Shown here: positions 1-27,514 of the stretch, piece after piece
Position numbering within the stretch: the first letter of the stretch is position 1
How the letters are laid out: each line of letters starts with the position of its first letter
DNA from: a virus
Strand: one strand, 5' to 3'
Length of the DNA stretch: 27,514 nucleotides
IMG/VR virus record: IMGVR_UViG_3300048583_000268
Span: 1 to 27,514 of that record
Notes under the pieces: generated by a model
What the model was told of the DNA's origin: nothing
Seen by the model: only the letters and a program-made list of their open reading frames with translations
Databases searched by the model: none
Translations under genes and position numbers: made by a program

Positions 1-2
1 TT

Positions 3-233
3 GAAAATGATATAGACTCATTAACTTTAGAAGATGTAATAGAAAATGCCGTATCAGTAAATACAGTAGAGAAATCTTTTTTATGGTTTAGTTACGATCA
101 AATACAAATATCAATGGAAAAAGAATTTATTTCTACAGTAAATTTTAATAAAAAACAAATAGAAACAAATATAGTTTTAACGACATTAGTAGCTAATATA
201 ATTACAAACAATTTAAATTATGTCTCAATTTAA
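3..233 (+). CDS. 3' end of an unidentified protein (partial)
   Basis: An open frame enters from the left edge and ends at TAA 231-233, leaving about 76 C-terminal residues. It is rich in Asn, Ile, Glu and Val, with a short aromatic patch (FLWFSYDQ) and a predicted helical end. It overlaps the start of the JAMM gene by 14 bases, so it belongs to the same transcription unit and may be functionally linked to the JAMM-E1 pair. In PRTRC-type clusters a ubiquitin-like or E2-like gene can sit beside such a pair, but I see no ubiquitin-like or E2 signature in this fragment. The family is not recognised; the reading frame itself is well supported by the overlap and by codon use like its neighbours. 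Confidence 0.6.
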   Translation, partial: ENDIDSLTLEDVIENAVSVNTVEKSFLWFSYDQIQISMEKEFISTVNFNKKQIETNIVLTTLVANIITNNLNYVSI

Positions 234-1326
234 AGAAACCACAACTACTATTAGAAAAGTAGAATTAATTAAAGTATCAGATAAAAAAGGAAGATTACTT
301 ATATCTGATAAAATGTTATTAGGAGTAACAAAAGCTCATATGTTAGTTCAATCAGGAATAGAATGGGCAGGGCTTATGTTATATAGTATAAAATCAGGAA
401 GTCTAAGAGATTTAGACAATATAGAATTAATAGCTAAAGATTTCATGTTTGTAAGCATAGGATCAGGAGGTACAATAGGAGCTAATACAGAAGTAAATAT
501 TACAGAACACATGCCTTCTTTTATAGATAAGTTTCCTAGTATATTTGAAGGAGTAGACAGAATAGGAATGTTACATTCTCATCATAGTATGGCTACTTTT
601 TTTAGTAATGTAGATGAAGCAGAATTGGAAGATAATACTAAGGATCATAACTTATTTTATGTGTCTTTAATTGTTAATTACAATGGAAGATTTAATGCTA
701 GATTAGCTTTTCCTATTTCTATTAACATAGATAGAAAAGATGAAAAAGAACAAATTATTAGTATGCAAGGAGCGTCTAAAAAAGTAGGTTATATAGACTT
801 AGAAATAATCATAGAACGAGACTCTTTAGTAAATGAAATAGAAAGAGAAGAAGAAAGAAAAATAAAAGAAGAAAAAGAAAAAGCAAAAAAACAACAACTA
901 AGTATAGGATTTAGCAATGTGGGAAGTGAAAGTGGAAGTAGTCTTACAAAAAAAGATGTTGATGCTTATAATAATGTTGCAGAAATTTTTATTAAGTTAT
1001 TTGCAAATAAGAAATTCTTAATGGAATGTGATGATAATTTTAATATGGGTAAAGTATATACATTATTAAAAAGTAATCATATTTCTGCAATAACAGATAA
1101 GAAGAAAAAAATCATAGAAAATAAATTTACTACTTTATTAGACATAGATTTTTATAATATTCCTAATTTTCATTTAGTAATTATTAAAACTTTACAAGGC
1201 AGACACGACTTAAAGAAGATGGATAAAGTAGGGGCTATAGATTTTATATTAGAGTTGGCTAAAACACAAACAGCTAATACAACTACACAACATAAATTTA
1301 ATGAAGTAGAACAATGGACTCTATAA
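220..1326 (+). CDS. JAMM/MPN-domain metalloprotease-like protein
   Basis: The 368-residue protein carries a complete JAMM zinc motif: candidate glutamate E48 (in GIEWAG), then H119-S-H121, seven residues, S129-x-x-D132. JAMM/MPN (Mov34, JAB) proteins are zinc isopeptidases that remove ubiquitin-like proteins from targets or trim their C-termini. The MPN fold spans roughly residues 10-185. A highly charged Glu/Lys helix follows (about 200-230, probably coiled coil), then an alpha-helical C-terminal domain (about 250-350) of unknown role. It overlaps the downstream E1-like gene by 13 bases, which argues for joint production. The JAB-ThiF pairing recalls PRTRC systems of Bacteroidota mobile elements and bacterial ubiquitin-like modification systems. 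All zinc ligands are present, so activity is plausible. The substrate is unknown. Confidence 0.85.
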   Translation: MSQFKETTTTIRKVELIKVSDKKGRLLISDKMLLGVTKAHMLVQSGIEWAGLMLYSIKSGSLRDLDNIELIAKDFMFVSIGSGGTIGANTEVNITEHMPSFIDKFPSIFEGVDRIGMLHSHHSMATFFSNVDEAELEDNTKDHNLFYVSLIVNYNGRFNARLAFPISINIDRKDEKEQIISMQGASKKVGYIDLEIIIERDSLVNEIEREEERKIKEEKEKAKKQQLSIGFSNVGSESGSSLTKKDVDAYNNVAEIFIKLFANKKFLMECDDNFNMGKVYTLLKSNHISAITDKKKKIIENKFTTLLDIDFYNIPNFHLVIIKTLQGRHDLKKMDKVGAIDFILELAKTQTANTTTQHKFNEVEQWTL

Positions 1327-2069
1327 TAGAAGAAGTAAAAGAACCCAGTTCAACAGACAGGTTTAAAAATGCTATTTGGTTGCCTGATACTTTAAAACAA
1401 GTATCTATAATAGGATTAGGAAATATAGGATCATGGGCCGCTTTGTATTTAAGTAGAATAGGATATGAACTAGATTTAGTAGACCCAGATAGAGTTTCTA
1501 TTGAAAATTTAGGAGGGCAACTTTATTCTGTAAACAGTGTATTTTCTTTTAAAGTAATTGAAACTAAAGATATATTAAGAGCTTTGTCTACAAGTAAAAA
1601 AGACGTAGCTTTTAGTCTAAGAAAAATAGAAGAAACTGGGTTAACAGGAGATATAATATTTTGTTGTGTGGATAACTTAGATGTTAGAAAGCATATATTT
1701 AAAAGATTTCTAACTGAAACAAGAGCAGTAATATTTATTGATGGTAGAGCAAATGCTCAAAATAATATGGTATTTGGTATTTCTAAATTTAGTGGTAACT
1801 TTGAAAAATATTCACAAGAATATTTAGAAAAACACTTACCAGAAGATAAGAGCATACCAGAAGAATCATGTAATTTTAAGTCTACTACTCATTGTGGAGC
1901 AATAACAGCAGGTTATATGGTGTCTCTTTTAAATAATTTAATATCAAATTATACTATGTATAAAGGAAATTATGGAGAACAAGACATAATTTATCCTGAG
2001 CCATTTAGTGTAAGATGTGATTTATTTAATCTAACATTAGAACATGACGAAGTTAAAGTTAGAGTATAA
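1314..2069 (+). CDS. ThiF/E1-like adenylyltransferase (PRTRC-type)
   Basis: This 251-residue protein has a Rossmann-type E1/ThiF core. The nucleotide-binding glycine motif is G34-L-G36-N-I-G39. The acidic loop is VDPDRVSIENL (D57, D59, N65), followed by Q69 and by lysine K80 where E1 enzymes bind ATP. The later CVDNLDVRKH motif (about 118-127) matches the conserved D-N-x-x-x-R segment of the family. C186 and C194 near the C-terminal part are candidates for a catalytic or zinc-binding cysteine. E1-like enzymes adenylate the C-terminus of a ubiquitin-like or sulfur-carrier protein. Its length fits the short PRTRC-type ThiF proteins rather than eukaryotic E1s. It overlaps the JAMM gene upstream and the next gene downstream. 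No ubiquitin-like substrate is visible in the window. Confidence 0.85.
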   Translation: MDSIIEEVKEPSSTDRFKNAIWLPDTLKQVSIIGLGNIGSWAALYLSRIGYELDLVDPDRVSIENLGGQLYSVNSVFSFKVIETKDILRALSTSKKDVAFSLRKIEETGLTGDIIFCCVDNLDVRKHIFKRFLTETRAVIFIDGRANAQNNMVFGISKFSGNFEKYSQEYLEKHLPEDKSIPEESCNFKSTTHCGAITAGYMVSLLNNLISNYTMYKGNYGEQDIIYPEPFSVRCDLFNLTLEHDEVKVRV

Positions 2070-2811
2070 ATATGGAGTACTTGATTTTATAGAATTAATA
2101 GACGATAGATATGTTTTAGTTAATGTAGGAACAAGTGATAGTTGTAGATTTGGTTTTTTAGAAAGAGTCTTTTTAACTTATAGTGGAAATGAAGCCACTT
2201 ATCATAATTATGGTATTATAAATACAAAACATAAACTACTATTTATTATTCTTATAAAAAAAGAATATGTAGATAAAATGTTAGTTCATTATACTAATCG
2301 TAATAGTACTTTCTTCTATGAGGATACTATTTTGTTTTTTAATGACTATCCTAGGGCAAAACCATTAATGAACTGTCTTTTAGCAGCAAGGGGTACATAT
2401 AAATTACTTATTAATAATGATTTCGGAATAGCGAGTACTACATTAATAAATAATTTATTTAACAATACACCAAATGAAGATATAGAATACTTTAATGATA
2501 TTGTACCTAGAAATTACTTTTCTATAAACAACGAAGATACGGCTAAGTTAATTAAAGAAAAGATGCTAATACAATACAAAAAAGATCTTATAGAAAGATA
2601 TAAATTAAAGGAAACTACAGTAAGCGTCACAGATAATACTGATGTAACTCCTACAATTGATTTAATAGATTTTTCATTTGATAACGATGAAAATATAGAT
2701 ATAGAAGATACAGGAGATGATGAGCCTTTACCAATAGACTGGGAAGATAGTGAAGTTCATGAACAAGATGAGACTCTAGATAACGATCTAGTACAACAAG
2801 TAAATGAGTGA
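2044..2811 (+). CDS. Unknown protein with acidic C-terminal tail, third gene of the JAMM-E1 set
   Basis: The family of this 255-residue protein is not recognised. The first 190 residues look globular, with mixed beta and helix and hydrophobic stretches such as LLFIILI at about 65-71. Cysteines are at C34 and C111. From about residue 205 to the end the protein is a low-complexity acidic tail dominated by Asp and Glu, typical of a disordered region that binds basic partners or mimics DNA. The start lies 26 bases inside the E1-like gene and the stop overlaps the exonuclease gene (ATGAGTGA), so expression is probably coupled to both. By position it could be an E2-like protein, a target or an adaptor of the JAMM-E1 pair. 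I do not see a convincing E2 active-site pattern. Confidence 0.65.
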   Translation: MTKLKLEYKYGVLDFIELIDDRYVLVNVGTSDSCRFGFLERVFLTYSGNEATYHNYGIINTKHKLLFIILIKKEYVDKMLVHYTNRNSTFFYEDTILFFNDYPRAKPLMNCLLAARGTYKLLINNDFGIASTTLINNLFNNTPNEDIEYFNDIVPRNYFSINNEDTAKLIKEKMLIQYKKDLIERYKLKETTVSVTDNTDVTPTIDLIDFSFDNDENIDIEDTGDDEPLPIDWEDSEVHEQDETLDNDLVQQVNE

Positions 2812-3616
2812 AATTAAAAAGATAGCCCTGATAGATGCAGATAGTATATTATACTATTCTGCACTACAGGCATCTCAAGAAATAACATTAGAAGAATGTC
2901 AAAATGATGCAGAAAATAGAATTTATTCTATGGTAGATGGGTGTGGAGCAGATGCCTACATTCTTTGTATGTCTGAATCAAAAACATTTAGAAATAAATT
3001 ATCTCAAATAAGACCTTATAAAGGAAATAGAAAGGATACTAAAAAGCCTCCTAGATTTTATGGACTTAAAGAGTACCTAAAACAACAATCTTGTATTTTA
3101 ACAGATTTAGAAGCAGATGATGCAGTGGCTATTCTTAGACACTATATTAAAAAGCATTATCCTGAAATAAGTACTACTATTTGTAGTCCTGATAAAGATG
3201 TTTTAAGACAATTAAGTGGGGTACATTATGATTATAATAAATCTATAGTAGTAGAAACTACACCAGAAGAAGCATATAGGTTTTTATGTAAGCAACTTAT
3301 AATGGGGGATTCTACAGATAATATACAAGGAGTTCCTGGGGTAGGAGAAGTAAAATCAGAAGCATTTTTACTAAACATACAAGGTTCTCATGATTACATA
3401 CCTTCTATAATAAGATTATACCAAGAAAAGTTTGGTTTTCCAAATTGTTTTGTTAACTTTACAGAGAATCTAAGATTACTGTATATTTTAAGAAATGAGG
3501 ATGATCTTAAAAGAGAAAGCCCTGAATTATATAATAGTTTTAGTAATAAGGAGCAGTTTGATGCTCTATTGTTTAATACAGAAGAAGGAGTATTACATTC
3601 TTTAAAAACATTTTAA
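2804..3616 (+). CDS. 5'-3' exonuclease / flap endonuclease (FEN family)
   Basis: This 270-residue enzyme matches phage FEN-type 5'-nucleases such as T5 D15 and the N-terminal domain of DNA polymerase I. Metal-binding acidic residues appear in order: D11 and D13 (LIDADS), E103, D105 and D106 (LEADDAV), D130 and D132 (SPDKD), then D169 and D172 in MGDSTDNIQGVPGVG. That last segment also starts the helix-hairpin-helix DNA-binding motif, with GVPGVGEVKS at 176-185. A basic stretch, RPYKGNRK (70-77), lies where the helical arch begins. The likely role is removal of RNA primers and 5' flaps during phage replication, or degradation of DNA. Its start overlaps the upstream gene by 8 bases. Length and motif order are normal for the family. 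Confidence 0.9.
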   Translation: MSEIKKIALIDADSILYYSALQASQEITLEECQNDAENRIYSMVDGCGADAYILCMSESKTFRNKLSQIRPYKGNRKDTKKPPRFYGLKEYLKQQSCILTDLEADDAVAILRHYIKKHYPEISTTICSPDKDVLRQLSGVHYDYNKSIVVETTPEEAYRFLCKQLIMGDSTDNIQGVPGVGEVKSEAFLLNIQGSHDYIPSIIRLYQEKFGFPNCFVNFTENLRLLYILRNEDDLKRESPELYNSFSNKEQFDALLFNTEEGVLHSLKTF

Positions 3617-4420
3617 ATGTTAGCGGCCTACAAATATAATGATGTTAATACAATTGTATATTCTAGTTACATAGAATTACAATTTCCTAGTAGCAGTTAT
3701 TATAAAGTAGAAAAAACTGATGGCAGAATAAAAGAATTAAAATTTACTTCTAGCTTTTCTAAGAAAGATAATTATAATATAGTTCTTAACAGTACTTTTA
3801 CTGTAAATGACATACATTTAATTGTTAGAGACATTGAAATAAGTGAGCGTATAGAAGTAGTTCGATTAGTAATGGATAGCCACAATATAACAGCTATATT
3901 TATTCTTCCATTAATTTTTGAACCTTCTCTATTAAATAATATAAAACATATAATTGTAAATCCATACTTATACAATAATAGTACAAGAATGGATAAATTA
4001 ATGCTGTTAGTTTTAGACATTAACATTTCTTCTATACTAGAAACTACAATATACACAGAAAGAAAAAAACTAATTGAAGGATTTGTTGGCTATTACTACG
4101 AGATAAAAGAAGGGATTATAAAGGATGTAGACCTGATAACACAAGGAAAATATTCTTATATATCCGAAGAATCAAAGAAGAAAATACTAACTTATTACTT
4201 AGCTTTTTTCCAAGAGGATAAGGAACTATTTGCTAGTTCTGTTATCTATCAAGTGTTACATAGAAGTGAAAGTAGAAGAAAGAGATTAGAAGAAGATTAT
4301 AATGTTAAAATACCATTAGGACAGGATTTGTTTGAAGGGTTTGATGTAAAAAAAGAATCAATACCTTTTATACTAAACGACAATGAGTTTTCAAACACTG
4401 AAAGAGAAGTCTCTATCTAA
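3617..4420 (+). CDS. Hypothetical protein between exonuclease and uracil-DNA glycosylase
   Basis: No family is recognised for this 267-residue protein. The start codon follows the exonuclease stop directly (TAAATG), so translation is probably coupled. The N-terminal half is rich in beta-forming residues and aromatics; a central hydrophobic stretch (about residues 90-140, with IFILPLIF and LMLLVLDINI) looks like a buried core rather than a membrane span. The C-terminal part is helical and charged, with a basic ESRRKRLEED segment at about 217-226. The end overlaps the uracil-DNA glycosylase gene by 38 bases in another frame. Context suggests a role in DNA replication or repair. Confidence 0.6.
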   Translation: MLAAYKYNDVNTIVYSSYIELQFPSSSYYKVEKTDGRIKELKFTSSFSKKDNYNIVLNSTFTVNDIHLIVRDIEISERIEVVRLVMDSHNITAIFILPLIFEPSLLNNIKHIIVNPYLYNNSTRMDKLMLLVLDINISSILETTIYTERKKLIEGFVGYYYEIKEGIIKDVDLITQGKYSYISEESKKKILTYYLAFFQEDKELFASSVIYQVLHRSESRRKRLEEDYNVKIPLGQDLFEGFDVKKESIPFILNDNEFSNTEREVSI

Positions 4421-5003
4421 TATAGAACAATACTACAAGAATAAATATAAGCCTAGAATTTTTCCAAATAAAGATGTAGTATTTAGAGCATTTGATTTTG
4501 TACAACCTAAAGATGTAAAAGTAGTAATTCTAGGACAAGACCCTTATCCCTTATATGGTTATGCTAATGGACTTGCATTTGCAGTGGATTTAGACAAGTG
4601 GCAAAAATATCCTCCAAGTCTATTATACATATTCCAAGGATTAGATAAAGAATATGGGCCTTTCTGGGATAGCGATTGTACATTAGAAAGTTGGGCTAAA
4701 CAAGGTGTACTGTTATTAAATAGTTCTTTAACAGTTGAAGAAAAAAAACCTGGTTCTCATTCTCAGTTGTGGAGAGAATTTACAGAATATGTTATAGGTA
4801 AAATATCTGAAACTAAATCTAATATAGTTTTTATGTTATGGGGATCAGAAGCATGTTCCTTTGAAAACTGTATTAAAAACAAAGAAAATCATTTAGTAAT
4901 AAGAACAGGACACCCTGCTGTTATGAAGAATAAATTTATAGGTGGGTTTAGAGAGTGTAATGACTATCTTATAGATAGAGAAATAAAACAAATAGATTGG
5001 TAA
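4383..5003 (+). CDS. ung: Uracil-DNA glycosylase (family 1)
   Basis: The 206-residue protein is a family 1 uracil-DNA glycosylase, which cuts uracil bases out of DNA. The water-activating loop GQDPYP is at 51-56 with catalytic D53. The uracil-binding LLLNSSLTV segment supplies the conserved asparagine N113. The KPGSHSQLW segment (122-130) matches the family's SH-containing region. The leucine-loop region appears as GHPAV (176-180) with catalytic H177; the usual HPSPL is altered to HPAVM, a natural-looking variant. Length is close to the usual 220. The gene starts 38 bases inside its upstream neighbour and is followed at once by a strong terminator. In an AT-rich phage it probably limits uracil in the genome. 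The SPL-to-AVM change could alter DNA intercalation. Confidence 0.92.
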   Translation: MSFQTLKEKSLSNIEQYYKNKYKPRIFPNKDVVFRAFDFVQPKDVKVVILGQDPYPLYGYANGLAFAVDLDKWQKYPPSLLYIFQGLDKEYGPFWDSDCTLESWAKQGVLLLNSSLTVEEKKPGSHSQLWREFTEYVIGKISETKSNIVFMLWGSEACSFENCIKNKENHLVIRTGHPAVMKNKFIGGFRECNDYLIDREIKQIDW

Positions 5004-5005
5004 TT

Positions 5006-5041
5006 AGTAGTCCTTCTGTAAAAAGAAGGACTACTTTATTT
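5006..5041 (+). terminator. Rho-independent terminator after ung
   Basis: A 12-bp perfect inverted repeat (left arm 5006-5017, right arm 5024-5035) encloses a 6-base loop (5018-5023) and is followed by TTATTT. It begins 3 bases after the ung stop codon. The next gene starts only about 10 bases beyond the T tract, so downstream genes must rely on read-through or on a promoter overlapping this region. I saw no clear Bacteroidota-type promoter here. Confidence 0.85.
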
Positions 5042-5051
5042 AAACAAGAAA

Positions 5052-5234
5052 ATGGGAGAGTTTGAACAACTTTTAGGAAAAATAAATAAGACTCAATTCT
5101 TTATACTAAAGAGAAAGTATGAATATGCAAAAGAGCATAATCATTATTACATATCTTATAAAAACACTAAATACTTAGTAAAGTACATAGAACATTTATT
5201 AAACCATTACGAAAAAAAATTTAACACAATATGA
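5052..5234 (+). CDS. Small basic hypothetical protein
   Basis: This 60-residue protein is rich in Lys, Tyr, His and Asn and is probably mostly helical, with no membrane segment and no known motif. It opens the gene run after the terminator at 5006-5041. Its stop overlaps the start of the next gene (ATGA), which supports it as a real gene despite its size. Function unknown; small basic early phage proteins are often host-takeover factors, but nothing in this sequence shows that. Confidence 0.6.
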   Translation: MGEFEQLLGKINKTQFFILKRKYEYAKEHNHYYISYKNTKYLVKYIEHLLNHYEKKFNTI

Positions 5235-5458
5235 ACAACGAAATTTTTTATATATTCTCAATAGCAATAGATGTTTGTTTATTACTAATGTTAATATACT
5301 ACATTATGTTACAAAAAAGAGAAAATAATATGTTATATGAAGAGTATAACTCAGAATTAGACCTAGTAGAAGCTAATATAGTAAATATATTAAATGAAAA
5401 TAAATTAAATGATACCATAATAAACAAAATACTTTTTGAACTAAACCGACTAAAATAA
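5231..5458 (+). CDS. Small single-span membrane protein
   Basis: The 75-residue protein has one hydrophobic N-terminal segment (about residues 5-27, rich in Ile, Leu and Tyr) followed by a KR-containing border and a 45-residue charged helical tail. This pattern suggests a signal-anchor inner-membrane protein with its tail in the cytoplasm. It overlaps both neighbours: ATGA at its start and TAATG at its end. It resembles phage Rz/i-spanin-like or superinfection-exclusion microproteins only in layout. No lipobox and no second spanin-like frame were seen, so the role is open. Confidence 0.6.
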   Translation: MNNEIFYIFSIAIDVCLLLMLIYYIMLQKRENNMLYEEYNSELDLVEANIVNILNENKLNDTIINKILFELNRLK

Positions 5459-6015
5459 TGACAATATCAGAATATCAAATTGAAGCTAAAAGAACTTGTT
5501 CTGATTTAGGAAGTAAATATAGAAATGTGCTTCATACTAGTTCAGGATTTTTAACAGAGATAGGAGAAGTAATAGATGTATTTAAAAAAAGATTTGCATA
5601 CAAAAAACCAATAGATTATGTTAATCTAAAAGAAGAAATAGGAGATTGTTTATGGTATGATGCAAATGAATGTACTCTATTAGGTATTAATTTTTCAAAA
5701 GAAGATGAAGAAGAAATAGATTTTATATTTTTAGACATGAAATCTAGTATATCATCTATAGTAGATAATCTAGATGAAGATTCTAAAGTTGAACAGACAT
5801 TAGAAATAATAATAGAATTTATACATGAAGGAAGAAAATCAGCTGTTGAGGTATTTGCATTTTATAAATTCTTATGTTTTGTATGGGGCATTGACTTTAG
5901 TGATGCTTTACAAACTAATATAAATAAACTAAGAGTAAGATACCCAGAGAAGTTTACTACAGAAGCTGCAATAAATAGAAATTTAGATGCAGAAAGAGAA
6001 GAACTTGAAAAATAA
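5458..6015 (+). CDS. MazG-like nucleoside triphosphate pyrophosphohydrolase
   Basis: This 185-residue all-alpha protein has the MazG-type metal signature of two paired acidic motifs: E34-I-G-E37 and, 22 residues later, E60-I-G-D63 (EEIGDCLWY). MazG-like enzymes hydrolyse (d)NTPs to (d)NMPs and pyrophosphate, for example to clean the nucleotide pool or lower ppGpp. The C-terminal end, with INKLRVRYPEKFT and AAINRNLDAERE, is the pattern seen at the end of many phage MazG-like proteins. A short acidic middle segment separates the two helical parts. It starts inside its neighbour's stop (TAATG). A PurA/PurZ-like gene lies about 1.4 kb downstream on the same strand; in Z-genome phages a MazG-type enzyme (MazZ) supplies dGMP to PurZ, so substrate preference matters here. 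Confidence 0.8.
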   Translation: MTISEYQIEAKRTCSDLGSKYRNVLHTSSGFLTEIGEVIDVFKKRFAYKKPIDYVNLKEEIGDCLWYDANECTLLGINFSKEDEEEIDFIFLDMKSSISSIVDNLDEDSKVEQTLEIIIEFIHEGRKSAVEVFAFYKFLCFVWGIDFSDALQTNINKLRVRYPEKFTTEAAINRNLDAEREELEK

Positions 6016-6019
6016 TAAT

Positions 6020-6253
6020 ATGTATAAAGAGTATAGAAAAACAGCTACAGTAAAAGCTAAATTATTTGAAGAAGGAGATCAACATGGATATGATATGTAT
6101 AATAATAAAAGAACACCGTATATAAAAACTATGGAAAGCCAAATGCACTTTGGAGATTTTGGAGAACATTATATATGTGTAGGAATACAAGGAGAAAAAT
6201 GGTTGGTCTATAAAGACATATTTGAAAAAACTTACGAACCAGTAACTAATTAA
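6020..6253 (+). CDS. PGDYG-like small protein
   Basis: I chose ATG 6020 (77 residues) because it lies just after the MazG-like stop; an in-frame upstream ATG at 5987 would overlap that gene and add a Lys/Asn-rich leader. The protein shows an order typical of phage PGDYG-type proteins: a basic start leading to a beta strand (TATVKAKLF), a central E-x-x-x-H segment, then GDFGEHYICVGIQGEKW and a DIFEKTYEPV end. PGDYG proteins are small phage and bacterial proteins of unknown role, often near DNA metabolism genes. The PGD core is here FGDFGEH, so the match is by pattern rather than identity. Confidence 0.6.
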   Translation: MYKEYRKTATVKAKLFEEGDQHGYDMYNNKRTPYIKTMESQMHFGDFGEHYICVGIQGEKWLVYKDIFEKTYEPVTN

Positions 6254-6257
6254 AAAA

Positions 6258-6596
6258 ATGGAAACATTAGAAAACAAATCAGGAGCATTTGCAGAATCTC
6301 TTAAAAGAAATAATAAGAGAATAAAAGAAGATAGGGCAATTGCCATATCAGATGATGCAGAACTAGTCTATCGAAGAAAGGTAGAAGATTTAGAAATAGA
6401 AGTAAAAAGACTAGAAAGAGAAAGAGAAGGAGCATTAGACCTTTCTCCAGATAATACTACTACTATTATAAAAGTAGAAGATTTTTCACCTCAGCAATTT
6501 ATAGATTCAGATTTAAGACTAACTCTACAAATAAGAGATAGAAAAATACAATTAGAAGAAGCAAGAGAACGATTTAAATATTTATTCAACAAATAA
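6258..6596 (+). CDS. Coiled-coil hypothetical protein
   Basis: The 112-residue protein is strongly charged and helical. Residues about 37-55 (RRKVEDLEIEVKRLEREREG) show a heptad-like coiled-coil pattern, and a second helix covers about 85-112. Between them is a short Thr/Pro-containing loop. The predicted shape is a helical hairpin or oligomer. The stop overlaps the start of the VWA gene (TAATG), so the two are probably made together and may interact. No family is recognised. Confidence 0.6.
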   Translation: METLENKSGAFAESLKRNNKRIKEDRAIAISDDAELVYRRKVEDLEIEVKRLEREREGALDLSPDNTTTIIKVEDFSPQQFIDSDLRLTLQIRDRKIQLEEARERFKYLFNK

Positions 6597-7462
6597 TGGG
6601 AAACGCAAGTTATTCAACGTCTGATAGACTAACAAGAGCTACAGCACAAAATTATCACAATGTAACTACAGATAATAAAGTTTTTAATAATGTCTTTACT
6701 CAACAGAGCGTAGGACATGGGCATCATTTAATGAGTCCTCTTAATGTTATAAGAGAAAGTAGGTACTCTGATTTACACCCTAATGTTATTCCAGTACAAC
6801 TTTATCTAGATGTTACTGGAAGTATGATGGACATACCAAAAGTAATGTTAGCAGAAGGACTGCCTCATATAATGTCTACATTATTAGAAAAAACTAATAT
6901 AGATATAGCTCTTATGTTTGGAGCTATTGGGGATCATGAATACGACAGATACCCTTTACAAGTAGGACAATTTGAAAGTGGAGATGCAGAATTAGATAAT
7001 TGGTTAACAAAAACTTACTTAGAAGGAAACGGTGGTGGAAATGCAGGAGAAAGTTATTTGTTAGCATGGTTATTTTCTCATTTTTGTACTTTATCTGATG
7101 CCTGGTTAAAGAATAAAGTTAAAGGAAAAGTAATTACTATTGGTGATGAGCCTTGTTTGCGTACTATTTCAAAAAATAGACTTGTTGAGATTATAGGAAA
7201 CATAAGTATGCAAAGCGACACTATTACTATGGAAGAAGCTTATAAATTAGCTTCTGAAAAAAATGATGTTTATCACATTTTTATAGAACATGGTAGTAGA
7301 AGACTTAATCCTGAATGGAAAGAATTATTAGGGAATAATTTATTTGTTACTTCTGATATTAAAGAAATAGCAAATATTATTGCAGTTAATATTCTTAGTA
7401 AACCTGCTACTATAGTAGAAGAAAACAAACCTAGTAATGATGATACTTTTATAAGACGATGA
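6596..7462 (+). CDS. von Willebrand factor A (VWA) domain protein
   Basis: This 288-residue protein carries a metal-ion-dependent adhesion site. The signature D72-V-T-G-S76 follows a hydrophobic strand (VIPVQLYL), and a glycine-rich GNGGGNAGESY segment (about 143-153) supplies the second loop. A third strand and acid, VITIGDEP (about 179-186), completes the fold. VWA domains bind protein partners through Mg2+ and often work with AAA+ ATPases or in defence and virion assembly. No signal peptide is present, so the protein is cytoplasmic or virion-bound. Residues 1-60 are polar and have an HGHH cluster at 41-44. The gene overlaps both neighbours (TAATG and ATGA), tying it to the coiled-coil protein and the PurA/PurZ-like enzyme. 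The partner is unknown. Confidence 0.8.
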   Translation: MGNASYSTSDRLTRATAQNYHNVTTDNKVFNNVFTQQSVGHGHHLMSPLNVIRESRYSDLHPNVIPVQLYLDVTGSMMDIPKVMLAEGLPHIMSTLLEKTNIDIALMFGAIGDHEYDRYPLQVGQFESGDAELDNWLTKTYLEGNGGGNAGESYLLAWLFSHFCTLSDAWLKNKVKGKVITIGDEPCLRTISKNRLVEIIGNISMQSDTITMEEAYKLASEKNDVYHIFIEHGSRRLNPEWKELLGNNLFVTSDIKEIANIIAVNILSKPATIVEENKPSNDDTFIRR

Positions 7463-8556
7463 AAGCAAAAGCTGTAATAGGCTTAGGATTTGGAGACGAA
7501 GGTAAGGGGTTAGTAACCTCTTACCTTTGTTCTACTTCTAAAAAGCCACTAGTTGTTCGTTTTAATGGAGGGCATCAAGCAGGCCATACTGTAACAGAAG
7601 ATTTTGTACATACTTTTTCTAATTTTGGATCAGGTAGTCTAGATGGGCATCCTACTTATTGGAGTAGATTTTGTACTGTAGAGCCAGAAGGATTACTAAG
7701 AGAATTTGCTATACTTGATAAAAAAGGAGTTACTCCTGTATTATATATAGATAAAGAGTGCCCAATAACTACTCCTTATGATATATTACACAATAGAGTA
7801 TTACACTCTTTTGATAAAATCAGTACTGTAGGAGTTGGTTTTGGAGCTACATTAGAAAGGGAAGAAAATTTCTTTAGTTTAAAAGCAAGAGATTTAATGT
7901 ACCCTACTGTATTAAAATTAAAACTAAAACTAATAGAAGAAAAGTACTATAAGTTAATGCCAAACGAGACTGTAAAAATAAGTAAATTTTTAAATGCTTG
8001 TAATGCAATTCTTAAAATAGGGTCTATCAAAATTGTAAATAATATAGATGAAATACCTGATATATATAGCTATAATTTAATATTTGAAGGCGCACAAGGT
8101 ACTTTATTAGATCAACATTATGGATTCTTTCCATATGTAACTAGATCAAATACTACTTCTAAGAATATATTTGAATTATTAGAAAAAGACTTTAATGATA
8201 TTTGGAGTTTTACTGATATATACTATGTTACTAGAAGTTATTTAACTAAACATAGTAATTTGAAATTAAGAATGAGTTCTAGTAATAAGTACAAATATGA
8301 AATGGAACATAATAGAAACAATAAGCATCAAGGATCATTTACTACTGGTGTATTGAAAAAAGACCTATTTGAATATGCAATAGAGTGTAATTTTCAAGAA
8401 ATTTATGGAAAGATAATTAATAAAAATCTAGTAATTACACATTGTGATGTGTTTAATCTTAGTAGAAAATTTTCAAGATACTTTGGAGAAATGGATTATG
8501 TATTTAAGTCTTATGGGCCTAATAAAAAAGATATAAAACAGGTGTATGTACCATGA
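7459..8556 (+). CDS. purA: Adenylosuccinate synthetase family enzyme (PurA/PurZ-like)
   Basis: The 365-residue enzyme belongs to the adenylosuccinate synthetase family, which couples GTP or ATP hydrolysis to joining aspartate to a purine nucleotide. Visible motifs: P-loop GFGDEGKG (10-17) with catalytic D13; GGHQAGHTV (37-45) with catalytic H43, where bacterial PurA usually has GGHNAGHT; and FEGAQGTLLD followed by PYVTRSNTT. A later YVTRSYLTKH and the N-x-x-N-x-x-QGSFTTG region resemble the shorter archaeal/phage branch more than E. coli PurA, and the length is below the usual 430. The phage enzyme PurZ (2-aminoadenylosuccinate synthetase) is a relative in which the P-loop Asp is replaced; here the Asp is kept. 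The enzyme may therefore act on IMP like PurA or be an intermediate PurZ0-like form. Confidence 0.85.
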   Translation: MKAKAVIGLGFGDEGKGLVTSYLCSTSKKPLVVRFNGGHQAGHTVTEDFVHTFSNFGSGSLDGHPTYWSRFCTVEPEGLLREFAILDKKGVTPVLYIDKECPITTPYDILHNRVLHSFDKISTVGVGFGATLEREENFFSLKARDLMYPTVLKLKLKLIEEKYYKLMPNETVKISKFLNACNAILKIGSIKIVNNIDEIPDIYSYNLIFEGAQGTLLDQHYGFFPYVTRSNTTSKNIFELLEKDFNDIWSFTDIYYVTRSYLTKHSNLKLRMSSSNKYKYEMEHNRNNKHQGSFTTGVLKKDLFEYAIECNFQEIYGKIINKNLVITHCDVFNLSRKFSRYFGEMDYVFKSYGPNKKDIKQVYVP

Positions 8557-8789
8557 AAAATCTAAAGATAATCATTGATGCAGAACCAACATCACTTCAA
8601 TTTATAAATGTTATAGAACTGATAAATAATTTTTCTAGTATACATGAAGATACTACAGTACATGAAATAAAAGACCCTGTTACTAATAAAATAGTATACA
8701 GGGTCTTATGTAGTAGACTTAAATCATCAATAGAACTTAATACTACAATATACAGATTTAAAGTAATACGATGTTATGCACTATCTTAA
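8553..8789 (+). CDS. Small hypothetical protein at the end of the + strand block
   Basis: The 78-residue protein starts in an ATGA overlap with the PurA/PurZ-like gene and ends inside the left arm of the shared terminator hairpin. It looks like a small alpha/beta fold: a beta strand (KIIIDAE), a helix, then paired strands around residues 40-75. No motif is recognised. The tight coupling suggests a small partner or regulator of the enzyme upstream, but this is inferred from position only. Confidence 0.55.
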   Translation: MKNLKIIIDAEPTSLQFINVIELINNFSSIHEDTTVHEIKDPVTNKIVYRVLCSRLKSSIELNTTIYRFKVIRCYALS

Positions 8790-8825
8790 AAGATTTGAGT
8801 TATACTTTTATAACTCAAATCTTTT
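8788..8825. terminator. Bidirectional terminator between converging gene blocks
   Basis: A 17-bp perfect inverted repeat (8788-8804 and 8809-8825) encloses a 4-base loop. Each arm begins or ends with an A or T run, so either transcript would show a stable stem followed by a U tract. The stop codons of both converging genes (TAA at 8787-8789 on +, and at 8808-8810 on -) fall in or at the hairpin. It is the only boundary between the two transcription blocks. Confidence 0.9.
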
Positions 8826-11800
8826 TAAATTTTTATAAGCTATATCTGGATTAACAGTAGTACCATTAAATCCCCACATTTTTAACCAGTATGCCCATAA
8901 TTTACTATCTCCTTTTTCCCATATACCACTACTTGTTTGATATTGTTCTGTAGGATCAAAAATTAACTGAGAGAAAAATTTCATTACTCTTTCTATCATA
9001 CTATATGTAACAGTAGGGCTTCTAAGTATACGAAGTTGATCTTCTATACTTCTGAAGAAAGCAAATTCAGATGAAAGTCTAAAAGTTAAATATAAAGGAT
9101 AATACATAAGACTTTCATCTTCTTCATCATCTACAATATTTTCTAAAAGCATTACTGCTACTCCTAATAGACTAGCAACTACTGCTTCATACAAAAATCT
9201 TCTAAGATTATTTACTTCTTCTGGTAATAGGTTATGTTCATTACGAATTGCAAAATTTAAAAGATCTCTTGTTTCTTTTATTAACAATCTAAGAAAAGTA
9301 ATGTAATACCCTTCTGTAACATTGCCTAATGAGTGGTCTATACCCCTTCTTTTATATCGCTTTTTAATTCCAGGTACTATAAACTTACGAAACATTGTAA
9401 TTAATCTCCCTGCACTATGTCTTTGTATTTGAGGTTGATTTAGTTTATCATATACTCCATGAAGTCTCCTATTCATTGTATCTAACTTCTCTTTCATCTC
9501 GAAATGAACTTTTCCAGAATTAGGTAACTTAATTCCTTTTTTAAGTTGTATTATTCCTGCTCCATCTAACTCATAAGCATCATATAAACTTAATTCATTT
9601 CCTTCTGCGTCAATTATTTTAGTATCTTTCATTAAAGCTATCATAGCTCTTACATAAGTATGATGATCTCCTTTTTTCATCATATAATACAAAGTACTAG
9701 TTCTCATCATTCTTTTAGCAGCACTTGCAGATATATCTCTTCCATAATGATCTTCAAAATTTCCTTGAATCGCATCATAAATATCTATCATTTGATTTAT
9801 TAAACTTAATCCTACTGGATTAGTCATATCTTTAATAAAATCAACTTCTCTAGCTGCATATTCCAAATCCGCATCTTTCCAACTTTTCATGTTTAAGTAC
9901 TCTCCTGCTACTGCTTCCATTAAAACCATAGTTTCCTGTTGCATTATATTAGCTAATGCTGTTAATGGAGATGCTGCTATACTAGTTAATGACGTAATAT
10001 TCATAAAGAAATTAGCTAACTTACCTCCGTTAACCGCAGCATTTATAAAGGGTATATTAAATTTTTCTTGTTTTTGTCTTATGCCGTATATATTCATATC
10101 TATATATGCTTGTAACATTTGCAGAGTTATGTTACTATCATTAGAAGTATATTTTTCTAAGTTTAATCCTAATTTTTCTGCACTTTTTCTTATTACCTTC
10201 TCACCAGATGCTGTTCTTCTTTCTGATATAGAAGACATAGTTTTAGTTAAATAATTAGCAAGTGGTTTAACTGATGAATTTACTTTATATTCTTTTGCAG
10301 ATTTAAGATATATCGCAGCAGATGCCATTAAATCTCTAGAATAATCTGAAATTTCCATTTTATCTTGATATTTCATAGGTACTATTTTTGAAGTACCATA
10401 AGCATCACTCCCATATAAATTGACATCTTCTTCTATTATACCACCAAATGAGCTTCTTGCAGAGTATTTTATATAATCCATAACTCCATTTTGAGAAATT
10501 CTATCTGTAGTATCTTTATGTACCCCAGGTAAATCTAGTATAGACCTATAGCCTCTATTTTTTGGGTACAAACTATGGGCATAAACATATGTATATGCTA
10601 TAAAATCATAATATTTCTTTTTAATAGGGTCTTTTTGTATACTTTCATACCTTTCATTTGTATAAAGAGTCTTTTTCGGAATCCTAAACTGATAACCTAC
10701 ATAAACTTTAGTACCTCCATCTATTTTAATATTCTCTTCTAACCAACGATTCATAGCTTCTCTATATCTTTGGCTTGTTTTGGTACCGTATTCTTTAAAA
10801 AACACATCTTCTTGTTCTTTAATTATAGTTTCAATTCCTTTAATTAAAGTTATTTTTTCTCCAGTTATAGGATTTTCAATATATACATCTTCTTCTCCTA
10901 CTTCGTCTGTGTTTTGTAAATACCAATTTCTTTTTGCTCTATTTTGAGCACTTGTATCTTCTAATTCTAGTTCTATTCTATCATAGGCTTCTTTTCTTTC
11001 TTCATCAAATTTTATTAAATCAAACTGTCCTACTAAAGATAATTTTCCATCTCTTTCTTCTATAAATTCATTATTTAAATTAGCAGAATTTACTGTAATT
11101 TTTCCATTAAATTCTTCAACTATTTTAGAAGCAGATATACCCCATTCTTGTACCTCTTGTCTTACTTCCATTAATTTGCGCTCATACAACTTGGTAAAAT
11201 TAGCAAGTAATGGGTTTGGCATATCTTTAGCAGAAGTTAACCATCCATCTGCTAAATCTATACCAGTATATCCATTGTCTAATAACTTCATTATACTATC
11301 TTCATCTCCTAAAAAAGAAGTTATTCTTTCAACAGCTTGATCGTATTTTTCTTTTATTTTATTAAGTGCTTCTATTTTTTCTACAGAGATTTTATTTTTA
11401 GATAAATTATCAGTAGCTAAACTTGCTTTAATTTCATACTTTCTAGTAATTTTAATAGACTCCGACTCATACTGTGCGTATAATTTATCTAAATGAGGTT
11501 GTACATTAGTCTTTAATTTACTATGCATCATTTTACCTAATAAAGATGCTACTTTAGGCTTTACTAAAGATGTTATTTTATTTTCTATTTGATCAAATCT
11601 AGTTATTATTTGCTCCATCTTCTTAAAACTAGAAGATACCTCAACATTATTATTAGAATTTTTTAATACTTTAGTATAGAATTTTTTTAATTCCTCTATA
11701 GTAGGTCTAAAAAGATCAATATGTTCTGTAATAGCTTCTAAACTATATAAAGCATCTAGGTCATCTTCAAATTCTCCATTTTCTATGGTCTTAATAATTC

Positions 11801-14519
11801 TATTAGCTTCTATTACTATAGAAGGGTCTCTTTCTATACCTTCTTTATCTGTATAGAAAACAAACATAGAGTGTATTTCATTTACAAATGCCTCTAATGC
11901 TTTACCTGCTTTTATTCCACGTATACTATTTTGAAGTTTTTCAAGTTTATTTTTTCTTACTTCAGAAAACATACCCCCCTCTCTATTTAAATTATCTATC
12001 TCTACCTGTAATAACAAAAGTACCTTCTCATGTAAGGTCTGAGCTTGTATAGTCTCATTTCCAATTGTTATTTTCTCCCCTTTAAATTTTGTATCAATAG
12101 AATATTTTCTAGCTAATGGTAAATTTATATCTAAATTATCTACAGTGTTTTCAAATATTATTTTAGTAACAGTATTATTATCTATTTCACTTAAATGCGC
12201 TGCTATAACTTTAATCTCTTCTACTGCTATTCCTTTAGAAGCTAATAGACCAGTATGAATAGATAATTGCCCTTCATGTTTTTGCTTCAAACTGGCTTTT
12301 CCTGGTTTAAAAGAATCTGAATAACTCTTTTCTTTTTTCTCTCCGTTTTTATTAGTATAAAAATAACTACCCTTTACATTTCTTTTAGAGCTTTTAACAT
12401 CTAAAACTATTACTTTTCCTTTATCTGTTATTTCTATTATATCTATAGCAGATGCTACCCCTTCTTGTTCATTAAATGGAACTAATTGAGTTAAAAATAC
12501 ACTTTTTCTTCTACTAGTTTTATACATATTAAAAGCGTTTCCTAATTCAAATAATTGAATTTCATTAATAGTACCTTCTTTAGATAATGTAAGAGCTTCT
12601 TTAGTAGCATCTAATACAGATACTCCCTGAAATATTAATTCCGCTAGTTTATCTATTATATTTCCCCAATTAGTACTTAAATTTCTAATATCAGATTCTC
12701 CTTCATAAGAATAAAAAGGCATTTCATTCATTACTTCTGTACCTCGACGTAATTTAACGTCTGATTCAGTAGATTCATACCTATTAGTTACTGGATTTAC
12801 CCTATAATTATATTTTAATATATTCTCATTTATAGTATCTAATACTCCTTTTTGTACTTCATTAGCTGAATTATAAGCATTTGAGAATGAAGTATTAACA
12901 TCTCTTTGAAAGTCTCTATTTCCAGAAGCATATTTACTTAAATCAATTGTTTTTTCAGCTACTAATATATTAGCTAAATCTCCTATTGTTGCAACTGATG
13001 AAAGATCAATAGTATCTCTAGTTCTAAATATATCTGATATAAATTGCGAGATAAAATCGAAGAATCTTTGAATAAGAGACTTCTGTTCTTCGGAAATCTT
13101 AATATCTTTATCTTGAAATTTAGCATAAGAATCTATTCCTATTAAAGTAACTAATGCTTCTTCTAATTGTCTTTCTGTGCTATAATCAGAGTATACACTT
13201 TTTGTAATTTCTATTATTTTAGATGATGTTTGTTTTAATTCTCTTATTAAGGAATTATATAATTTAATATCTTGTTCTTTTAAGGCTCTTACTAATATGT
13301 GAGCTACCTCATGAAATGGTGTATCTCCTTTAGCTTTATTAGGGTTAATTCTAATAACTCCATTTTCATCCACCGTACCTAATACAGATATAGACTCATC
13401 AAATCTAATATCTAAATTAAATTGACGACGTAATTTCTCTATAGTACTTACTAATACATCTTTAGAAACTTGATCTACTTTATCTTGTGGTATGTTTCTT
13501 TGTAATTCTATATTCTGTAAATCTCTTACATTATCTACCTCTACTTCATTCCAAGTATTACCATACTCATCAGTAATTACTTTAGAGCTTAATCCTTGTT
13601 TTTTAAGTATATTAGTTACAGTATTTTCATAGAAATTATAAATAGGTTTTAAAGCACCAAACCCTTCTGTTTCTACTCTTTTAAGTTCTTGTTTAAGTTG
13701 ATTTACCTCAGTATAAATATTTTCTTTATCTTCTTTATAGTTTTGTTCAGTATAAATATATTCTCCTAAACCAGTTTTACGTTTACTACCAATCTTATTT
13801 TGATTATCAATTTCTTGTTTTTCAAGTTCTTTAATCCTATCTTCTTTCTGTTTTTTAAACTCTTCTAAAGTAGTATGACCTTCAATTTTACTGGCTGTAT
13901 TGCCACTCGGAAAAAGTATTTTTTCATAACCTTTCTTAGAACTATCTTGTATAATAGATTTAACAAAGAATGTTACCCAATTATTATCTTTGTTTAAGAG
14001 TTGAAGAAATTGGTTTTTACTTTTTAAGTTCTCATTTTCTTTTTCTATTTCTTCATTAATTTTTTTTACCCTTAATATTTCTTCTCTTTCTAAATTAGGT
14101 TGATTAGCAATTTCTTTTTTTAATTTGTTTTTATATTCTTCTATTAACTCTTTTTGAATATTATCTTTTAAAATCCAAAATTTTACACCATGTTGATTTT
14201 GAGATTCTCCTTTTACATAAGGTTTAACTTTTTCATTATATTCTTCTTTTTGCCAAATAACAAGTTGATTTTTGTGTTGAAAAACACTTTCATTTTGAGA
14301 TAGTATACCATAAAAATTTGTAGTAGAGCTAAAAAAATCTGGTATATTTCCACTTTCTAATTCTTCTAGTTGTTTTTTTACAGTATTTAATCTACCTACA
14401 GGTTTTACTTTTTCAAATTTTCTACCTGTTAAAGTTTGTACTTGAGGAGTTACAACTTTCTCAATAAACTCTTCTTTAGAGTTATAAGTTATTCCTTTAT
14501 ATATATGTTTACACGCCAT
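8808..14519 (-). CDS. Giant multidomain virion-type protein with zincin and PD-(D/E)XK nuclease
   Basis: This 1903-residue protein is probably an ejected cargo protein made with the virion RNA polymerase. Domains in order: charged helical N-terminus (1-168); the C-terminal half of an EVQSD-type domain (about 169-330, with LLNKDNNWVTFF and LFPSGNTASKIEGH); a zincin-like metallopeptidase motif HEVAH (403-407) with a later EEAL glutamate (453-454); a PD-(D/E)XK nuclease (about 595-775) with D693, D707-V-K709 and Q751; long helices (about 800-1300); and hydrophobic stretches near 1490-1530 and 1770-1795. The last could let it sit in a membrane, as ejected core proteins of other phages do. It starts 3 bases from the homing endonuclease stop and ends in the shared terminator. 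Exact function is inferred from domains and position. Confidence 0.85.
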   Translation of the reverse strand: MACKHIYKGITYNSKEEFIEKVVTPQVQTLTGRKFEKVKPVGRLNTVKKQLEELESGNIPDFFSSTTNFYGILSQNESVFQHKNQLVIWQKEEYNEKVKPYVKGESQNQHGVKFWILKDNIQKELIEEYKNKLKKEIANQPNLEREEILRVKKINEEIEKENENLKSKNQFLQLLNKDNNWVTFFVKSIIQDSSKKGYEKILFPSGNTASKIEGHTTLEEFKKQKEDRIKELEKQEIDNQNKIGSKRKTGLGEYIYTEQNYKEDKENIYTEVNQLKQELKRVETEGFGALKPIYNFYENTVTNILKKQGLSSKVITDEYGNTWNEVEVDNVRDLQNIELQRNIPQDKVDQVSKDVLVSTIEKLRRQFNLDIRFDESISVLGTVDENGVIRINPNKAKGDTPFHEVAHILVRALKEQDIKLYNSLIRELKQTSSKIIEITKSVYSDYSTERQLEEALVTLIGIDSYAKFQDKDIKISEEQKSLIQRFFDFISQFISDIFRTRDTIDLSSVATIGDLANILVAEKTIDLSKYASGNRDFQRDVNTSFSNAYNSANEVQKGVLDTINENILKYNYRVNPVTNRYESTESDVKLRRGTEVMNEMPFYSYEGESDIRNLSTNWGNIIDKLAELIFQGVSVLDATKEALTLSKEGTINEIQLFELGNAFNMYKTSRRKSVFLTQLVPFNEQEGVASAIDIIEITDKGKVIVLDVKSSKRNVKGSYFYTNKNGEKKEKSYSDSFKPGKASLKQKHEGQLSIHTGLLASKGIAVEEIKVIAAHLSEIDNNTVTKIIFENTVDNLDINLPLARKYSIDTKFKGEKITIGNETIQAQTLHEKVLLLLQVEIDNLNREGGMFSEVRKNKLEKLQNSIRGIKAGKALEAFVNEIHSMFVFYTDKEGIERDPSIVIEANRIIKTIENGEFEDDLDALYSLEAITEHIDLFRPTIEELKKFYTKVLKNSNNNVEVSSSFKKMEQIITRFDQIENKITSLVKPKVASLLGKMMHSKLKTNVQPHLDKLYAQYESESIKITRKYEIKASLATDNLSKNKISVEKIEALNKIKEKYDQAVERITSFLGDEDSIMKLLDNGYTGIDLADGWLTSAKDMPNPLLANFTKLYERKLMEVRQEVQEWGISASKIVEEFNGKITVNSANLNNEFIEERDGKLSLVGQFDLIKFDEERKEAYDRIELELEDTSAQNRAKRNWYLQNTDEVGEEDVYIENPITGEKITLIKGIETIIKEQEDVFFKEYGTKTSQRYREAMNRWLEENIKIDGGTKVYVGYQFRIPKKTLYTNERYESIQKDPIKKKYYDFIAYTYVYAHSLYPKNRGYRSILDLPGVHKDTTDRISQNGVMDYIKYSARSSFGGIIEEDVNLYGSDAYGTSKIVPMKYQDKMEISDYSRDLMASAAIYLKSAKEYKVNSSVKPLANYLTKTMSSISERRTASGEKVIRKSAEKLGLNLEKYTSNDSNITLQMLQAYIDMNIYGIRQKQEKFNIPFINAAVNGGKLANFFMNITSLTSIAASPLTALANIMQQETMVLMEAVAGEYLNMKSWKDADLEYAAREVDFIKDMTNPVGLSLINQMIDIYDAIQGNFEDHYGRDISASAAKRMMRTSTLYYMMKKGDHHTYVRAMIALMKDTKIIDAEGNELSLYDAYELDGAGIIQLKKGIKLPNSGKVHFEMKEKLDTMNRRLHGVYDKLNQPQIQRHSAGRLITMFRKFIVPGIKKRYKRRGIDHSLGNVTEGYYITFLRLLIKETRDLLNFAIRNEHNLLPEEVNNLRRFLYEAVVASLLGVAVMLLENIVDDEEDESLMYYPLYLTFRLSSEFAFFRSIEDQLRILRSPTVTYSMIERVMKFFSQLIFDPTEQYQTSSGIWEKGDSKLWAYWLKMWGFNGTTVNPDIAYKNLKRFEL
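12195..12737 (-). other. PD-(D/E)XK nuclease domain inside the 1903-residue protein
   Basis: Residues about 595-775 of the protein show the RecB/Cas4-like order: a helix with WGNIIDKLAELI (compare the G-x-x-x-H/D-x-x-x-E motif), then AIDIIEI with D693, then a strand and IVLDVKSSK with D707 and K709, then HEGQLSIHTGLL with Q751. This is the usual D, D-x-K, Q set of active nucleases. The boundaries are approximate. Confidence 0.75.
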
Positions 14520-14521
14520 AA

Positions 14522-15115
14522 TTAATCTATTGTTAGATTAGTCCAACATCTTTCTTTTTTAATATTAGAAATTTGTGATGGTTTTACATTAAATTGTAAA
14601 GCTAAATCTTTACCTTTTCTGCCTTCTTTTAAAAGAGTTTTAATTTCTCTTACTTGTTCAGCAGTTAGTTTACTATTAAGCTGTCCTTCTGCTATTTTTC
14701 TAATCCTTGTTTCAGACATTTTCTTTTTGCTTTCATCTGTATATTTAAAATCCTTTCTACTATCTGAAATTAATTTTTTAGTTTCATCTTTTCTTTTTCT
14801 TTCAATATGATAATCTGTTCCTGCAATTTTAAGAATATTAAATTCAGAATTATGATTATCTATATACCATTGTTCTTTTTTTATAAGTTCAATAGCATCT
14901 TCTACTTTTTCTAATATTTCTATATACAAACTATCTACTCCATATTTGTTTACAAAATTTTGTAAGATAGTATTTACATGAATACCTTTTCTTAATTTCC
15001 AATCATGTGCATATTTTCTATTATTAAAATGATATGCTGAACCAATATAACATTTTTCATTTATATTATTCTTAATTACATATATACAACTTCCTTTATA
15101 ATCTGGTGCTTTCAT
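14522..15115 (-). CDS. GIY-YIG homing endonuclease, apparently free-standing
   Basis: From ATG 15115 the protein has 197 residues; an in-frame TTG at 15130 would add five. The N-terminal GIY-YIG nuclease has CIYVIK followed by KCYIGSA (about 10-26), a basic R-x-x-x-H segment (NNRKYAHDW) and the catalytic glutamate in KKEQWYI (about 79-85). Two NUMOD3-like DNA-binding repeats follow (DETKKLISDSRK and DESKKKMSETR), then a helix-turn-helix (about 150-190, LTAEQVREIKTLL to SQISNIK) of the kind found in homing endonucleases. Such enzymes cut a specific DNA site to spread their own gene. It lies between two genes that seem to hold the two halves of one domain, and it is in frame with the upstream 345-residue gene. 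An intron location was considered, but no clear intron core was recognised. Confidence 0.88.
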   Translation of the reverse strand: MKAPDYKGSCIYVIKNNINEKCYIGSAYHFNNRKYAHDWKLRKGIHVNTILQNFVNKYGVDSLYIEILEKVEDAIELIKKEQWYIDNHNSEFNILKIAGTDYHIERKRKDETKKLISDSRKDFKYTDESKKKMSETRIRKIAEGQLNSKLTAEQVREIKTLLKEGRKGKDLALQFNVKPSQISNIKKERCWTNLTID

Positions 15116-15166
15116 AATACAAAGATACAAAATACATTCTGATTTACCAAATAAATTTCAATATAT

Positions 15167-16204
15167 TCACCCACAATCTACAATTAATTCACCTGATTTT
15201 TTCATTTCAGCGTATATATCTTCTGCACTTTTAATATCTCTTGATTTTTGGAAAATATCAGATTGTACTTCTAGTATTCTACGAGCTTTGTTATTACTTT
15301 TAATGTAAGAATAACCACCTGAAACAAGAATATTACCATTTTCATCTTTAACTTCTTCTTCTTTGTTATAAATACGGTCTGCTTTATCATCACTTCTAAA
15401 CCAACCTATACCTTTATCAGTAGCAAATTGAGCATGACCTTTAATACTAGGAGTAATAGCAGGTGTAGCTATTTCATTTTCTGTGTAGTTAGTACCTCCT
15501 GGAACTGTTAGATTAGAATAGTATTCAGAATTTTTTTCAATATATTTTATATAATCTTCTTTACTAATTTCTACTTTACCATCATAAGGAGTATTTTTAT
15601 AAAATTTATCCCCTTCTTTAGTATAAATAAAATCATCTCCTTTATTTGGATTTTTAGCAGTATTAATCTCAACAATATAACTATAATTAGCTAGTAATTC
15701 TATAATTATATCTCCTTTAGACATACCATCTTTAGCAATATTTTTAAAAAATTCTAATTGCTGATTGTTTACTCCTTGTTTTCTAAGATCATTTAACCAA
15801 CCTTCTAGTTTAGAAGACTCAAATTTACCTCTATTAATTTTATTTAAACCATTTATGAGTTTAAACTGATAATTAACTCTCTGTTCATCAGCTACTGCTT
15901 TTTTAATTATAAAAGTATGTACTGTTCTACCTCTACTATCTTTAGTAGATGTAATAGGAGTTACAGCATTTTCTCCGTATTCTTTTACAGCCACATTTCT
16001 AGCAGCTTGTGCAGACTCTTCATAATAATTATTAACTCTTTCTACTTCTATCCTAGATTGTTCTGTTGTAGCAGCATATAATTCTTCTAAAGTGGGTATA
16101 TAATCATCAGAAAAATTATCTAATATAACAGAAAGTTTAGTCTCTCCATATTTATCAGAAAATTCTTTAAATTGTGGTATTGATAAGTTAATACACTTTT
16201 TCAT
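15167..16204 (-). CDS. Virion-cargo-type protein with truncated EVQSD domain
   Basis: The 345-residue protein starts 10 bases after the giant polymerase stop. Its first 220 residues are helical and charged without a known motif. Residues about 232-323 (TVPGGTNYTENEIATP, PSIKGHAQFATDKGIGWFR and RRILEVQSDIFQKSRD) match, from memory, the N-terminal half of an EVQSD/EIQSD-type domain of phage polyvalent proteins. The conserved second half is missing here and appears instead near residue 169 of the 1903-residue protein. The last 22 residues after SRD do not continue the domain, and the gene ends at TGA just before the homing endonuclease. It could be the first exon of an intron-split gene, a separate subunit, or a gene broken by insertion. 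Polymerase neighbourhood suggests a virion protein. Confidence 0.75.
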   Translation of the reverse strand: MKKCINLSIPQFKEFSDKYGETKLSVILDNFSDDYIPTLEELYAATTEQSRIEVERVNNYYEESAQAARNVAVKEYGENAVTPITSTKDSRGRTVHTFIIKKAVADEQRVNYQFKLINGLNKINRGKFESSKLEGWLNDLRKQGVNNQQLEFFKNIAKDGMSKGDIIIELLANYSYIVEINTAKNPNKGDDFIYTKEGDKFYKNTPYDGKVEISKEDYIKYIEKNSEYYSNLTVPGGTNYTENEIATPAITPSIKGHAQFATDKGIGWFRSDDKADRIYNKEEEVKDENGNILVSGGYSYIKSNNKARRILEVQSDIFQKSRDIKSAEDIYAEMKKSGELIVDCG

Positions 16205-16214
16205 AATAATTTAA

Positions 16215-19200
16215 TTAAAATTTACACCTAATAACATTAGTAATTATTTTTTCAATAGGATCTCTTTTTCCTTCTGGAAGATTCTTTTGTTTATTAAATT
16301 CTTCTTCTACAAGTTCTTCTAATACATTTTTAACAGAAAGAATAACATTAGCCCGTTCCAAGTCTATTTCTCCTTCTTCAAGAAACAAAGCCATATTAGT
16401 AGGATTTTTTATTGACGTATAAAATTTATCCATTTCCTTTTTAAATGTTGTTTCTTTAGTTTTTTCTTTTTTTAGTTCTTCTCTAACTTCCATAAGTAAT
16501 TTAGGAAACTCTGTACCCCATTTACTTTTATCTTGTATATGTGTTAAAGTAGCGTCTCCTGTAGCTATTAATCTTTCAAGTGCTTTAGGATTTTGTTCAA
16601 AAGAAGCTTTAATTAAAGTTTTCATTCTTTGACTACTTGCTTCATCCCATGTTTTAGAATTTAAACCTTTAAACTTTTTTCCTAATGATTTAATTTCAAA
16701 AGCAGATTTAGAATCAAGAATTTGTTGAGCTATATTATTATTAAATGTAGATTCAGAAGCACTAGTATAAGCTATTTTAGCATATTGAAACCCTTGTTCT
16801 ACAGAATCAAAATCCTGATTTTGAAAACTAAACGGTCTATTAGCAAAATTACTTAAATGTGCATTTTCATTAGTACCTGCATATATATTAATAGTTTTTT
16901 TAGTTTCTTTTTCTTGTAATTCTTCTAGACTCTGAGTAGGTTCTTCTTCTTGTTCTTGTTGTTCTTGTTGAATAGCTGCTACAGGTTCTATCTCAGTTTT
17001 AATATTTTCATATACAGAACTTAATCCATTTTCAGATATTAAATTATGCTCTTGTGTAGATAAAAAGTAAGGACTAAGAGTTTTACTTCCTATATGTGTT
17101 TCTTGATCGTACACAACTCTTACTGCTACTATGTTACCTTCTTTATCTAAAAAGTCTAAATTATCGAATTTTCCGTCTACTAATTTAGCAATTTTTAATT
17201 TATTTTTACCAGTTTTTTCATCTTTTTCTAAAAATTCTACCTCAACAGGTACAAATATATTATTTACCTTAGTTAATTTAAATGCATGTGGAAAAATTAA
17301 CATGTTTTCTTCTTTCTTAAACAACTTAGAATTGTCAATAAGTCTATCTATTTTATCTAAAAAATCTTTTTTCTTTTTCTTAAAGTCTACTTTAGATACT
17401 ATTTCCTCATCTTCTGATTCTATTATGTAATCTTCTAAATTAGTTTTAATATCTACCGTAATAGAAGTATCTCCTATTGTAATTACATCTTTTAATTCAT
17501 CTTTAGCTAATGCTTTGAAAGTAGTTTTTTCTACATCATCTCTATTTTTTGTATACTTTAAATATAAATTAGTAAATTCAAAAGCCAATTCTTTAGCTGA
17601 AATTCCAAAATGTTCTTTTATTTTTGAACCGTCTCCTTTTAAAAATATCTCTAAAGTTTTATTAGTAATATCGAATAACCCAAATTGTTTATAAATATCT
17701 GGCTCTATATTAGTAGCAAAACTTCCATTCTTAAATATAAAAGAGTCTTTTATTAAAGAAAAGTTTATTAACTTATGGGTCAAATGTTTAGCTTTTGGAT
17801 TTAAATGCAATTGAGTAAACCCATCTAATATAGCAGATTGTGTCATAGACTCTTTTTTGCTCATTGTGTCCATGCTAATGTTATAAACATTTCCTCCTGC
17901 AAATTCCCCAAAACTATGTGGTATTACATTAAACTTTAAGTAGTTTAAAAAAGCATTATTTGCAAACTCTGGTTCTTTCATTAACTGTATTAACTCTAAT
18001 GATAAATCAGGAGTAAATAATAAATCAAATCCATCTATTAATTGTTTATTATTTCTAACTGCTCTAGCTGTAAAGAAAGCAAGTAATTGTTTTCTTAACT
18101 TATCTATACTTTTTACATTAGTTCTTTTTCTTTGTTTCAGGTTTTTTAAAACTATATTAGAAACAAATTTAGGAAAAGCAGTTTCTAATAAAAAGAATAA
18201 CTTAGAAATCTTCATACTTTCTTCATATCCTGATATTAAACCAGTTAATATAAGATGGTCATTTAATACTGCATCCCCATCAACTATAAAAGATTTAGAT
18301 CTAACTCTTTCAATAGACGTTTCTATATTAGTTGTTTCTGCAAAAGTAGAATCTAATCCTTTTAATAGAGATGTGATATTTCCAAAACTTCTCATATCTT
18401 CTGCTACTGTCTTTAATAGCTCATATTGAGATAATGCTGTTTTTTGTATTCTTAATATAATGTTGTCTATATTTGCATCTGTTACTTCAATCTTTAATTC
18501 ATTTAACAGTTTTACAAATTCATCAGTTGTTTTATTAGGGCTTGGAGCAGTATATTCTAAAGTAGCTATTAGCAGCTTTTCAGTAAGGTACTTACTGTTT
18601 ATTACACTAACTTCATCTAATCCATTTCTTTTAGATACTATTGTTATAGCATCTTCTATACTAAGAATACCTTTTGAAAAGGGGTTATTCTTTTCTTTAG
18701 CCATAGTATTTGTCAAGTCTATTATTGCAGGAAGATTTAAAAAATGTAACATTCCTCTAAATCCTTGCCCTACTAATATACCTGCTGAAAATATAGCTAG
18801 AGAATCTTCTGTTAAATTAAAGTTGTAAGGGTCTTGGTATTTACCAGAGTCAACCTGTGCTGTTATAGATTGATCTGATATAAACATTACTCTTTCTCCA
18901 TTACTATTTACTAGTTCTGCATTTTCATTAAGATTTAAATCAAATTTATTCCTTCCAAAAATACTAATATCTTTATCTTGAAAAACTCTTCCTGCTAAAT
19001 ATGATAAAGTAGTACTAGTTTTAGCTGCAATACCTACATTTCTTTTACCCATTTGAAAGGACTCATCTAATAAAAGTTTATTAGCAAAGCTATATCTTTC
19101 TGTTATTCTATTATCATTAACTAATCCTAGTTCTTCAAATCTTTTTTTAGTCTCTTCAAATACAGTTCTTTCAGCTCCTGTAGCAGCTATAGCTTTATTA

Positions 19201-22200
19201 TATTCATTATGATTCAATGCTATTTGAATAGATAACATTAAATTATTTGTTTCCTCTATGCTTTGTGGAATTATATCTTTAATTTTACCGTTATCGTAAG
19301 CAGTAATATTATTTCTAACTTGCTGCTCATTAAAATCTTTGATATTAAGTAAAGTAATACCTGCTTTTAATAACTCTATATCTTCTGGACTTAACTTAAT
19401 ATATGATGTTTTATGCAGCCCTTCTTTTTTAAGAAAAGCCATTAAAGCTTCGTTATTATTTAATAGATACGAATAAAATTCTTTTTTAGCTTGTACAACT
19501 CTATTTTCTATACTATGAACTTCTGGTAACATAGTAAGATATTCTCCATATAAAATAATCTCTTTATTATCTTTAAAAGAAGATGGTAATTGAGAGTATA
19601 AAGCATCAATGTCAAAGTCAGACCCTGCAAGTAATATAATTTCAATAGGTAATACTATCATATTACCATTTTCTTCTGGTGTGAAGTCTACTATTTTATA
19701 GTTACCCATAGAGTGTTTATCCTGAGTAGGAATACGAACTCCAAAAAACTTCAAAAGTTTTGGCGGAATATCATCTCCTATTTCCAAACCTAGCATCTTA
19801 GCATATGCTTTACTAACTATTACTTCACTATAATAATTACCGTTTTCTTCTATTCTGTGTCTTAATCTTCTGTATTTTCCAGTCTTAGCATCTTGTATTT
19901 GAAAACCATAATCAGGAACTAATATAAATTTAGTTCCACTTACAGAATGTTTTAATGTTTTATTACTTACCATAGACAAAAACATTGCTTCAAACTTACT
20001 TTCTATAGAAGGAAAGTTTAGACCATACTTAGGATTAACTCCTGCATCATCAGTGCTAAACATTTCTAATACATGAGGTGTTCCTCCAGATGATTCTATT
20101 GTATCTCTGAATTTTTGAAGCATTATATCATATCTAGCTCTATCATTATTAAATATTTTTTTTATAAGTTCTTGTCTCTTTTCTACAATACCTTTTCCTA
20201 TTCTACTAGCTATTAATTTTTGATATGCTTCTACTAAATCTGTTCCTTTTATTTTCTTATTTTCATTAAAGGTTATTTCTTTAGATGATGTTTCTATCCA
20301 AATGAGATTTAATGCTTGTGTAAGACCATTAACAGTACTAGAAATACCAGAAGTTTCTACTTGTTTTCTAATAGCTTGATTAGAAACTTCAAATTGGAAT
20401 CCACTTAGATCATAACTATTCGTTTGAGAATTAAATTCTCCGTATTTAGGTAGTATTTTTTTAAGAGCAGAATCAGTCATAACTAAATCTGATTTTAAAA
20501 GCTCCATATCATTTAACATATTATGAAGTCTTTCTCTACCTCTAATTGGTAAATAAAAAGAATGAGTTTTTTGTAGTAACTCTTGTTTAGTATAAAAAGC
20601 CCCATCTAACTCTAATAAAGAAATTCCTTCTATTTCCATTCTATCAATAAGATCAAATATAGCATTTAAATCGTCTATATTTCCTACTATCATAGATGTA
20701 GTACGCCTATTAATATTAAATACAGAGGTTTTAGAAGTAAAATAATGATCGTTTCCTTGTAACTTCAGTGATTGTGGTATTGCATCTTCTGCATATAATA
20801 TTTCCCATTCTTTTTTAGTTAAAGGAAGTCCTCTTAATATTTTTTTCCTAAATATTCTTTCTACTACAGGAGGTTTAAGACCTTGAGAACTTAAATATGT
20901 ATTTAAGTACCATCTTGAATTAGTGTAAGTAATAGCATCCATAGTTTCTATTAAGCCATTCTTATTTACTACACCATGTTTTACAGCTTCTTCTTCTTCT
21001 ATATTTAATCTAAGGCCCTTTATTGCAGATACAATGCTTGTTCCCTTACCCATATCTGCTCCAGTAGCACTAGAAGTAGATTCTCTTTTAATAGCCTCTA
21101 ATGTAGTATTCTTAAAAGAGATTATATTGTTATTATGGTTTATTAAAGTGTGAGCAGAATAAGACATTAAAAAGTCATTTACTACAAAATTAGAAAGCGC
21201 ACTTTTAACTATCTCTCTACTTTCATTTATATATATAGCAGGTAAATTACTACCTTGAGTAAGTTTTAAAGATTCTATTTCATTTCCTTTTATAGTTTGT
21301 TTACTTATATAGGCTAATCCTACTTTAGGAGAAATCATTAAACTAACTAAATCATCCGTCTTTTCTTGTATAAACTCATTAAGCATTTCTTTTAATCTAG
21401 AATTACCTTGTCCTAATATATCACTAAGATCAGAAGTAGGATCAGAGGTTAGCCTTTCTTTTATCTCGTTAGTAAAAGTAGTTATAATAGACTCAGGGTT
21501 ATTACTTTTAAATACATTAAAATTAAATCCATTATCTTCTGGATTAATATTGTACCCTTTTATTTCTGTTTGTTGAGTTCCAAGATTAGATATAATTATA
21601 TCTAATTCTCCCATAAAAATAGAACTTAAAGAATCTAAAGCAATATTAGAAAGCTTCCCTTTTTCCATCATATCATATTTAGGAGCTTGTACTAAATATT
21701 GTCTACTTTTATCAGAGTTAACTGAATATAAGTATACTGAAAATGGAATATTTTCTCCTACAATGTACTTCTTTTTAACTGATGCTCCTAAAGACATTAA
21801 GTATAGTAATTTAGCTGCTATACTAAGATCGTTATAATTAGTTCCTTCTGTTCTGTCTTTTAATACTTTATTAATTTTAGAATCCCCACTATTTTCTTCT
21901 TCTTCTATTTGTTCTGGAGATTTATTTTCACCTGCTTCATCTGTTAGAGCTTGATCTCTAGCTCCTCCTGCTACTTCCAATTCTAATTTTGCTATGATTT
22001 CTACCCCATTTTCTAAATTAAGTATAGGATTATAAAATAAAGAATTTAAAGAAAGGTACTTATAAATATCATCTGGAAAAGAAGACCCTAGTTCTTCATA
22101 AATCTCTGTCATTAATTTTGTTACTCTTTCTTTTTCTTCTACAGGAACAAGGTACAAATCTTTATACTGTGTTTTTAAATCTTTAATTTCTTTAAAAAGA

Positions 22201-25200
22201 TCTAATAAAATAGCTTCTTTAAGATTGGCAAATTGTTGAGATACGAAGAAGCTATAAGTCTCAGATTGTACTAAGTCTCCTTTCATATTCCTAAAGGAAC
22301 TAGGTATTACAGACTCATCAAAAATACTATTAGCTACAGCTAAGTATTTTAATCTAGTAGAAATAGAATCATTTTCTTCTTCCTCTTTTTTAGCTTGTAA
22401 TTCAGCGTTTGCTTCTACAGTACTGTAATCATCTACATAAAATAATTGTTTTTTAACAGTATTTTTAGTAATAGCGGCTATTAACTGATCTGCCATTATT
22501 TCTTTTATAGTAGGATCATTGTAATTTAATTGTATAGTATCATATATATATTTTATAAACTTATTTTCTATTAACTCATTTCCTAAAATAGCATCTTCTA
22601 TATACTTTTGATTATCTTTTAAATAAGAATACTCAATAAATCCTCTACTTAAAACTATTCCTAATTTTTCATAAAGAGCTTTTATTCTATCTACAGTTTC
22701 TTCTAACAATTGCTTAGAATTTTCAGAAGTTAACATTGTATCAATATCTGTTTCTGAGTTCTTATCATAAATAGCCTCTAATTCTTCTGCTACTTTTTTA
22801 GCTTGGGCTGCTGTAAGTGGGGTAGAATCAAAATTGTTTCTCCAATTAGCATATATTTCATTTTGCGCCCCTCTATTATTTGCGAATAAAGTATTAAATA
22901 GTCCTTTACTAGAATCATAACCAACGTCTCTATATTTAAGAGAAGTACCCTGTGCAGCAGTTATAAATAAATTATAGTTATTTGATTTTGCTAATTCTTC
23001 AAATGATTGTTCATGTAGGTCTTCTAAGTTATAAGGTATAACATTATTTGCTCTACGATACTCTGTAGTTAGCTCTTTATAAATCTTATCTGTAATAAAG
23101 TCATAAAAGAATTGACTATTAGGATTGTTTTTACAATACTTCTTGTATTTATTTAACATATCCTTTTTTCTAGTATTACTCATTGATTTAATAATGCCAC
23201 TATAAATAGCAGAAGTAAATACTGGTCTACTGTACTTAGGGTTTTTTAAATCTATAATATTACCGAAACCAAATTCATCTCTTGGAGCATAGGCAAATCC
23301 TATTAATGCCCTCATTTTAGCAGAGAATCTATCTATTCCCCCTTTTGAAGACGATTCCTCCATCCAATTTTCCTTTGTATTTTTATCTTCTGGTTTTTTA
23401 TTCTCGTCTTCTAAATATTCAGATAATGTTTTTATATGAAAATCTAATAGTTTTTCTACTTCTTTTTTTATCTTCTTCCTATTTTCATTTATACCAAAAG
23501 CATTATATTTAGTATTTAGTCTACTTTCTATTAAGGATTTTTGAGATGGAGTTAAAGTAGCGTCTTGTTTTAATTGATCTAACTCTTCTTTAAAATTAGC
23601 AGGACTATAATAATAAGTTAATTCTTTATAGGTAACATCAAACAAATTACTAAATAATTTTTTATAGGTATCTGATTCTTCTTTTTCAGATACATTACTT
23701 AGTTTATCATACAGTTTACTAGCTATATCATTTATTATTGTAGATGCGTCTTCTCTATTTAAATGTTTTACTATTTGAGAACCATCTTCTTTAAACCCAG
23801 AAAAGCTTTTCAGTAACATAAAAGCACTAGGAGCTTCTTTAGAGTATACACTATAAATAGGTTTAGCATTTTTGTATTTACCAGATGCTATATTCTCAAA
23901 AAGAAATTCTACTTGATCTTTTTTACCTATTAATGATCTTACAAAATCTTTAAGAGCCTTAAATATCCTACCTATTAGTCCAGAAGGTTGAGATTTTTTA
24001 CCCAACATGTAATGTCTAAATTCTTCTGCCATTCTTTCTTCAAGATACAAATCTTCAAGTTGCTTGCGAGATAAAGTAGACCTAGTAAGGGGTTCTTCCT
24101 TTACGAAATTATCAAGTTGTGCTTGTGTAGGTGCGCCATACCTAGTTTTAGCTTGTGAAAAAGTTTCTGATATAGTAAAATCAGATAAGAAAGTTCTAAA
24201 TACAGCATGAAAAACTTCATGATATTCTGTTCCTGCTTCTGCTCTAGAATCAAGTTCTATTGCACCATTAATAAATCTACTTACAGAAACATTAGGCTGC
24301 ATACCTAATCTTCTAGCAAGATCAGTAACTTCATAAGCGGATATAGAATTTCCTAATAATTCTACTATATTAGCTTTTGCTTCTTCTATATTAATATGTT
24401 GTTTATGTTCTTGTGATATTCTAAAAGGAGCTCCATCTTCAATAGTATCTATTATAGAAGTAATCCCTCCTACTATATAAAAATTAACTCCATTAATTTT
24501 AGTACGATCTAAATATACTTCATAAGTTAAATCAAGAAATTGCTCAAAAGTAAGACTATTATTAGCTAATCCTAATAATTCTATTATATTATCTTTATAA
24601 GTTTCCGCTATTTTAGATATAGTTTCTTTTACATTTTCTTTATTTATACTAGGATTAGTATCTGGATTTGGATCTCCATTATGGTCTTCATCTAATGAAT
24701 CTTCTTGTTCTAATAAAGCTAACTCTGTGTCTATAAATTTAGGAAGAAGATATCTACTAATAATAATTCCCTGTTCATTTTCTGATTTAGCTTTTTTTAA
24801 AGAGTCTTCTAGATCAGCAATAAGTTGTTCTTCACTTAAAGTTTCTTGCCACTCTTGATATTTTTTTTCATCTAAAACCTTAAACACATCATTCATTATA
24901 GACTCTAAGTCCTGAGTATTTAATATTAAATCTTTTAATTTAGTTAGTTTAGTTTTTCTATCTGTAGCTCCTACTAAATCTTCAAAGTCTTGTGTCGGTT
25001 CTCCTTCTGGAGGTTCTTCTTTAGCCTTTGTTTTTCTAACAGGCTGCACAACTCTTTCTGATTTCTTAGGAGCTAATTTACCATTCATAGATGGTATACC
25101 TGCTATTTTTTCTTCTCCAAATTTATTAGGCAATGAAGCAATATTTATTCCTTTAACTTCTGTTTTTCTAGCTGCGTTTTCTAATAACTGCCAATCTTTA

Positions 25201-27512
25201 TCACTGCTAATTAAAGTTTTTTCAAATTTATCTAACTCTTTTCCCTCTTTAGTAGCCTTTACCTTAGTTTTATATTCTATATCTATCTCTCTTAAAAGAG
25301 GAACAGATTTAATTACAGCATTTATAAAATAAATATATTTTTCTACAGAATCTATTACTACTGGAATAGATTCTACTACTCCTTTATTATTTTTTCTCCT
25401 ATAAGAACCTACTAATTTACCGTCTTTTTCATATACTACAGCAGTTACTGGCTTAGAAACTTTATTTACTTTAATAGATATTTTGGATTGGCCACTCTTA
25501 TTAAATCTATTAGAGTCAAAATTTAATAGTACTTCTACACTACTATTTTCATTAGTAGTATGATATAAAGTAGCATTAGGATTTGTTTCTATTAAATAAT
25601 TAGATACATTTAAAAACTCAGAACGATGTCTTTCCAAATCTAATTGTGCATCTGTAAAACCAAAATCATTTTTTAATTCATCAAATAACCAACGATAAGT
25701 AAAAGTATCATCTGCTTGAGATTTATTTTTTAATTCTTTTAATTTTTCAGGAGATATGGCTCTTAATATAGCTAAATTAAATTTTAAATTATCTAAAAAA
25801 GTAGCTTCATCCTCTATACTATGTTTAAGTCTAATTTGTTGTAATCCTACTAATTGATAAAAATTAGAGTTTCTAATAATAATTTGCCTATTATTATTTA
25901 ATTCTCTACCCATTCTTTTTTCTACATCATTTTTTATCTTTTCTACTACTTCTAAGACTTTTCCTTGTAATACTTCTTCTCTTCCATCTTTAAATCTAGC
26001 TTTAAAAATACTCCTACCTTGTTTATTTTCATATAAAATTATAACAGGTTCTCCATTTGCAAAAGTCGCTTTCCTTCTATTAATTTTATATTCTATAGGA
26101 AATGCAAACCTATCAAAATTAGTAATAGTTTCTTCTTCTCTTATTGGTTCTTCTAAAAATTCATTTAAAGTAGTGGTAATTTGAGGGTCTGATGTAAAAT
26201 TAAGTCTCTCTTTAAATACTACAAATTCTTTAAGTCTTTCTGATGTTACAACATCTCCTAGCATTTTAAGATCTTCTAATAACTTTCTAGTATTAGTAAG
26301 ATTCTGTACAAATGTTCTTCCTTCTTCTGATAAACTTCCATTTTCAATGAAGTCAGGATTTAACATTGTAATATGATTTATATCAGTAACATCTATATTT
26401 ACTAATCCTTGTGGTGTTTTAACTTTAAACCTATTAGGATGAGGAAACCCTCCTATAAGTTTATCCTTGTAATAAACATATAATCCTTTAGTATTATCTC
26501 CTTCAAAACCAAAAGATACATCTATATTAGGATTTCCCTGTGTTTGTCTGCTATCCTTGTATTCTGTTTGTTTCCAGTCTTCTAATTTTATAGTAAGGTT
26601 GCTTAAAATCTCATTAGAATCTTTAGCAATACCCATTAACTTTATGTTTTCTGCTATTTCTTCTGTATTTTCTTTATTAAAACCCTCATCAGTAATATTA
26701 ATTATATAATCTGCAAAAGGAATTACATGAGTCTTTTGTGTAGTTCCTTGTTTTTGTTTTTGATTTTCTAAATATTCTTTATACTTTAATTTAGTTTCGT
26801 CTATTAATTTTTGAAAATACTTTTTTAAATTGTCATCTTTTTCAGAAAGTTTTATAAGCTCTTCTAATTTTTCTAACCTAGCTTTATACTGAGCTGCTAC
26901 TATTTCTTTAGTTTGAGAATAATCTATTTCTGGAACTTCCATAAAATTAATCTTAGCTTTTTCAGGCTTACTTAATGTACTAGCTGCTACTGCTTCTGCT
27001 ATATTTCTAGGATCATTTATTTTATCTATATAATCTCTAATTTGCTTTTCCCTTTTATTAAGGTACTCTGCCATAAATGAAGTTTGGGTATCTTCATTAC
27101 TCATTATCTTATAATCAAATTCAGCCTGTGCTTCTAAAGCAGCAATATTTAAAAATTGAGCAATAGGATCAAAAAGTCTATCTTGTTCTACAGAACTCAA
27201 TGCATTTAATGAATTGATTAATTCTACAAACTCTTTACTACCTTCTTGATTTTCTTTTATAAACTTTCCTAAATCTGCTGCTTTAAATTGCTCTATACTA
27301 GTAATAGCATTTTCTGGTTCACTAGTCATATTTAAGTAATCTATTGCAGATTGTATTTGCTCTGGACTTTCTTTCTTTAATTTGTTTAGTATATTATTAC
27401 TAATAGTAATAAAAAAAGGCTTTCCTTCTTCATTTTTTAATACTATATTTTCATACCCTTTTCCTATAGTGTTAACTAAAGAATTTATATCTCTTAAAGA
27501 TACATCTCCTTC
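16215..27512 (-). CDS. Giant virion RNA polymerase with zincin and NADAR domains (5' partial)
   Basis: The frame is open to the right edge. ATG 27329 gives 3704 residues, but at least 61 more in-frame codons lie upstream, so the gene is incomplete at its 5' end; numbering here starts at that ATG. The polymerase core is marked by R2532-IPTQDKHS and then GSDFDIDALY, with D2571, D2573 and D2575 as the metal-binding DxDxD of the double-psi beta-barrel, resembling R-x-PT...NADFDGD of cellular beta'. A zincin motif HEVFH (1037-1041) with EE at 1102-1103 lies in the N-terminal third. An acidic Gln/Glu linker (about 3445-3475) precedes a NADAR domain (about 3480-3617). In crAss-like phages such polymerases are packaged and enter the cell to transcribe early genes; that role is inferred. 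The second barrel was not placed. Confidence 0.93.
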   Translation of the reverse strand, partial: EGDVSLRDINSLVNTIGKGYENIVLKNEEGKPFFITISNNILNKLKKESPEQIQSAIDYLNMTSEPENAITSIEQFKAADLGKFIKENQEGSKEFVELINSLNALSSVEQDRLFDPIAQFLNIAALEAQAEFDYKIMSNEDTQTSFMAEYLNKREKQIRDYIDKINDPRNIAEAVAASTLSKPEKAKINFMEVPEIDYSQTKEIVAAQYKARLEKLEELIKLSEKDDNLKKYFQKLIDETKLKYKEYLENQKQKQGTTQKTHVIPFADYIINITDEGFNKENTEEIAENIKLMGIAKDSNEILSNLTIKLEDWKQTEYKDSRQTQGNPNIDVSFGFEGDNTKGLYVYYKDKLIGGFPHPNRFKVKTPQGLVNIDVTDINHITMLNPDFIENGSLSEEGRTFVQNLTNTRKLLEDLKMLGDVVTSERLKEFVVFKERLNFTSDPQITTTLNEFLEEPIREEETITNFDRFAFPIEYKINRRKATFANGEPVIILYENKQGRSIFKARFKDGREEVLQGKVLEVVEKIKNDVEKRMGRELNNNRQIIIRNSNFYQLVGLQQIRLKHSIEDEATFLDNLKFNLAILRAISPEKLKELKNKSQADDTFTYRWLFDELKNDFGFTDAQLDLERHRSEFLNVSNYLIETNPNATLYHTTNENSSVEVLLNFDSNRFNKSGQSKISIKVNKVSKPVTAVVYEKDGKLVGSYRRKNNKGVVESIPVVIDSVEKYIYFINAVIKSVPLLREIDIEYKTKVKATKEGKELDKFEKTLISSDKDWQLLENAARKTEVKGINIASLPNKFGEEKIAGIPSMNGKLAPKKSERVVQPVRKTKAKEEPPEGEPTQDFEDLVGATDRKTKLTKLKDLILNTQDLESIMNDVFKVLDEKKYQEWQETLSEEQLIADLEDSLKKAKSENEQGIIISRYLLPKFIDTELALLEQEDSLDEDHNGDPNPDTNPSINKENVKETISKIAETYKDNIIELLGLANNSLTFEQFLDLTYEVYLDRTKINGVNFYIVGGITSIIDTIEDGAPFRISQEHKQHINIEEAKANIVELLGNSISAYEVTDLARRLGMQPNVSVSRFINGAIELDSRAEAGTEYHEVFHAVFRTFLSDFTISETFSQAKTRYGAPTQAQLDNFVKEEPLTRSTLSRKQLEDLYLEERMAEEFRHYMLGKKSQPSGLIGRIFKALKDFVRSLIGKKDQVEFLFENIASGKYKNAKPIYSVYSKEAPSAFMLLKSFSGFKEDGSQIVKHLNREDASTIINDIASKLYDKLSNVSEKEESDTYKKLFSNLFDVTYKELTYYYSPANFKEELDQLKQDATLTPSQKSLIESRLNTKYNAFGINENRKKIKKEVEKLLDFHIKTLSEYLEDENKKPEDKNTKENWMEESSSKGGIDRFSAKMRALIGFAYAPRDEFGFGNIIDLKNPKYSRPVFTSAIYSGIIKSMSNTRKKDMLNKYKKYCKNNPNSQFFYDFITDKIYKELTTEYRRANNVIPYNLEDLHEQSFEELAKSNNYNLFITAAQGTSLKYRDVGYDSSKGLFNTLFANNRGAQNEIYANWRNNFDSTPLTAAQAKKVAEELEAIYDKNSETDIDTMLTSENSKQLLEETVDRIKALYEKLGIVLSRGFIEYSYLKDNQKYIEDAILGNELIENKFIKYIYDTIQLNYNDPTIKEIMADQLIAAITKNTVKKQLFYVDDYSTVEANAELQAKKEEEENDSISTRLKYLAVANSIFDESVIPSSFRNMKGDLVQSETYSFFVSQQFANLKEAILLDLFKEIKDLKTQYKDLYLVPVEEKERVTKLMTEIYEELGSSFPDDIYKYLSLNSLFYNPILNLENGVEIIAKLELEVAGGARDQALTDEAGENKSPEQIEEEENSGDSKINKVLKDRTEGTNYNDLSIAAKLLYLMSLGASVKKKYIVGENIPFSVYLYSVNSDKSRQYLVQAPKYDMMEKGKLSNIALDSLSSIFMGELDIIISNLGTQQTEIKGYNINPEDNGFNFNVFKSNNPESIITTFTNEIKERLTSDPTSDLSDILGQGNSRLKEMLNEFIQEKTDDLVSLMISPKVGLAYISKQTIKGNEIESLKLTQGSNLPAIYINESREIVKSALSNFVVNDFLMSYSAHTLINHNNNIISFKNTTLEAIKRESTSSATGADMGKGTSIVSAIKGLRLNIEEEEAVKHGVVNKNGLIETMDAITYTNSRWYLNTYLSSQGLKPPVVERIFRKKILRGLPLTKKEWEILYAEDAIPQSLKLQGNDHYFTSKTSVFNINRRTTSMIVGNIDDLNAIFDLIDRMEIEGISLLELDGAFYTKQELLQKTHSFYLPIRGRERLHNMLNDMELLKSDLVMTDSALKKILPKYGEFNSQTNSYDLSGFQFEVSNQAIRKQVETSGISSTVNGLTQALNLIWIETSSKEITFNENKKIKGTDLVEAYQKLIASRIGKGIVEKRQELIKKIFNNDRARYDIMLQKFRDTIESSGGTPHVLEMFSTDDAGVNPKYGLNFPSIESKFEAMFLSMVSNKTLKHSVSGTKFILVPDYGFQIQDAKTGKYRRLRHRIEENGNYYSEVIVSKAYAKMLGLEIGDDIPPKLLKFFGVRIPTQDKHSMGNYKIVDFTPEENGNMIVLPIEIILLAGSDFDIDALYSQLPSSFKDNKEIILYGEYLTMLPEVHSIENRVVQAKKEFYSYLLNNNEALMAFLKKEGLHKTSYIKLSPEDIELLKAGITLLNIKDFNEQQVRNNITAYDNGKIKDIIPQSIEETNNLMLSIQIALNHNEYNKAIAATGAERTVFEETKKRFEELGLVNDNRITERYSFANKLLLDESFQMGKRNVGIAAKTSTTLSYLAGRVFQDKDISIFGRNKFDLNLNENAELVNSNGERVMFISDQSITAQVDSGKYQDPYNFNLTEDSLAIFSAGILVGQGFRGMLHFLNLPAIIDLTNTMAKEKNNPFSKGILSIEDAITIVSKRNGLDEVSVINSKYLTEKLLIATLEYTAPSPNKTTDEFVKLLNELKIEVTDANIDNIILRIQKTALSQYELLKTVAEDMRSFGNITSLLKGLDSTFAETTNIETSIERVRSKSFIVDGDAVLNDHLILTGLISGYEESMKISKLFFLLETAFPKFVSNIVLKNLKQRKRTNVKSIDKLRKQLLAFFTARAVRNNKQLIDGFDLLFTPDLSLELIQLMKEPEFANNAFLNYLKFNVIPHSFGEFAGGNVYNISMDTMSKKESMTQSAILDGFTQLHLNPKAKHLTHKLINFSLIKDSFIFKNGSFATNIEPDIYKQFGLFDITNKTLEIFLKGDGSKIKEHFGISAKELAFEFTNLYLKYTKNRDDVEKTTFKALAKDELKDVITIGDTSITVDIKTNLEDYIIESEDEEIVSKVDFKKKKKDFLDKIDRLIDNSKLFKKEENMLIFPHAFKLTKVNNIFVPVEVEFLEKDEKTGKNKLKIAKLVDGKFDNLDFLDKEGNIVAVRVVYDQETHIGSKTLSPYFLSTQEHNLISENGLSSVYENIKTEIEPVAAIQQEQQEQEEEPTQSLEELQEKETKKTINIYAGTNENAHLSNFANRPFSFQNQDFDSVEQGFQYAKIAYTSASESTFNNNIAQQILDSKSAFEIKSLGKKFKGLNSKTWDEASSQRMKTLIKASFEQNPKALERLIATGDATLTHIQDKSKWGTEFPKLLMEVREELKKEKTKETTFKKEMDKFYTSIKNPTNMALFLEEGEIDLERANVILSVKNVLEELVEEEFNKQKNLPEGKRDPIEKIITNVIRCKF
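16479..16892 (-). other. NADAR (YbiA-like) domain at the polymerase C-terminus
   Basis: Residues about 3480-3617 show the YbiA/NADAR pattern: NAHLSNFANRPFSF, then DFDSVEQGFQYAK with the conserved glutamate, then LGKKFKGLNSKTWDEASSQR, then an LIATGDATLTH segment and the final KWGTEFPKLLMEVREEL. NADAR proteins cleave N-glycosidic bonds; some reverse ADP-ribosylation of guanine in DNA. The key E, W and D positions look kept, so activity is plausible. Confidence 0.82.
19605..19619 (-). other. RNA polymerase catalytic DFDID motif
   Basis: The five codons encode D-F-D-I-D (2571-2575), the magnesium-binding loop of the polymerase. The preceding segment, R2532-IPTQDKHS then a strand-rich KIVDFTPEENGNMIVLP, is in the same order as R-x-PTLHR and the loop in bacterial beta'. 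All three aspartates are intact. Confidence 0.85.
24207..24221 (-). other. Zincin-type HEVFH motif in the polymerase polypeptide
   Basis: The codons encode HEVFH (1037-1041). A second acidic helix, RMAEEFRHYM (1099-1108), supplies the likely third zinc ligand E1102 or E1103. Spacing of about 60 residues fits a gluzincin-like fold. It may cut the giant protein itself or a host target during entry; neither is shown. Confidence 0.65.
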
Positions 27513-27514
27513 TT

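Follow-up and report, generated by a model that had tools for sequence, protein, structure and literature searches.

To our knowledge, ubiquitin-like conjugation in bacteria has so far been known mainly as a host defence or from plasmids, and phages have been credited only with a pair of a ubiquitin-like protein (Ubl) and a JAMM peptidase in their tail genes; we know of no full set in a phage. crAss-like phages, to which the present locus led us, rank among the commonest viruses of the human gut. Bacterial operons of Ubl, E1, E2 and JAB genes, as well as the Ubl-JAB pair in lambda-like tail genes, were described by Iyer et al. 2006 (PMC1779556). In our reading, the PRTRC elements fit class 6d of that work (PMC1779556), and their genes run in the order Ubl (protein C), B (E2 family D), A (JAMM) and ThiF (E1). 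The host defences BilABCD and type II CBASS (Cap2-Cap3) employ E1, E2 and JAMM proteins for conjugation chemistry of the Ubl type. In the open-access papers that we searched, among them Iyer 2006, Shkoporov 2018 and Yutin 2021, we found no description of such a module in crAss-like phages.

The DNA analyzed here, hereafter the window, is an entire viral contig of 27,514 bases. It encodes a giant minus-strand protein of 3704 residues, a 600-residue stretch of which matches crAss RNA polymerase subunits (E 1e-16 for the best among the matches listed), and this similarity identifies the phage as a member of the Crassvirales or a close relative. At the left end of the window, the plus strand carries, in order, a cut gene, a JAMM gene, an E1 gene and the genes for a 255-residue protein, an exonuclease, a 267-residue protein and a uracil-DNA glycosylase (UDG); all module features located below are on this strand. 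The cut gene (3..233, the C-terminal 76 residues of its product) overlaps the JAMM gene (220..1326) by 14 nt, the JAMM gene overlaps the E1 gene (1314..2069) by 13 nt, and the E1 gene overlaps that of the 255-residue protein (2044..2811), which has an acidic C terminus, by 26 nt. The original prediction, which had placed the genes at these positions and had described a complete JAMM motif, an overlapping ThiF/E1 gene and a third protein with an acidic tail, was confirmed on the sequence in all of these points.

The JAMM gene encodes a JAMM/MPN+ metallopeptidase of 368 residues, belonging to the crAss001 gp77 family by family profile and catalytic residues. Its motif reads E48...H119-S-H121-x7-S129-x2-D132, a complete instance of the defining pattern E-Xn-H-S/T-H-X7-S-X2-D, with E48 encoded at 361-363 and the core HSHHSMATFFSNVD, holding H119, H121, S129 and D132, at 574..615. 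The protein scored 15.7 bits against Pfam, which is below the 25-bit cut-off, and 67 bits against a profile of the crAss JAMM family. Across about 80 distinct homologues, the catalytic residues were found to be almost unchanged (E in 78/78, the two H in 78/79 and 77/77, S in 78/79 and D in 79/79), and the enzyme is predicted to be a Ubl-processing and deconjugating peptidase. The JAMM frame is in two pieces, about 0.3-1.2 kb apart, at four loci of relatives (L057, L075, L082 and L083), which suggests introns or homing endonuclease insertions.

The next gene encodes an E1/ThiF-like adenylating enzyme of 251 residues (crAss001 gp76 family), which matched Pfam ThiF with 58 bits (1e-15; cut-off, 28.1) and PHROG 15670 at 2.7e-21. 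By profile, the closest solved structures were UBA5, PaaA, MccB, ThiF and MoeB, and the ThiF domain contains the GxGxxG, DxD, K, D and Cys elements of the E1/ThiF superfamily. Within the nucleotide-binding loop GLGNIG (residues 34-39, 1413..1430), G34 and G36 are invariant in 83/83 homologues, and Arg16, Asp59, Lys80, Asp120 and Cys186 are likewise present in each of the 83 sequences. The first four of these we take to correspond to Arg14, Asp62, Lys86 and Asp130 of MoeB. An unusual substitution occurs at Gly68 (1515..1517), a position that presumably matches the ATP-contacting Arg73 of MoeB-type enzymes (NxxRQ) and that is Gly in 81 of the 83 homologues. Cys186 (1869..1871) lines up with the Cys of PRTRC ThiF in an alignment made by eye, and its conservation makes it a candidate for the E1 thioester cysteine. 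Judged by the conservation of their catalytic residues, both JAMM and E1 appear to be functional. The E1 varies widely in length across genera, that of crAss001 (L003, 13395-14546) having more than 100 extra N-terminal residues relative to the window E1; at another locus (L079, 7989-13019), the E2-like and E1 genes are duplicated in tandem.

Translated searches of phage records located JAMM beside E1 in Flavobacterium phages and in members of the Steigviridae such as crAss001 and DAC15, and 80 further loci emerged when viral contigs were searched with the E1 alignment. In almost all loci, a protein of about 300 to 600 residues, termed E2-like here, precedes JAMM, and a Ubl-type protein precedes the E2-like one, giving the order Ubl, E2-like, JAMM, E1, which is also that of the cultured phages crAss001, DAC15 and FpV4. 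Profiles detected both Ubl and E2-like proteins in 86 of 92 E1-holding loci, a set that includes some near-duplicate contigs or records, and the stop of the Ubl gene lies less than 200 nt from the start of the E2-like gene in 82 of those 86. A second set of 69 distinct loci was then picked by JAMM alone, to avoid selection on E1. E1 adjoins JAMM in all 65 of those whose contig was long enough; Ubl and E2-like proteins were found by profile in 52 loci of the set, and divergent ones were read by eye in 8 others. Since the whole block is conserved in loci picked by JAMM, a chance pairing of JAMM with E1 is excluded. JAMM and E1 might still be viewed as unrelated neighbours or degenerate passengers, a view to which the low identity between phages would lend itself (24-33% to the window in the E1 alignment), but strict synteny and catalytic conservation across about 80 distinct sequences leave it with almost no credibility. 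A conserved lack of Ubl and E2 partners in related genomes had been named in advance as the outcome that would speak against the original prediction. The opposite was found, since relatives carry these partners directly upstream of JAMM, and a conjugation system run by the phage itself, one of the functions put forward at the time, gains support from them.

When 8 phage genomes were searched with the profiles, all four proteins were detected in crAss001 and FpV4, and all four were absent from crAss002, Carjivirus communis, cr1_1, cr118_1, Cellulophaga phi14:2 and cr116_1, the single match to the Ubl alignment in cr116_1 being to the tail only. This pattern of joint presence and absence indicated that the module is optional in Crassvirales, even inside Steigviridae. 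Its slot lies in the replication gene cluster, with primase on one side and UDG on the other. At the corresponding locus of cr116_1 (L191, NC_055882.1, 7300-11764), we observed a tail-only Ubl remnant together with rIIB and an rIIA gene interrupted by an intron endonuclease.

By comparison with relatives, of which the nearest, L015, has a 40% identical E1, the window would contain the two right-hand genes of the module, with the Ubl gene and the core of the E2 gene lying off its left edge. The cut gene had been suggested as a partner, and by position it does occupy the E2-like slot (crAss001 gp78 family), but by sequence it does not match the E2-like profile significantly, as 63 of 1000 shuffled sequences scored as high. 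The 255-residue protein, the other candidate for a Ubl or an E2, proved to be neither by any test run. Its place in the window is that of the slot after E1 in relatives, and it is listed for its position only: searches of Pfam, PHROGs, NCBIfam, PADLOC and phage records gave no convincing match, and no relative of it was found even in the nearest locus. Going by the sequences, the module in the window is real, conserved and probably an active ubiquitin-like conjugation set, seen in part.

In the Ubl of relatives, the first 70-100 residues close with a (K)SG motif, whose terminal Gly is the sole invariant column in 63 aligned sequences. This protein matched no relevant Pfam family, and sequence searches of Pfam and the PDB returned no credible match. 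The AlphaFold2 model of the DAC15 Ubl shows pLDDT values of 84-98 at residues 1-90 that drop under 50 across the KSG linker (residues 92-95), with elements in the order beta-beta-alpha-beta...beta and then a helical domain past the linker. In Foldseek, SUMO1, ubiquitin-like and DIX domains matched the model at a probability of 1.00 and an E value of about 1e-3. In VIA-align, nearly all rows were ubiquitin-like, and ubiquitin, NEDD8, ISG15 and FAT10 aligned over residues 1-93 with Z values of 7-8, in a range (below 8) that may reflect merely a common arrangement. Based on the model, the Ubl of relatives is predicted to adopt a beta-grasp fold with a C-terminal Gly.

After the motif Gly, 11 of 77 distinct Ubls stop within 0-5 residues, and the others continue with a tail of 21-252 residues. 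The stand-alone tail protein of cr116_1 begins MSRKELY, and crAss001 gp79, whose motif Gly is Gly90, reads KSG-A-MSRAEAY at this place; because the start of the former aligns directly after KSG-A, the motif marks a domain boundary and so a likely cleavage site. The presence of a tail on most Ubls raises the alternative that the module serves processing only, JAMM cutting Ubl-tail fusions to mature them or to time the release of the tail, with little or no conjugation. cr116_1, which keeps the tail alone and has lost the other parts, would agree with this, as would the Ubl and JAB pair of phage lambda, which is accompanied by neither E1 nor E2 (PMC1779556). However, the active sites of E1 and the E2-like protein are invariant across the family, and the 11 essentially tailless Ubls come from loci that were selected for E1, so we regard processing alone as improbable. 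As for the tails themselves (for example, L015, 6582-7184; L003, 17128-17805), they open with a helical region that looks SAP/Rho_N-like in some loci, and in Pfam individual sequences from the Ubl alignment gave matches to Rho_N (1.9e-4) and to the C-terminal domain of ribosomal L7/L12 (3.1e-10).

All 78 aligned sequences of the E2-like protein share four residues, His135, Cys151, Gly153 and Glu188 (numbered as in DAC15); divergent members carry HPHVSxxGxPCLGD, and that of L015 has CTNG in place of the usual CxG. This family, too, matched no relevant Pfam family and gave no credible match in sequence searches of Pfam and the PDB; for one divergent protein, a sequence search returned two matches only, both to E2 enzymes, the better being UBE2W (E 0.12). 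The AlphaFold model (pLDDT 86) opens with a helix, after which come strands, the HSH motif, the Cys and further helices, in the order known from E2s. Foldseek found no significant match for it in the PDB, and among viral models it matched crAss-like homologues. In VIA, the best structural matches were nearly all E2, UBC or RWD domains, headed by E2-25K (Z 5.3), a Caenorhabditis elegans UBC (5.2), Ube2K (4.8) and RWD domains, with UFC1, Atg3 and a bacterial E2 ranking lower; these matches are weak (Z about 5), and such low values could reflect merely a common arrangement. Despite the low Z, the agreement of the top rows, together with the HPH motif and the gene linkage, favours reading the protein as a putative E2.

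The E2-like protein also bears on a reading in which the module is a sulfur-carrier pathway, with a ThiS/MoaD-like Ubl adenylated by E1 for sulfur transfer and JAMM merely freeing its C terminus. The E1 does resemble ThiF and MoeB, the beta-grasp fold is common to ThiS and MoaD, and JAMM release is thought to occur for some carriers (PMC1779556). Yet the linked E2-like protein has an invariant Cys, and no thiamine, molybdopterin or sulfur genes are seen among the annotated neighbours; we rate this reading as very improbable. crAss001 gp76-gp79 are annotated as a thiamine biosynthesis protein, a metalloprotease and two hypothetical proteins, and names of the type "thiamine biosynthesis protein" in databases reflect a shared fold only.

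Compared with the described systems, the phage module has the same gene order as PRTRC and a related E1 (97.7% for the crAss E1 profile against PRTRC ThiF in a profile comparison), and PRTRC protein C also ends in Gly (KG or NG), with a tail in some cases. In contrast, PRTRC elements reside on plasmids rather than in a phage replication locus, they have ParB, E and F partners that were not seen with the phage module, and their protein B lacks the HSH/HPH motif found before the Cys of the phage E2-like protein. No relation was detected between the phage Ubl and PRTRC C or between the E2-like protein and PRTRC B by profile comparison. PRTRC_B in the window and Prok-E2_D in crAss001 gave no match, and neither did the control genomes. 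The comparison with PRTRC made at the outset holds for gene order and E1, but the window proteins themselves fall outside PRTRC, with 14 bits for PRTRC_A (cut-off, 101.8) and 31.3 for PRTRC_ThiF (cut-off, 144.75). The lambda tail genes TAPI/TAPK resemble the module in having a phage Ubl with a C-terminal extra domain and linkage to JAMM (PMC1779556) but have neither E1 nor E2 and belong to a tail assembly locus, not a replication locus. A BilA-D or Cap2-Cap3 set, also considered originally, was not borne out: the chemistry is of the same type, but the E1s of these host defences are fused or larger, and PADLOC gave weak matches to the window E1 (E1-E2, 1.3e-9; BilD, 0.039) and none for other components of the window or crAss001. 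crAss001 gp76-gp79 and their homologues constitute the same module, which neither their annotation nor the papers searched treat as a conjugation system, in a phage to which that of the window is a distant relative.

We consider it quite likely that JAMM and E1 belong to a phage-encoded, reversible ubiquitin-like conjugation pathway consisting of Ubl, E2, JAMM and E1, and we infer its chemistry and function as follows. The Ubl would be made as a precursor, its beta-grasp domain ending in (K)SG and followed, in most phages, by the separate tail. JAMM would cut this precursor after the motif Gly. E1, as its conserved active-site residues suggest, would adenylate the freed C-terminal Gly and then load the Ubl on Cys186. 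Judging by motif, fold and linkage, its next carrier would be the E2-like protein, through the invariant Cys (Cys151 in DAC15) that adjoins the HSH/HPH motif. E2 would finally join the Ubl to a lysine of the target, and JAMM could take it off again. The module recurs widely among crAss-like gut phages and related viruses and looks like a complete ubiquitin-type tagging set; if such a full pathway is true of crAss-like phages, then phages themselves tag proteins. It can be tested at once, since the cultured crAss001, DAC15 and FpV4 carry all four genes.

Because primase and UDG flank the genes within the replication cluster, the putative target is most likely a replication or host-takeover protein. 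cr116_1 has rIIA and rIIB in the module slot, between primase and UDG, and rIIA/rIIB were absent from 12 of 12 module-positive genomes tested. The rII genes protect T4 against host exclusion, and this role, combined with their occurrence at the module site, gives a hint, from one case, of counter-defence: the module may modify or deconjugate host defence proteins (CBASS, Bil) or, like rIIA-rIIB of T4-like phages, protect against premature lysis. Host Ubl conjugation is used in CBASS and Bil defence. The replacement is a single one, though, with rII genes in 1 of 18 phages tested, and the slot lies amid replication genes; we judge counter-defence to be possible but unlikely. Since it concerns the target, it is compatible with the conjugation pathway. 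Also possible but unlikely is the broader proposal that a complete E1-E2-Ubl-JAMM set of Crassvirales and relatives tags host or phage proteins during infection as a weapon of takeover or counter-defence, interchangeable with rIIA-rIIB, and that the Ubl-tail protein is the viral counterpart of the ubiquitin-ribosomal protein fusions.

Some other genes of the window deserve mention. The 267-residue protein (3617-4420) has no assigned family and keeps its place beside UDG even in distantly related loci (L015, E 1e-20). An adenylosuccinate synthetase-like gene (7459-8556; PHROG 1211, 1.3e-46) and a MazG-like gene (5458-6015) raise the possibility of a modified-base pathway. Finally, a GIY-YIG-type homing endonuclease is encoded at 14522-15130, flanked by two minus-strand genes.

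Follow-up and report, generated by a model that had tools for sequence, protein, structure and literature searches.

A NADAR domain fused to crAss-like phage RNA polymerases is exchanged between polymerases

The window (27,514 bases from a virus record, the whole stretch of DNA that was analysed) was recognized by its gene set as a crAss-like phage contig, and no close DNA relatives of it were found among the phage records searched. Its minus strand carries a block of giant ORFs, and its plus strand encodes ThiF, uracil-DNA glycosylase, MazG, adenylosuccinate synthetase, and a 5'-3' exonuclease. The giant-ORF block includes a 3704-aa ORF with a NADAR domain (16215..27329, minus strand), a 345-aa ORF directly downstream of it (15167..16204, minus strand; Cys only at positions 4 and 344), and a 1903-aa ORF (8808..14519, minus strand; Cys only at position 3). 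A GIY-YIG endonuclease ORF, probably encoding a homing endonuclease, lies between the latter two (14522-15130). Elsewhere in the window, adjoining genes at 220-2811 look like a ubiquitin-like modification module: one product (368 aa) carries a JAMM-like HSHHS motif, another is ThiF/E1-like (Pfam, 58 bits), and the third is their 255-aa partner. The phage-borne adenylosuccinate synthetase homologue (7459-8556; 135 bits) has a PurA-type GDEGKG motif.

The central part of the 3704-aa ORF matched 72 phage records by tblastn, mostly Crassvirales, with many of the matched proteins annotated as 'putative RNA polymerase'. The ORF contains the motif GSDFDIDALY, which includes the catalytic DFDID (aa 2571-2575; 19605..19619, minus strand) in its GSDFDID block, and the D-F-D-x-D residues showed no variation in 17 aligned relatives. 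When a profile of the DFDID region from 17 relatives was compared with the PDB, the sole match was the DNA-dependent RNA polymerase of phi14:2 (6VR4; 5.3e-31). Judged by sequence, the ORF is a crAss-type DNA-dependent RNA polymerase, and the motif and profile match uphold its initial annotation as a virion RNA polymerase. Its counterpart in crAss001 is the DFDxD protein gp50, one of three polymerase proteins seen in virions by mass spectrometry (PMC10172136). By homology to gp50, the window polymerase is also likely to be packaged, which supports the earlier suggestion that it enters the cell with the virion. The polymerase frame stays open to the contig edge (27512) and its first residues lack the MxxC start that several relatives have, so the true start may lie upstream of the window.

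The NADAR domain (aa 3478-3633; 16431..16898, minus strand) is preceded by a Gln/Glu-rich linker (about aa 3446-3477; 16899..16994, minus strand) and followed by a tail (aa 3634-3704; 16218..16430, minus strand) with helices in the AlphaFold2 model, which ends in Cys3702 and thus has the terminal Cys pattern described below. NADAR family PF08719 was matched at 16506-16871 on the minus strand in a single open frame (53.2 bits, E 7e-16), hmmscan aligned it to aa 3487-3608 (50.3 bits against a cut-off of 35.1), and a match to phrog_1017 widened the domain to aa 3478-3633. The initial annotation had drawn it at 16479-16892 (aa 3480-3617), a span that covers the core and is slightly short C-terminally. 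AlphaFold2 modelling of aa 3440-3704, with 35 homologues in the input, gave pLDDT values of 88-98 over the NADAR domain, 94-98 in its core, and 49-63 over the linker, in agreement with the proposal of an independent module behind a Gln/Glu linker. Foldseek comparison with the PDB returned, at E <= 1e-3, just two structures, both NADARs: YbiA (2B3W; 3.4e-6, probability 1.00) and a Phytophthora NADAR (8BAU; 2e-5, probability 1.00). The score, the fold, and 37 conserved homologues rule out a chance match. The presence of a NADAR domain at the C-terminus of the giant polymerase was thus borne out by Pfam, PHROG, AlphaFold2, and Foldseek.

Active-site positions were compared with those of the Phytophthora enzyme, for which residue roles are available (PMC11543638). 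Glu3511 (16797..16799), Lys3518 (16776..16778), Trp3561 (16647..16649), and His3597 (16539..16541), all on the minus strand, match E43, K50, W89, and E125 of 8BAU and do not vary across 37 unique NADAR homologues, whose alignment has 18 invariant residues. Glu3511 and Lys3518 are also equivalent to E88 and K95 of the E. coli C7 NADAR, the lysine being an essential phosphate contact, and His3597 occupies the catalytic position of C7 D171. The earlier statement that the conserved residues are intact therefore held for Glu3511; the second catalytic position is His, not Glu or Asp. YbiA has Glu at this position, DarT1-linked NADARs have Asp, and phage NADARs have His (PMC11543638), as does T4 gp30.3. 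Because of His3597, the window NADAR is of the phage (His) type, as opposed to the YbiA subfamily, defined by Glu in the last strand, or the DarT1-linked (Asp) antitoxins. It does share with the antitoxins a lysine at the K115 position, Lys3547 (16689..16691, minus strand; K75 in the Phytophthora enzyme), where 29 of the 37 homologues have Lys and 7 have Arg. In C7, DarT1 rescue depends on K115 whereas catalysis does not, and the non-rescuing YbiA and T4 gp30.3 have Ala and Gln at this position (rescue data: PMC11125620, PMC11543638). The retention of Lys or Arg here, absent from both non-rescuers, is a suggestive hint at DarT1-type rescue and no stronger than that. Two residues of the ADP-ribose pocket differ from 8BAU, R93 being replaced by Ser and D130 by Lys. 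No DarT gene (PF14487) was present in 30 related phage records or seen in the window, and its absence from the 30 records led us to reject a phage-borne toxin-antitoxin pair. A NADAR tree with YbiA, 8BAU, and T4 added had long branches and was unreliable.

To survey the recurrence of the fusion, five NADAR sequences from crAss-like phages were used to scan 2.9 million viral contigs, which yielded 40 NADAR loci; a second scan added 1. At all 36 loci with DFDxD in reach, NADAR and DFDxD lay in a single ORF, so the suggested survey of related polymerases confirmed the fusion. The domain was C-terminal to DFDxD in 26 unique polymerases and N-terminal in 4, and each of the 30 NADAR-bearing records had exactly one NADAR. 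No stand-alone NADAR occurred among the surveyed NADAR loci, an absence that applies to the crAss NADAR subfamily because the seeds were drawn from it; in crAss-like phages, NADAR is apparently always polymerase-borne. When loci were instead sampled by polymerase similarity, a NADAR match was found in 5 of 80 (one of them weak), and among 40 whole records sampled in the same way it was found in two, both times within the polymerase ORF. Crass-like polymerases themselves are numerous, at least 551 having been found. NADAR is therefore rare among crAss-like polymerases (about 5%) and an accessory module; since some 95% of them lack it, it is no part of transcription itself.

A scan of genome contigs with a single sequence gave no matches, and a profile scan gave three loci: L130, L131, and one YbiA-like gene. 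L130 (WLWP01000004.1) is a crAss-like NADAR-polymerase fusion contig inside a metagenome-assembled genome (MAG) labelled Pseudomonadales, representing either contamination or a host lead, and L131, a contig of a Bacteroidales MAG, holds a SLOG-NADAR fragment that looks like another fusion. The NADAR polymerases of Oafivirinae and of L039 contain in-frame TAG codons, and their frames read well when TAG is taken as a sense codon (L005, L006, L007, L039, L042, L043, and L044).

Other domains adjoin NADAR in some of these proteins. A circularly permuted YpsA-type (cpYpsA) SLOG domain lies directly before or after NADAR in the same polypeptide in L010, L013, L017, L038, and L047, that is, in 5 of 36 NADAR polymerases compared with 0 of 75 NADAR-less ones (Fisher p 0.003); the SLOG assignment exceeded the Pfam cut-off in the two of the five that were scanned. 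DUF7831 follows NADAR in L010 and in the Oafivirinae loci L042, L043, and L044, and was also seen in the NADAR-less polymerases L092, L096, and L117. In L015 and L035, an SF1/PIF1-like helicase (AAA_30 and UvrD_C_2) stands behind NADAR at the polymerase C-terminus. Cysteine is scarce in crAss-like giant polymerase proteins (269 per 370,406 residues in 105 proteins), and 91 of the 269 fall within the last 8 residues. Across the window and its relatives (L004-L128), 95 of 109 ORFs have Cys within the last 6 residues, against an expected 0.6%, and about half have Cys no more than 8 residues from the first Met. The window polymerase has just C1399 and C3702 (16224-16226). The terminal Cys residues may be a tag for packaging, processing, or disulfide formation, and no paper on this pattern in crAss-like giant proteins was found.

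The strongest evidence for our interpretation is the exchange of NADAR between polymerases. Pairwise identities of NADAR and polymerase were uncorrelated (rho 0.045, 32 sequences), and in three pairs NADAR and polymerase identities were 99/20%, 92/23%, and 82/28%. The first of these is L022/L023, whose loci (20.5 and 18.6 kb) gave one blastn match, 471 bp at 97.5%, corresponding to NADAR; the sole matches for L011/L014 (447 bp, 92.6%) and L033/L045 (485 bp, 82.7%) likewise lay over NADAR. In approximately unbiased (AU) tests, the RNA polymerase data rejected the three NADAR pairings (p-AU 5.7e-6, 7.4e-6, and 4.9e-4), values that are somewhat optimistic because the pairs were picked after their identities were seen, and the NADAR data rejected a seven-member polymerase clade (2.4e-8). 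NADAR thus moves independently of the polymerase, and co-inheritance is rejected. L019 and L033 have common flanking linkers and a polymerase region 68% identical, with NADAR cores of different lineages (p-AU 0.004). The dN/dS values of the exchanged pairs (0.08, 0.20, and 0.33) are low, indicating purifying selection on the module. Conservation of NADAR DNA was higher at the two ends (0.66-0.78) than in the middle (0.38-0.45), and the conserved ends could aid recombination. In cr126_1, a short N-terminal segment precedes NADAR and the polymerase body follows it; alignment with crAss001 gp50 begins at aa 246 versus aa 94, and the excess of ~150 aa contains NADAR, so that cr126_1 reads as a precise insertion of NADAR relative to gp50. 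An assembly chimera behind the swapped module is unlikely because the L023 version recurs in contig L046 (99.9% over 10.9 kb) and the frames are intact, a reservation being kept for single contigs. The best explanation is that the NADAR cassette is gained, lost, and swapped through recombination between polymerase genes.

We consider it probable, with some reserve, that the window domain is a complete and active phage-type (His) NADAR ADP-ribosyl hydrolase serving as an interchangeable, virion-delivered counter-defence cassette on a crAss-like virion RNA polymerase. The polymerase and its NADAR would be packed together in the virion, as for gp50, and injected before the DNA or together with it, after which the polymerase would refold (injection model: PMC10172136). 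Being packed and injected, the hydrolase would reach the cell before phage gene expression. Tethered to the polymerase, it would strip off the ADP-ribose adducts that an NAD-dependent host defence produces, acting ahead of early transcription and while it proceeds, the likely targets of cleavage being N-glycosidic adducts from host NAD-consuming defences. As substrate we tentatively favour guanine-ADP-ribose carried by the incoming DNA or by nascent RNA, where it would stall the attached polymerase unless removed; this is the best-supported chemistry for the NADAR superfamily, and every NADAR tested in two studies hydrolysed guanosine-ADP-ribose, T4 gp30.3 included (PMC11125620, PMC11833690). 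In vitro, T4 gp30.3 strips guanosine of ADP-ribose in both DNA and RNA (PMC11125620, PMC11833690), yet cells exposed to DarT1 are not rescued by it (PMC11125620). The initial proposal that the domain counters ADP-ribosylation is accordingly plausible; its narrower form, with DarT-modified guanine as the substrate, is weakened by the Asp-to-His change, by the failure of T4 gp30.3 to rescue, and by the SLOG neighbours, which equally suggest soluble derivatives.

Soluble ADP-ribose-derived signals are the main alternative, ranking below guanine-ADP-ribose on nucleic acid as a possible but less likely substrate. NADAR, often with a YpsA-type SLOG, would then degrade or capture compounds such as the cADPR variants or ADPr-1''-P that host immune enzymes (TIR, RES, or the like) produce, with the polymerase fusion providing early delivery only, and we regard this account too as somewhat unlikely. 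The adjoining cpYpsA SLOG domains of 5 of 36 NADAR polymerases and none of 75 others would fit it, as would the missing DarT1 rescue by T4 gp30.3 (PMC11125620) and the analysis of Iyer et al., who found SLOG, Macro, and NADAR to co-occur in DNA viruses and proposed that the phage versions mainly target soluble, low-molecular-weight ADP-ribose derivatives (PMC9503650). However, the SLOG partner is missing from the window and most relatives, the NADARs tested in PMC11125620 and PMC11833690 all act on guanine-ADPr, and the DarT1-rescue position is Lys or Arg in 36 of 37 homologues. Less likely again is a role for NADAR in serving the polymerase itself, for instance by guarding the enzyme or by processing transcripts that bear an NAD cap or ADP-ribose, and hence in transcription as opposed to counter-defence. 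The strict association of NADAR with the polymerase ORF in crAss-like phages is what this would predict, but only about 5% of polymerases carry the domain (5/80 loci, 2/40 records), and it moves between unrelated polymerases and between both protein ends, where a core function should be steadier. That NADAR has become a catalytically dead binding module, sensing ADP-ribose or nucleic acid, is distinctly improbable: the pocket changes relative to 8BAU (R93 to Ser, D130 to Lys) would suit such a role, but E, K, W, and H are fixed in 37 diverged copies, and E, K, and H are the same in the active T4 gp30.3 (W is Tyr in T4). The riboflavin-pathway glycosidase proposed for YbiA, the alternative named in the initial annotation, has lost ground and is very improbable, since despite the superfamily fold and YbiA as best structural match, the YbiA-defining glutamate is His, no riboflavin genes were seen nearby, and virion delivery would make little sense for such an enzyme.

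The interpretation of NADAR as a virion-delivered counter-defence cassette may extend to the polymerases as a class, although we hold this broader version only tentatively. Crassvirus virion polymerases would act as delivery vehicles with terminal plug-in slots, located just inside their short Cys-tagged termini, into which NADAR, SLOG, DUF7831, and probably other cassettes would be swapped between polymerases of almost no common sequence, and the conserved terminal DNA of NADAR would perhaps offer recombination handles. At entry, the polymerase would clear ADP-ribose marks from the DNA or RNA on which it is working.

In the human gut, Crassvirales rank with the most abundant viruses, and they are present in other environments too; we know of no route by which they evade NAD-based or ADP-ribosylation-based immunity. 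The swapping of this one domain between otherwise unrelated polymerases suggests that it is a weapon, injected and interchangeable, aimed at bacterial defences. If so, a polymerase-tethered hydrolase would be a counter-defence acting before transcription, unlike stand-alone phage genes such as T4 gp30.3. Modular evolution is seldom displayed as cleanly as in this exchange of one domain between polymerases about 20% identical, and the exchanged NADARs provide a list of natural variants for matching each to a host defence. Already known were the NADAR family and its phage members, crAss polymerases, and the general concept of polyvalent effectors carried in virions; the recurrent polymerase-NADAR fusion and its exchange between polymerases are new. 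A literature search, with subscription papers and preprints outside its scope, found nothing joining Crassvirales with NADAR or DUF1768, and the database record of cr126_1 labels its domain DUF1768 only. Iyer et al. described viral NADARs as typically stand-alone unless they belong to RNA-virus polyproteins (PMC9503650), and the polymerase-NADAR fusion is an exception to this statement.

Among known systems, T4 gp30.3 (PF08010) resembles the window NADAR in being a phage gene of a related family with the same Glu/Lys/His set, but it is a stand-alone, very divergent protein of 152 aa without a polymerase fusion. The DarT1-linked NADAR antitoxins of E. coli C7 and Geobacter have in common with it the fold, Glu, Lys, and Lys or Arg at the K115 position, whereas the window domain has His for Asp and is virus-borne, with DarT in none of the 30 related records. 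YbiA (2B3W) and the Phytophthora NADAR (8BAU) share the fold and the E43, K50, and W89 equivalents; they are stand-alone, while in the window NADAR the last-strand catalytic Glu is His and other pocket residues differ. The polymerases phi14:2 gp66 (6VR4) and crAss001 gp50 have, like the window polymerase, a DFDxD body in a giant single polypeptide, but gp50 has no NADAR match and no NADAR is known in gp66. The same NADAR subfamily is present inside the giant transcription proteins of cr126_1 (gp003, Crassvirales) and of the Oafivirinae cr130_1, cr131_1, and cr272_1, at the N-terminus in the former and, in the latter, with DUF7831 behind it and TAG used as a sense codon; their records list just DUF1768, DprA-like, or hypothetical. 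Phage polyvalent effector proteins likewise are large, comprise several domains, are delivered by the virion, and have enzyme domains that can be exchanged; in the window the carrier is the RNA polymerase itself.
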